DNA from: Ceratodon purpureus
Taxonomy: Eukaryota; Streptophyta; Bryopsida; Pseudoditrichales; Ditrichaceae
Assembly (NCBI GenBank): GCA_014871385.1
Contig: CM026427.1
Location: 10,664,430 to 10,728,429, forward strand
Direction: 5' to 3'
Length of the DNA: 64,000 bases
Positions 1 through 64,000 of this stretch are shown here, piece by piece. Both the position numbers and the translations under genes were made by a program. Below the pieces are notes generated by a model. It ran no database searches, was not told the DNA's origin, and saw nothing but the letters and a program-made list of their open reading frames with translations. Positions within the stretch are counted from its first letter, which is position 1; each line of letters starts with the position of its first letter.

Positions 1-216
1 TCTCAAAACTCAACACGATACGCCTACTCCGAAGAAGTTGGCGAGGATTTTGATGAGGAGGAGGCTGTCGGACTCACAGCAACTACGACATCAAGTAAGC
101 CAACCGTTGTTGAGGTTGAGAAAGGTGGTGCTAAACCTGATGCCAAGGAACGGAAGCCAATCAACACTGATGTATTCAGTCTGGATGACGAGTTGGAAGA
201 AGACAAACGAGATTAG
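1..216 (+). CDS. 3' end of an acidic protein gene, product unknown
   Basis: Frame 1 is open from the first base to a TAG at 214-216 and gives about 71 residues. The peptide is rich in Asp and Glu, with a DFDEEE cluster near residue 17 and a tail reading FSLDDELEED before KRD-stop. The middle is Thr/Ser/Lys-rich and looks disordered. It is probably the last exon or part of the last exon of a gene that starts left of the window. There is no ATG in this frame near the edge and the composition is coding-like, so a terminal fragment is more likely than a small complete gene. I do not recognise the family. The opposite strand and the other frames also hold short ORFs, which I read as shadows. Confidence 0.5.
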   Translation, partial: SQNSTRYAYSEEVGEDFDEEEAVGLTATTTSSKPTVVEVEKGGAKPDAKERKPINTDVFSLDDELEEDKRD

Positions 217-750
217 TTTAGCCTATAAATACGCTGCTGCTTTGGGTTTTTGAATCTGCTAATTACAGCTCCGTACAGATCTTGGAACTAAAACCGGCAG
301 GTTAGATTAGTGTTTAGCTTCGTACGCATAGACAGACAGTGCCAGTTCTATCTTAGATGATATGATAAGTGCATATGTAGGTAGTGCACGAATCCCTCTG
401 TTTTTCTGTGGCATTGACAGTATCAACGGTGGTTCGTTTTTATCATATCTGGTCCGGTTCTATTGGGCATGGCTGTTTCTCACGTCTATCCATGTTCATT
501 TGTGAGCATTTCGACTGATTTTCTTGGTTTTGACGGGATCGATGTTGAAACTAATTCTACGAAACATTCAGACAGTGAACTTCATATACTATCTTCCACA
601 AATACCATTGGATACACAACATATTGACGTAACAGTAAGATTGTGAAATACAGAATTGATACATAACAGGTGCAGCTGATCCTCCTGGAAGCGATACTGC
701 ATCTAAAAGAGCAACCTGGACTAATCTTCCTCGGACCCCGGGAACGTACA
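217..750. other. 3' UTR and intergenic DNA between convergent genes
   Basis: No coding frame worth calling. The stretch lies between the stop of the rightward gene at the left edge and the stop of the leftward proline-rich gene, so it should hold the 3' UTRs of both. Confidence 0.5.
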
Positions 751-2146
751 TCATGGCGGTGGCAAGCTTTTGCCAGAGAAAGATGGCACGCATGGAATTG
801 ATGGAAGTTGAAATGGCAGAGGTGGGATGTTGATGGAAGGAAGGGTTGGCAAAGGTGGGAAGGTCAGGGACTTGGAATTCGGAAGAGGTGGAGCCGGAAG
901 GGTGAACGGCAGGGGTGGCAATTGAGGCAATGAAATCGGCAGAGGCGGAACTTCAAGCTGCGGAACCAGTACATGAGGGGTGGAAGACACAGCCGGATTT
1001 TGAAACTGTGGTGACGCAGGAGGAGTGAATGGTAGAGGTGGAAACCGAAACTGAGGTGAGGCCGGAGGAGTGAATGGCAGAGGCGGAAATTGAAACCGTG
1101 GTGGAGCAGGGGGCCGAATGAAGGGCAGAGGCGGAACTTGAAATTGCTTCAATGCTCTCCTGTGATTGATTTTAAATGGAATGACGTGCTGATTTCCTGG
1201 CGCTGCTCGGCTTGGAGACGTCATTGCAACTCTAACTCCCACTTTCTTTTTGGCGCAGAGGATGAAGAGTGCCTTGACAGGTCGTGATGGGGGCGGTACT
1301 CTCTGCCGTGCAGGATCGTTGACTGGTGATCCCATCGTGCGGCGAAGTTGAGCCGATCTGAATCTTGTCGCCACTGCCACTGCATTGCAATTTCCATCTG
1401 AGACGTCCTGCAGTCGCCGAGCAAGCATCTTCCTCAGGCGCTGACGTTTGGACATTGCCTTCAACAAGCTTGCATCAGTGATTTCTCCTCCGTTGTTGTC
1501 TGCAGAGCAACCATGACAGGAAGCTGTAGGTCAGCAAACAAAGTAACTTGAGTTTCTTCATGGAGAAATTACAGAAGTCCGCATGATTATACGGTGGCCT
1601 TCATCTCAAAGTGTCGTCGAGGATAATACTACTTATACACTTATCTATCTACGGAGATGGTTGGAAATCCTGATTGTGACCGACATTTAGACTCACGCAG
1701 CTCGAATCAGTTCAAAATTTGTAGTTCAATAATTAGATCCTCACAGAATGATCAGGTTCCCATGAACGTACACAAGCGAAATGGAGATCGCATGGATTCG
1801 ATGTTTATCTAAATTGTAGACTATGACCTCAGGCCCGACTTGTTCCAATAGGAGAGAGAAGTGACGTTTTAAGAGATACTACTGCTACGGATCTTGTAAC
1901 ATACAAAGTGAAGCATTCGTCGTTCTTCTCACCTACTTGCATTGCTCCTGCGAATCGGCTGCTTGGACTAAGACGAATGGTGTAGACTTGATTCGGCAGT
2001 CTGACCTTCGCTTTCTGTTCCATTGAAGACTCAACTCCATCTGTAGCGTCAGCTGAATGAGTTATGAGACCCTGGCAAACAAGTGGAAGAGCTAGAAACA
2101 AAGGAATCATTAACACTAGCGCAGTTTTGACAGCCAGTATCCTCAT
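751..2146 (-). CDS. secreted proline-rich protein with PPLPF repeats
   Basis: Two exons on the minus strand, 1933-2146 and 751-1523, joined in phase 1 across a GTGAG donor and a CTACAG acceptor, give 328 residues. I start at the ATG at 2146 rather than upstream in-frame Mets because it is followed at once by a signal peptide (MRILAVKTALVLMIPLFLAL, then PLVCQG). A short basic region (KAMSKRQRLRKMLARR) follows, and the C-terminal half is built of repeats around PPLPF, such as FPPLPFTPPASPQF. This suggests a secreted structural or cell-wall protein of the extensin/proline-rich class. Few Ser-Pro4 motifs are seen, so it is not a classical extensin. The repeat register is intact and there is no frame damage. 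Function is inferred from composition only. Confidence 0.65.
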
Positions 2147-4345
2147 GGTAGGAGAGTATTGTACTGCTCCAACCACAGAGTATGGCATCACTTGAGCAGA
2201 GCTACATACTTTGATCCCCATTCGGCCTTCCAGAGGTGCAGAGCTAGCTGATTATCTCACTGAACTAATTTTGAAGGATCTGGAGGACTTGAAGAGTCAA
2301 TTTATATTAGTCAGAATTTTCTTGCTGCAAATATGGTCAGCTCTGAGGTGGCTGCTTCAGTGGTTGCCGTGGAGGGATGATCAACAAGAACGGTGGAAGG
2401 AAGTCAAAGGAGAGCGATCATGCTCGTGAGGGCAAAGCAGGAGTACACTCCGCAGCCCGTGAATTTAAGTCCGGACCAGCTCTTACTTGGATGGATACCT
2501 GACAGATCTGACAGCATTTTAGGCGTGCTTACTACACCTGGAAGATGTCCTGCCGGCACTCACTTAGTACCATTTCTTAACCTTAATTCACACCGCTCGC
2601 TAAGTAATGCGCCCTCGAGTTTGAGTACTACGATATCATGCTTGATTGACCTTTCTTAGATAGTGTTAGGAAGAATTCTGCGTTCCACTGTTTCAAATCA
2701 TGGCCTCCGCATAATCATTTGAAATCAATCAGGCGATGTAACGAGTTGATTTTTTTAATTCAGGGGCGCTAGAGTGTACAATGTCGACGCTATTTCCTTA
2801 AAGAAGAATGCTGCGCCTTTGCCAGACATTAGACTTAACGAGCGAGAGAAGCCAGCAAACAGGAAGGCTGCTTTCTGATAGCGATGTATAGAGTACAGAA
2901 TGGTACAAAAATGTAGATGCCAGGGACGTATGATCTGCCGATGTAACAGTTCCATATGCAGAAGACAATAATATGACAGCATCAAATGTCACTCAATTCG
3001 TTCGGTACTTCGAGCTGTCTGGTTTCACTGCACTTGTATACTTAGCTCAATATGTGATTCTGGTGCCATGCCCGTGTATATTGTATCTCTTGAGGCTAAA
3101 CGACAATCTTGAAAGATGCTAAACTTTTGTGAACAAACACAAATTTGCACCTTGCATACGAAATTTGCTAAAGAATTACTGCGCAAAATTCATCACCCAT
3201 GAGCTCCGGTTTCCAAGCTGATGGTGTATATCCATCGTGATTGCCCGCTCCAGAGATAACCATGTCGTCATTCCTCCGAGATGTCCGGGGAAGTACGAAG
3301 GTTCATCAAACTGCTCCAAATTGAAGCTCATGAAGCAATGTGCTACTGCTGTCCAGAGTTCATTATTTTTCAAACGAAACGCCCACCGCCTATTCAATCA
3401 CAAGGTACCTGACAAGGTGAGAGCCCCTTATGAGTAGATGCACTAGTGTGAGGAAGTCTCATAGGGCTCGCCCCACAAAAAAATTCCCACCATATACATC
3501 TGAGCACGCAGTACTTTCAATCCCCCGGGTTAATGTAAAAACATATTACAGCCAATAAGCAGGCAGGAGCTAAGCACGCCATGCAAAACACCCTCGTTGT
3601 TGCTCCGTATAAAGCCCTCCGTCCTTCATAGTGCCTCAACATCACATGAGCCCCTCTCCCTCCCTCTGTCTTCCGAGGCTGATCTCTATCTGCCACCTTC
3701 TACTTTTTTCACATCTCCTTGTTCCTCTCCCTCTACCACCATGTCAATTAATTTTTATTAATTTAACCTCTAACACCTAACCTCTCCCTCTGTTCCTCTG
3801 ACAGAAACCTCTCTGACTACTGCATATACAATTTCGTTTTAAAATTTGCCAGGAGCATGTCGTAACCGGAAGTCCACAAAGTCAAATCGACTAATCATAT
3901 CCAGATGCCTACAGCCCCCTTCAGCTCCCCTCTACCAACCAATCAACTGGTGAATCATATCTGTAAGCATGTCACTGAATCTGTACGCACCACTGGTCAT
4001 AGCAGGCACCCCCCAATTCCCGACAAAGATCATCCCTACTTAACATAATGATAGAATTTTCGTTATCGCATTCGATCCTTCAATTTTTCGGAACACTGGA
4101 AGTCCCTTTGCAGCAGCAGCATTCACCAATGCCCTGAACTTACCGCAATTCATAACATTGACACTAAAGGTCGGGCAGCTTGTAAATGGATGGCTAGATC
4201 TCTGATTGGCAAAATCCGAGCGCTTACAGAGGCTTGTAATTGAACAAAATGTCAAGTTTGATACATCTCATCATCAAATTCGGAGATTTCGAGCCCTGCT
4301 CCCGCTCCGGCTACGGGACAGGACGATATCAAGATAATAGCCATT
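2147..4345. other. intergenic, no supportable gene
   Basis: Contains the likely promoter of the proline-rich gene (immediately right of 2146). Only short ORFs without family features are present. The interval 3620-3830 is pyrimidine-rich (CCCTCTC runs). Confidence 0.5.
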
Positions 4346-4416
4346 GCGCAGCTGGTGTAGTGGTATCATAGTACCCTCCCACGGTACTGACCGGGGTTCG
4401 ATTCCCCGGCTGCGCA
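4346..4416 (+). tRNA. trnG-CCC: tRNA-Gly (anticodon CCC)
   Basis: The 71-base segment folds as a tRNA. The acceptor stem GCGCAGC pairs with GCTGCGC, and a discriminator A follows at 4416. The anticodon stem GTACC/GGTAC encloses the seven-base loop CTCCCAC, giving anticodon CCC. The T arm is CCGGG-GTTCGAT-TCCCGG-like with the invariant TTCGA. The D arm carries TAGTGGTA. There is no intron and no encoded CCA, as expected for a nuclear tRNA gene. It reads codon GGG. T-rich stretches follow downstream, suiting Pol III termination. Confidence 0.95.
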
Positions 4417-5314
4417 CGTTTTCCTCCGACAGTTCAAATCCTGAAATCATACCAACGCTTCGGAGAATTTTTTTGAGCTTCTCAGTTGTCAGGTAGAGTT
4501 TCTAGTGATGGTTGATCTAGACCAGGGTCTTTCCCCAGCTTTTCATGCCATGAGTTAGTCTCCAATTCTCGTAAAATGATTCGTAAGCGTTCGGTATCTG
4601 ACTGTGCAACAACCTAGATTCTCAAGTGGTATTTTCTACTGAAGGACATCGACTTTGTTACAAACAAGACACTCCTTGCGAGCACTCCTTGCGAGCACTT
4701 TTTATTGCCGATCCAAGACAATGAAACGTCAAACACCAGTCTGTAGCCCAAAATACATCCTCATGAGATTGTTATTTGATGCAGGACCAAGAATTGAAAG
4801 AATTCAATAAAAGACAAAAAAAAAAAACTGCAAGGAACCAGAGTCCAGTCTGTAAGATGAAACTGAACAGCAATCCGGATTAACCTCACTACTGCATACG
4901 ATATAAAATAAGGAACTTACCGGTTCAATCGCGTAAACTGGGAATAACTGAAGTAACACCACTCAAACATGAAAAACTTCTGCACTCAGGGAAGATCAGT
5001 TTTATAAAGTGACAATAGTGACACAAAGTTTCATGATCACAAGTCTACTGGAAATTCCAAAGGCTTTCACGTTTGAAGGGGGGAAAAACCGAAGAGAGAC
5101 ACTTGAGAATGGACACCATTAATTTTGTACGATCACAAAAATATCCAGGCGGCTTCAGCACAAGACCTCTAAATAATCTAAAATTTCAGAGCTGGGAAAA
5201 GATCAGACACCACTATACCCTAAATCAACCTGCATGTTCATAAAATTCTACAATAAGCTATGTACCTGTTTGTGACTTCTCAGCAACCTATGCACCAACT
5301 CAGGTTCCAAACTA
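4417..5314. other. intergenic and MinD 3' flank
   Basis: No gene seen. A 10-A run near 4820 and a short tandem GCGAGCACTCCTT duplication near 4678-4700 are the only notable features. The right part should be the 3' UTR of the leftward MinD gene. Confidence 0.5.
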
Positions 5315-6424
5315 TCAACTCTTACCACTCAGGAAGGGGAAAAGGCTTCGTTTCGGAGGGGCTTCTTCTATCAATATCGCTTTCATACTGTCCTTCTCCA
5401 CTAATCTCCAAGCCATCTGCTCCAGTGCCAGCCCAGCCAGCGTTGGCGGATTCTTCAGCACCAACGGGTACCCTCTATTTGAACTCTTAATAACTTCAGC
5501 ATCCTCAGGCACAACCCCGAGCAAAGGCAACCCAAGCATCTCTTGCACGTCGAGCACGGACATCATATCCTCCCCCTTAATCATATCACTCCTCACTCTA
5601 TTCACCACCATCTTTATATCCCTAATTCCATCACATTCGAGCAACCCCGTCACTCGATCCGCATCCCGCAAACTAGTAATATCAGGGGTTGTAACCAGAA
5701 TCGCCTCCTTTGCAGGAGTAATCGCAGTGATAAATCCAGCATCAATACCAGCAGGGCAATCAATCAGGATAAAATCAGGCTGCCCCTCCGGCCGTTTCCG
5801 CAACGCATCAACGAGCCATGTGAGCGCCTTCCCTCCAAATCCCAACGGCATCTTGTACCGCGGCTTATTAATACACAAAAGCTCAAAATTCGTCCACCTC
5901 TTGTCCCGAATCAAAGCCTGATCAAGCCGACACTCCCCATTCAAAACCTCCATCGCCGTGTAATTCACCCGATTCTCCAGCCCAAGGAGAAGATCAAGGT
6001 TCCGAAGCCCGACATCCGCATCGATTGCCACCACCTTGAAGTTCAACCGCGCAAGACACATGCCCAGATTCGCAGTTGTCGTCGTCTTCCCAACCCCTCC
6101 TTTCCCAGACGTGATCACCACCACTCGAGGCACCTCCCCAGCAAGCTCAGGCCTCCTGTTCCACTGCAACATAGCCTCCGGCACAATGCGACACCGCCTC
6201 TCGCATCTTCTTCCCCCAAACTCCCGCCCCTTCAATCCCTCCCCCACAATGCTGCCATTCATAAACCCTAAACCCTGAGCACTGACCTGAGCTCTGGACT
6301 TCCCACCTGTTGCTGGAAGAACAGACGTTGCAAATGCTGCCCTGGATCGTCGCTCCACGCCATTGCTGTAAGAGCGCTGCTGCTGGAATGCGAAACTTGC
6401 AGGGTTTGAAGCGAGGCTCTTCAT
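5315..6424 (-). CDS. MIND1: plastid division-site ATPase MinD
   Basis: Single-exon ORF of 369 residues. The first ~95 residues are Ser/Arg/Ala-rich, poor in acids, and look like a chloroplast transit peptide. The mature part is a full bacterial-type MinD. It has a deviant Walker A KGGVGKT at residues 108-114, the switch region DADVGLRNLD near 135, a Walker B-type ILIDCPAG, and the TTPDITSLRDADRV and VVNRVRSDM blocks. It ends in a basic/hydrophobic C-terminal helix of the membrane-targeting type. In plants and cyanobacteria MinD works with MinE and ARC3/MinC to place the FtsZ ring at mid-plastid. An intronless MIND gene in land plants fits descent from the plastid ancestor. The start is set by the first ATG before the transit-like sequence. 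No frame damage is present. Confidence 0.96.
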   Translation of the reverse strand: MKSLASNPASFAFQQQRSYSNGVERRSRAAFATSVLPATGGKSRAQVSAQGLGFMNGSIVGEGLKGREFGGRRCERRCRIVPEAMLQWNRRPELAGEVPRVVVITSGKGGVGKTTTTANLGMCLARLNFKVVAIDADVGLRNLDLLLGLENRVNYTAMEVLNGECRLDQALIRDKRWTNFELLCINKPRYKMPLGFGGKALTWLVDALRKRPEGQPDFILIDCPAGIDAGFITAITPAKEAILVTTPDITSLRDADRVTGLLECDGIRDIKMVVNRVRSDMIKGEDMMSVLDVQEMLGLPLLGVVPEDAEVIKSSNRGYPLVLKNPPTLAGLALEQMAWRLVEKDSMKAILIEEAPPKRSLFPFLSGKS

Positions 6425-8021
6425 CGTGTTCTCCCTTCCGCCACAGATGGAGGTTTCGCCCGAGTTTGGGCTCGTTCGAAAGCTACAAGCGTGGCGAAAA
6501 CATTTCCATGGCGATCGGAGTCTAGTTTCGCGTTGAGAGTCACTGGTGGTGCTTGCTTGACATGTCTGTGCTTGCGGTCGAAGTGTGATGGTGCGTCTGC
6601 CAGAGGTTTAGGGTTTGCGACGGAACCTGGCTCATCGAGAGATTATCTACGCGATATGTAGAGTCAAGGAATTGAAATGTACACTAAAGGTAGATAATGT
6701 CTTCCCCGCCAAATGTTGTTCGGTTGGTGCTGAATCTCTTGTAAAGGCCGGTTTACGCTAGGGGCCGGATATTGAGGGCCGGTCCAAACTCTTCAAATAT
6801 TGATTCTTCCAAATTGGGCCCAAGGGCTTTATAATAGGGCCCGACAGGATCTTCATTCTATCCTATGTGGCATTCTACGTGATAGTGGTTTGGCACCCAA
6901 ATGTTTGGGCCTTATTGATGCAATTGGGTCAAGGTTTCCCTTGGCTCAAACTACAAACTTGGTCTAGAGTTGAGGCCGTGATTGGAGGTTGAATTAGTGA
7001 GCAGATCGGCCTATCTTTTGGCCAACCCAAAGAATGTGTAAAGTGGGCCTAAGTTGTGTAAATTTTATTGTTCGTCTTTAAATAAACATAATTGCCATCT
7101 TAGCCAAATACGCAATGTTGTGTTTTTTAGTGTTGGAACAATGGATCTTATGTATTTGAGAAATTGTTAAAAGAGGACAAGACTATTTTTTGATGTTTTC
7201 AATGGCGGCAATGATGTTTTTGATACATTCTTCAAATGTAAATGTATCACTTCTTCTCAACATGTGTAGACTTGTAGATTTTATTATTAATAATGAGATA
7301 TGCTTTGAGCAATGAAAAAAAAAATTGTATTTGCAAAATTTGATAGTACGTATTCAGGTGGTATCTAGCCATGTGATAATTATGCAATTTATTTGTGAAG
7401 ATATACTAAGAGTTGTATATATCTTACCTAATTTCTTTTAAAGGTTCATGAACACACAAAACCTTGTATATATTGTGGACATAATAACAGAGAAGAAATG
7501 ATTGTTCATCCATAAAAATTTCAAAGCCTATTTCAACATGTCAACAACAACTAAGATTCTTTTGTATTGAAGAATGATATGTGGCACTATTACTTTCAAC
7601 TAATCCACATTCTCCGACATGGCCCCAACAATCTCCCCGATCTCAAACCTTCACCCTAATACAGTGCATATTTGGTCAATATGCCCACATTAGAAAAATA
7701 TGCATTGTTAAATTATGGTTGATGCTAGGAGAATCACCATGTGGTGCATTTAAAAATATAGGAATAGCATGGCTTTTGAAAAGGTGCTATGGCCTAAGTA
7801 GAAAGTTGCATACTTTATTTGAGACAATTCAATAAATTATGCGCACATTGCTTGGAAGCGGGTCCCTACAAAGCTCAAGAGAATTTAATTAGAAGCCTAA
7901 ATTCTTAGTACTCTAACAGCCTTCAACGCTACATAGATGGTTAGAAACATTCTTAGCACTAGGCTTGTCTATAGGATGAAGTGGAATCTTCTCCTCTTCT
8001 CTTCCAATGGACCTATCATAA
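6425..8021. other. MinD promoter side and AT-rich intergenic DNA
   Basis: The first 250 bases right of 6424 should hold the leader and promoter of MinD. Beyond 6750 the base composition drops and no coding frame is convincing. The 84-residue ORF near 7581-7835 has no family feature. Confidence 0.4.
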
Positions 8022-8256
8022 CCCCTAAAATTCCACAAAATCCAAAGTGGGTTGTAGGGAACTTCAACAAGCTACCATAGTTAGGATTTTTAATATATCT
8101 TGACAAGATTTTTTTAGTGAACATGATAAATCATAATCTTTATGGGGTTTAAATTTCAGCATTTGAAAAAATAAAAATAAAAAAAGGGATTTTTTTGAAA
8201 TTTTCAGCATTTTAGAAGTGAAAATTGGCAAAAAAATGGGCCTGGAATTTTAGGGG
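8022..8256. mobile_element. short TTAA-flanked MITE, copy 1 (235 bp)
   Basis: Ends are CCCCTAAAATTCCA on the left and its inverse TGGAATTTTAGGGG on the right. The right flank is TTAA and the left flank is ATAA, one base away from TTAA. The interior is AT-rich with no coding capacity. A second copy lies at 38290-38520 with both TTAA flanks intact and the same order of internal blocks (CAAGCTACCATAGTTAGGAT and CAGCATTT). TTAA target duplications and CCC/GGG termini point to piggyBac-type mobilisation, so this is a non-autonomous derivative. Confidence 0.75.
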
Positions 8257-11200
8257 TTAAGTGGGTTTGACTTTAGTTCAATTTCCAAAAGTCCTCCTCC
8301 CATCTTCATCCAATGAGGGCTATATTTCACTCTTTGCAATGAACTTTTTTTCATTTTTGTTAAAAGAAGTTTAAAAATTTAAAAATATTCATTTAATGTT
8401 TATTAATTTTTAAATTCATTTAATTTTTGTAAATCCAACAATATGTATTAGTAAGATAGGAGTACCAAAAAGTGCCACTTTTGGAGCCTTTCTCTTGGTT
8501 AAATAACATAATTATTGATATAAAGAAAATACACTAAGGTTGGGCAACAAAGAGAACATGGACCAAAAACAATTCAAAATATTTGATACATTTATCTAGC
8601 ATGATTATTTGTAATTCCATGATCCCATATCCATTCGACTTGAATCAACATCCATATACTGCCAAATCAATGTTTGCTACAATTATATTTTTAATAGTAA
8701 CTACATGCATTAGTGGTTGACCTTAGAGTCTTGGAAAACAAGGTCAAAGAAATGAAACGTGTGCTTAGTTTGGATGAACATGCATTGGAAGAAGTGAGAG
8801 TCCTCAAAAATGTAGAACCAACAAGCGCAACAACAATATGTGTTAAGAATAGATGGCTATTGCGAGAAGCAACCGATGTGATTCTTCTTTGCACTTGATA
8901 TAAAGTGAAAGCCTAAGAGCCCTCTTATTATTTCATCTTGCCCTCTTCATCTTATGTCCACATTTTATCCTCTACATTTCACCCTCTTGATTCTACCCTC
9001 TTCATCTTGCACTCTTTATTTTGTCATCTTCACCTTGTCTTCTTCATTTAGATGTCATGATCTCACCTACCTAATCTTCTCCTCCTCATCTTGCCTTCCT
9101 TATATTTTCTTCTTAATCTCAATGCCCTCTTCAGCAAACACATTCCAACCTTGTCCTCAAACACAGTGCATTTGTCCATAATACAAGTTTTGTGCACATG
9201 CAAAAATAATTTTATTAAATTACAAAAGATAAAATTAAGAAAATGTAACAAAAACTTTTGCTTGAGCAACAATTTAATGTACATGAGCAGCTCCAATGCA
9301 TAGAAAACACTTGTTAGTTGTTGTGTATTCAACTAATGCTGTAGTTTTATCATTCCTTATGTTCTCATTGATTCTTTCAATTTTTCTTGCATTTATTTTT
9401 GACATCATGCACATTTCCACGTACATTACGTAGTCATAGAAGATTATACTGATTTTAGGTTAACATAATTGGTGTCTTTCAAATGGAGAGATGGACAAAC
9501 ATGCATACATGATTTAACATAAATATTTTTTTTGATTTACTTGAGAGCCAAGAATGTAGACTATAGAATGCAATTTTTTCTTTAATTTGAACCATAGGCC
9601 AGTTCCAATCCTTTTTTTTCTGTCAATTCTCGACGTTCAAACATGAAGAAAAAATGATGAAGAACAATGTATCTAATAAATCTATTAGTGTTCCCATGAG
9701 TTGGATACACATGTATGGTAAATACTACTCAATTACTTTTGTGAAGCTATTTTTATGAAGTAGTGGATGTAAAAATGGATGAATTCATTTACTAAGATCC
9801 AATTTGGAACCTCAAATTAGTGAAAAATAAATGAATGAAAACAAAGAATTAGTATCCATGAAAATTAACTAAAATAAATGCTATTATTAAAAAATTAGCA
9901 ACGTAATCTAAAACCTAAATTGTACCTTTAAATTGAAATTGTAAAAAATGAATACAAATAACCAAGCCTTTAATTTAGTACCTAATAAGTTTTAAAGTCC
10001 ATTCTTATTAAATAGAGTAATTGGTATTTAATGGGAAGTCAATTAAAAGCTACTATAGCAAATCTGAAACAGAAAGTTGTCTATTCTTCTACATTGAAGA
10101 TTCAAAATTTTAGTGTTTTCTAAAATAACAAGGTTAGACTATATGGTGACAATAACGACAGAAACAACTAATCTAAAATCAGTATATATTGTAAATAGAT
10201 GAATGTTATTAAGTTTATAAAAAATGTGATTTCTTTATATACATCTTGTAGACTTTGAAGTTATAGTAATTTTGACCTTTAGGAAAATGAAGATTATTTC
10301 ATTCATGTGCCTACAATTAAATATGTATAGATTCTACAAATAAATTTGCAAATTTGCCAAAAATCAACATCTTTGGTTGTATACTAGAATTCAAAGTCTA
10401 AAGCCCAACGCCCTCAAATGTGCATATATGACAATGTTTTTTTTAAAAAAGGTTTGGTTCTTAAAACTTAGATTTTTGACAAGAATTTGAAGTTGTATGA
10501 TAATGGAGAGTCAAAAGTCCAAACTATTTCATTCATTGATATATTTTCAAGATAATATTTCAATCACTAGTGGTTGGTCATATTCAGCTAGCTTTTGTCA
10601 TAAATTATTTAATGATCCTTTAACATTAGTTGGTGTTTTGCTGCTTAGGTTTAAAAATCAATTTTCAAGCATAAATTCATTTTCAATCATGTTACTTTTA
10701 ACAGAAACAGGACAACACTTTTCTACTTGTTCATTAAATTATACATGAAACTCTCCTATTTTTCAAGATTTGTAAAAAAACAAAAAACGATTGACAATTT
10801 TTTATAAATGATTTAGTATTCAAATCTTAGATCCTTTACACCAAGCACCTTGTCAACGATACCAAGGCTGCACATGTGGGACCCCAAGGGTCGGGCCTTT
10901 TTTTCTGGAAAATGCTCCCTCCTCTCCTCAGTCCCATGCCAAGCTCTCAACTTCCACATAAATGTCCACCGAGTATGCCACACTTCGCCAACTTTACACG
11001 AAATGTCTGTCGAAGGACACGAATCGGAGCAAAGGCTTTGGACTTCACCAGGATTGGCTACGTCGCGAATGAATCAAAAAGTCCGGCGTCCTTGCGAGTG
11101 CTCAGACGTCGTGCTTTTCGTAAACTAATCCAATAACCTGTGATTCGGCACCATAATGCGACCACTAACACTCGATCCCAATTATCCGTCCCGAAGCCAA

Positions 11201-12139
11201 GCAACAGGCCGCATGGAAAAAGATCGTACTGTGTGGCGCTGGTTTCGTCTCGATGACATGGTTTCTGTGGGAGCTCCTCACTTCTTTCCACATCCAGCTT
11301 TCGGAGTAATAAGTCTAGTAAGCAAGTGGCACCTCATCTGCGATGAACGCCATCGTTACAGGAACTTCAAATCAACGCTCAAGACGAGGTTCCAGAGAAT
11401 GTGATCTGGTTGAAAAATGGGTTGAAAGCCGCGGATTGCCGATCGATCAATATCAGATCGAAGATCATAGTGACAACTGCATGTGAAAATTACTTATGCA
11501 TTCAACTTAGTAAGTTAATCGAGTGTTCTATCTAGAGTGTTGTATCTTTGTTTTTGTGTTGTGTGTCCGATCGGCAAATCTCAATCGTCACTTTCTTCAG
11601 ATTGTCGACTCTGGACTAGTCTTGTATGCAGTGGGGTTTTTTAATAGTGAGTTTCATTAGTTACCGCCTGCATTTAAGTCTTTTACACGTGTTGCGGAAA
11701 GTTAATTCTTATCCACTTCGTGTCAGATGGACCTAGAATGCGGGAAGAAGGAGCATACAAGGAGGATGTATGCAGCGGGAACGGACTGAGACGAGTCTCT
11801 GGTGCACATTTTGTAGCTTCATTTCTACGTTTCGAATAGCGGGTTGATGAATTGAGAACCTGTTTTGTGGCCCAGCCTTCTTGCGAGACAGGCGATTCGA
11901 TTTTCAGTTGGATTCTGTAAGATCTGGTGCAATCTCTTGTAGATCGATGTGAGTGTTAAGTGTTGTTGAATCGCTGTTGAGGTCTGTCACTCGATGTTCT
12001 TTGAGGTTCAGAATTTCGGTTTAACTGGAGATTAAGACCTGTTTTGTTGCTGAAAACCTGAATGTGAGCTGCAGATTTGAGTATCAAGGGCTTGCATTTC
12101 GGCTTTTGAGCAGAGGGGATTTTTCACTTGGAGGCATTT
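8257..12139. other. AT-rich intergenic stretch, no convincing gene until the plastid-protein leader
   Basis: Scattered ORFs below 100 residues show no motif. At 8917-9130 there is a pyrimidine-rich tract of loosely repeated CCCTCTTCATCTTG-like units. From about 10850 the composition becomes more balanced, and 11400-12139 is probably the promoter and 5' leader of the next rightward gene. Confidence 0.4.
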
Positions 12140-13303
12140 ATGGCTTCGTCAATGCAAGCGATCGGGTGCTCATCAAGCTTCGCAAATGGATCGACATTGA
12201 TCGGAGTGCGAGGATCACCTTCTCTGTGCAGGTGTGCGAGGAATTTGTCTCCACGAAGCTCCCTTTCAGCACAGGTACATTGGTTCACTTTTAGTTGTTT
12301 GCACCAATTCATCTGTGGACTTGTTCTAAGAGTAGACGATACATATGATGCGTATCATGAAGCACAAAGAGTTGTGTCACATGTAATTTGATGTATTTTT
12401 AGTCCCTACGCAACCTCACCGTCGGACTTCTGTTCAGCTTTTAAGTTAATCAAGCCCTCCACGTGGGCGATGTGATTAAGCAGGGCGAGGACGAAGCCAG
12501 CAGTGTGGACTATGAAGACGTATCAGCTCAATGGCTTTCAGCTGATTTCTTGGACTTGCGATTACGATCTTCTGGGTAAGTCTTCTCCTCCTTCGGTTGC
12601 CGACAGCTGCCATTTTGCTTGCCTTCAGATTTTTCTTTCTGAGGCGCAAACAACATACATTTCCATGTTCTTGTATATTTCCAAAGTAGGATACTCGTCT
12701 AGATAGTCGATGATCAAGCCTGCTTAAGTGCAAGCCATGGCCAAATATTCAGAATATACACAATATGTTCTTTAGAGTAACCAATTCAATAGTCTGCACT
12801 CCTTCCTTACCTCTTTACAATGGCCCCAGCTTGATGTGCAATGAGGCCATACAAGCACTTCGGAATCATTTCCAGAAAAAGGACGAGAAACAGACTGCTA
12901 CTGCAGCGAACATTACGTCAATCAAGGTAATTCAGCGATTTCTGATATGAACTTCGCAGTGTCTCTTTGAGGTTCACGATCCACATTGATGTGAAATTTT
13001 GCAACATTTCCTGAAAACGGTAGCAGTTGATTTGGTTATGGTGATTAGTGCCGCAATAGGATGAATGTGAGGGTCAATATTTTCCTTCATCGGATGTAGA
13101 CTCGTCCGTGCAATCTTTCACAGATCGTTTTGTTTTTTGCTCCTTTGTATCAGAAGAGTGCAGCACCTTCAACTAGCCAGACGTTAAAGACGCGACCTGT
13201 GTCAAATGTGATAGTCCTCGATGATGCATTTTTTTCTCAGATGTATAACTCGAACAGCTCATACACGACAAAGTGTAGCTTCTTGGACGAGTCATTCTGC
13301 TGA
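12140..13303 (+). CDS. small plastid-targeted protein, four exons, function unknown
   Basis: Exons 12140-12274, 12484-12575, 12830-12926 and 13154-13303 join without a stop in phases 0, 2 and 0 to give 157 residues. Each boundary has GT and AG (CACAG|GTACAT, GG|GTAAGT, AAG|GTAATT). The N-terminus (MASSMQAIGCSSSFANGS, followed by Thr/Leu/Arg/Ser-rich sequence) is a typical chloroplast transit peptide. Exon 2 encodes an acidic stretch (GEDEASSVDYEDVSAQWLSA). Exon 3 is helical (CNEAIQALRNHFQKKDEK). The C-terminal part reads NVIVLDDAFFSQMYNS and ends ESFC. I do not recognise a family. All exons are below common ORF cut-offs, so the gene is easily missed. Start and joins are by eye, and the last exon is the least certain. 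Confidence 0.55.
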
Positions 13304-13577
13304 TTACAACAATGAGGCACAACACGTCGTGTAGCAGGCCTAACCTGCAGACTTTCATAGTGAAAGGTGTGGGAAGGATGTGGTTACGATGTGACTTGCT
13401 TTTTGCTTCGGCACTGTACTGTACAGAAAGTACAGCGATGTCCTCCAAATGGCGAGGTTGTAACATATGTTAATAAACTTCAATTGATTGCTAAGTACAT
13501 ATGTGCTGGTTGTAAACTGCATTGCTCTTCTCCATCTTTATACATATGCTAACAGAATTGGGTGTACATAGCTGAAT

Positions 13578-13898
13578 CTAATCACAGTAGATTGTGGTCA
13601 TTATATCAAAGCGACATAATCCTTTGCAGTCAGAATGATATAGTGCAGCAGGACGGGTAGCATCTAGTAACAAATGCTCAGCAGATTCTATGTTACTAGC
13701 ACACAGGTTAGAATCTTCCAATTTGTATAATTCCGTGTTCGATTGTTGACCATCTGGAAACATCGTCGTTGGATCTCCGTGACAGAAGAGAGACAGTAAT
13801 TCAGAAAGAAGCTGAACAATGACGCTGTCGAATGGATGACCTAAACATGTCACGAATTGTTTGTTGTTTTCAAAGAAGTCTTTCGCTTCAATTATCAA
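13578..13898 (-). CDS. possible terminal exon, 106-residue ORF of unknown function
   Basis: Minus-strand ORF without recognised motifs but with protein-like composition (FVTCLGHPFDSVIVQLLSEL, then an acidic Ser/Asn/Glu-rich part). It lies between the stop of the plastid-targeted gene and the stop of the ammonium transporter. It could be a small gene, an exon of a gene on the minus strand, or chance. No matching upstream exon was found between 13900 and 14578. Confidence 0.22.
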   Translation of the reverse strand: MIIEAKDFFENNKQFVTCLGHPFDSVIVQLLSELLSLFCHGDPTTMFPDGQQSNTELYKLEDSNLCASNIESAEHLLLDATRPAALYHSDCKGLCRFDIMTTIYCD

Positions 13899-14578
13899 TC
13901 CTGAGAGAATTACAAAGACGCAAATTGATGTGAAAATCTATAACTAGTTCAGTACATCAGTGTGTTCTAATTTACACTGGCCCCTTTCACTTTTTCGAAC
14001 GACAGGTTTGTGCGAGCTGAAGTCTACATCACTAGTCCATCGATAGCACAATCATGCGAATCTATTAAAGTACTCTGCTCTATGCACCATGTTACCTGCA
14101 GCAACAAGTTTCTTCACTCGAGTAGGATGATCCTTCCACCTATTGCTCCCATGCCTGGTTTCAACATCCCGTGTTTTCAACCCAATGTTTCAAAGCAATC
14201 TATGCTGTAGGAATCGACAATGTTTCAAACCAGTCAATGCTGTAGAAGAATGTGAAGAATGTAACTATGTCGACTTCGTGTGTCAAAAATCAGTGATTCA
14301 AATCACCAGGTCCTTAAGTATGATGTCACAGGGGAAATGCGTTGACGTCGATAGTGCTTCGAAATCCCAACCTATGGTAAGCAAGGTCCAGATTGGGAAA
14401 AGTTCGTATCTGAAGGTCAAGACAAGTGATGAAAATCACAAGATTAAATCATAACTCCAGTGCAAGCACACAAAAAGTCACTTAATGTCTCGTGGGAACG
14501 ATACCAGCAACAGAACCATGGTGATCGAAAGACGGGCATGCCAAGGATAATATCGCAAGAAAAATCACTTCGTGATAA

Positions 14579-16334
14579 TCAGATGTGCAGCGTCATTTGG
14601 CGATCGGCATAAGATGTAGGATTTCGCTGTTCAATATCTCCAGCGATGGTAGTGGTAGGATGTCTGGTGATGTCGAACTTCTCTCCATCTCCCCACAATG
14701 CGTACGCTTCCTCCCCATGCTCCGCATCGTCTCCAACCAACAAGTGCTCCTCCGACATACGCAGTGGCGTAATAAGTCCAATGACGAACAGAATTAGCGT
14801 TGTTATCACCAAGTTCCACCCCGCGATGTAGAGCGCGCCAACGATCTGCTTCACAAGCTGGACTCCACCATTGCCACCGTAGAACACTCCATTCGAGTTC
14901 TTTACCGGCACGTCCAAGTAATTGCACAATGTCGGCTCCGCGAACAGCCCCACGCATATCCCGCCCAGAACTCCACCCACGCCGTGTGTGTGAATGACGC
15001 CCAATGTATCGTCCACTTTTTGCAGCACCCACCATCGCTTGTGGAGCACCATCATGGTCCACCATGGAATGCTTCCTGCGAGCACGCCCATTATCATCGC
15101 AGTCCATCCTGGCACCAAACCTGCACACAGGAATTCATAACCAATACATTAATTCAGACACATCAATGTGCTATTAGTGGTGCTCAAATATGTATTATGT
15201 CCAGTTGTAAACATTGACAATTCAGAGAAGGCAGCTACTTCAAGAGGCTAAGTACAAGAGATCAATAAACCATGGAATTGAACATGCAGCTGATACTCCG
15301 AACTTGGCTAATGTCCGCACTTGTTTACATAGTTGTCAACAATGCAGATATATTCATGTGATTGTGCACGAACCTGCGGCAGGAGTGATCACCACGAGCC
15401 CGGTCATCATGCCCTGCACCGCACCGATCACGGACGGTTTTCCGAAGAAGAACACATCCAAAGTCGTCCATGTCAACAAGCTAGTGGCAGCGCAAACATG
15501 CGTATTCAGAACAGCCAGCCCCGCAACCACGTGAGCACTAAACGCCGCACCTCCATTGAACCCGGACCAGCCCAACCACAGCAACCCCGCGCCTGTGAGC
15601 ACCAACAGCATATTATTCGGAGGAAACCTTTCCCTATCCTTAGGCAACCTCGGCCCAACCCAGTAAGCCGCAACAAACCCTGCCACGCCGGAGGAGACGT
15701 GAATCACGTACCCGCCTGCGTAGTCCAGCACGCCCCATTGCCACATGAACCCTCCGCCCCACATGCTGAACGCACCGACTGTGTACGAGAATGTAAGCCA
15801 GAGCGGGACGAAGAGCATCCACGCGCGGAAGCTCATTCTTCCGAGGACGGACCCGGCAAGCATGATGAGGGTAAGCGCGGCGAAGAAGAACTGGAACAGC
15901 ACCATGTCGGCCATGCCGAAGTGGGCGTCGAGAGCAGGGGTCTCCAGAGTGCCATTTCTGTGGTAGTGCGCGGTGGCTGGCAATGTGGCCTGCGAGAGGA
16001 GGAATTTGTAGCCCAGTGCAGATCCGGCTTTGCCCCAGATTGGAACGAGCTGCTCACCGAAGGACATCTCGTAGGCCCAGAGGACCCAGCAGAGCCATGT
16101 CGCGGCGAAGGCGTACAGTGCCATGAAGGCACTGTTCACGGCCCATTTCTTCTTGACGATGCTGCCGTAGAGGATGACAAGCCCGGGCATGGATTGGATT
16201 CCGACTAAGGTTGCGGCAGCGAGTTGCCATGCGTTGTCTCCCTTGTTGAGCCATTCAGGGTTCGCACCGAAGCCGTCGTTGATGTACGCGGAGGGGACTG
16301 AGCCGGGCAGTGTCGGCGGTAACGCGAAAGCCAT
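14579..16334 (-). CDS. AMT2: ammonium transporter, AMT2/Mep type
   Basis: Two exons on the minus strand, 15374-16334 and 14579-15120, join in phase 1 (GCAG|GTTCG donor, TGCAG acceptor) to give 500 residues, the usual AMT/Mep length. The protein has about 11 hydrophobic segments. Family signatures are the pore Asp and first His in DYAGGYVIH (residues 204-212), the second pore His in [11 protein letters not shown] (366), [18 protein letters not shown], and the [18 protein letters not shown] block. The [21 protein letters not shown]-terminus and the lack of the AMT1-type C-terminal regulatory signature place it in the AMT2 clade, which plants share with bacterial/Mep proteins. It should move ammonium or NH3 plus H+ across the plasma membrane. 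The C-terminal tail ([20 protein letters not shown]) is cytosolic and acidic. The reading frame is intact. Confidence 0.96.
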
Positions 16335-18153
16335 CTTGAACTTGGTTCAATCCGTTTTGTAGAGGAGCAACTGTACTTGCTGTACTGAAACTGTCAATGC
16401 AAGGTCATGTCTCGGTAGGACGGGAGAAACCGTGCGGGATCACATTCACAGTAACCATCTGCCAAGAAGTGAATTCATCATATCAGTCCAATTGTTTCAA
16501 GCTCTCTCAGACAGATTTTCGCTACGCATTGACATGCCTCAAGCAACGATACCCGAGTAGATTTCTGGAAATGCCAGCAACAGACCTAAAAGACGGTAGC
16601 TATCGAACTGTCCCCATTACTTCTGTAAGCTTATATGAAGACACACATTCATGAGATTAGTAATACAAGCTGAATCACCTTCAGCAAGACTTGCTCGCAG
16701 CTGTTACAGTACCTAGCTTGAACATAGTCAAGCCACAGCAGCAGAACCTGCAAGTGAAGGGCCGGGCAAGAGCTGCCTCCGAAGCTCCGAAGAGCAGACG
16801 TCGTCACGACCCAGCATATCAGTTGGATTCTCGCTCGCTCAACGCTCTGATGCGTGATCGCGGGAAGCGCTCCCAGTGCTGACAAATTTCAACGATTGAT
16901 ATGGGCGGCCTAAAATACTGGAATTCTTCAGAAGAGTGGAACAACGGAGGACCGCCAATACGTAACCTACACTCCACCAATTGAGAACTAACTTAAGAAT
17001 ATGAGATTCTATGAAATGGTGGTACGGGCAAACCCATGATCACCAACTTGCACAAGTTTCTATGTCCTGCACGTGTGCGGAATATTACTCCAGGGAGCTA
17101 TTTTTCAGCTCATTAGCTTGATATACCCACGATGACCGATGCTCTTATCTCATCCATGAGAATTCTAGCGTCGCTCACGTCCTCTGGACAGTGGACTTGC
17201 GGAGTAGATCCATGATTGCATGCAAAGGCAGTTCAAATCTCGGCAGAATCTGGAGACAAAGCTATTTGCTACTTTTTGGAATGACTGTTTATAATCCGTC
17301 TCTGATCACGAGACGCTAAAGTTGGTTCTGCCAGGACGCGTCCGTCCAGGAACGCCAACCGGTCCCCGGCACAGCGTCCCACTTCGTGGAGAAACCCGCT
17401 AATTCTGGCTCCGGTGTTGGAGGACGCCCACATTTAGCCGAGGCTCCTTGCGTTAGCTTTGGAGGTTTCCAGGTCCCCATTGAAAATGCAACACCGCAAC
17501 TTGCTAAGAATGGGCGTGGTTTGGAAGTTTGTGCAGCGTCGGGGCGTAGCGTAACCATGGAAACGAGGATCAACGGCCAACTGTTTTCCTCCCGGGCGCT
17601 GCATCACACGCCCTGGCCTTGACCTGCAAGGTTGCTTGCCATGTTTGGCTCACTGTGTGCCGCTTGTGTTCGTCGAGGCGAGCTTCAGTGAGGCTGGCAG
17701 AAGGTCGGAGCTGGTATGACAACACCATGGAATTATTCGTGTGAATCTCTTGCGTTTCTACATCCCTCCCTCTTCTTCCCGACTCCCGAGCCTTTGGGTT
17801 GGGTTGGCAGGTTTTGAAATGGACGGCGATGTTGGGAATCGAGCCTCGGGGAGTTTTGACAATTAACTTACTCTGTTCTTACTGAGTTGATACTGCGGTG
17901 ATATCGGTGTGATATTCGGGTGATATTGGTGCGATGTTCGGGTGATATTGGGGTGATAGTGTAGTGATATGATGTTGGTACTGGCATGTTACCTCGTAGC
18001 ATGGTCATGGTTGGATGCGCATTTGTTGCAATGAAACCAAGAATGATTTTGAGAACAAGGTTGTGATTGTCTTTTATCTTTGACGATTCTTCACGTCGCA
18101 TGTACAGGACTGTGGCAGCAACTTTCGTGAGATTCTAGTGAAATGTTGATCTA
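16335..18153. other. transporter promoter side, intergenic DNA and a TGATAT minisatellite
   Basis: Right of 16334 is the expected promoter and leader of the ammonium transporter. No other coding region is convincing. At 17895-17975 a short degenerate minisatellite repeats GGGTGATATTGGTGCGAT-like units about five times. Confidence 0.4.
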
Positions 18154-18157
18154 TTAA

Positions 18158-18276
18158 GGTAGAGGGCTGTTGAACCGCCCACTGTTCCAAAACCGATCAG
18201 GACTGAAATGTACAAACGAGGTACATTTCAGTCCTGATCGGTTTTGGAACAGTGGGCGGTTCAACAGCCCTCTACC
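18158..18276. mobile_element. TTAA-flanked perfect foldback element (119 bp)
   Basis: Bases 18154-18213 and 18221-18280 are perfect inverse complements over 60 of 60 positions with a seven-base loop AAACGAG. Each arm begins with TTAA at its outer edge, so the element proper is 18158-18276 between TTAA copies. The right TTAA is also the left target site of the next element. A perfect hairpin this long implies very recent insertion, conversion between arms, or an assembly artefact. Transcribed, it would be a 60-bp double-stranded RNA stem. Confidence 0.75.
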
Positions 18277-18280
18277 TTAA

Positions 18281-19472
18281 CCCCAAATGTCAAAATCAAC
18301 CCTATCAGGGTTGATTTTGGTCCGACCATGCTCGCAGTTACTAAATTTAGATCATATGAAGTTTTTACTTTTTGGCAGATTGTAGAGTTTTTCCATACCT
18401 TTCCGAAAAGTCATCTCATGCTTCAGAATTCCTCATACTTTAGGAGATATTCCAAGTTAAAGTTAGAAAACACTATTTGAAATCTGCCCAAACTGCGGTA
18501 TATGCTCATATATTCTCAAAAACTGCCCAAAATCAATTAAATTGCAGAATCTTCAAAAATTCACCAAAAATTGGGATTTTACTTTTTTTCAAGTTTTGTT
18601 TTTTGATCAAGTAAATATGGTTTTAAGGCATGATCTCACTGTTTGGATTTTCAATCCAATTATTTTTCACATACCTTTTTTAGTGTCAAAGATTGGCCTT
18701 TCTAGTTGAATTACAACCATTAAGGGGAAATATGGGGTCTGCAATGGGCCTTGTAAGACAGCCCAAAGGTAGGTGAACTGCTGCCCATGCATGCCTCTCT
18801 AAAAAATCTCATTGGTGAATATCATGCCCGCTGACAACAGAATCCGCTACTGTCCAATGGGGTGACAGCAGTGGGCACACGCTCGTTGACAGTGTCATTA
18901 CTGCTTGTATTGTCCAATGGGGTGACAGCAGTAGGCACACGCCTTGGCTACAAGCGATTGGGTGGACCCCCCAAACGCCGATTGGGTAAAGTAGGTAAAG
19001 TGCACGGGCATGGCCAAATTTTGAGGCATGAGTTCCGACCAAAGGCCCATTGCAGACCCCGTATTTCCCCTAATGATACCTCAATGTGAATAATCAAGCA
19101 TTTGTTTAGGTTTTATAGGTCGTATGAGGGTAGAAATTGCAAAGGCATGTTCCTAACTCACCTAAAAACATGAACTTGAAGAGCCCCATATCAAATTTCT
19201 ACCAAAAATGGTTTTTTTTTGCCCTCAAAAAAGTAGTTACCTTTTTCCCAACTATCAAAAATAACTTTTTTTCCATCTTTAAACATTATAATCTCACAAT
19301 TGATAAGGAATTTGAATTTAAGATTTGACATACACATGCACATACAAGTTAGTTACAAGATCTTACGGTTGCATACTCATAAATACATCAAAAATTAAAA
19401 ATTTGAACCTTGCATTTAAAGATGGCAGTTTTGAGGGTTTTTTGCAATGTTCAGGGCATTCGACTTTAGGGG
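18281..19472. mobile_element. TTAA-flanked non-autonomous element A (1.19 kb)
   Basis: Termini CCCCAAATGTC and GACTTTAGGGG form an imperfect inverted pair, with TTAA on both sides (18277-18280 and 19473-19476). A 12-bp stem-loop (AAATCAACCCT, then its inverse) follows the left end at about 18292-18318. The interior is AT-rich and non-coding and shares blocks with elements B and C (CTTCAAAAATTCACCAAAA, TTCAAGTTTTGTTTTTTG). It is interrupted by a younger TAA-flanked MITE at 18724-19070. The TTAA target and C/G-run ends suggest cut-and-paste by a piggyBac-type transposase encoded elsewhere. Confidence 0.7.
18724..19070. mobile_element. PIF/Harbinger-like MITE nested in element A (347 bp)
   Basis: The left end starts GGGGAAATATGGGGTCTGCA and the right end is its inverse, with one mismatch over about 27 bp. 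Flanks are TAA (18721-18723) and TAA (19071-19073), a 3-bp target duplication of the PIF/Harbinger type. Inside is a 60-bp tandem duplication: TGTCCAATGGGGTGACAGCA begins at 18851 and again at 18911. There is no coding capacity. Confidence 0.7.
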
Positions 19473-19632
19473 TTAATTAAAAATTAAATAAAAAGAAGTA
19501 TCAGAAATGAGGTTCTACATGGAATTGCTTTGGTGATCAAAATGTTTTAAAGTTCCAAATCTAGCTAGATTGCAGATGATGCGTTCTTATTTTTTGCTGT
19601 GTATGTTTTTATCAAATTGTTTACTTATTGAA

Positions 19633-20422
19633 CCCCTAAAGCATTTACTCAACAAAAATGGTATGATTCAGGGTCCAATCAGACTCCCCATGAGTCAACT
19701 TTTATAGGATGAAGCTATAATTTTGGCACAGTATAGACATATCTTTCTAACAAAACACTATTATGGCATATTGAAGTCTTCCCAAAACTATAGTATATGC
19801 TCAAAATCTGCCCAAAATTAATTAGATAACAGAAACTTCAAAAATTCACCAAAACTTGAGATTGTACTTTTTTCCAAGTTTTGTTTTTTGTACATGTAAA
19901 AAATTTTGAAGGCATGATTCAACCGCTCCGATTTCCGATCAAATATTTTTCCATATGTCTTTTTAACTATCATAGAGCGGCCATTATATTTGAATTTAAG
20001 CATACATACATCTGAAAAATCAAGCATTTATGATTTCATTGGGTTTTATAGGTCATATGAGGGAAAAAAAGTTTCCTAACCCACCTAGGAACAAGAATTT
20101 GAAGAGCCTTACATCAAATTTGCTTTTGAAATTGGTTTTTTGGCTCACAAAACACTTGAAGCTCATTTTGCATCAAGGGGGAAAAATAAAAAATAAAAAA
20201 TAAAAAGATTTCGACTTAAAACATTACAATCTCAGAAACGGTAAGGAATTTGAATCTAAGATTTGGTGAATATATATATATATATATATGTACAAGTAAG
20301 ATATCAGATCCTATACTTATTTCCCCCCAAAATACATCAAAACTTGAAAACTTACACCTTGTATTGAAAGGGTCTAGTTTTGAGGTTTTTTTTGGCAGTT
20401 TTGAGGCCTTTCAACTTTTGGG
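19633..20422. mobile_element. decayed TTAA-type element B
   Basis: The left end CCCCTAAAGCATTTACTCAA and the following ~120 bases match element C at 24277 in the same order (TGGTATGAT, AGGGTCC, CCCTATGAGTCAA-like blocks). The right end is degraded to CTTTTGGG and the flanks are TGAA and TTAG rather than TTAA. It is an older member of the same family. The interior has a (TA)n run near 20273-20289. Confidence 0.5.
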
Positions 20423-22050
20423 TTAGCATATTACATTGATTTATAAAATGTTTTTCAAGATTGTACAAAGAATTATAAATTTTCAAATTTATGTAATGAT
20501 TATCTGAAACCATTTGAAAAAATTTGGTTTTCAGAAAGATAAGAAACTTTTATTAGTTTAAAAGAGTCTACATAATTTTTGTATTTTATTTCAAACCTTG
20601 AAAGTAAAAAAGATGAATGGAACTATGGAAGAAGGGAGGAAGGAGGGAGGGCGGGAAGAGAAAAGGAATGAAGAAGAAGAAAAAAAATTGGCTAGGAAAA
20701 TGGAAGATAAATAATTCCCCTAAAAAATAAAAATCGTTCTTCATTTTTTATTTTTTTAAAAACAAGTGAAGGAAAAAAATAAACTAAAATTCATTATGGC
20801 CTCAAAGCTCTATTTTTTGTCTTTCAAACTTAAAAATACAATTGTCTAAGAATGGGCTTTATGAAAGTTTGAGCATATACATGTGATGTCAATTTTAGAT
20901 AAATGATTTTGAATTTTTTTGTAAATGTTTGTTGCAACACGAACTTTGAGGAAGTTTGATCTTTTTCAATTCAACATTTAAAAGAATAGGTATAGTATCC
21001 AAAGTGGAATTTTGTGTTTGGTGGGCAATGGAGGCAGCCATGCTAAATAAATTTGTTATCTTTGAGATTTTCTATAAATACTTAATGTCTTCATCTTAAA
21101 TATTTCCAAAAGAAAACTTCTTTCAACACAAAATGTTCATTCCACAAAAAATCAAAGTTTTCTCATTGTTTTGAGCACTATATCTAAAAAAATTCTTCTT
21201 TTCTTCATAAAATTTAGAAATTATGTAATTTTGGGTTTTTTCTTTTTTTCCACTGAAAGGATGTCCACATCAGTCCTAAATTTTACCATTTGGATTGGGA
21301 CTTTATAAAATAATCAAATTTCTAGGAAAGAAACATGAATGAACATTCTTGTGTATTCAACTTGATAAAACCATTGTTTTCAACATGCTACACTTGTCGT
21401 TTGTGAATTTTTTTATTTTTCAATTGGTTAACTTAGTCGTCTTAGTCATGCACCAAAACTCCTTTAACCCATAGTGCCAAAATGCAAAGAAATAAAATGT
21501 TACAATGTGTCAACCCGGTAAAAATCGTGTCAATTTTTTTTTTCAAATTTCTATTGCTATAATCATCTAACTTCTAAGGTTAGTTATGATGAATTTTTTT
21601 GAACTATCTACTACAGTAATCTAATTAAAGATCTTATGGTTAGAATTGGAAATAATGATTTTACAATCATTAATGTTTTTCTGATGGAAATGGTAGTTTT
21701 GGAGCATTTTTTGGTGAAATAGTCAAGGAACTTGAGCAGTTAAATATTTATTACATATTTATTATACTAATAGTTATAATGTAAAAAGTTCACGTTTGTT
21801 AAACATAGTGATTGAAAGATTAGTCATACATTAGATGTTTTTGTGTTTGAAAAGATTGATGTAATATGAATTTTTTTAAATGTTAATCAATGATATTGAA
21901 ATAAATTTGTGTTGAAACAAAATCTATTTTTGAATTTAAAAATGAAATTCTTAGGATGTAGTAATAAATTTAAAAGGGCTAACTTCAATATCTTACCATC
22001 GATTGCTCGTATTTGGTAGACCACTTTCTTATCAAATTAGAAATTGTTAA
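20423..22050. other. AT-rich intergenic DNA, no gene
   Basis: Long A and T runs, a purine-rich GGAAGGAGGG tract at about 20625-20690, and no coding frame of note. Confidence 0.5.
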
Positions 22051-23159
22051 TCCTTTAGTGCCCGGGTCGTTTTGGGGGATTGAGGTTTTTGAACCTGACC
22101 CCGGCATCTGAATCGTGTTGTGGTATTGGAGACAGATGTGTTTTTTTAAATCTGATCGGTGGAAGTAGTTGCCAACTGAATGATCTCCGGTGTGGTTGAG
22201 TATGTTGGGAGTGATTGTGGCAATGATGAGAGAAATAGAGGTGTATTTGAGCAGGAAATGGGAAGGCAAAAACAATGATACGGTTTATAGGTGGACATGG
22301 AATCCTAGAATGCGCATGTTGGAAAAAATGCAAAGAACAAGCACGCACAAGCTAACACAGAGAATGAGCAACTGAGAAAAACCTTACTTGAATTTTTATT
22401 TTTTTTATAATTGTTATTGAATTGTTAGTGCCGGAGATAGACACAACTGTACGGATTTCGAGAGTGGTGTAGATGTCCTAGGGAGTAAATATTTGAAATG
22501 GGAACGGCCACAATGCTACCATGCATACTAAAACCAAACTGATCTGTGCAAATTCTTGTGAATCATCTCAAAATCTTCACACTTCATCAAAATACGTTTC
22601 ACCAGTGGTACATGGGTGAGAGAGGGTACATTTCCTTCACAATGGACAACCCACCATCGATAGAAGACACCTGTCTAATCTTTCCGCACAAACTGATTAC
22701 CATTTTGCATGTTCAACGCCCAGTATATGTAATAGTACTGAGCACTTATGGTATGGCATGCCATGCCATCCCATGCCATCCCATGCCATCCCATGCCATT
22801 CAATTCCATGCCATACCATGCCATACCATCACTATGCCATACCATGACATCACCATACCATCCCCCTGAACCCTTCACCTCATTAATTAAGTAATGCCCA
22901 GTGGCAGGCAGGTTTCAGTGGATAATAACTCGGCCATCTTTTGCTCCCCATCACTCATTTCTTTTCTACGGTAGTACCGTATTTCATGGTATTTGAGGAC
23001 CTTCCTGTTGTTCAATTTAGAATTTTTTGCACCATTATGCAACTCCGGAGACAACCCCAATCCATCCCGGTTTGGCCATGCCGTTCGAGGAACACATCTT
23101 CCGCAATTTCCCTTTTGGATGCCTAAGCGACCAGAAATGGTCGCTTGGGCACTAAAGGG
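22051..23159. mobile_element. TTAA-flanked element with TTTAGTGCCC ends (1.1 kb)
   Basis: Left end TCCTTTAGTGCCC and right end GGGCACTAAAGGG are inverted over 12 of 13 positions, with TTAA at 22047-22050 and 23160-23163. The right end has a subterminal hairpin AGCGACCA-GAAA-TGGTCGCT. The ends differ from the CCCCTAAA family, so this is a second TTAA-specific family. Two ORFs of about 96 residues near the left end show no transposase motif. It contains the CCATGCCAT microsatellite. Confidence 0.7.
22743..22862. repeat. CCATGCCAT-type microsatellite
   Basis: Tandem CATGCCATCC and CATGCCATAC units with interruptions, about 120 bp, inside the TTAA element. ORFs across it are low-complexity Cys/His/Met artefacts. 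Confidence 0.8.
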
Positions 23160-23163
23160 TTAA

Positions 23164-24272
23164 ACCACTGCCACCATTGTCGCCAATGAAGCAAATTTGC
23201 TAGGGATGACCAGGTACAGTGGTCACCAGGGTCCTTTAATCCTATTCTTCTAACTGGTCATGCTAATTAACCATTATTTTATTGTAATTCACAGTGAACC
23301 TCAAGTCACTGTAAAATTTAACTTCTCACTATGGCTTACACAAAAATAATTGAAATTTGTCACATGTGGTTTAATAAAGAAAGAGAAGAGAGAAGGGGAA
23401 AGAAGATTGGTGGAAGAAGGAGGAAAGAAGGAGAAGGTCATAGGAAAAAGGTACTAAGAAGGGAGAAAAATTAAAGGATACGGAGGTCCAACATGTGGTA
23501 GAATGGAGGGAGGAGGATCTGTTTGGATAAAAAGGCTCAAGTGGCAGCTCGCCACCATTGCCAATTAACGCTATTGTACATCTAACCAATGTTGGAAGTA
23601 GTAAAAGGTTTTAGGAAAAGTAGTTGTTTGTCTCCGCAATAGAGAAGAATTTCAAAGCATGCTATTTTGCACATTTGAAACTTTTCTCATTTTAAAATTT
23701 GTATTTTCCATGCTAAAAGATTTGTATTAAAAGACGTAGTTTAGTTATACATGATTTGTTGAAAGTACATTATTTTATAATTTATTTTTTTGACAAACTA
23801 TACATAATTATTCAGTCTTTTATATTTCTATCCAATATAAGAAGACCTTCCCATGTTATAGAAGAAATCAAACAAGTTAAGTAATTCATTCTCAAATATC
23901 TTGTATCTATATCTCATGTTATAGACCGGACACATTATTAAACTTTCTTTTGTTGAACTCCATTGAGGATATTTTTTTATAATAATATTTGACAAGACCA
24001 CATTAGAAGCTATTATTTTTCAAAAACTTGGCTAATATCGACTTCTAGCCACACTTGATGTGTATGCTTACATTGCTCACTTAGCCATGCTAAGTCACTA
24101 CACACTCCACATTTGCTCAAACTAGTGCATCGAGTTTTGAATCAAAATCAATTACATGATACAAATTATACTTTCGAGTCAAACTAATAGTAAGATCTTG
24201 GATTGGCTATCATCAAGCTTAAATTATACATTGCCATACTTCAAAACTTCGAAACAAAACCTTATTTAGACT
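23164..24272. other. AT-rich intergenic DNA, no gene
   Basis: A purine-rich tract (GAAGAGAGAAGGGGAAAG and similar) at about 23375-23525, otherwise nothing supportable. Confidence 0.4.
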
Positions 24273-24276
24273 TTAA

Positions 24277-25362
24277 CCCCTAAAGCATCAACTCAACAGT
24301 TTTGGTATGATTTAGGGTCCGGTCAGGCTCCCTATGAGTCAAATTTTACCGGATGTGGCTGTAACTTTGGCACAGCATGGGAAGTTGTCATATCTTTCTA
24401 ACAAGACCAAATTTCACTTTCATTGGGCCCGTAGTTAAGAAATAAATTGTGTTTAAAGATCAAAATTCAATTCAGGGCAGCTCGGGCAGGTTTGTGGCCG
24501 ATGCAAGTGGTGTACCAAATCTATGACAATCTACAGTGACTTCCAAATGATCCTTTCTGAAATCGTTTTACAAATTTTTTTAAAACTTGATTTTGAAAAA
24601 TTCAACCGTAGGATCTTGTTTAGAGCCATCAAATTAGTCTACCTACCAAATTTTGTTAATTTTGACTGTACAGATCTTGAGATATATTTAGTCAAAGTTC
24701 CAAGTTTTATAAAACTGTCAAACAGATCTACAGTGATAGGGTCACCTTCATCACCCATTTTTCCTTCACCATTATCTCCTCCTAAACCACTATAAAATTC
24801 ATATCTATTTTTGATTTGTTTATTTTTTTGATTTTTTTCCTCCACAATTTCTTTTCCATACAAATGCATGTATACACCGTTCGGATTTCAAAAAATAGAT
24901 GATCTTCTTAGGCATTTGTAGTGTGGAAAAAGAGCCAGTGTATATGCATTTCATTTGACTCCCGTCACTCGAAATGTGGTTTTCCAATGCTTCTCCGTGT
25001 TGTATTCTCTTCAATTTTTTTGAGCATACTCCCAACTCACTTTAGAATCTAAAACTGAAGAGCCTCCAACCACACAATCTCAAAAATTGGCTGTTTTACT
25101 CTCCGAAGTGTGGCTGTCCCTGCCGGGCAGGACCAAAAAAAACTTTTCACTCAAGTTCAAACCTTATGATCTTCCAAACGGCGAGGAGTTACAGTCTAAA
25201 ATTTTGTGTACATGTGTGTGTACACATACATGTACAAGTTAGGTACTGGATCCTACGGTTAGATTCTTCTAATTACGTTTAAATTTTCATAATTCTACCT
25301 TGAACTAAAACAGGGCAGATTTTAGGCAGAATTTGGGATTTTATGGCCAAATGCTTTAGGGG
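24277..25362. mobile_element. TTAA-flanked non-autonomous element C (1.09 kb)
   Basis: Termini CCCCTAAAGCAT and ATGCTTTAGGGG are perfectly inverted, with TTAA at 24273-24276 and 25363-25366. It is the best-preserved long member of the family represented by A and B. The interior carries short ORFs (up to 90 residues) with no recognisable transposase. It is therefore a non-autonomous piggyBac-type element. Confidence 0.78.
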
Positions 25363-25366
25363 TTAA

Positions 25367-26869
25367 TTACTTGTGGTCATTAATTATTGGTCACTAGATA
25401 CTAAAGTGTCTACTTTAAAAAGGGGGTAGTAGTTCCATACACTTTTATTCTTTTGACCCGTGAACCTAGGTTTAGTAGTGACACAACTATATTTTATTCA
25501 AATCGGTTTCCTTTGTGGTCCAAAGTTACATTTCTTTTTCTTCTTACATGCTTATAAGAGCATTAATTGGATTCAAGACAAAATCATAACAAGCTTCAAT
25601 CAAGAAAGAATGTAATCATATCTCTTTCTCTGGATCTGCAAGATTGATACATGCATTCAAGAAGATTTACTCTAGTAATCCTTCCTTTGAAATGATTTAG
25701 TTTAAAGATTTTAAATAAATTTAGGTATTATAAAATAAATATTCAATAGCAAAATTTTAATTGTCAATTAAGTATATAACATGACCTTAGTTTTATACAT
25801 GTTAACATATATTCAAGTATTATAAATAACCCTTAAAGGACAAATAGTCCATTGGCGGCTATTTTGAAGTTTGGGCATGTACCTCTGACTTGAATTTTGA
25901 TCAAGACTTTTTGAAACTTTTTGTGAATGTTTGCCATTTTGGGCAGTGTACTAACACTTCTTTTTTCCTTCATAAAAGTTAGATTTTTTTATTTTTTTTT
26001 AATTTTTTTTTTTTTAATTTTTTTTTTCTTTTTTAACACTTAAAGGATGGACATCAATCTTTACTTTGACCATTTGGATTGGGACTTTGTTAGATAATAA
26101 AATTTCTAGTAAGGAAATATGAATTAGCATTCTTTTGCATTCAATTCAACAAAAATATTTTTTCTGAACATGCTACACTTGCTTTTTGTTTGTGATTTTT
26201 TAAAAAAAATTAGGTAACTTAGTCTTGAATCGAAAAGTTAGCTTATGAACATAAAATGAATGCTTCTGACTCACACTTGAATATATAGTCCAAAATAATT
26301 AACTTTGGCTAGCAACAAGGCTATTTTCATAGTTGCTAGTAGTTGTTGCTGGAATTTGGGTCACCAAATACATGCCTTTGTAGAATATGCATTTTAAATG
26401 ATTATAATACTACGTGAACAAGTGGAACTATGAGTTTTAGATTTATTAGATATACAATTTACAAGAACCATGTCATTCTTTGCATGGTCCAATGTTCTTG
26501 ACTTAAAGTTGGGCATTTGATTGTGATTTCTAAAATTAGTGGTCATACTTGGTAAGAAGGTCGGTGCCTTAGTTGAATGTACAAAAATTAGGCTTCCACT
26601 GACAAAATTTTAATGTACATACAAATCTACTGTCTGAAAGTTAAAACATTGTTGACATGAATGTCTGTAGCATGATCCAATATGCCAATCACATGGGCTT
26701 CATCTATAGATCTGAGGTCTGCATCTGAGGTCTGCATCTGAGGTCTGCATCTGAAGTCTCAAAAATTTAGGTTAATTTTTAGGGTTTGAAGATGTTGTGA
26801 GATTTCTTGCCGTCTTTCTGCCTAAACTACAAATAAGGAACCCTAGACTTCTCTCAACATTAGAACATA
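25367..26869. other. AT-rich intergenic DNA with a short 13-bp tandem repeat
   Basis: No gene. A 13-bp unit CTGAGGTCTGCAT is repeated three times plus a partial at 26712-26758. Poly-T runs occur near 25985-26030. Confidence 0.5.
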
Positions 26870-27160
26870 GAGTGGTGCTTACCTTTTCTAGGTGCTCTGC
26901 TTGTAGGCAGAGCATGTTTAGTAGTTATTCTAGAAGAGAACTTTGGAGTGGTGCTTACCCTTTCTAGGTGCTGTGCTTGTAGGCAGAGCATGTTTAGTAG
27001 TTATTCTAGAAGAGAACTTTGGAGTGGTGCTTACCCTTTCTTGGTGCTCTGCTTGTAGGCAGAGCATGTTTAGTAGTTATTCTAGAAGAGAACTTTGGAG
27101 TGATACATATTTGAAGTTTGTGAATGTTTAATAGTTATTCTAGAAGAGAGCTTTAAAGTG
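26870..27160. repeat. 76-bp tandem repeat, three copies plus a partial
   Basis: Units start at 26870, 26946 and 27022 with GAGTGGTGCTTACC and end AGAGAACTTTG. They are nearly identical, with two or three substitutions each. A diverged partial unit runs to about 27160. Each unit contains the small inverted pair CTCTGC-TTGTAG-GCAGAG. Confidence 0.9.
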
Positions 27161-27627
27161 TGGTGATGAAGACAATGTTCACTCATCTTGGTGTGCAAAC
27201 CCAACTTGGTTTCTCTACTTGGCCATGGTGAGTACTAAACTTATGCATTGTATCATCTTTCTTTGTTGTACATTGTGTGGCTCAATTCCTCATGTATGGT
27301 GGCTATGGCGTATTTGTGGCTATGTGTGGGATGCCAGTTTTGGGATATCTTTTAACAGCTTGTGGCAAGTCACAGAGGTGTAATATGTTGCAGAGTCTAG
27401 GTCTTGCAGTGAGTTAATCAGGTTGTTGTACCAGTGTCAAGTGTGAGTGTGCTGAAGGCTAGATGTGTGGTATGTCTGTATCTTGCAGGTTAGCCATGTG
27501 CCAATGCTCGTAGCATGAAGTTAATGGAGTTGAATCATGGCCAGCACAACTGTTCAAAACATCTCTCCAAACTTCATACCAAAGTGAAGTATTGTGGGGG
27601 TTTCAGCCCAGCCACCAAATGTTGCTT

Positions 27628-29842
27628 GTCTTTATAAAGCTCGAGTTGGCCCTTGAAGTTTGTTTCTAATCTGCACTCTTCTTTCCGAATCTGAAACAGG
27701 AGATGCTTTATCCACGTGAAAAGTCAGACTTCATTCAAGCCTTATGATGGATGTGTGCTCATAAGACTTGAAACTTTGTCAATTTACTGAGCCACACTGT
27801 CTAGAAAGGAGGATTCTTGAGGTGCAGGCTCACTTGAAGAGAATCACCTTGAAGACAGTAGCGCAAAGCAGTGCGATTGCTCGTAAGAATATCACCCCCA
27901 CCGACGCTTCTATTTTTCCTACCGTGTAGAGTACATTCAAAGGTTGCTGGACTAAGATGGTGTTGTGGTGGGCTTCATAGGTTTTGGAATATGGAAGACT
28001 TTGGATTAGCTGGTCCATCTGGTGAGGAACTGCGATAATTGGGCTCACCTTGGTTAGGACACATAAAGCTGTCTCTGGTAAATTCCTGAACTGATCTCGT
28101 GGAGAAGAACATGTTATCAGGTTAGATATTATCATTGGCATTTGCGCAGATTGTACCGATTATTTAGTGTGATACACCATGTTCTTCATTTGTCACATCA
28201 GGGAAGTGTCATTGCCTTTTATCGACAAGAACACTACAATTTGTACCACCGCATCCTGTCCAATGTAAATTCACTGTTACAAGCTGTACTTTTGTACTTT
28301 GCAGTTAATTGTGTTAAAAAATTTGTCCTCACTAATTGAATTCAAGCACAGAATAGTAGTTACAGCTGACCCTTTGGACCAGGAAATGATGAATTATCAT
28401 CAAGTGAAGGCTGAAGATATTGTATCTCGACTTCGCCAAAAACTTAGTGGGACTATAAAAGGACCAAAGAAAAACCTAACGGAAAAATATCTGTCTCGTT
28501 GGGTTTTTCTTTGGGTTTTTTTTAGTTCCATTAAAATTTCTCCATTTCTCGCCACGATTACCGTGCAAAATGCAGAATCAGCGCAACGAAGACACATACG
28601 ACGCAGCCTTATAGACCTCACTCATGAAAGTTCGTGGAATTATGATTCCGGGTCTTCTTGAGAGCACAGTGAAAGGTATGTGGTGTTGAATCTATGCTAG
28701 CTAAAGGATGTCAAGGAGTGAGTTTGTAGCTATCTGGCGTTGTTTGATGCCTTATGAATGCTTGATATATAATTGGCGTGATTTTTATTATTGCTACTGT
28801 CCAGCCTGCAGGGAAATGTCTAAGCTGTTGTTCCACGCTCATCTATGATGAGCATGACCAATCCTACTAATGTGCCATTCTGTAGGTAATGAGGTATTGG
28901 AGTCCGTTAGAATTGCAAGCGAGGGCCCATCGTGGACAACTTGCATGATGAATTTGCTCACAACCAAGGTCTTAACGAGGAGCTGCTTTTAGAAATTTTA
29001 GTAGATTCTCCAACGGAATCTCGGGGCGTGGCATGGTCATCTGTGAACATCATAAGATCTGCAATCAACTTGACATGCAGAGTGTCTTAGCGTTATCGGT
29101 GACAGCTCCATACACAGTTCCTCTTCATGTCAAGTTGATTGCAGATTTGATGACTTTCTCTGGTGATGCAAATGGATTTACCTTTTCCGGCTTCCAAGAT
29201 ATGAACAAAAGCATTGGTGTATCAGCTCCTTTTACCGAGGCTGCAGTTCAGGTACATGCTGCTTTGCATTCTGTAACGGCTTCTGTTCATATGGTGGAAA
29301 TTTTTGTATATGGAGTCTTGAAACAAAACTTCATTCAAGCCACTGTCGATAGCCCACCAATTTGGTTCATGATCCATGGATCCTGCTTGATACGTGCGTC
29401 CAAACGAGAAGAGAAATTACAATGAGTCCGTTTTAATTTACCCTCATCTCGTCGATGGTGGATTCTGATGTTCTACGTGTGATGTTACAGAAACAGGGAA
29501 TTGTAAGCGATGACAACTTCTAATTGAAACAAGTGCTGCAAATTCCAACATGGACTTTGGTCAGACTCTGATACTAGGACAGTTCTTCGGAGCAATTGCA
29601 CTGCTTTGCGCTACTGTCTTCAAGGTGATTCTCTTCAAGTGAGCCTGCACCTCAAGAATCCTCCTTTCTAGACAGTGTGGCTCAGTACATTGACAATTTA
29701 CAAGTCTTATGAGCACACATCCATCATAAGGCTAATTGAAGTCTGACTTTTCACGTGGATAAAGCGTCTCCTGTTTAAGATTCGGAAAGAGTAGTGCAGA
29801 TTAGAAACAAACTTCAAGGGCCAACTCGAGCTGTATAAAGAC
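27628..29842. mobile_element. 2.2-kb segment bounded by ~254-bp inverted repeats
   Basis: Bases 27628-27882 and 29590-29842 are inverse copies with scattered differences and small indels. The inverted copies surround sequence with Pol IV/V-like coding fragments. Each arm encodes, reading outward, the same C-terminus ALLCATVFKVILFK followed by a stop. In the right arm this belongs to a 30-residue ORF at 29550-29642 starting MDFGQTLILGQFF, and in the left arm to the end of a 103-residue ORF at 27830-28141 (-). So the arms may be duplicated 3' ends of a small membrane-protein gene, or transposon ends that captured it. No clear target duplication was found. It could be a Pack-type transposon or a simple inverted duplication. 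Confidence 0.5.
28621..29251 (+). pseudogene. fragment resembling the largest subunit of RNA polymerase IV/V
   Basis: Two exon-like pieces splice at AAAG|GTATGT (28675) and CTGTAG| (28885), giving LMKVRGIMIPGLLESTVKG then NEVLESVRIASEGPSW. This resembles the GxPxLLxTxVKGxxR region of NRPD1/NRPE1-type subunits. After a one-base frame change comes GLNEELLLEILVDSP. After another comes VTAPYTVPLHVKLIADLMTF with SGDANGFTFSGFQDMNKSIG and VSAPFTEAAVQ before a GTACAT donor (29252). That block aligns by memory to the ADxMTxxGxxxGxxxxG region near the end of the polymerase core. The frame changes and missing exons make it a broken fragment. An earlier ORF (28299-28661), ending in HQVKAEDIVSRLRQKL-like sequence, may belong too. 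Assignment is from recalled family patterns only. Confidence 0.42.
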
Positions 29843-30867
29843 AATTTAAAAGGAAGAGGTTTACAGCCTCTCACGTGTTGGGTTACCATTGCCAATGAGC
29901 TCTAACTGGGATACCGGTCCAATTCACGACCGGGTTCACGACTCTAGGATTGCCGAAATTGTGAAAACACCCACAACATGGTGCAATGCAAATTGTGCAA
30001 GTATGCTGAGCAGCAATCGCCTAAGAATTCGACACAGTTTGATGCAAAGGGTGGTAAGTGGTTATACGTCCCAAATATGCTTGCTTCACCAGCCAGCGGC
30101 TTGGGTTGTCTGTAGAGACAATTTCTTTGAGAGGAGTCAGCACTGCGATGTTTGTGCAGCAGGATCAAGGACCTCTCTGCCTATTGCATCAGAGAAAGTA
30201 CAAACGGATGACAAATCTTTGTAGCACCAAAACAAGATCATCATTGAATGAAAGATGTTGAAATCACGTAAACCCATCAAGGTTTCAATATTAATTTCCA
30301 TCAAAGATTTTACCCTAATGGCGTCAACTGTCTCATGATGGCTTTGGACGGGTGAAACGGACGAGCCAACGAAGGTAAAGAGTATCAAACGCAATAAAGT
30401 GTTTTCGGAAGCTGACAAAGTTGATAACGCCTCAACATTGCCACACTGGGTCTGAAGAAACGTCATGAAATTCAGTTCCTTAAAAGGTTATCCAGCCATG
30501 ATTACACCTTCAGAACACATTCGTTCATTTACTCCAAGCAGAAAATGAAGATGACGAAGTCAAAGAAACGAAGAACCATATCCGAGTCTATTCGACACTT
30601 TATTACAAAAGATTGAAATCTGCTCAGCTTCCAGATTTCCTCGTTGCACCTCCACGGCCTTGGGGAGCTGTGAAGCAAGCAATACACAGGACTGTATTAT
30701 ATCGTCCAGGCATATCATAAAATATCTCTCTCGCATTGAATTCATGCCTATCTAGCACCAGAGATAGCACACTTGCATATCACTTCGTGATATGTATATC
30801 TGAGCATCACCAGAAAGCTAGTAGTCTTGAACAGGTTTGCAAATCATTTACTCTCAAAGCTTAAAAT
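29843..30867. other. intergenic DNA with a short Cys-containing coding-like stretch
   Basis: At about 29978-30110 (+) a frame reads MVQCKLCKYAEQQSPKNSTQ and continues with FDAKGGKWLYVPNM. This is zinc-ribbon-like and could be another piece of the polymerase-like relic to the left. It is too short to call. The rest shows no gene and should include the 3' UTR of the germin-like gene. Confidence 0.3.
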
Positions 30868-31864
30868 TTAAGTGTGGCTTGGGTAGGAACCCTTGAGCAG
30901 CTTCACAGTGGCTGCATCAATGCCGAACGACTTCTCGATCACGGCGCTCGTGATGTTTGGCTCGAAGATCTGACCAACACAAAGCAAGAGGTCAGAGATT
31001 AAATTTGTCCAAAAAGTCATGACCTCTGCAAATCAGTTGAACCTACAAAATACAGGGAAGCCTGAAGAGAACAGGCCGAAAGACTAGAGTGATCCTCACC
31101 TGATTGGCTGTACGTAGAAATCCAGGGTTCTGGGAGTTGAGGGTGTTGAAGGTGGAGGCTGTCTCGTTGCCCACGTTCAACTGGAAGTGCAGCAGTGCTC
31201 TCGGGAACACTATCACGTCGCCCGGCTGCAGGATGGACGCATACAGGACGTTGAAATCGCTGATGAAGCCTGTGTAGACACTGCCCTTTAAGACCAAGAG
31301 CGTCTCGCTTGCGCGGGGGTGGGTGTGGAATGCAATCACCCCACCGACGGCGAAGTCGAGTCTACCGTGACTGATACCCTGCGTGTTGAGGCCTGGCCAT
31401 TCCCCCGCACCGGCAAGCGCTGCGACGGCCCCTGTGGGTGTCTGGCTGATTTCAGCATCCGAAAGAGCTGAAATCACAAATCCAGTTGAAGGGTCAGCAA
31501 TCATACTGCAGTACAGTTTGTCCAACACAATTGTAGCAAGCGGATAACAAAATTTTTGGAGTAGTTTTTACTAACACCGTATTTGGACAACAATCAATTT
31601 AGTTCAGAGATTCGAAACATAATTATGATTACCAGATTGTCGGAAGCCTCTGTACACGAAGTCGTCGACAGTGACATTGCTGCGGGGCTTGCACGCAAAT
31701 CCGTTCACCAGGGCCGCATTGGGCGACAGATCCGCTACGCAGATATCCGCCAAGGGGTCTTCATCGGCGGCATGAACAGCTGCAATGAAGAAGGTTGTTG
31801 CACATAGTGCGATGATGAGCAGCTTCGACAACAAAGCTTGAGTGGAACTTGTGGACTTCCCCAT
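30868..31864 (-). CDS. GLP: germin-like protein (secreted cupin)
   Basis: Three minus-strand exons, 31633-31864, 31100-31467 and 30868-30969, join in phases 1 and 0 to give 233 residues, the normal germin-like length. Residues 1-32 are a signal peptide ending AAVHA. The paired germin cysteines are at 42 and 58. Germin box 1 is GGVIAFHTHPRASETLLVLKG, with metal ligands His125, His127 and Glu132. Box 2 is PGDVIVFPRALLHFQLNVG with the fourth ligand His171. A single cupin barrel binds Mn, and members act as oxalate oxidases or superoxide dismutases in the cell wall. Activity of this one cannot be told from sequence. N-glycosylation motifs are seen at NVT (63) and NET. The last exon ends with LLKGSYPSHT. 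All splice sites are canonical and the frame is intact. Confidence 0.95.
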
Positions 31865-32107
31865 TGCAGCTGCAGCTTCCTTCTCCTTTTGAACGTTTTC
31901 TTCACAAGATCAGAACTGGGAGCCGTAGACTTGCTGGAGTCCAGAAGAGAGCTGATCTCAGGTAAGTCGACGAATACTTGGTCGCAAGTATTTGATGAGT
32001 TGATCTATTAACTCCTGAGAACTGCAGCTCACGTCGCGAGTTCTCCTAAAACAGATTCACCAGATAGCAGTAGAGAGCAGTGATTGATAATTGAGGTTGC
32101 AGAGCTG

Positions 32108-32116
32108 ATTTATATA
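32108..32116 (-). promoter_or_regulatory. candidate TATA box of the germin-like gene
   Basis: Minus-strand TATATAAAT lies about 245 bases upstream of the germin-like ATG, leaving room for a leader of about 210 bases. It is the only strong TATA motif noticed in that interval. Confidence 0.45.
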
Positions 32117-33949
32117 CCTGTCTCGGCAAGGTCAAAGATCTACCTCGCATGTTCCTGTCCACCCGAGTATAAAGGGCTTCGTGAATGGCTTCGGTGTCAT
32201 GCAAAGAAATGTGGATCTTGACGTCGTCCTGGCCCACTTTAAGGCTTCCGAAAATCTTACTCGGTTAGAAAATACAGACATCGACTGAACTTCGCCGTTC
32301 ACACATCTTCTCATTCATATAAAGATCCCTTCAACTTGTAATATCGATGCATGGGCGGGGTGCACAAGGTAGGGTGTGGCCGGCCGTACTTATTTGCACT
32401 TGCATATTCAGACTGTACGTTGTCAAAGAGCTCGTCGGGAAGAGAGTATACGGCCTTATTGTGTTGGGATCAAACCGTGAATCGCCGGGTGCCTCTAATG
32501 AAGTATCTGAAGAGTTATAATATCTGCCAAGGTCGCTGTAAGCATGTGCGTTAATTAGTTTGCCATTCTGTGTGCTCATGAGCTTCGAACAGCGACGACG
32601 AGTGTTCCTTCGAGGCAGTGATCAGGGTGGCTAGCTTTGTATAGCCTGTGACTGATAGTCATCGTCATGGCAGGCGCTGCAACGTCACTGCAATTTAGCA
32701 TGAGCGCCTATTTGAAATGATTTTCAAAGGTGTGATTCCCTATCAAAGGTGTGGAGTACTTAGAGCTTTAGACACCGTTGCCCATTTCTTAAACCGTACC
32801 GGTATATCAAGCGGAGACACACTCTGTATCATTTCTAACCCTAGGTAACCCTAATCTTGTGAGGTCTCTTCACCTCTCTTGGAGCTCTCTTCCAAGCAGA
32901 GTAGTATTCAAGTTTTTCTTGACCTCCAAATAGAGTAACACCCTAGGTAACACCTAAGTTACTTTGGCTATGTATGGTCTCTGGCCCTGGGGTTTAATAT
33001 CTATAATGGAGTTATAAGTATTGACTCATTGAGAATTTGGCTCTTAGTTGTAAAACATGGCAAATTTCACTATTTTAGAACCCCAGAAGCTTACTGTAGA
33101 TATGAATGGTGGCTTAATCTTCAATATCTTGAGCAATAAGAAGTGGTTATTGTAAGTCGAATGTAGCCATTCCTTTGTATTTAAAGATTGATTAATTTTA
33201 CAAAATATAATTTGATGAATATGTAGAGAATCAAGTCTTAAACATGTGGTTTACATTTCAAGATTTTTGGATTATATTTGAATAATTTTTGGTTTTATTT
33301 AAAGGTTCCAAGTGTACAACCTGAAATATTTTATAGTGTATCTTAGCAATGTTAGCTCATTTCTATCCAAATTACTATATTGTGAACATGGATGAGTTTC
33401 ATTAAGCATAATATTCTTTGTTTTAATTTTATAAGAATTAGATCATGTTTGTTAACCACTATCAAATTTTGAACAATTTTCTTTCGAAACTTAGGATATT
33501 TTCAGATTCCCCTAAATTAAAATACATAATCTTTGCAACATATACTGAAAAAATATTCATTTATTTGAAAGAAATTACTAAAAGATATAAATTCAATTTG
33601 TTGATAATGACATTTTGACAAAATGAAAGCACCATACTTTTGAAGTTTAATCTTAAAGGACCAAAAAGCCTAAAGTGGATGATAGACCTATTTGGGCAAC
33701 TTAGAGCACATTTAATTTACTTTTTAATTTTGAATGCAAAAGTTATGGCCTAAAAACTCCATAGAATGGAGTTTACTATGTAAAATTCATTGAAGGTGCT
33801 GCCCAAATAAGTATGTGCCATCCATGGTTTGAGAATGGAAAATCCTTTATTTCTAGTTGCATCAAGAAATTTACTTCAAAATTTATACTCATAATTTTGT
33901 GTTCAATTATGTTTATAATTAATTCCTCTTCAACATATCAAGCAGGGTA
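32117..33949. other. intergenic DNA, AT-rich beyond 33000
   Basis: Left part is promoter side of the germin-like gene. From about 32950 the DNA is AT-rich and has no coding frame. Confidence 0.4.
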
Positions 33950-34593
33950 GTCACGGACGTCCGCTAGCACCCCAGGACGTCCTGTGACTTAGAAAAAAAA
34001 AATCACTCTCACAGGTTTCACCCCGGGGTGAAACCAGATTCTGGAGGGAGAAACATTTTTTGCTCGTCCGATCGGCCAATCCCGCCACGCGGTTGCATCT
34101 CGACCGACAGATCGCGGCGACGGCCGCCCTTCGATCCGACGGCCACGATGCAGCCGTTTAAGGCCATCGCGAGCCGTCGGATGTGGGCGGCCGTCGTCGG
34201 CCGTCTCCGTAGTCGACCGCGGGGACGGCCACCCTCGCCACTAAGGGCGGGGCAAAAGGGAGGGTCCGCGGAGCTGCCCCGCCCCTGGCCCTGCCCGCAC
34301 CCTCCCCGCTCCACCCTGGCCCAGGCAGCTCCCCGCCCTGTCCCCTCGACCCGGGCTCCTCTCCCGTCCCGCTCCCCATCATCGCCTTGGTCCACAGCCC
34401 GACTCCGCTCTCTATTATTTTTAAATTTTTAAATTTTTTTTTAATTTTTTGAAGACACGTAATCGTATTAGAATTACTGCAAAGAGGTTCTCTATTGTTT
34501 GAAACTCAGTCGTCTGAGTTGAGTCATAATTAAAAAGGGATATAACATTATCATCATGTCTTCGTCTTCCATGTAATGGAAGTATCATGCACC

Positions 34594-34951
34594 TAAAAAA
34601 ATAAACTGAATTCAATTGTACTATCCTGTCCCTGCGGCGTAGCCGTAGTAGTTCCCTACGCCGGAACGGCGTCTTAGGGTTGATGACTCCTTTGTCGAAT
34701 ATTCTTCATCCTCTTTGGGTTTATAACATGTTTTGGGTTTTAGGTTTAGGGTTTAGGGTTTAGGGTTTTAGGGTTTAGGGTTTAGGGTTTAGTTCCCAAA
34801 ATACTAACCAAAACATGTCATAAACCCAAAGAGGATGGAGAATATTCGACAAAGGAGTCATCAACCCTAAGACGCCGTTCCGGCGTAGGGAACTACTGCG
34901 GCTACGCCGCAGGGACAGGATAGTACAATTGAATTCAGTTTATTTTTTTAT
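34594..34951. mobile_element. foldback element with TTTAGGG telomeric repeats in its loop
   Basis: Arms of about 140 bp (34594-34736 and 34811-34951) are near-perfect inverse copies and include TGTACTATCCTGTCCCTGCG and GACGCCGTTCC-type blocks. The loop at 34738-34792 is a run of plant telomere units TTTAGGG, with some TTTTAGGG and TTAGG variants, about seven in all. No coding content. It splits block B from B' of the GC-rich nest. It could be a foldback MITE that acquired a telomeric stretch, or a repair insertion. Confidence 0.7.
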
Positions 34952-35443
34952 TTTTTAGCGTACGGGTATGTGTTCGGGAACGTGGGAATGTGCTTGGGAA
35001 CGTGGGTATGTGCTTGGGAACGGGAAGGGCCCACGAAGGGGGCGAAAGCCACGAGCCCCAGCTTGGGAGCGGGACATGAGCGGGGAGCGGGACAGCATCG
35101 GGGAGCAAAACGGCAGCGGGGAGAGGAGCCCGGGTCGAGGGGACAGGGCGGGGAGCTGCCTGGGCCAGGGTGGAGCGGGGAGGGTGCGGGCAGGGCCAGG
35201 GGCGGGGCAGCTCCGCGGACCCTCCCTTTTGCCCCGCCCTTAGTGGCGAGGGACGGCCACAGGGTCGGCCCGTCCGCGGCCGCTCCGATCCGATAGCCAC
35301 GATCGAGCCGCGACGGCCGCATCGTGGCCGCCCGATTCCAGCAGCCGTCGAGGGCCGTTGGATTGGGCGGCTGTCCGCGCGGACGGTCGCGGAGATGGCC
35401 GCGAAATTAAAAAAAAAAAACCTCGAATCTTAAAATGTTCATA

Positions 35444-35552
35444 ACTTCTTCAAAACTTATCCAAATCAGGCTTATGAGGTGTTTTTTGGCATCTACGTTT
35501 CTTGTAGATGCCAAAAAACATCTCATAAGTCCAATTTGAAGAAGTTTTGAAG
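35444..35552. repeat. strong hairpin, 26-bp core arms
   Basis: CTTATGAGGTGTTTTTTGGC continues to 35496 and is inverted at 35504-35529 with one mismatch and a seven-base loop. A weaker outer pairing (CTTCTTCAAAACTT with AAGAAGTTTTGAAG) extends it to about 35444-35552. Confidence 0.8.
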
Positions 35553-35559
35553 ATATTAC

Positions 35560-38285
35560 GGGAATTTGAAGATTCCGGGGAGTTGAGGGGTCGGCCGTCG
35601 GCGGAGACGGGGGGCCGACCCCGCGGACGGCCGTGGTGACGGCCTGCCGTCCGCGGGGACGGCCGCAGAGACGGCCCCCTGTCCGCGTGGAGGCGGGGTC
35701 TCGCAAGGCCTTCCCTCTTCTCTTGGGTTTTATCTAGAGACGGCCTCCCCTCCCCTCCTCCCCTCGTCCAACCTTGACAAAAATAATTCTATTTCTAGAT
35801 ACTCTAAAATCAAAATCATGAAATCATGGAAAATGTCCTAAAGATCTTGTAATCGGGATTGTGGGATCCGCCTTGATGTTGGGGTATACTTTAGAAGGAG
35901 ATATTTATGTCGTTCAATTGTTGGTGCTCTACTATGGTTTGCAACCATAATCTCAATGTCTAGAAGGAAGAATACATTTGTTTTGGAAATGAAATTATGG
36001 CCTATGGGCCTGTAGAAGAGGGATGTATACAAGGGGGGGTACAACTTAAAATGTAATGAGAAGCTAATAAAAAATAATATACTTTAATATGAAGACATTA
36101 TTTTGTTAGGTAATAAAATTAAAGGAGAATTCGACATGGATTTCTTTTACATTAATATGATAAGTTTGTATGTTTTTGGCTTTAATTTTATATGGCAAGA
36201 CAAATCCTTTTTTTCATGAAAATGCTCTTTTCTTAATTAATTGCTTTCTTGGGTATTCAAAATTATGTCCACTATAGGTTGTATAGCTCAGGGTTATTTT
36301 TTATGTTTTCAAATACCATTGTATATTCTATGTAATTTTAATTAACTGTTTTCCAATTATTGTCTCGTGCTCTATCTAATCTTCTAATCTTTAAAAAAAA
36401 ATCCTTTCTAAGATGGATATTTTTATTTAGTTACTTCTTTTGCCATAATGTGATTACCATGACATGGTTTTCTCTATTCACTTCATACTCCTCATTTCTT
36501 CATGTATCTCATTTCCACTCTTGCAATTATTATTATTTTTTATTATTTGATCTTTTATTCTAATTATCTTCTTGATTTATTATTAACTCTCATGTACTTT
36601 TTTAATTTTTTCCCTTGATATCTATCTTCTCTATATACATCTATTTCCTTCAAACCTTTTCCCATTGTAGTTTGTCTATCTCGCGGTTATTTGTTATGTT
36701 TCATTTACCGTCATATTGTATTTTATTTCAATTGTCTGTTTTTTATTATTGTCTTGTACATAATATAATCCCCTAATCTTTTATTTATTTTTTCTTTCTT
36801 CGGATAGTTAAAAATAAAAAGATGGAATGGGAGACAGATTAGAGGAATATTAAATAAATAAATAAATGATGGGAGAGGAATGGAAGGATAGGAAAATGAG
36901 AAGATAAAATGGAAGAATAATGTTAAGATAAAAAACTAAAGAGACGATAGAATGAAAAAATAGTGTAATAATAAAATATTAAGAGGATAGAATGGAAAAA
37001 TAGTGTAATAATAAAAAAATGAGAAGATAGAATGGAAGGCAAATGGAAAAAGTACAAAAATAAAAGATAGAATCGGAGACTAATGGAAGAATACAAAATA
37101 ATTAAATACTTAAATAAATAAATAAACAAATATAAATTATCCATTACTTCTTCGTATAAACGGCCCTCGACGGCTGCTGGAATCGGGCGGCCACGATGCG
37201 GCCGTCGCGGCTCGATCGTGGCTATCGGATCGGAGCGGCCGCGGACGGGCCGACCCTGTGGCCGTCCCCGCGGTCGACTACGGAGACGGCCGACGACGGC
37301 CGCCCACATCCGACGGCCCGCGATGGCCTTAAACGGCTGCATCGTGGCCGTCGGATCGAAGGGCGGCCGTCGCCGCGATACGATGGCGGAGATGTGGCCG
37401 CGTGGCGGGATCGACTGCTCGAACGGTCGGAAATTATTTTACCCTCCTGCGGTCGAATTTTTTTTACCGCGAAGTAATTCTGGAGCGTCAGGGACGCCAC
37501 GTCTGGGTCGGTCGTTTGGACGTCCGGAGCCGGGTCGAACGTCTATTATGAAAACTCTGATTTCAAGTCACACCATGACAAAAATCTAACAATTCACTTT
37601 TGACATATCTTTTTGATTGGATTTTACATTGGCTTCCAAAAATTACCTTTGTAATAATGTGAAAAGCAAACCCATGCTAATTGCAAATTCATTCTTTCAC
37701 ATTTCCCAAAAAATTGTAATTTGTTCTTAATAAAGGTTGTTCAAACGACAAACAAGAATAATTTTTTGAAATGTTGAAGTCTAATTTTTTTAATGTATAT
37801 GAAAAAAATTTAGAAAGCTTTGATGGTGGCTTTACATGAAGGTGTTTTTACTTCAAAATTTCCATTGGTAAAAACAAATTCCTCAATCCTTGGGAGGGTA
37901 TCAAATTTGGCGGCTGTGAAACTTTTCTAACAGCTACTCGATGGTGGTCAATCTTTGATATCTTTTGTTTCATAAGTCCCTTAGACTTGGAATTTGATAT
38001 GCATAATCAAACATAGAGATCATATTTTTTCCAAATTTTCAGGATAAAATAACAAGTTTTTAGTCCTGTGGAGGGTGTCAAAGTTGGCAGCAATGTCGGA
38101 CACCATCCCTGGAATTGCCCAAACGCCAATATGCCTTGGACTCTGTTGTACAATGGTTGTTGTGAGCAAAGTTACTCAACAATTGCTTGTGCTCAATAGT
38201 TAACACTTGTGGTGTCAAAGTATTATATATGTTATTAAGTTATTTATAAACTTTTTTTGAAACAAGAGGATGAAACCTCATTGAA
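35560..38285. other. no gene; AT-rich spacers and part of the GC-rich nest
   Basis: Between the GC-rich blocks the DNA is AT-rich. It includes purine-rich GATAGAATGGAAAAATAGTG-like imperfect repeats at about 36820-37090. Nothing coding is convincing from 37520 to 38285. Confidence 0.4.
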
Positions 38286-38289
38286 TTAA

Positions 38290-38520
38290 CCCCTAAAATA
38301 CAACAAAACTCAAAGTGGATTGCAGGAACATCGGCAAGCTACCATAGTTAGGATTTTTAATATTTTTTGACAAAAAAATTTTAGTGAAGAAAATAAATCA
38401 TAATCTTTATGAGATTGAAATTTCAGCATTAAAAAAAATAAAAATAAAATAGGGATTTTTATGAAATTTTCAGCATTTCAAAAGTGAAAATTGGCAAAAA
38501 CGAGCATGGAATTGTAGGGG
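38290..38520. mobile_element. short TTAA-flanked MITE, copy 2 (231 bp)
   Basis: Starts CCCCTAAAATACAA and ends GGAATTGTAGGGG, with exact TTAA copies at 38286-38289 and 38521-38524. It is in the same orientation as, and clearly homologous along its length to, copy 1 at 8022-8256. Confidence 0.82.
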
Positions 38521-38699
38521 TTAATGAAGGTCACAAATTCCAAATACCACAGGAGACAAGACTCTCCGGCAAATATTGATATTGGATTAACTAGCAGGAA
38601 TGCTATCTTGTGAGCGGTGAGCAGTAAGCGGTGAACGGTGAGCACTAAATTTTTAAATTTTTGACTATTTATTTGAATATTTTGAGATGATTTTATATG

Positions 38700-41371
38700 A
38701 CATGGCATATATGGGACCTATGACCGTGGAAGGTGGTTAAGGGTTTTTTCCAAAGATAATGGCTTCTAAATTGATCAATGCAGAAATTTACACCCAATTC
38801 ATATCCGATGGAGGTGAGGAGCTCCAAAATGCCTGCTCTGATAATCTGTAAAAATACATTCACTGCTAAAGACATCCACTGACTTCTTAAATCGCTGTGG
38901 AATATCCTTCTTGTCAAAGGCAACCTTGACAAACAACTCCCTCCAGAAATACCTCAAGATAGCCCGCTTCATAGCATTCTCAACACTAGCTTGGTTGAGA
39001 AATGGCTCCTTCTTGGTATAAGTGCTAGCTTTAGGAAAAAATTCTTAATGGCTTTCTCCGAAAAAGTGATGGAATGAGCCTCAATCCATGAGTGGATGCA
39101 CTCTACAGGATTCGGTAAATCATGTGTCTTCAACTTTATGATGTTGTCCTTTACAATCTTGGCATAACAATTGAGAGCCTCCTCCTCTAACTGCGGTAAC
39201 AAACAATGACAATCACTATGGCAGAGATGCGTCAAAGATAACGCCGTTTAACGCGGTTTTTAACGCGGTTTAACGTGGATTTTTTGACTAGTCCAAAGTG
39301 ACGCGCCCTGTCACATAGGTCTTTTGATTGTGACGCGACGCGTCATGGCACGTTAAACAGTTTAACGTGCGCACGTCATATCTCTTAAACCACGTTACTC
39401 CGAATAGCCAGAAGTTACCTGAGGAAAGTAAATTGAGGGAGTTACTTTTTGCCACATGAGCATTTCCCGCTGTTTTTCATTCCACGTTGAAGTTTACGTG
39501 GATATTTCCCTCCATTGTCCATTCCACGTCAGATATTGCGTGGCAGTTGACGTGGCACTTGATTTCAATGGTTGAGATGGTGACACGTGTCATGATCATG
39601 GATCGGAAAATATTCGCAGATGCGTTTATGGTGTCGGGTATTGTATATTTACGTAAACATAGTCTGGACGTTCATTATAACGTGTTTGGACGTTGATAAA
39701 CGCATGTGTCACGTATTTGAATGCGTTTTGAAAAACACACTTAGAAGGAAGTTGACGTTCGCAGCGTCAACTCTTTATAACATCAAAGTGGATTTTGGGT
39801 GTTCACTGAAACGCAATTTAATGTTTATCCGGACGCATAGCTCATGATCATTATGACACATACAAACACTATTGAACGTAAGCAATAACGTTCTGTAACG
39901 CAAGAGAACGTCATTCAAAACGCAAACGAAGCGTCAATTAAAACACAATTAAACACACTGTAACATTCTCATACAATGTTTTGTCATTCAAATACAAAAT
40001 ACATAAAGTCTACCTCTACATTGCGATAGCATGCAACTTTCTACCAAAATGAGCTCGTCCACCTCTTGGAAATGCGATTAGCATGTAGAGGAAGCAAATG
40101 GTGCGAACATTCCAAGAGGCTCAGGCTAGATTCTTCTTAATCTACACAGCCCACGTGATCAAGCCAACTGTGAGGTCACAGCAACAAATCAGCCAAACAA
40201 TCCCATTTGAAGGTTAGTATCTTAGCCAAACAATCCCATTTGTAGGCCAAATCTTACATTCCACGTCACCAAATTCCTCCACGCACACATTCCACGTCAG
40301 CGCACGGCGCACGCATTCCACGTCAGATATGTTCGTACGTTTTTTGTAACACATCTTAACGCACTCTCTGTCACAAGAAACGCGCGCGTCAATGTTGACA
40401 GCCCCCTCAGAGCTCTCAAACATTGCTTGACCGGTCAAACCCTAAACCTTCCACGTCAACTTATCACCCTACAACGCATTCCACGTCTGCACACTCATTC
40501 CACGTCAGATTTCTTGGTACGTTTTTTTAAACACACTTGAACGTGGCGCTTGTTACCTATAACGCCTCAATGTTATAAAAAACGCGCTGCTCTGGATACT
40601 ACTATGGTCAACCATAGTCAAAACTACCTTCCACGTCAGCCATTGACTCTTCAAGCATTCCACGTCAGCGCACTCATTCCACGTCAATCTGTGTTACGTT
40701 TTTTTTAACACATTTTAACGTAGCGCCTGTTAAGATAAAAGCCCTCCTTGTTATAAGAAACGTGCTGACGTGGAGACTTACTATATTTAGTCATATCTAA
40801 AGTTCCTTGAGGTAAAAAAGTAGGTGAAAAATTACTGTTCAACAGGAACGTGTCTGTTTAATTTAACGTGATGCCGTTATTTTGAACGTATAAATCCTAT
40901 TCGCGTTTCACCCATATCTTCTTTGACGCAATGACGTTATTGGTGACTTTTTCACGTTAAAACGCTTGACGCGCGCCACGTTTAATTGGATATTTTTTCC
41001 ACACTGATTCAAGATAGTATGGATTTACATCATTTTTGACGCATCTCTGCCATAGTGAATTTTCATAAGTACATATTTTACTTTAAACAAATATATTGTT
41101 TTTCTAACCGGTAGAAGACATGGAATGAATTCAACAATTACAACCAAAAGATTTGAATACATACCCCAGCCCAAAAGGCAGCCTGATCAATCCAAACCCG
41201 GAGAACTGAATCAGAAGCTAGTGTTGGAGGAAAGTTATACTCCAGGCGACTCTCTTTGCTCATGTTCCACCACTTTAGCCATCTCTCTTTGAACTTGGGA
41301 GAAACCTTGGCAGTTGCGAAAAGCCACAATTTTTCAGGGGTCATTTCACGCTTCGACTGAAAAAATGTCAA
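38700..41371 (-). pseudogene. relic of an unknown gene, split by a CACTA element in an intron
   Basis: Minus-strand exon 41164-41371 reads MTPEKLWLFATAKVSPKFKE and on to DQAAFWAG, then a GTATGT donor. The next exon begins after TTACCGCAG at about 39199 with LEEEALNCYAKIVKDNIIKL and runs leftward through HSWIEAHSITFSEKAIKNFF. A one-base frame change in a T run then leads to PKASTYTKKEPFLNQASVEN, NAMKRAILRYFWRELFVKVA and DKKDIPQRFKKSVDV. Phase 0 fits across the intron. The insertion sits a few bases upstream of the acceptor. I do not recognise the family. It is either a degraded host gene or part of another transposon's protein. The upstream and downstream exons were not found. Confidence 0.42.
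39214..41057. mobile_element. CACTA (En/Spm-like) non-autonomous element, 1.84 kb
   Basis: Ends begin CACTATGGCAGAGATGCGTC on the left and are its inverse on the right, over about 23 bp. A 3-bp target duplication AAT lies at 39211-39213 and 41058-41060. CACTA termini with 3-bp duplications define the CMC superfamily. Subterminal regions carry many copies of TTCCACGTCA (for example near 39480, 39527, 40257, 40290, 40318, 40449, 40499, 40630, 40677) and AACGCGTC-like motifs, expected as TNPA-type binding sites. No transposase ORF is present, so it depends on an autonomous partner. Confidence 0.85.
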
Positions 41372-41725
41372 AGTGACGGATGATTTGCAAACAAGTCAAG
41401 GATCATCTTAGAATAACTTGATATCATATCATATAATCTTGTAAAAGTTGAAGTACAATAAAAAAAAACTATGCATTAATAATATACAGGAGACTAGACA
41501 AAAAAGAATTTAAAACTAAAAATGCATAGACACAGTAGAGAATATACTCTAAAACACACAAAGCTTTTAGCTAATTATCCAAAGAACGTACAGGCCCAAT
41601 AGTAAAGACTTACTTATAATCACTCAAGATATAAGAACTCCAAAAAGGCCCTCCAACACAAACAACCTCAAACCCAGCTACTTTACAAACATCATCTTTG
41701 GCATTACAAGAATTATGAGAAGATT

Positions 41726-43066
41726 CTCATCTCGGATCCGAGGGGACCAGTTTGATACTCCAAAAAAGCATTTTAAACAAAAAAACAAAAAAAGCTATCT
41801 GTTGGTTGCAAGTAGCAAAGTCAAGCAAGCAAACGCACAGCTCAACCCGAGCACTTGAGTTTTAACAATAAAACATAAGTTTGCTTAGTTTTCCAAAAAC
41901 ACTATCAAATAAAACTAAAAATTAAACCACTTCATGGAACTCTTGAATGTCAAAGACCCGTAAAAGGATGTGTCTTTCCAATGAAAAATACATTCAAAGC
42001 ATACAAAGTTACGTAAGAATCCAAAAGAAGTTTAACAATCACATGTTTATTGAATTTTGAGATAAGTAAAATTAGGCATCCAACTTGAAAGGGATTAAAA
42101 CTCAGAAAAGTTCTTGAAAGTAAGAAAAGATAAATGTGGCCTTCACACCTCAAAGGGATCCATAATGTATTAGCTTTTTAAAATTATTCAACAAAAAAGG
42201 TATCTCAACTATGCCGATATTCTGACAATGCTGTTTTGAATTCTTCAAATTGGCACTACACATGGAGATTTTCTCCAAATCTTTGATGTAATACATCGTT
42301 GAAAAGCCCTCGTCAAGAGCTTTCCAAAAACATATAACGAGCCATATTTCCAAGAAAAAATAAAATCTCATCATTTTTTATGCGAGTTGTTAAAAAAAGT
42401 GATTGCAAGAGGCACCCCCAATCCATCCCTCGGGTCCGAGGGGTGCCTCCAAGCTCTGACTTTCACTCGCTTTTTTGCTTCATGTGAGCTCCAGCTCTAT
42501 GTTGGAGTCTCAGATTTCTATGCTTTTCAGTTTGAAGTGAAGGTTGGTGGCACCCCCGGACCATCCCTCGGATCCGAGGGGTGCCTCGGCCGAGTTTTTT
42601 TTTTGCTTTTTTGAGTGTCTAATGCTCTAGCAGCTACCTGAATGCTAATGGCTACGACTTTTGTTCTCTTTCTTGAGTATTGCTCGAGTTCTCTAACTAC
42701 TTGTGTCGCTAGAGCTTGCATGCTGCAAGCAAGCGCATTTGTTTTAATTTTTTTTTACAATCATGGCCTGTGGTTAAGGCTCAGATTTCTCTGCTTTTCA
42801 ATTTGAAGTGAAGGCTGGTGGCACCCCCGGACCATCCCTCGGATCCGAGGGATGCCTCGGCCGAGTATTTTATTTTGCTTTTTTGAGTGCCTGGTTATGA
42901 TTCTCAGTCACACAGAGTTAGCTGGTTTGATTTCGTTGCCTCGGATCCGAGGGAAGAATCTCACATATATTCTAAATCTCACATATGTTCAAAATCTCAC
43001 ACATTGAATCTCACATATATTCTATGTGAGATTCTCCTCTCGGATCCGAGAGGAGAATCTCACATA
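41726..43066. repeat. GGATCC-centred palindromes of the CCCTCGGATCCGAGGG type
   Basis: Copies lie at about 41731, 42427 (one base changed), 42565, 42836, 42939 and 43023-43066. The last is a perfect 44-bp palindrome centred on TCGGATCCGA, and flanking copies share GAGATTCTC and ATCTCACAT. They share the central GGATCC with the 20-bp palindromes further right but have different arms. Confidence 0.75.
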
Positions 43067-43571
43067 TATTCTTGCATTCACTTTTTTGACAACTCGCATA
43101 GAAAATGACGAGATTTTATTTTTTCTTGGAAATATGGCTCGTTGTATGTTTTTGGAAAGCTCTTGACGAGGGCTTTCCAACGATGTATTACATCAAAGAT
43201 TTGGAGAAAATCTCCATGTGTAGTGCCAATTTGAAGAATTCAAAACAGCATTGTCAGAATATCGGCATAGTTGAGATACCTTTTTTGTTGAATAATTTTA
43301 AAAAGCTAATACATTATGGATCCCTTTGAGGTGTGAAGGCCACATTTATCTTTTCTTACTTTCAAGAACTTTTCTGAGTTTTAATCCCTTTCAAGTTGGA
43401 TGCCTAATTTTACTTATCTCAAAATTCAATAAACATGTGATTGTTAAACTTCTTTTGGATTCCTACGTAACTTTGTATGCTTTGAATGTATTTTTCATTG
43501 GAAAGACACATCCTTTTACGGGTCTTTGACATTCAAGAGTTCCATGAAGTGGTTTATTTTTTAGTTTTTTT
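41911..43571. repeat. ~500-bp inverted repeat around a palindrome-rich core
   Basis: Arms 41911-42407 and 43073-43571 are inverse copies with few differences. The same two peptides are read outward from both arms: one begins MRCEGHIYLFLLSRTFLSFN, the other contains SMCSANLKNSKQHCQNIGIV. Those frames are mirror copies, not independent genes. The 0.67-kb core has two direct repeats of a block ending CACCCCCGGACCATCCCTCG (42541 and 42800) and several TCGGATCCGA palindromes. No terminal duplication was identified. It could be a foldback transposon or a local inverted duplication. Confidence 0.75.
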
Positions 43572-45205
43572 TTATAAACGCTATGGAAAATTACAAGATC
43601 ATTTGTTTTGGGAAATAATACTTGTCACATGTTTTGGGAAATCTCTCTTCAGGGGTTTACAATCAAAATATCTTCATAAATATTTGAAGAAAATTTCCAT
43701 GTGTAGTCTCTATACCATAGTCTTAATATCATAACATTTTTTGGAATTTTAGAGATTTCATGCTTGATCATATGGTTTTTTTAAATTAGTGAAGTGGTTG
43801 AGGACTTATAAACAATTGTTGTATGATAAGTTTGAAATTCATACCATGTTGTAGTTATAGATATGTTATTTTTATAAATGGTGGAAAAGGGAAGGTGTAC
43901 TCCATTACAATCATCAATTAACCGCATAAATTTCATGAAGATGATATCATAGATCCTTGGATAGATAGGATAATAAAAGTACTGCAAACACGTTTACAAG
44001 ATTTTTTGATATCTCTAAAAGATGGATTACAAAGTGGATATATACTTTCATTGACTTAGTTTCAACAAGGTTATGCGCTTTTTAAAACTTATTATACTTG
44101 ATAGATTCCTTTGGAAGTTTCTTTATGCCACATTTAAGTAAATCTGGACTTTCAATAGTCCAGATTGGTCAAAGTCCAACTGAAATATGATGGGTAGGGT
44201 GAATCGTAGGATCATATAATCCCGCAAAGACCTAACCGTTTTATGAAATTGAGAGAGACGATAAAGGTTAGAAATGAAAAATACAGCAAAAATTGCTCAA
44301 GATTGTGTGCGGATCTTATCAAGCATGTGGATATTAAAGATTGGCAACTTGTAAAACACCGTAAGATCCTACTATCCATGGTAAGTAGGTATATATAAAC
44401 ACTTCACGTTAGAACATTACATAAACAGTAAAGAAGACTCCAAGAGTATTCATACGAAAGTTATCAAACATGTGGGTATTGTAATATTTAGAAGTAGTAA
44501 GCAGGACCGTAAGATCCTACGATGTTTGCCAACCTAGGTGTAAAAACACATCACATTATTTGGATTCTGTGAAATGTAAAGAAAAATCCAAATCGGAGTA
44601 CAGCGTCTTACAGGATCGTAGGAAACCAGCACAGAGCCGGAAAGTCACTGAACTAATCCAATGGATCGGAAAAAGAGGAAACAAAGGACCTGAAAAGAGG
44701 GAAAACCTCCGGGAACGAGACAAGCTCGGGAAAAGTCCTGAAACGACTCACAGTCACCACCTAGTCCAAAAGAGCAGAAAAAACTAATCAAAAGGAACAA
44801 AGGGGCGTGAATGTGTCCAAAACTAAAAAGGACTAAAATGAAAGCTACCCTGAGCAACTAATGTACTATCTACTCAGGCTAACTAAAACTTCAACCCATT
44901 TCAACTACATGAGACTAATCCGTGAATGGCAAAATTAAGGTGAATAATGTCGTATTGATTGACAGAGTCTTCAGATTCCCGTGTAGAAGAGAACCGTTGC
45001 CGCGGATGAAAAGTGAGCAGGTGGGTGAGGAACCCGCCAGTGCTCACACTTCCAACTTGTAAGCAGCTTCTAAATACTTACAAGCCAATAGTATGTTACT
45101 AGACAAAAAAAACCAAAAAGCTTGCCCCGAGATTAGAACCTCCGAGTATGTGCAGTAGTCTATGCCAACGAAGGCCGCTGATGGTGGATGGAGATACTTG
45201 AGAAC
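43572..45205. other. no gene; left fringe of the palindrome region
   Basis: AT-rich to about 44200. Then degenerate copies of the 20-bp palindrome appear at 44202, 44357 and 44505, with a half copy at 44614. The ORF at 44560-44787 (+) is Lys/Arg/Ser-rich and unconvincing. Confidence 0.4.
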
Positions 45206-45712
45206 TTATTTTCGACCAGGAGGATACAGTTCCTTGAAAGATGGGGTCAGAAAATTCGGCCCTAAGTAGGGCATAGCTCTCCAGCAATCTCTGTATTCCT
45301 CCGACTCTGTAGTCAGCTCAAGACGGTCGGCTTCGTCCGCAGTGTGGTCTCGATCGCTAGAAGCCGCTGCCTCAGAAAGCTCGGGGTTGAAATTATCCGA
45401 ATTAGCCGCCACCTCCCCTGTGTGGCTGAAGTGAACGCTGCCAACACTCTCGGACTCCTCAGACTCCTCGGACTCCTCGAACGTCAGTGGGAAGGCGATG
45501 CCGGAAGCCTTAGAGATCTCCAGCAACTCTATTGTGTGAGCAATACTCCAATCCCACTCCGCACCTGGCTGAAGAACGCGTGTGATGTATTTGAAAGCAG
45601 GAATAGCTCTGTTGCGTGAACGGGCAACCACCGCCCTAAACCATGGCCGGAGCTCCTCGACGTCAGCCGGTGTCTCCTGTATAAACCAGTCATTGCTACC
45701 CCGCCTCCCCAT
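45206..45712 (-). CDS. small acidic protein of the palindrome-bearing region
   Basis: Single ORF of 168 residues starting MGRRGSNDWFIQETPADVEE. The N-terminal ~85 residues look folded (VEELRPWFRAVVARSRNRAI, then YITRVLQPGAEWDWS). The rest is acidic and low in complexity (EESEESEESESVGSVHF) and ends LGPNFLTPSFKELYPPGRK. No family recognised. It lies on the same strand as the transposase-like gene, whose stop is about 720 bases upstream, with a four-copy palindrome array between them. Codon composition matches the neighbouring element genes rather than the AT-rich flank, so I place it in the element. It may have a spliced leader through the array, which I could not resolve. Confidence 0.5.
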   Translation of the reverse strand: MGRRGSNDWFIQETPADVEELRPWFRAVVARSRNRAIPAFKYITRVLQPGAEWDWSIAHTIELLEISKASGIAFPLTFEESEESEESESVGSVHFSHTGEVAANSDNFNPELSEAAASSDRDHTADEADRLELTTESEEYRDCWRAMPYLGPNFLTPSFKELYPPGRK

Positions 45713-46092
45713 AACGACAAAATATTTGACAATATGCGACTAACTTCTGCAGTTTGTAACTAACTTCTACAGTATGCGACCTTCTTCTACAGTATCCGGC
45801 TGGAGTTCGTCTACTAAACTGGTAAAAATTCTAGTAATCCACTTCTTCTAGGGTTTCTGGACGTCTACTAGCCAACGTTCACCAATCCTAGTAGCGCCTA
45901 GGCTCCTACTCAGCGATAAAAAAAAAACATTATTAGGACTAGGACTAGCTTAACTAGCTGACAGCTGAAGGAAAGAAGCACATCTAAAACTGAATAATCA
46001 CTCAGCAACCAGGCAGAGGCAAAAGCAGCATAAACGAGTGCAGTTTGATTAAAAAAAGTAAAATCCGAACAGATGTAGCGAATGTTCAACAG

Positions 46093-46388
46093 GGTCGTAG
46101 GATCCTACGATCTCTTTACGAGTACTCCTGGGCAAAACGAAGCACTTCTAAAACAAAATAATCTCATAGCAACCAGGTAGAGGAGATCGTAGGATCCTAC
46201 GATCTCTTTACGAGTACTCCTGGGCAAAAAGAAGCACTTCTAAAACTGAATAATCTCATAGCAACCAGGTAGAGAAGATCGTTGGATCCTACGATCTCTT
46301 TACGAGTACTCCTGGGCAAAACGAAGCACTACTAAAACTGAATAATCTCATACCAACCAGGTAGAGGAGATCGTGGGATCCCACGATC
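46093..46388. repeat. palindrome array A: four copies in a 92-bp tandem repeat
   Basis: Copies of GATCGTAGGATCCTACGATC at 46093 (GG for GA), 46185 (exact), 46277 (one change) and 46369 (GATCGTGGGATCCCACGATC, paired change). Starts are exactly 92 bp apart because the whole unit, including TCTTTACGAGTACTCCTGGG and AATCTCATAGCAACCAGGTA, is tandemly repeated. Confidence 0.95.
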
Positions 46389-46434
46389 TAGCGACAAAAC
46401 TCTGGATGGATATGGGGGATAAATTATGCAACGG

Positions 46435-49400
46435 CTACGGATCCATAAGGTTAGCAGCATCAAGGTTAGCCAATGCGTTTACTCGATCTTGCTTTGGGAT
46501 CTTCCGTGTCTTGGGGTTTTCTTTTGTTGTGGACTTTGCAAAGAGCACTGAAGTTACATGAACTTGCTCTGGTCGTCGATCTTCTCGTACCCAAGTAGCG
46601 TCCCAGCAATTCTCGTACTTCGTCTTCGGGTCGGTGTGGCGATTTCTGGGCTCCCAGAATTCGATAGTGAACTGGCCATAGTCCGCATTTCGTTCATCAC
46701 GATTGACCGCTGAACATGCTCTCCCTAACCAGACGGGATAAATATCTGGGTCGGAGGGACGAAGTAGGACCCAAGCCCCTGGTAGGACATCTCGCCATGG
46801 GTTCAAGGCGGGCTTCGGTTGAGCGGACTTGGGGCCACAATAGGGCTCGGGTTCTTCATCCTCAGGTGTGACATCCGTCTCGGGGAGGAGGCATAGAGGT
46901 GCACTCTCCATACCTGACCAGTCATGATTAGGCCAGAAACCCTCTACCAAGGTCGTCACGGTTGGAGGAAGAGGTTTCTCCAATTCTGCGAGAATGCCCT
47001 TCCAGTAATCAATATACGGAGGAAAATCCTTGCGAAATCCGGAACATTCAAGCATCCCGCGTTCCCAAAATTCGATGTAACCTTGAATTCCACCCTTGAG
47101 GAATGACTTCTTAACGAGATTTTTGGAAACCTGTTCTCTTGCCTTGTCTTGGTTGCCAGTGGACGCAACAGTCTCATCACCCCACAAATTCTTGAAAGGG
47201 ACTGGATTGGGGATGCCAGATGGTATCTTCGGATTTCCATCAGCATCCGCCTTGAATAGACGGATAGCCGGCTTGTTCCTAGGTAGCCAGTGTTGGTCAA
47301 CTGCAAACTCCTTGAATTGCATGACGGGCCACCCGCTTTCGTCTACATAGAATTTGAAGAGGTGCATATTTCCCAAACCCACGAGAACATCCGCTCCGTC
47401 AATGAGATAGCCTTCCACGAACGATTTGAAATCCGCAACCTCCTGAACAAACTCGGGCATGAAACTCAATTCCTGGGATTTCATGAAGGCCAACATCAAG
47501 TCCGCAACAATGTAAGTATTCTGACTCTTCAAGGTCTTAGACAGATGGCTAAAGTAGGCATCAATATCCTCGTGCGTGTGCCCCACCAATAAGAAACCAG
47601 CCTGGATCTCTTTGAATACACGCCGATAAGTAAGCATCGACAAGAACCCCATCAGGAATTGATTCTTGTTGTCCTTTGCGGAGTTATCCAACTGCAAATA
47701 AAGTTTCACTGGGAGCGGAACGCGTTCACTGGAGTTATTCGTTACTTGGGGTAGTACGTCAAAACATCTGGACTTTCCCTTGAGCATGGCTCGAAAGAAG
47801 GAGTTAGCGGGCTCATGAGGGAACAGTTTGCCAGATTGACGAATGGGTGGTTCCTCAAGACGCCGAAGCAGTCTCGCAAGCGAGGAGATAGTGTAGTTAG
47901 AGTCGCCTGGCCACAAGTCTGTCGAGAAGTGGGCGTAGGCACCGTCGCCGTGCCCATGCGTAACCATGCCCGTGACATTCATAGGAAACTGTCCCAACGG
48001 TGAAGTATGTTTCGTGGAAACGCGCATTCGAGGAATAGCCGTCTTTGCGGTATCCATTTTGTCGTGGATAATACAAAGTATTTCGCCCTTCTGCCTCTTT
48101 GACTCCTCCCTCCAAGTGTGGTACAGACGCCTACAAGACGACTGAAGATTGCAATGGTCCTGTTTCTGTTTCACAAACTTGAGGTATTCTGGCGACCCCT
48201 TCACTGATCGGTCAATGTACTGGAGAAGAGTGTCGCACTCTGTGCACTTCGCGAAGGAACTCCCAACGGGTTTGATTGCGACATTCTTAAAGTGCTGCTT
48301 CTTCAGCCTACTTATGGCTGATTGAGACACCGCTGGTAACCCAAATTCTAAGTTGGTCTGCATATCAATCCAAAAAATCTGCTAGTCAGAGATGTACCCT
48401 ACTTGTACTCTTCATAAGCATTAGCAATGTGGAAATGAAGCAGGAATGCAATATTAAAGATGTTTAATCTAGAGAGTTCGTAGGATCCTACGATCCCAAA
48501 ATACACCATCAATTTTGTGTAAACATTTCCTCCCAACTTAGAGATCGTAGGATCCTACGATCCCAGAGTAGATGGGAATTTTGTGTAAACATTTCTTTTC
48601 GACTTAGAGATCGTAGGATCCTACGATCACGTAGGAGAGTAATTGGTAGCGGGTCACTATGGATCGCTAATAATAAAAGGTCACTACAGTAATTTGTGAA
48701 CCCCGTTAAAGATCGGGTGAACCGATGTTCCAAGTCGTCGGATCGTAGGATCCTACGACCTCAGGATTATCAAGCAGATGTCCCATGAAAGATACACTGA
48801 ATTTACAAGAGGGCGTGTTGTTCGTAGTTAGTACCTGGGTGGCGTCTTGTTGGATCATTTTCCAACTGTGACCAGAGGGTAGAAACTTCAGTGTGTCCAT
48901 CCTGCCAGGTGCTATCATTCTCATCTGATTGGGCATAAGATCAGTTGTCTCATTGATGATGGCTGTGACTGTCCCAAGTGCTTGCACTGTTCCAAGGCGG
49001 GGCCGTTTGACATCCTTGTTCCCGTGCGTCGAAGATACGACACCTCTCTTGTACTCTTTCATGTATTCGTGAAATGTCGATTTTGGTATACCATGGATCT
49101 TGTACCATGCCGTAGCGCATACATCCATTCCATTCAACGTGACGTACTTCTGCTTCCTATTACTTCCCACATAGTGGAACTGGCCACCCACAGACCGTGC
49201 ATAATCCCGGCGTGCGTCGAAGTCCTTCAACCAGTACTTTTGTCGAATGACAAGTGTATCCTGGGGCCTAAACAAGCGGACACATTCGCTGGAACAACAC
49301 CGCTGAGAGCACAGAGCTTGAATTTCTACGGGAAGAGTCTTCTTGGCATAGAGTTCGAGTTTCTCGTCTATCCGCTTTTTGCGCCGAATAAATCGATAGG

Positions 49401-50122
49401 GGGCTTTTGGGCGGCCTCCGAGATGCCTCTGGGTGTCTACACCGTCAGGATGAAGAGTGTAATAGTCAACAGAATCGCTAAGCCTATGCCCACCCTCAAA
49501 TACACATTCCGCTATCGGCCACCTACGATGGCTCATGATTTCCCCTGGATCCCCGAGGAAGACGTCCAGCACTGTAACTCCAATGTATCCCACTCCCAAG
49601 GTGTGGTCCTCGAAAGGATCCTCTGGACGGACGCAGTTGATTCGTCCAGAGGCCAAGATATCCCCATTGTCGTTTAACCGCTTCACGACCTTCGCAACCC
49701 ACTCAGCCTGGGGGACATATGGTAGGGAACTTGTGGAGTCCGAGCATTCTCCATCGCGCGTATTTCGGATCACATTTCTTGTCTCCCAAAGTACCGTTCT
49801 ACCAAGCGCATCGGCCAAGACGGAGATGTCCGTCTGTAAAGGTTGCATAGGCAGGTAGAGCGCCATCGGAGTTATCTCAATGGGACGAAGGAGGGTCATC
49901 CCGGGGGTTGTGTTCTCAATATCGACCCCAAGCCAAGACCCAATGGGGTTCGCTTCAATGACAACGGCATGACCAACAATGCCATGGCCAGGATAGCAGA
50001 TGAATACATTCAACCCAGGTATGAATGGGTCTTGCTGCTCTGCCGTGTCAGAGTCGTAGTTATTACACGTGGGATCCATAAAGTCATCGTCTTCTCCAAC
50101 ACTAGTTGACATATTTGATCAC
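46435..50122 (-). CDS. DUF7869-like transposase candidate, two coding exons
   Basis: Coding exons 48835-50112 and 46435-48357 join in phase 0 (CCCAG|GTACTA donor, ATGCAG acceptor) to give 1,066 residues. A 5' UTR acceptor TTACAG precedes position 50122. The N-terminal half ends in the Cys-rich CCSSEC block, the VCATAWYKIHGIPKSTFHEY region and a lone HG motif. The second exon has a KCTEC zinc pair, then three acidic positions of an RNase H-like fold: IIHDKMDTAK (Asp 525), LYLQLDNSAKDNKN (Asp 650) and GHTHEDIDAYF (Asp 690/692). This order is the one I know from DUF7869 proteins, which look like DDE transposases. A C-terminal module starting PGAWVLLRPSDPDIYPVWLG looks like a BAH or Tudor-like barrel. 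The frame is intact and the catalytic-type residues are all present, so it may be active. The family call is from memory. Confidence 0.72.
48476..48760. repeat. palindrome array B in the transposase-like gene's intron
   Basis: Copies at 48476 (GTTC start), 48543, 48609 and 48741 (GACC end), spaced 67, 66 and 132 bp, so one slot of a 66-bp period is empty. All lie in the intron 48358-48834. The unit includes TTTTGTGTAAACATTTC. ORF ends that run through it read VGSYD, a translation of the palindrome and not real coding. Confidence 0.95.
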
Positions 50123-50202
50123 CTGTAAGAATGAAAGAAATCAATTCCGTTAGAATAAATCATGCAGAAAATGGGATTTTTTGAGCGAAGAAGTGGTGAT
50201 GA

Positions 50203-50577
50203 GATCGTAGGATCCTACGATCTTCCACGGACAGTGAAAACGTTGGGTATCACGGTTATCACCTTAAACCCTCTTTAAGATAGCAGATGAAGGTAAGGTT
50301 GACACCCCCAGGTTATGTTAGCGGATGCCCTTGAGCAATGGATCGTAGGATCCTACGACCTGTGTCCTGGTACCATGGAAGACACTATAGCGCAGAGATC
50401 GTAGGATCCTACGATCTCGTAAAGCCTTTGGTGGATGCGAAACCAACAATGGTATCGTAGGATCCTACGATCTTATCATGTTGATAACGGATGCAAAAAA
50501 CATTCATTGGATCGTAGGATCCTACGATCCCATCGGTGTTCTCTCAAAAATTAGAATGATCGTAGGATCCTACGATC
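50203..50577. repeat. palindrome array C upstream of the transposase-like ATG
   Basis: Copies at 50203, 50341, 50397, 50453, 50510 and 50558, four exact and two with one change. Spacings are 138, 56, 56, 57 and 48. If the leader splices from a CCCAG|GTATTAG donor at 50880 to the acceptor at 50123, this array is wholly intronic, matching arrays B, D, E, F and G. Confidence 0.95.
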
Positions 50578-52680
50578 CTGCAAGTGATCCGGAATCGTTT
50601 TGATGAATATTCGTCCGTACAGTGAGTAATTAGTGGACTCTTGAATTTTCGGGATTTCTATATTAACTGGCATGTTTGTTTTACGGCAGTTGATAGCGTC
50701 AAACGCAAGAACCACGAAAAAATATGCATTAGAAATTGCTATTGAAATGATTCAGCGATAACACTTAACATGCGATACAGTATGTTATCTAGAGTCGCAA
50801 ATATATCAACGTAATATTCTTACGGCTTATCAACGTAATTAAGCAAAGAATAAAGTGGCCAGGGAAACTATGTCTAATACCTGGGAATGACGTCAATTTG
50901 GGTCCGTATTTCCCGGTGTGGACGCCGCGGAGTCGATGATGCAACACGGCGGAAGCTGAACGTGTTAACTGCAGGAACCGCTTCTAAATTATATTAGAAT
51001 ATGCCATTGGAATGACTGTGATGCACTTAACATTGCAATGCATGATTTCTACATTCGCAAAATTAATACAAGAATGCCTATCCAGACGCCGGGAACATTC
51101 GAGCGCATCAATAATTGCTGGAACACATTAAGTGTGCAAGAACCTATGGTCTGTAGGAAATCAGTCAGGAATCGAGGGAGCAAGTAAGACTACTCTTCTG
51201 TCCATGCAAGATTCGTCATTTAGCAGTTCTTACGAATTATCAAGTTGATCAAGCAAGCAATTTAAGGGAGAGGAAACTAACCGGACCTGTGTTGGAGATC
51301 GTCCTCGGTCCGTGTTGCCCGCAATTGACGCCGCGGAATCAATGATCTCCTTCGCTGGAGCTTAAGGACAGTGTGTAGTTGCTGAATGTCCAGAGAACAT
51401 GACGTCGATACATGAAAACAAATAACGATATGTCTAAAATGGAGGCGACCTAAGTTTAATGCAAGTCTTGGCAACTTTCGTGCCTTTACTGAAGAGCAAA
51501 GCTACGCCATGAGTATGAATGTGCACTAGTTCTAATAAACTGGCAGAAGAAACCAAGTCTAGGAAACGAAGTCGAACCACAGAGGAGAAATACCACAGAT
51601 AATACTTCTTCATGCATATGAGGTCTGGATCAAGATCAAGAACTGGTATGCATACTGGGCTTGAGTAGGGACGAAATCATTCTCAAGGTGCTGAGGAAAT
51701 GAACAACTCCCTTTGATTGAACAAGTAATCATTTGAAGGAGCGTAGTAACAATAGAGTAGTCGGAATTGTTACTAAGCCATGACACCATTCAATGAGCAT
51801 CCTGAACACAGGGTAATTCGGTACCAATCATGAAGTCGCAGCAAATTGTCCGTCTTGTAAAGTATCATGATAATTAGGTGTGCTCGTCCGGGTATCTAAT
51901 TGACTAGACAAACCACCTTCAGTGAAACAGTGACTGGCATCCATGAACCCTGAACCCTGAACCCTGGAAACCCTAAACCCTAAACCCTGAAACCTTAAAC
52001 TCTGAAGTGCCCTGAAGTATTTTTAATTTCAAATTTAAGAAAAATAAAATACCAAAATGAATAGTCCTCTCTGAGAATAGAAATAAAATGATTAGCAATT
52101 AAATATTCGTCAAAAATTGGAAGTTCCAATCATTGTACATAAAAATCCCTTCTTATCTAGATAATAAACAGGATCGTGCCTCCATGGCCACAATTTTGTA
52201 TCATATTTCTCCGCTCTTGTTCCCTACCCTTTTTTATTCATTTTTTTAATCTTCGTAGTAAATTCATTTCTCATTTTTAGTTACTAGCCATATATTTATT
52301 TTATCTAAATAATTATGTCTTATACTTTTTCGAAGTTGTAGCATATTAAGTGTGCATATACAAAAACAAAGTAAACTACATTGTATAAATAAAAGTTTCA
52401 AACATTGGACACAGATCTCCTCTAGTATGCATTTACAAAACAATAAACCACATAATTTGTAAAATTAATAGTTTCAAAGTTACATTCAACACAAATTTCT
52501 CGTCTCATGCTTGTAAACACATGTCTACGACCAACTTGCTATTAATATCTTTCTAATACATATTATGAAGTCCTGTTTGAATTTACCAACCATATATTTA
52601 TTTTATGTTAATAATTATGTCCATCACTTCGAACGAAGTTGTAGTATCACTATCAACATTGTGCACAATGTACAACTTAG

Positions 52681-52711
<31 letters not shown>

Positions 52712-54588
52712 ATTACATTGTCTTATTAATTAAATATATTAAAATATTAGTTACTAATATTTATTTCTGAGATTCATAATTCTTCTTCCAGAAGATGCGA
52801 TGCTTTTTTTCAAATTATGCGTCTTTGTGGAGATGTTCACTTATATATTTATTTACCTTGATATTATTTAAATCATCACGCGTGTGATGTATTTTTATGT
52901 CTAATGCTTCTTCTTGAAGATGCGTTGAAGAAGATTTATTCATCTCGATTTTATTCTTCATGCGTTATGTTTCTTCATGCGTTATGCTCCATTATTTTTT
53001 TAACCCTCTTAATAAATATAATATAAGTGATTGTTCCATTTTTCATAGGATTATTATGATATGTGCAGGTCATTTTCCTATAGTTTCTCAAATGCTATAA
53101 TTTCACAAATTCACAAATAAAAGAAAGATAGTTTTTTCATCTTTTATTTTTTTAGGTTTTTTTTTATGAAACCCTTCTTCTTCCCTGTTTTCCTTCACCA
53201 TTCTTTTATTGTTTTATTAAAAAGCAACCCATGATATTAAAAATAGATAGTAATACCGTTGTTAGATTCCCAACTCCCGTTAGATGCATCCTTTAGTAAA
53301 ATGCGTAATTTTACGGAAAATAGTAGACCACATTGTATAATTCAATAATTTCAATCATTCAACACAAATCCCTTTTTCATGCATTTAATAAAAATACATT
53401 GAACGGACCCATGTATACGAGGTAATTGTTTAGAAACGTACCAAGTTCGATGTTTTGATGTTTTTCCATCGTTTATTTATTAAATTATCTTTCTATATAA
53501 AAGGTATAATTTTTTTTAATTTACTAGCTATAAATTAATATCTTCCTTATTCTGTTAATCATGTATATTCATATTAACCTTCGTAGATATTTAGGTCCTT
53601 TAATTTGTGGAAGCTGGCTTTTGTAAACCATATACAGTGTAGTATTTACCTTCATTAATTATTGGAATCTGTATATCAAACTTCTAGACAGCTCTCAAAC
53701 TACTAGACAGCTCTCAAACTACTAGACAGCTCTTCATTCACATCAAACTAGTAGACAGCACTCAATGAATAGCCGCCTTAGTTAGAATTCTAATTATTCC
53801 ACAGCTTCTGACATTTCAAACGCGTTCATCTTCCCAAACCCGGTTTCTTGATTTCCCGCGACTCCTCGGAGACTTGCCTTTTGGTTTCATTCGCGTTCTC
53901 TACGCATTCACTGTTTTAGCCGTAGCGTATGTGTTTTGCTGCTGAATTTTCGCGATCGTCCCGTGCGTTGTCGCTTTTGGTGTTCCGCTATTTAAACCTT
54001 TGCTTTCGCCATCTCCTGCGCCTTTGTTGTCGCCATTTCTGCCATTTCTACATTTGCACGCAGGTAAGCAATGCTCTTACGATGTATTTGTTCCCCATCC
54101 AATCGCTGTTTTGTGGTCTCGAGACCTACGATCATTGTCTTAGTCTCCAATTTCTTGAGTTTCTTTCCTTATGTATTCCTGCATCCAGCTTACATTTACT
54201 TCCCAACCTGCCTGTACAGAGTTACTCGGTGTTCGAATCCGATTTGGTGCAAAATTTGAAGACCGTGGTCTAACATCGGTGGATGGTGTTGCGTCGGTAC
54301 ACAGCTGCATCCTTCGGGAAGAGTGCGACGCTTTGATTTCAGGTAAAGTACTTGATACGACACTATCCCGCAAAAGCTGCCCTTTCGTTCAATTCCATCC
54401 TTTCTATGTAGCTTAGCCTTCGCTGAAGGTTTCTTTATGGTAGTGAATGGCGAGCAAATGGACCGACGTTGATGTTATTTTTGGTGCAGCACTATTGCAA
54501 AATTGACTTTGGGTTATCACAGTGGTTGCCTTAACGATCCTGCTTTCTACTCTCATGTTTACAGAATTGGAAATTGAGCAACGTCAGT
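50578..54588. other. divergent promoter region between the two large element genes
   Basis: No protein gene seen. About 50815-50985 and 51225-51380 are diverged direct duplicates (each with GACGCCGCGGA and AAGCTGAACGT/GAGCTTAAGG-like blocks). At 51944-52002 there are degenerate telomere-like CCCTGAA/CCCTAAA units. A 29-A run lies at 52681-52709. A 19-20-bp tandem repeat with core CTAGACAGCTCTCAAACT fills 53681-53766. From about 53900 the DNA is the leader of the rightward gene. A leader exon ends CGCAG|GTAAGC at 54063, another ends TTTCAG|GTAAAG at 54341, and the acceptor TTTACAG precedes 54564. Confidence 0.5.
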
Positions 54589-57500
54589 ATGTCTTCGCAA
54601 GTAAGAGAACCGCAAAACGCTCTTGACAAGTAAGTATTCACTGAATTTTCCAACTCTATGCATTAGAGGTTCGTGTTATGCGTTTGAATCAAATAAACCA
54701 GTGACACGATTCATTCAGAATTGGACACATTTTATTGTTATTGATGTGAAATGTTTCAAAAATCACTCCATTTTGGAATTCCTTATATGTACGGCAGTAA
54801 TGATTACATCATACAGAGAAAAACGATCCTTATTAGATGCCCCAATAAGTATTGGAGCTGAGAGAGATCGTAGGATCCTACGATCTTCGAGTTGAGCACC
54901 GTTTATTTCCGAAACGCATTCTGAGGGTCGTAGGATCCTACGATCTCTTCTCGAGCTCCCCCTTCAATTTGGAACCCTTTGGGAGATCGTAGGATCCTAC
55001 GATCCTTGGAATAAGCAAACTTAAGCGCAAGTGAAGTTGGAGATCGTAGGATCCTACGATCTCTCAACGGTTACGAAAAGATGACCGTGGCTCATCGAAA
55101 GATCGTAGGATCCTACGATCTTAAAGGGGAGTGGTTTTCCGAGCGGCGCATTAGAATGATCGTAGGATCCTACGATCTAAGACAAACGTGTTGTAATTTC
55201 AAACGAGAATGGGGATCGTAGGATCCTACGATCTCAAATGAGTAATGAATGAGATCTAATAATTCTGTTCTGTTTGATGCAGGGATAACTTAGAAAATGT
55301 CGAGGACGTTAACCCCGACTGGCAACCAATGGTTTTGGCGGATGCTGTTTCCTACTCGCTGGTGATAGCTCCCATGTATATCAACGTCGACCCTGAACCG
55401 ACCGCGTGGTTTGTCGCTGATAAAATTGTCGAGTGGGGTCTTTATTGGCATCTCGAACCCGAGACGGAGCGAGTTCTGATTGCGCCAGTTACGGCAATCA
55501 CGGATGAGTCCGCACCTAGCGGAGACACTTTTAAGCTACCCACGAATAACTTGGAGGTACTGGAAATAGCCAAGTTCTACGATCGGTTTATTGTATTAGT
55601 AATTTCGGAGTATGTTGCGAGCGTAAACCTTAGTCGCACATACGCCCTGATTGTTATGAAGGACGCTCTGATGCCGAAGCTAACTGACTCTGTGAAAGAC
55701 CATGGCTTCGTGATCCCGAAGATTCATTTACCAGTTCATAGGATTCTGCAATGCTGGACAGAGCTGAAGGCAAATCGTGATAAATACAATAGGGATCGTA
55801 AGACGAAAGTTCCGCCCTCGCCCTTGAAAAAGAAGAGGGGTAGTACTTCTCTTAGAGTAGTAGATGAGCCTCCAGCGAAGAAACCATCTCAGCGCAAGAA
55901 GTCTGACCCTAAGGTAGAAGAGATGACCCTCGCGAAGGTGGTCAACATGACGAGCAAGACAGTGGCCGGGAAATCAGCAAAGGAGCTGCAGCAAGTGAGG
56001 GCTCTTTACGAGAAGGAGTTCACCAAGCTACACATCTTTGGGAAGCGGCCCATCAAAAAATCTGAACGAAGTCAGGACGACTTGCTAGTCGACATTGACA
56101 AGCTCCACCGAGCTCCAGCGGGTAGCATTGTGTATCGGAATTTGGAGCTTAAACGAGTGAATCAGCTGATGGACCAGAAACGGGCAATGCCGTTTCAGCC
56201 TTCACTCCAGCACCTCTACGTGATGCCAGTTAAGGGGGAACCGCCAATTCGCAAGGAGGACTTCAAGGATGTGCCTACGGATACTTACGAGTATTTTGAT
56301 CACAAACCGACCTGGAGTGACATTAATGAGAGAACGCACTTCATCATTATAGGCGGGCAACACTGTGTTGCCGCACACAGAGCCCTCATCGCCGAGGGTG
56401 GACTAAGTGAGGAGGATAGGAGAGATGCACGAAGTTTTATCGTCACTGTGGTCTGGGCCAAAAAAGAGGAGTGGAATCTACTCATTTATTATTCCCGGGT
56501 CCTGAATCAAGACCTTGCCGGTGTGCGATCAGAGGGGAACTATCTTACTCTTCTGGGACTTGCCCGCAGAAGTTGGAGAGAGGCTGGATCGCCAGCACCA
56601 TCATTAACGGGTCTTGCGCACTCACACGCATTCAAGGTATGCCAACATTGCATTACAGTTTTGTTAATGATTCCGAGATGTTAAATGTATCGTCCACGTT
56701 CTTCCGGATCGTAAGATCCTACGATCTCTGATTTCAGCAGTGTTTGTTTCCAACAAGCATTCCGAGGATCGTAGGATCCTACGATCTCGTGCAGAGCTCC
56801 ACTCTTCGATTCCTGGCTCTGTGAAGGATCGTAGGATCCTACGATCCTCGGAATGCTGATATATGAAGCGTCACTGAACTTGGAGATCGTAGGATCCTAC
56901 GACCTCAACTACACATTTAACATCAATCTGTGCATTCGATGTTCTGAATGATTATTTGGATGCAACGCAGAGTTGGTCTGACAAACTGCCCGCTCTGTTC
57001 TCCAACTCCGACTCCAAGTCTATTGAAGATGGCAACACTGGCATACCGAAATATTCGCTGCTCTTTGTAGATGAGCAGATTTACAGAAAGTGGTGTGGTA
57101 TTCAAGACAATTGGGTAAATGGTTTGCTTCCTGATGCGTTTGGACAGTATTCCACCTTCGTCGCAGGTGTGGATGAGGACGATAACAACGACGGGGATGG
57201 AGGGATAGGAAGTAGTAAGAAGGAGCGTCTGAAGCAGAAGAGATACCAGGTGCGAGCACTGAAGCAGACTGACTTAATGCCGCTTTATTCCATGCGAGAT
57301 ATTGACATCACGAAGGTTACGGAGCTGGTGTTACAGAAGAAGGTGTCTGTGAAGTCCACAAAGTCCACCAAGAAACAACCCGTTCTTCCGGGCCTGAATG
57401 AGGCGTGTCATTTGGAGAAGAAGCGCAGGCTCATCAAGAATGAGTTCATGCACTACTTCGAAAACAAGGAACTAAGGTGTAAGACAATGCGAGCAGACTC

Positions 57501-60500
57501 GTACACCGATGCAGAGTATGATACCGCGGCGCTGAAATACAATGTAACCGAGGCCACCATAGACACGTGGTACGAGAAGCTAAGCAAGGATGTTAATGGA
57601 GAGCGTTTTTTTAGGATGCGGTCTTCGGCATTGTGTCCATCCAACAAGGAATCAGATTTTCCGACTCTTCTCGGTATGTTATTTGAGTACCAGAGAAAGA
57701 ACAAAGGCGACCGGGTTGAGGACGTGGCTGCAACGTCAGGACCGTCCGTGGCATCGATGTACAAGTGCCTCAGAATGAGCAGGAAAAACGGGGATCTCGC
57801 TACAATTCTTGATCCAAAAAATGGCGAAATTGTTTCCTGGATGAAGGCGACTGCACGGATTACCATAGTCTTCTGCTTCTTGAACCGAATGGAGAAGGGG
57901 GCGCCTGACTTCTCAAGCATGGATCAGGTGGTGCGTTCTCTTCGGGCGATGGAGATCCACGATAAAGCGCAGTTCAGGAGGGCACTATATTCGGGGGTCT
58001 TCATCACCGATCGGGCAGGAATGGTTGACGTTGCCAACGCTACAGACGAGAGAGGCTCCCGGGTCAATCAAATTCGGCCGTGGCTCCATACCCCGACTCT
58101 TTATATTACACAGGGAAAGGAGGGATTTATCACTCCGACGACCCCTGAACCTACACTCCCCCTGTACTTCAATTTTGTTTATGGAAACGACTTCGATCAG
58201 AGAACGCCTGATTCGATTTGCTTCCAACAAGCTTACGGTACAGACATGCCCTTCTACCAGGTTGTATCTGCAGCTGATTTCAAGGATCCCCCGACACAAT
58301 GGGCACAAGATGGTTATGCTAACTTCAACATCGATGCAGTTACACACATTCTTGGCACCCTGGGAGCACCTAACAACATTCTGGTCAACATTGGAGGCGG
58401 TCCTTCGATCACTTGGATTGGCCTGGTAAGAGGATCGTAGGATCCTACGATCTCATCCCCTGCAACCCGTTCTGCTTGTCATAGGACTCTCTTTTTATTA
58501 TAGTTACATCATCCCGTACCTACTTGGGATCGTAGGATCCCACGACGATAACTACATTCAGTGATTAAAGCAAATTAGAAATTCAAGTTAGCGTTCGAAT
58601 GATCGTAGGATCCTATGATCTCTGAATGAGTTTCGTCCTTCAACGATCATGCTTTGGGAGATCGTAGGATCCTACGATCTCCAAGTTCCGTGCCGTTTCA
58701 CATTGAGCAGTATGAGGATCGTAGGATCCTACGATCTCGTTCCCTAAATCCTTTCTGCTTTCAATGTCTTATTCCATTTATTGTCGTAATTTTATCACCT
58801 ACGGGCTTCTCGTATTCACTCTTCCACCTTACTTTCTGTTGTTACAGACAAGAGGCGCGCAAGTCCTCGAAATCGTGTTCAACCAGAATGAAGTGGAGAA
58901 AGTGACGAAAACGGCGAGTGATATTCTCGAAAGTGCGAAAACGCTCGCCATAACTGTACCTGCTATGGAGGCTCTGACAATGAGGGAGAAATCGCAGAGG
59001 GGTGCCACTTCCCGGCGAAAACCCCCGATTGAGCTTTCCGACGATGAGGAGGAAGAAGAGCGAGAGGAGGTAGAAGAGGAAGAAGAGGATGAGCATGATG
59101 AACGGCGGGGAGAAGAGGAGGGTTTGCACCTTCGTGGAGGAGGTGCTCGCAAGAGACTGAACATGGAAGGATCTTCTGAACATGAGTATGGCTCACACAG
59201 TCTCGGCGGACGTCGGACCGACGATGCCGATGAAGAGATTTATGATGATCTTTTTACAGTATGATGCAGTTCCCGACTTCTGTACTAGTAATCAGTTGTG
59301 GTGTTTGACACATGGTACAGAACTAACTAGATGAATGTCACTATTGTGGAACGAACCATGCAATGTGTCATTGTTTAACATTTCGTGTATTTATTTCCGT
59401 TACTGATCGCTTTGCAGGTTAACCATCCCGACCACCCGCCACCTCCAGGTGGATGCTTTCCGAGATCCGCTTTGACGCTGGAGTCCACCCCTCCGAATCC
59501 GCTTTCCCGAAGTGAACGCGGGATTTACTCTTCGACTAGTCCAGATCAAGAAAAATTCCAGGGGGGTACTAGTTCAAGTGCAGAGAAACGTTTCCATGGC
59601 GATTCTGGCCCTCCTGGACAAGATGCTGAAATGCAGTCAGCGGTAGAGGCTGCGCTGACTACACCTCCCTTTGGCATTACATCCTCTTCGCCAGTTCATG
59701 ATCAATGGGCTGATCCGTCTCCAATGCATATCGATACCGTTTTATGTACGTCCAGAAGTCAGGCCCAAGGGTCCGAGGGTGATTTGCAGCAGCAAAATGT
59801 CGCGGATACGCTGGCGCAAATGCAGGACGATCCGGATCCATACGCTCTTCCATCTGTGCCTAGCGACTTAGCAAAGGACAAAGAGGTACTTACTGGTGTC
59901 TTTGCAGATGCCCACAAAGCGGGGTTGCGGCCTTTCAGCCCTCCTGGATCGGACCCCTTCACAGTTTCCCAGGAAATTTACCGCTCGGAGTCTCGCTCCC
60001 GTGATGTGCCGCCTGCGAATAAGAGAGCTCCCACAGAAGGTATTTCCCACCACTTTTCTTGGCGGAATCAGAGTAATCCTTTTCAGGCATTTTCTATGGA
60101 CTCTAGGATCGTAGGATCTTACGATCCAGAAGGGTCAAAATTTCATCCTTATATCATCTCCTTGCACATCGTAGGATCCTACGATCTCTCAAATGGATCG
60201 TAGGATCCTACGATCTCTATTTTGGTTTGTCGAAATGTGACCTCCACTTTCAGGATCGTAGGATCCTACGATCTCTTTTTTGGTTTGTCGAAATGTGACG
60301 TCCTCTTTCAGGATCGTAGGATCCTACGATCCATACGCTCGTCTCAGTGTTCTAACAGAAATGTCTTCTTTTGATCTCAAGGGTTAAAGTCTTCGTCGTC
60401 TACGCAAAGCAAGAAAACTGTACCAGTTGTACCAATGAAAAAGGGATCTGCATCGTCTAGAGAAGGTAAATCTCGCCACACTATTTGATTTTACATGACA

Positions 60501-61082
60501 TGTGTTCTGCAAGGATGATTCTTATTATCGATTTGGCTGTCTTTTGCAGGCAAACAAACTGCCCCCGCGAAGTCAACCGGGACTAGTGGCAAGAAGGTAA
60601 GGCAACCTCGGTACACTATTGTGGTGGACTTGAATGGTTTCCTTGTATTGCGAGGCGGCAGTAAGAGTCAAGAAATCAAAGTTAGGCCTGACGCGGGAAA
60701 GTTCATGGAGCTATTAGCAGAGAAGGCTAATGTCGTGGTATGGAGTTGTATGATCAAAAAGAATGTGGATAGGATTCTAGCGAAGGTTTTAGAAGGGTCA
60801 AAACTTAAGCCGGAGCACCTAACGGTGCTAACGCAGACCGAAACTACCAAGTCCAGATACCGAAACGAGGAAAACCCAGACAAGCAAATCATGCTTAAGG
60901 ACCTTAAGGTTGTTCAGGAAAAGCTTGAGCATGTTGACCTAAGCCGAACATTGCTCATTGACGACACCTGGTACAAGAATCTTCTCAACGATTACCATGA
61001 TGCAATCTTTCCCATTCCGTGGACGGGGTTGCCTGGGCATGGTTGTCATAATGGACGGACGGGCCAAAAAATTGTCGTGTAG
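54589..61082 (+). CDS. 1,499-aa element protein: ParB-like motif and C-terminal FCP1-like HAD domain
   Basis: Seven exons (54589-54629, 55283-56636, 56971-58425, 58848-59258, 59418-60039, 60382-60465, 60550-61082) keep one open frame in phases 2,0,0,0,1,1. Exon 2 holds a basic linker (PPSPLKKKRG) and, near residues 366-380, THFIIIGGQHCVAAHRAL. This resembles the GxHRxxA box of ParB/sulfiredoxin-fold proteins. Exon 3 contains a helix-turn-helix-like AALKYNVTEATIDTWYEKL near 652. Exon 4 is Glu-rich (951-1087) and exon 5 is Pro/Ser-rich. The last exon is an FCP1/NIF-type HAD domain: VVDLNGFLVLR (nucleophile Asp1349, second Asp replaced by Asn), VVVWSCM, and LLIDDTWYKN. Loss of the second Asp may weaken phosphatase activity. 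Introns 1, 2, 3 and 5 are filled with the 20-bp palindromes; introns 4 and 6 have none. The acceptor of exon 3 is the least sure. Confidence 0.68.
54866..55233. repeat. palindrome array D in intron 1 (seven copies)
   Basis: Copies at 54866, 54926 (GGTC start), 54985, 55042, 55101, 55158 and 55214, six exact. Spacings are 60, 59, 57, 59, 57 and 56, so 20-bp repeats alternate with 36-40-bp diverged spacers. It is the most regular array and looks superficially like a CRISPR, but the spacers resemble those of array E, so they are diverged copies and not acquired sequences. Confidence 0.97.
56707..56904. repeat. palindrome array E in intron 2 (four copies)
   Basis: Copies at 56707 (one change), 56767, 56827 and 56885 (GACC end), spaced 60, 60 and 58. 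Spacers share blocks with array D, for example GAGCTCC...CTTC and TTTCC.A..GCATTC.GAG. Confidence 0.95.
58433..58736. repeat. palindrome array F in intron 3 (five copies)
   Basis: Copies at 58433, 58528 (3' half altered), 58601 (TATGATC), 58660 and 58717, spaced 95, 73, 59 and 57. The first copy begins seven bases after the 5' splice site, the closest approach of a palindrome to an exon. Confidence 0.95.
60107..60331. repeat. palindrome array G in intron 5 (five copies)
   Basis: Copies at 60107 (CTTACG), 60167 (CATC start), 60196, 60254 and 60312, spaced 60, 29, 58 and 58. The last two spacers are near-identical (TTTGGTTTGTCGAAATGTGA), showing tandem amplification of a 58-bp unit. The short 29-bp gap looks like an internal deletion of half a unit. 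Confidence 0.95.
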
Positions 61083-61083
61083 T

Positions 61084-61406
61084 CACGTGACGAACGTGAC
61101 GGACGGTTATCGGACGGACGCTTATCGGACGGGCTCCCGACCGCGAGCAAAATTACTGTCCTCACAGTTTACTACTGTTTACCATGGGTGGCGCCCGTCG
61201 TCGTGTCCGCGCGCGTCTTTGCGCCTGTTCGCGCCGGTCATTTGTGGCTGTTCGCGCCCGTCGTCAGTCTCGCGCGCGCGCGGTGATCGCGCCCGATTAC
61301 CCTCGCCCGACCAGGGTCGCCCGCGCCCGTAACATGCTCGCGCCCGTAGCAGCCTGCGCGCGCCCAACCTGCTCGCGCCCACACTGTCGGCCCCGTGAGT
61401 ATAAAT
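61084..61406 (+). promoter_or_regulatory. GC-rich CGCGCCCGT promoter with TATA box, copy 1
   Basis: Starts right after the stop of the large gene with GGACGGTTATCGGACGGACG, then dense CGCGCCCGT/CGCGCGCC motifs to about 61380. A TATA box TATAAAT follows at 61400-61406. Downstream the leader has a C-rich tract, GCCTTCAACAGCCC and GGTAGCTGATTGC. The same layout and leader recur in copy 2 ahead of the next gene. ORFs over it are Arg/Pro/Ala artefacts. Confidence 0.7.
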
Positions 61407-61527
61407 TGCCACCCTCCTCCACTGATTTCGCACCCCCCCACTTTGTGCATTTTGCCTTCAACAGCCCAAGGGTAGCTGATTGCTTAGTGCTACGGTGGGT
61501 TTCTCAACATTCGGTGTACCGTCCAAC

Positions 61528-61932
61528 ATGAATTCCAACGCCTGCAATTGCCAACAAATCAAGTCCATTATGAGTTTAACGAATGGTGCTACTCCACCGG
61601 GCACTGCACAGCGAACGGACACAGTTATTTGGTCAAAGCTGGAGCGACTCCGTCAACTGATTGAGTTCTTCGAGGATTGGATCTCTCGCCGTGACAAATT
61701 GGTGGCCTACGCAGAGAATGGACGCCCTCTGCCTCCAACCACTGAAGAGCAGTTGGCAACCCAAGCGACTGTCGAAGAACTTGACTGTGAGATTGGCGAT
61801 CTCATCAAAGAACTGAAGAAGGAGATGGCAATACTTTGTGTCCCCACTATTGTCTCTAGTGCTCAAACGAACCATTTCGAGACGCACTTGAAAGACCTAG
61901 AGGACCGGTACCTAGAGTGCATGGCACTGTAA
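61528..61932 (+). CDS. 134-aa helical protein of the element
   Basis: ORF from ATG 61528, about 125 bases after the TATA box, to TAA at 61930-61932. I prefer this start to an upstream non-ATG extension because the leader upstream matches the untranslated leader of copy 2. The protein begins MNSNACNCQQIKSIMSLTNG, then is mostly helical and charged (WSKLERLRQLIEFFEDWISR; EELDCEIGDLIKELKKEMAI; THLKDLEDRYLECMAL at the end). It could form a coiled-coil dimer. No family recognised. AATAAA-type signals follow at 61964-61973. It is intronless, unlike the larger neighbours. Confidence 0.6.
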   Translation: MNSNACNCQQIKSIMSLTNGATPPGTAQRTDTVIWSKLERLRQLIEFFEDWISRRDKLVAYAENGRPLPPTTEEQLATQATVEELDCEIGDLIKELKKEMAILCVPTIVSSAQTNHFETHLKDLEDRYLECMAL

Positions 61933-62039
61933 TCGACATTACAATGAAGTGATACATTTCCAAAATAAATAAAGTATTCTTTTTTAACTCTGAATTTGCA
62001 AGTCCTCTTTGGTTACTCTGATTTTTAACAGTGTTCTAG

Positions 62040-62403
62040 GTTGTGGTGGCGCCCGTCCTGGCCCACTGCTCGCGCCCGTCCATTCAGTGTTGGCGCCCGA
62101 CGGTCGCGCCCGTACAGTTCGGATCGCGCCCGAAAATATCCGCGCGCGCGCCCCTTCGGTACCCGGACGACGCCCGCTCGCGCCCGACGAAGACCGGGTC
62201 GGTACCCGCTCGCGCGCGGTAAAACCCGCGCGCGCCCGTCATATACCCGCCACTGAACCGCTCGCGCCCGTTGATATCCGCGCGGGCGCGGACGGATACA
62301 CGGCCGAAACCCCGCCGTCGGTGCCCGCGCGCGCCCGTCGGGTTTCCGCTCGCGCCCGTAGCAGGCTGTTCGCGCCCGTTCCCTGGCGCCCGTGACTATA
62401 AAA
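62040..62403 (+). promoter_or_regulatory. GC-rich CGCGCCCGT promoter with TATA box, copy 2
   Basis: Again dense CGCGCCCGT, GCGCCCGACG and GGTACCCG motifs, a TATA box TATAAAA at 62397-62403, then a C-run, GCCTTCAACAGCCC and GGTAGCTGATTGC leader matching copy 1. A possible leader intron runs from ACTCAG|GTGGGT (about 62491) to TTCTCCAG (about 62536). The two copies are diverged in the repeat part but close in the TATA-leader part. Confidence 0.7.
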
Positions 62404-62678
62404 GGGCGATTTCCCACCTCATTTTGCACTCCCCCCCCTTTGAGCACCTTGCCTTCAACAGCCCCCGGGTAGCTGATTGCGTGGTACTCAGGTGGGTCCC
62501 AGCACTCTGACACGTGTCCTTGTTTTTATTCTCCAGAACTCTATGGTGTCTGTGTATTACATTTGAGAATTTTGTAAATGTTTATAATTTGTAAATGTGA
62601 TTGAGGTTCTGGGGTAGTCGTAGGCTTTTAATTTTGCACCTTCGGAAGACTTCGAAGAACGATCTACCTCGAGCAGAC

Positions 62679-64000
62679 ATGGAACGGCAACAACCAGCAC
62701 TCACGGCGGCAGAGCAGAGGAAAAAGCAAAAGGATGCGGGACGGCCCAGGCATGGAAACCTCCAACATAAGAGGGTCCACGTCTTATTGAATCCAGCAAA
62801 GCTGGCATTCAGAGGGTGGGAAGCCGCACCGCAACCGTGGAGTCTAGCAACGTGTGAACAATTCATTGAATGGTGCCACATTGGGAAGTTATTCCCGTTG
62901 CACCGTCATAATAACAATCGTACTTCAAACAAGGCGAACATGAAATATTGCAAGAACCGTCAGTTCGGGAGGCGGTGTTTGGAGGTGTGGCAGGTCCTAT
63001 ACAACCAGGCGATGAACGAGAGGAATGAGGTTCCGCTCTTTATTTGTAGAATGGTATATGCCGAGGTAGTGCTTCATAGGCAGGTGGATTGGAGGACCAT
63101 ACGGTTGACTCCTAGTGTCCAGCGGCGTCCACATGAGATGGCGATACCTACAGGGGTCCTAAGATTTCCAGGTGTGGACTGGGCATACTTGGATGATCCT
63201 GAGGATCAAGCGCCTGTTGAATGGAGTGACTCAGGGGAGGATAATGATTCTGATGGTACGGTAGACCGTACCCCTCAGTCACAGACAAGAGCAGCGACTA
63301 GTGCTAGAATCACACGGTTAAAAAAGAAGGATCCTGTGCTAGCTGCCTGTTTGTCGACGAGGAATCGTGCACCGCCTGCAAATCCTACTGGACCGGGTAT
63401 TCCTCATCAGGCTCCTCCAGCAATCGTCGGGGGCCCAAGCAATGTTGATGTTGCTCCTCCTATATTAGTTCCACATATTGCGGGCCCGAGCAATGTTAAT
63501 GTAGCTCCTCATGTACTAAATCCACAGATTGCGGGCCCGAGCAATGTAATGGAAGATGATGACACTGGGTTTGCAGATGAGTTGGAGGCTACAATAGCCG
63601 CCGCTGATGCCCAGGGCCTGCAAGTCGATGCATTGCAGAAGGAGCTGGAAGGAAAAAATGCAATAATTTCTGAGATGGAGAAGACTATCCAGAACTTGTA
63701 CGAGGAAGCTGATAGGATGAATGAGATTATACGGAAGCAGAATGAAGAGATTTCGCAACTTAGATCTGCGAAGACTCCGACTTACATACCCGAAGCAAGC
63801 CAAGCTCCAATCCCTGGTAGCCCTGGAATGAACGAGGAAGACGTTAATGCCATCATTGAATCGGCCACGCACGGTCTCCTGGAAGATACCCCGGTCAGAG
63901 TTCCCCGTAAGCCAATCATTCCATTCGCGTCATCAAGTCAAGTGATGCACCCCCCCCAGCGGCAAATCATGTTCGTAGATTCTCAAGAGACGGAGGACTC
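62679..64000 (+). CDS. large coiled-coil protein of the element, 5' part (runs off the window)
   Basis: The frame opens after a TGA at 62598, has its first ATG at 62679, and stays open to the last base (440 codons). Residues 1-175 look like a folded basic domain (MERQQPALTAAEQRKKQKDA; SLATCEQFIEWCHIGKLFPL; CRMVYAEVVLHRQVDWRTIR). An acidic linker (EWSDSGEDNDSDG) follows. Then come three proline-rich repeats around GPSNV.VAP, and a coiled coil (DALQKELEGKNAIISEMEKT; EEADRMNEIIRKQNEEISQL). I do not recognise the family. Its promoter is the duplicate of the one driving the 134-aa gene, so the two are probably co-expressed. It could continue as one exon or splice beyond the edge. Confidence 0.65.
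   Translation, partial: MERQQPALTAAEQRKKQKDAGRPRHGNLQHKRVHVLLNPAKLAFRGWEAAPQPWSLATCEQFIEWCHIGKLFPLHRHNNNRTSNKANMKYCKNRQFGRRCLEVWQVLYNQAMNERNEVPLFICRMVYAEVVLHRQVDWRTIRLTPSVQRRPHEMAIPTGVLRFPGVDWAYLDDPEDQAPVEWSDSGEDNDSDGTVDRTPQSQTRAATSARITRLKKKDPVLAACLSTRNRAPPANPTGPGIPHQAPPAIVGGPSNVDVAPPILVPHIAGPSNVNVAPHVLNPQIAGPSNVMEDDDTGFADELEATIAAADAQGLQVDALQKELEGKNAIISEMEKTIQNLYEEADRMNEIIRKQNEEISQLRSAKTPTYIPEASQAPIPGSPGMNEEDVNAIIESATHGLLEDTPVRVPRKPIIPFASSSQVMHPPQRQIMFVDSQETED

Follow-up and report, generated by a model that had tools for sequence, protein, structure and literature searches.

A 20-bp palindrome, GATCGTAGGATCCTACGATC, is repeated through the introns and flanking non-coding DNA of two divergent genes in Ceratodon purpureus, and its copies may be DNA binding sites for a symmetric protein encoded by the same element, tagging gene bodies against silencing. 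This reading, drawn by analogy with VANC proteins, is tentative and falls just short of an even chance. A scan of the window (the whole stretch of 64,000 nucleotides analysed) found 36 copies with three mismatches or fewer, 21 of them exact, and none of 100 dinucleotide shuffles yielded any copy at that threshold. Thirty-five copies lie within 46093-60331, 21 exact and 14 with one to three changes, in seven clusters, just as the first-pass annotation had counted them. The 36th, at 44505 with three mismatches, belongs to a degenerate left fringe, and the four copies previously reported there are this one, two with four mismatches each, and a half-site at 44614.

Among the intervals between palindromes, 28 are shorter than 250 bp, with 17 of these measuring 56-60 bp, and two clusters are spaced at 66-67 bp and 92 bp. 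Eleven of the 20 positions are invariant across the 35 copies, and conservation tapers into purine/pyrimidine flanks on both sides, a two-sided fading that fits a dimer site. The exact 20-mer was not found in the viral and prokaryote sequence collections searched, nor in the text of the literature searched.

Placement of the palindromes in two genes

Genes A and B (Table 1) are neighbours and are probably transposon-borne. Gene A occupies the right half of the palindrome region on the forward strand and encodes 1,499 aa in seven coding exons with an unbroken frame; gene B, a DUF7869 gene of 1,091 aa, occupies the left half on the reverse strand. Introns between coding exons hold 25 of the 35 palindromes, six lie upstream of the gene B ATG, four lie past its stop, and none falls in the 4,011 nt separating the two genes. 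One palindrome overlaps coding sequence, by 1 nt at an exon end, and all others touch no coding base; these placement counts used 46439 as the end of the second coding exon of gene B, one base short. The clusters had been pictured as marking gene cassettes, which is wrong, as most of them are introns of one seven-exon gene and one divergent gene.

The intron junction of gene B is provisional, having a predicted donor, GTCGTA, that is not a strong consensus, and the palindrome at 48741-48760 overlaps this proposed 5′ splice site. The six-copy array upstream of gene B is probably inside an intron of its 5′-UTR, with a putative acceptor, TTCTTACAG, some 10 nt ahead of the ATG and a donor that was not located. 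Within the space between the genes are an AT-rich segment and telomere-type repeats in degenerate form.

Table 1. Features of the palindrome region, in window coordinates
Feature	Coordinates	Strand	Remarks
Degenerate left fringe	44202..44524	.	Copies with 4, 4 and 3 mismatches (44202, 44357, 44505)
ORF C, 168 aa	45206..45712	-	No Pfam match
Palindrome array, 4 copies, 92-bp tandem units	46093..46388	.	Flanked by the gene B stop and ORF C
Gene B coding exon 2, 640 aa, stop 46435-46437	46438..48357	-	DUF7869 (PF25273, E 1.3e-43)
Gene B intron (junction provisional), 4 palindromes	48358..48759	-	Frame continuous across junction
Gene B coding exon 1, 451 aa	48760..50112	-	No Pfam match
Palindrome array, 6 copies	50203..50577	.	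Lies 91-465 bp 5′ of the gene B ATG
Non-coding space between genes A and B	50578..54588	.	No palindromes
Gene A coding exon 1	54589..54629	+	
Gene A intron 1, 7 palindromes	54630..55282	+	
Gene A exon 2	55283..56636	+	No family match
Gene A intron 2, 4 palindromes	56637..56970	+	
Gene A exon 3	56971..58425	+	No Pfam match
Gene A intron 3, 5 palindromes	58426..58847	+	
Gene A exon 4, acidic	58848..59258	+	Pfam matches below cut-off only
Gene A intron 4 (159 bp, palindrome-free)	59259..59417	+	
Gene A exon 5	59418..60039	+	No Pfam match
Gene A intron 5, 5 palindromes	60040..60381	+	58-bp tandem units on 3′ side
Gene A exon 6	60382..60465	+	
Gene A intron 6 (84 bp, palindrome-free)	60466..60549	+	
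Gene A exon 7 and stop	60550..61082	+	NLI-interacting-factor-like phosphatase domain (PF03031, E 6.2e-9)

Array copying and divergence of palindromes and spacers

The arrays have been copied between introns in both orientations, and their spacers changed afterwards. Positions 56707-56906 in gene A intron 2 match 54866-55063 of intron 1 at 79% identity, part of intron 3 repeats the intron 2 array in inverted orientation, and tandem duplication units measure 92, 66, and 58 bp. The comparison of substitution rates that the first-pass annotation had proposed was run on eight homologous pairs, six of which were pooled, the two omitted pairs reusing pooled arrays. Palindromes differed at 9/276 positions and aligned spacers at 64/385, so the rates are not equal, with palindrome divergence about fivefold lower (p 9e-9, from sites that are not fully independent, since two of the pooled pairs draw on the intron 2 array and one unit is common to both 92-bp comparisons).

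Introns 1 and 2 of gene A alone give 3/80 for palindromes versus 34/116 for spacers (p 1.7e-6), two further pairs give 1/40 versus 8/39 and 1/40 versus 11/46, and the omitted pairs give 1/60 versus 36/78 and 1/40 versus 8/38. The palindrome is also less changed in the 58-bp tandem pair, which is not significant by itself (p 0.11), and the 92-bp array at 46093-46388 has drifted about equally in both parts (4/76 versus 8/146), with no excess constraint. The earlier description of drifted spacers around a nearly invariant palindrome is borne out in four of the six pooled pairs and fails for the 92-bp array.

Neutral repeat growth by slippage, unequal exchange, and inter-intron copying, with the palindrome as a functionless hot spot of recombination or conversion, would account for the tandem duplications, the inter-intron copies in both orientations, and the even drift of the 92-bp array. 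It is nevertheless judged unlikely, given the roughly fivefold lower change in the palindromes and the absence of clusters from the large inter-gene space (cluster-level chance 0.003); conversion would also have had to fix 20 bp yet leave adjacent spacers 20-29% different, as they are in three of the six pairs. That spacer difference is likewise hard to square with homogenisation limited to 20 bp, which had been offered alongside a selected protein-binding or structural site, and, with the pooled counts and the lack of RNA-pairing bias among the substitutions, the protein-binding form of that proposal fares best. Micro-insertion with target duplication was rejected: direct flank duplications of 4-8 nt accompany 0/35 copies, so the palindromes are not tiny insertions. 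Flank matches of 3 nt occur at 7/35 copies, against 2.3 expected, and are not independent because of the tandem copies.

Proposed binding at the DNA level and alternative roles

The intron location also suits a function at the RNA level, in which palindromes in the pre-mRNA would fold or pair and affect splicing, small-RNA production, or intron stability. A single 20-mer has a folding energy of -9.8 kcal/mol, and gene A intron 1 is far more stably folded than 20 shuffled versions (z -16.5), its predicted structure pairing neighbouring palindromes. One symmetric double change occurs at 46369 (chance 0.06), and the neighbours at 56767 and 56827 are also complementary at all 10 flanking bases. 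However, the substitutions lack an RNA-pairing bias, which counts against the structural form of the earlier proposal: the 16 changed pairs, a small number, comprise 10 broken, five wobble, and one compensated, and single transitions that keep G-U and those that break the pair stand at five to five. The four central bases, which an RNA hairpin would use as its loop, never vary among the 35 copies, flank pairing is not above chance overall (adjacent p 0.08, within-array p 0.37, for 31 of the 35 copies, the 92-bp array being left out), and 43800-64000 has no Rfam match. An RNA-level role is considered improbable.

Transposase- and helper-type proteins typically use repeated short sites, and En/Spm carries many sub-terminal copies of the TNPA site in one element. 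The palindromes could similarly be bound by a transposase or helper protein that joins the element ends; gene B, with its large DUF7869 domain, may be a transposase, judged by eye. The likeness to En/Spm lies in the many copies of one short protein site within one element, but the TNPA sites lie near element ends, whereas the palindromes run through introns across the genes and are not at recognisable ends. As to terminal inverted repeats, no inverted match between 37-52 and 52-64 kb, with palindromes masked, exceeds 16 columns among the 40 matches listed, and the right end of the element may lie beyond the window. A role in transposition is given a low probability.

The preferred reading, DNA binding, draws on the intron and non-coding placement, the constraint on the palindrome, the dimer-like fading of the flanks, and the lack of pairing bias. 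A dimeric, sequence-specific protein, most likely a product of the same multi-gene element and presumably of gene A or B, would bind the palindromes at the DNA level, and arrays across introns and gene-flanking DNA would tag the transcribed bodies of genes A and B. By analogy with VANC, the most likely purpose would be to hold the genes of the element in an unmethylated, expressed state. Counted against binding are the palindrome-free inter-gene space, where promoters are expected, and the lack of a DNA-binding domain in the scanned parts of genes A and B; structure models of gene A exon 2 and of the DUF7869 exon, at mean pLDDT 34.3 and 34.5, could not be used.

CpG observed/expected in the array introns, with palindromes masked, is 0.91, which was counted in favour of DNA binding, against 0.45 at 18-30 kb of the window. 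This argument for anti-silencing is weak, because the comparison region was chosen, values elsewhere in the window range widely (0.22-0.89 in 2-kb windows left of 34 kb, 1.05-1.32 in the repeat-rich 34-38 kb, and 0.82 at 38-44 kb), and a recent arrival would look alike.

Known systems and weak protein matches

The first-pass annotation knew of no described eukaryotic element with such arrays, which was too strong, as VANDAL elements carry arrays of a protein-bound motif (PMC5735166). VANC21 sites occur in introns, between genes, and in non-coding terminal regions, in many cases as tandem repeats, and the VANDAL21 and VANDAL6 arrays share with the present ones a short motif that is repeated in introns and non-coding regions of a multi-gene element, is rare in coding regions, and evolves through tandem-repeat formation (PMC5735166, PMC10398659). 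Here too, the motif is concentrated in introns and other non-coding parts, and its arrays grew by tandem duplication (92-, 66-, and 58-bp units) and inter-intron copying. The VANC21 motif, as given there, is 9 bp long and arrayed in one orientation, unlike the 20-bp perfect palindrome (PMC5735166). The genes also differ, carrying DUF7869 and NIF-phosphatase domains, and binding and demethylation would apply here by analogy only. Pfam found no MULE domain in gene A exons 2, 3, 4, 5, and 7, the gene B exons, or ORF C, and the locus is not classed as VANDAL because the parts scanned lack a Mutator-type domain; such a gene could still lie outside the window.

Among the titles and abstract openings surveyed, no palindromic intron arrays appeared besides the VANDAL/VANC work, and the term DUF7869 was not found in the literature searched. 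In fungi, transposon-encoded TET/JBP dioxygenases are thought to counter methylation-based silencing; they are enzymes and not motif arrays (PMC12730594). No TET/JBP-type domain was matched in the scanned parts of genes A and B.

A transposon lineage unrelated to Mutator-like elements may have independently evolved VANC-like self-tagging, with a dimeric reader of a palindrome in every large intron, although this is rather unlikely; within that scenario, gene A's phosphatase-domain protein would be a candidate reader that might act directly on RNA polymerase II throughout the gene body. If true, self-tagging against silencing by motif arrays would have been reached more than once and would not be peculiar to Arabidopsis VANDAL elements, the palindrome reader would offer a sequence-specific tool for plant epigenome editing, and the arrays would be a clean case of selection on intron sequence. 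A perfect 20-bp palindrome with 21 exact copies is an easily tested site.

Bacterial ParB/parS uses a long palindromic site of similar size to the one here. In gene A exon 2, visual inspection suggested a ParB-like stretch, which was unsupported by Pfam, NCBIfam, PHROGs, PDB sequence search, and tblastn; Pfam gave no ParB match up to E 10 for the exon or its fragment as single-sequence queries, which leave room for weak remote homology. At E <=10, tblastn of the fragment matched three phage records (best E 0.8) and seven records of Bradyrhizobium plasmids (best E 0.5), six of which carry the annotation partitioning protein RepA; all were treated as chance. A helix-turn-helix reading of gene A exon 3, made by eye, was not supported. 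Further weak matches were likewise put down to chance: Pox_Ag35 for exon 4 (E 0.0016, not reaching the cut-off and falling in an acidic run), a GMP synthase model of NCBIfam (0.2) and a dUTPase of PHROGs (0.045) for exon 3, chains of ribosomal protein eS26 (0.13) for exon 2, and T-cell receptor chains (0.27) for the DUF7869 exon. Viral contigs held no confirmed relatives of the DUF7869 exon or of gene A exons 2 and 3, and prokaryote genomes held none of the DUF7869 exon. By eye only, a helix-turn-helix-like stretch is seen in coding exon 1 of gene B.

Placement of the palindrome in and around two predicted divergent genes

A direct scan of the 64-kb window for the 20-bp palindrome GATCGTAGGATCCTACGATC recovered 36 copies at up to 3 mismatches, of which 21 are exact and 35 lie at 46093-60331, in agreement with the 35 copies (21 exact) counted in the first-pass annotation. 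The degenerate left fringe it described is also present, at 44202-44622, and comprises the remaining copy (44505), two 4-mismatch copies and a half-site. None of 100 dinucleotide-preserving shuffles contained any copy, and spacing is 56-60 bp in 17 of the 28 intervals below 250 bp.

Two divergent genes were predicted from the sequence by linking exons across phase-compatible splice sites, the splice donor of gene B being weak. Introns between coding exons hold 25 of the 35 palindromes: introns 1, 2, 3 and 5 of gene A (334-653 bp) carry 7, 4, 5 and 5, respectively, its introns 4 and 6 (159 and 84 bp) carry none, and the gene B intron carries 4. Another 6 lie 91-465 bp upstream of the gene B ATG, from which a good acceptor site separates them; the other 4 fall between the gene B stop and ORF C, a small downstream ORF. 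Coding sequence is overlapped by one palindrome only, by one base, at the end of the first coding exon of gene B. With clusters rather than copies as the unit, all seven would be non-coding with a chance of 0.008 and would all miss the 4,011-nt intergenic space with a chance of 0.003. That space contains none of the 35 copies, an absence that would be unexpected of a simple promoter site.

Positions of predicted genes, other motif arrays and repeats in the window
Feature	Position	Strand	Description
Gene A (predicted)	54589-61082	plus	7 coding exons, six introns, unbroken 1,499-aa frame
Gene B (predicted)	50112-48760 + 48357-46438	minus	coding exons, 451 + 640 = 1,091 aa
ORF C	45206-45712	minus	past gene B stop
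CTCGGATCCGAG	41731-43050		palindrome, 5 exact copies and 1 with a change; GGATCC core, as in GATCGTAGGATCCTACGATC
44-nt perfect palindrome	43023		centred on one CTCGGATCCGAG copy
Inverted repeat	41870-43609		528-nt arms, 96% complementary
TTCCACGTC	39522-40685	one strand	10 copies, inside a partly tandem repeat
GCGCCCG	61191-62392	17 on one, 1 on other	one copy elsewhere in window; right of gene A, contains ORF 61540-61932, leads to ORF 62682-window end
Diverged duplicate	61336-61500 / 62348-62497		72%; each upstream of a different ORF; TATA-like box (by eye)
GGTTTCACCCCGGGGTGAAACC	34014-34035		perfect 22-nt palindrome, adjoins repeats at 34-38 kb
TTTAGGG-type (telomere-type) tracts	34730-34792; 51946-52006		degenerate repeats

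DUF7869 (E 1.3e-43) is encoded by coding exon 2 of gene B, and by eye the gene B product gives the impression of a transposase. The last exon of gene A encodes a NIF-type phosphatase domain (E 6.2e-9), and its acidic exon 4 gave Pfam matches below cut-off. Pfam scans of gene A exons 2, 3, 4, 5 and 7 (exons 1 and 6 are just 41 and 84 nt long) and of both gene B exons gave no other match, and the parts compared with NCBIfam and PHROGs had no convincing match. Elsewhere, the window encodes a MinD/ParA-type ATPase and an ammonium transporter; taken with the degenerate TTTAGGG-type tracts, these suggest a plant nuclear genome.

Array copying and constraint on the palindrome

The arrays are related by copying. 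A stretch of gene A intron 1 (54866-55063) is 79% identical to one in intron 2 (56707-56906), part of the intron 3 array is a copy of the intron 2 array in inverted orientation, and tandem units of 92, 66 and 58 bp occur within arrays. Across six aligned array pairs, 9 of 276 palindrome sites differ versus 64 of 385 spacer sites (p 9e-9), a comparison that is not bias-free because the alignments are anchored on the palindromes themselves and certain arrays enter twice; intron 1 against intron 2 alone gives 3/80 versus 34/116. Spacer homology is independently supported by z >4 in 18 of 676 comparisons (26 spacers, both orientations), the four highest-scoring being tandem units. The earlier description of drifted spacers around a near-invariant palindrome holds in four of the six pooled pairs (for one of them, the 58-bp tandem, not significantly by itself) but not for the 92-bp array beyond gene B (palindrome versus spacer, 1/38 versus 4/73 and 3/38 versus 4/73). 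The intron palindromes form a genuine motif array that is non-random and under constraint.

RNA of gene A intron 1 folds strongly (z -16.5 against 20 shuffles), as such palindromes would make it do, and one neighbouring pair, 56767/56827, has 10 further complementary bases. The 35 copies carry 17 changes in 700 positions; on the transcribed strand, the 16 affected pairs comprise 1 symmetric double change, 5 changes to G-U and 10 broken pairs, and single transitions alone divide 5 to 5 between G-U and broken pairs. Because there is no such pairing bias, the four central bases that would form an RNA loop are invariant, conservation extends on both sides into purine/pyrimidine flanks, and pairing lengthened by these flanks is overall not above chance, the evidence favours a DNA site over an RNA structure, albeit on small numbers.

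Comparison with VANC target arrays

As the site is two-fold symmetric, 20 bp long, constrained, many-copy and located in introns of two divergent genes, the array is best read as the putative target of a dimeric protein that would need to cover gene bodies. Arabidopsis VANC21, an anti-silencing protein of VANDAL Mutator-like transposons, is described as binding a 9-base motif, which forms tandem repeats and occurs at high density in introns, intergenic and terminal non-coding regions of VANDAL21, and as causing methylation loss across the element (PMC5735166; PMC10398659). Its target arrays and the present ones share placement and mode of growth, and by analogy the palindrome array appears to behave most like VANC targets. 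The gene A/B pair itself does not class as a VANDAL, no Mutator-type domain being found in its Pfam-scanned parts. CpG is not depleted in array introns (observed/expected 0.91, versus 0.45 at 18-30 kb and 0.22 to 1.32 elsewhere in the window), which recent arrival would explain equally well.

CTCGGATCCGAG, TTCCACGTC and GCGCCCG are each concentrated in a single stretch, far above local shuffles; should these arrays come from other elements, several family-specific motif arrays may be present in the window.
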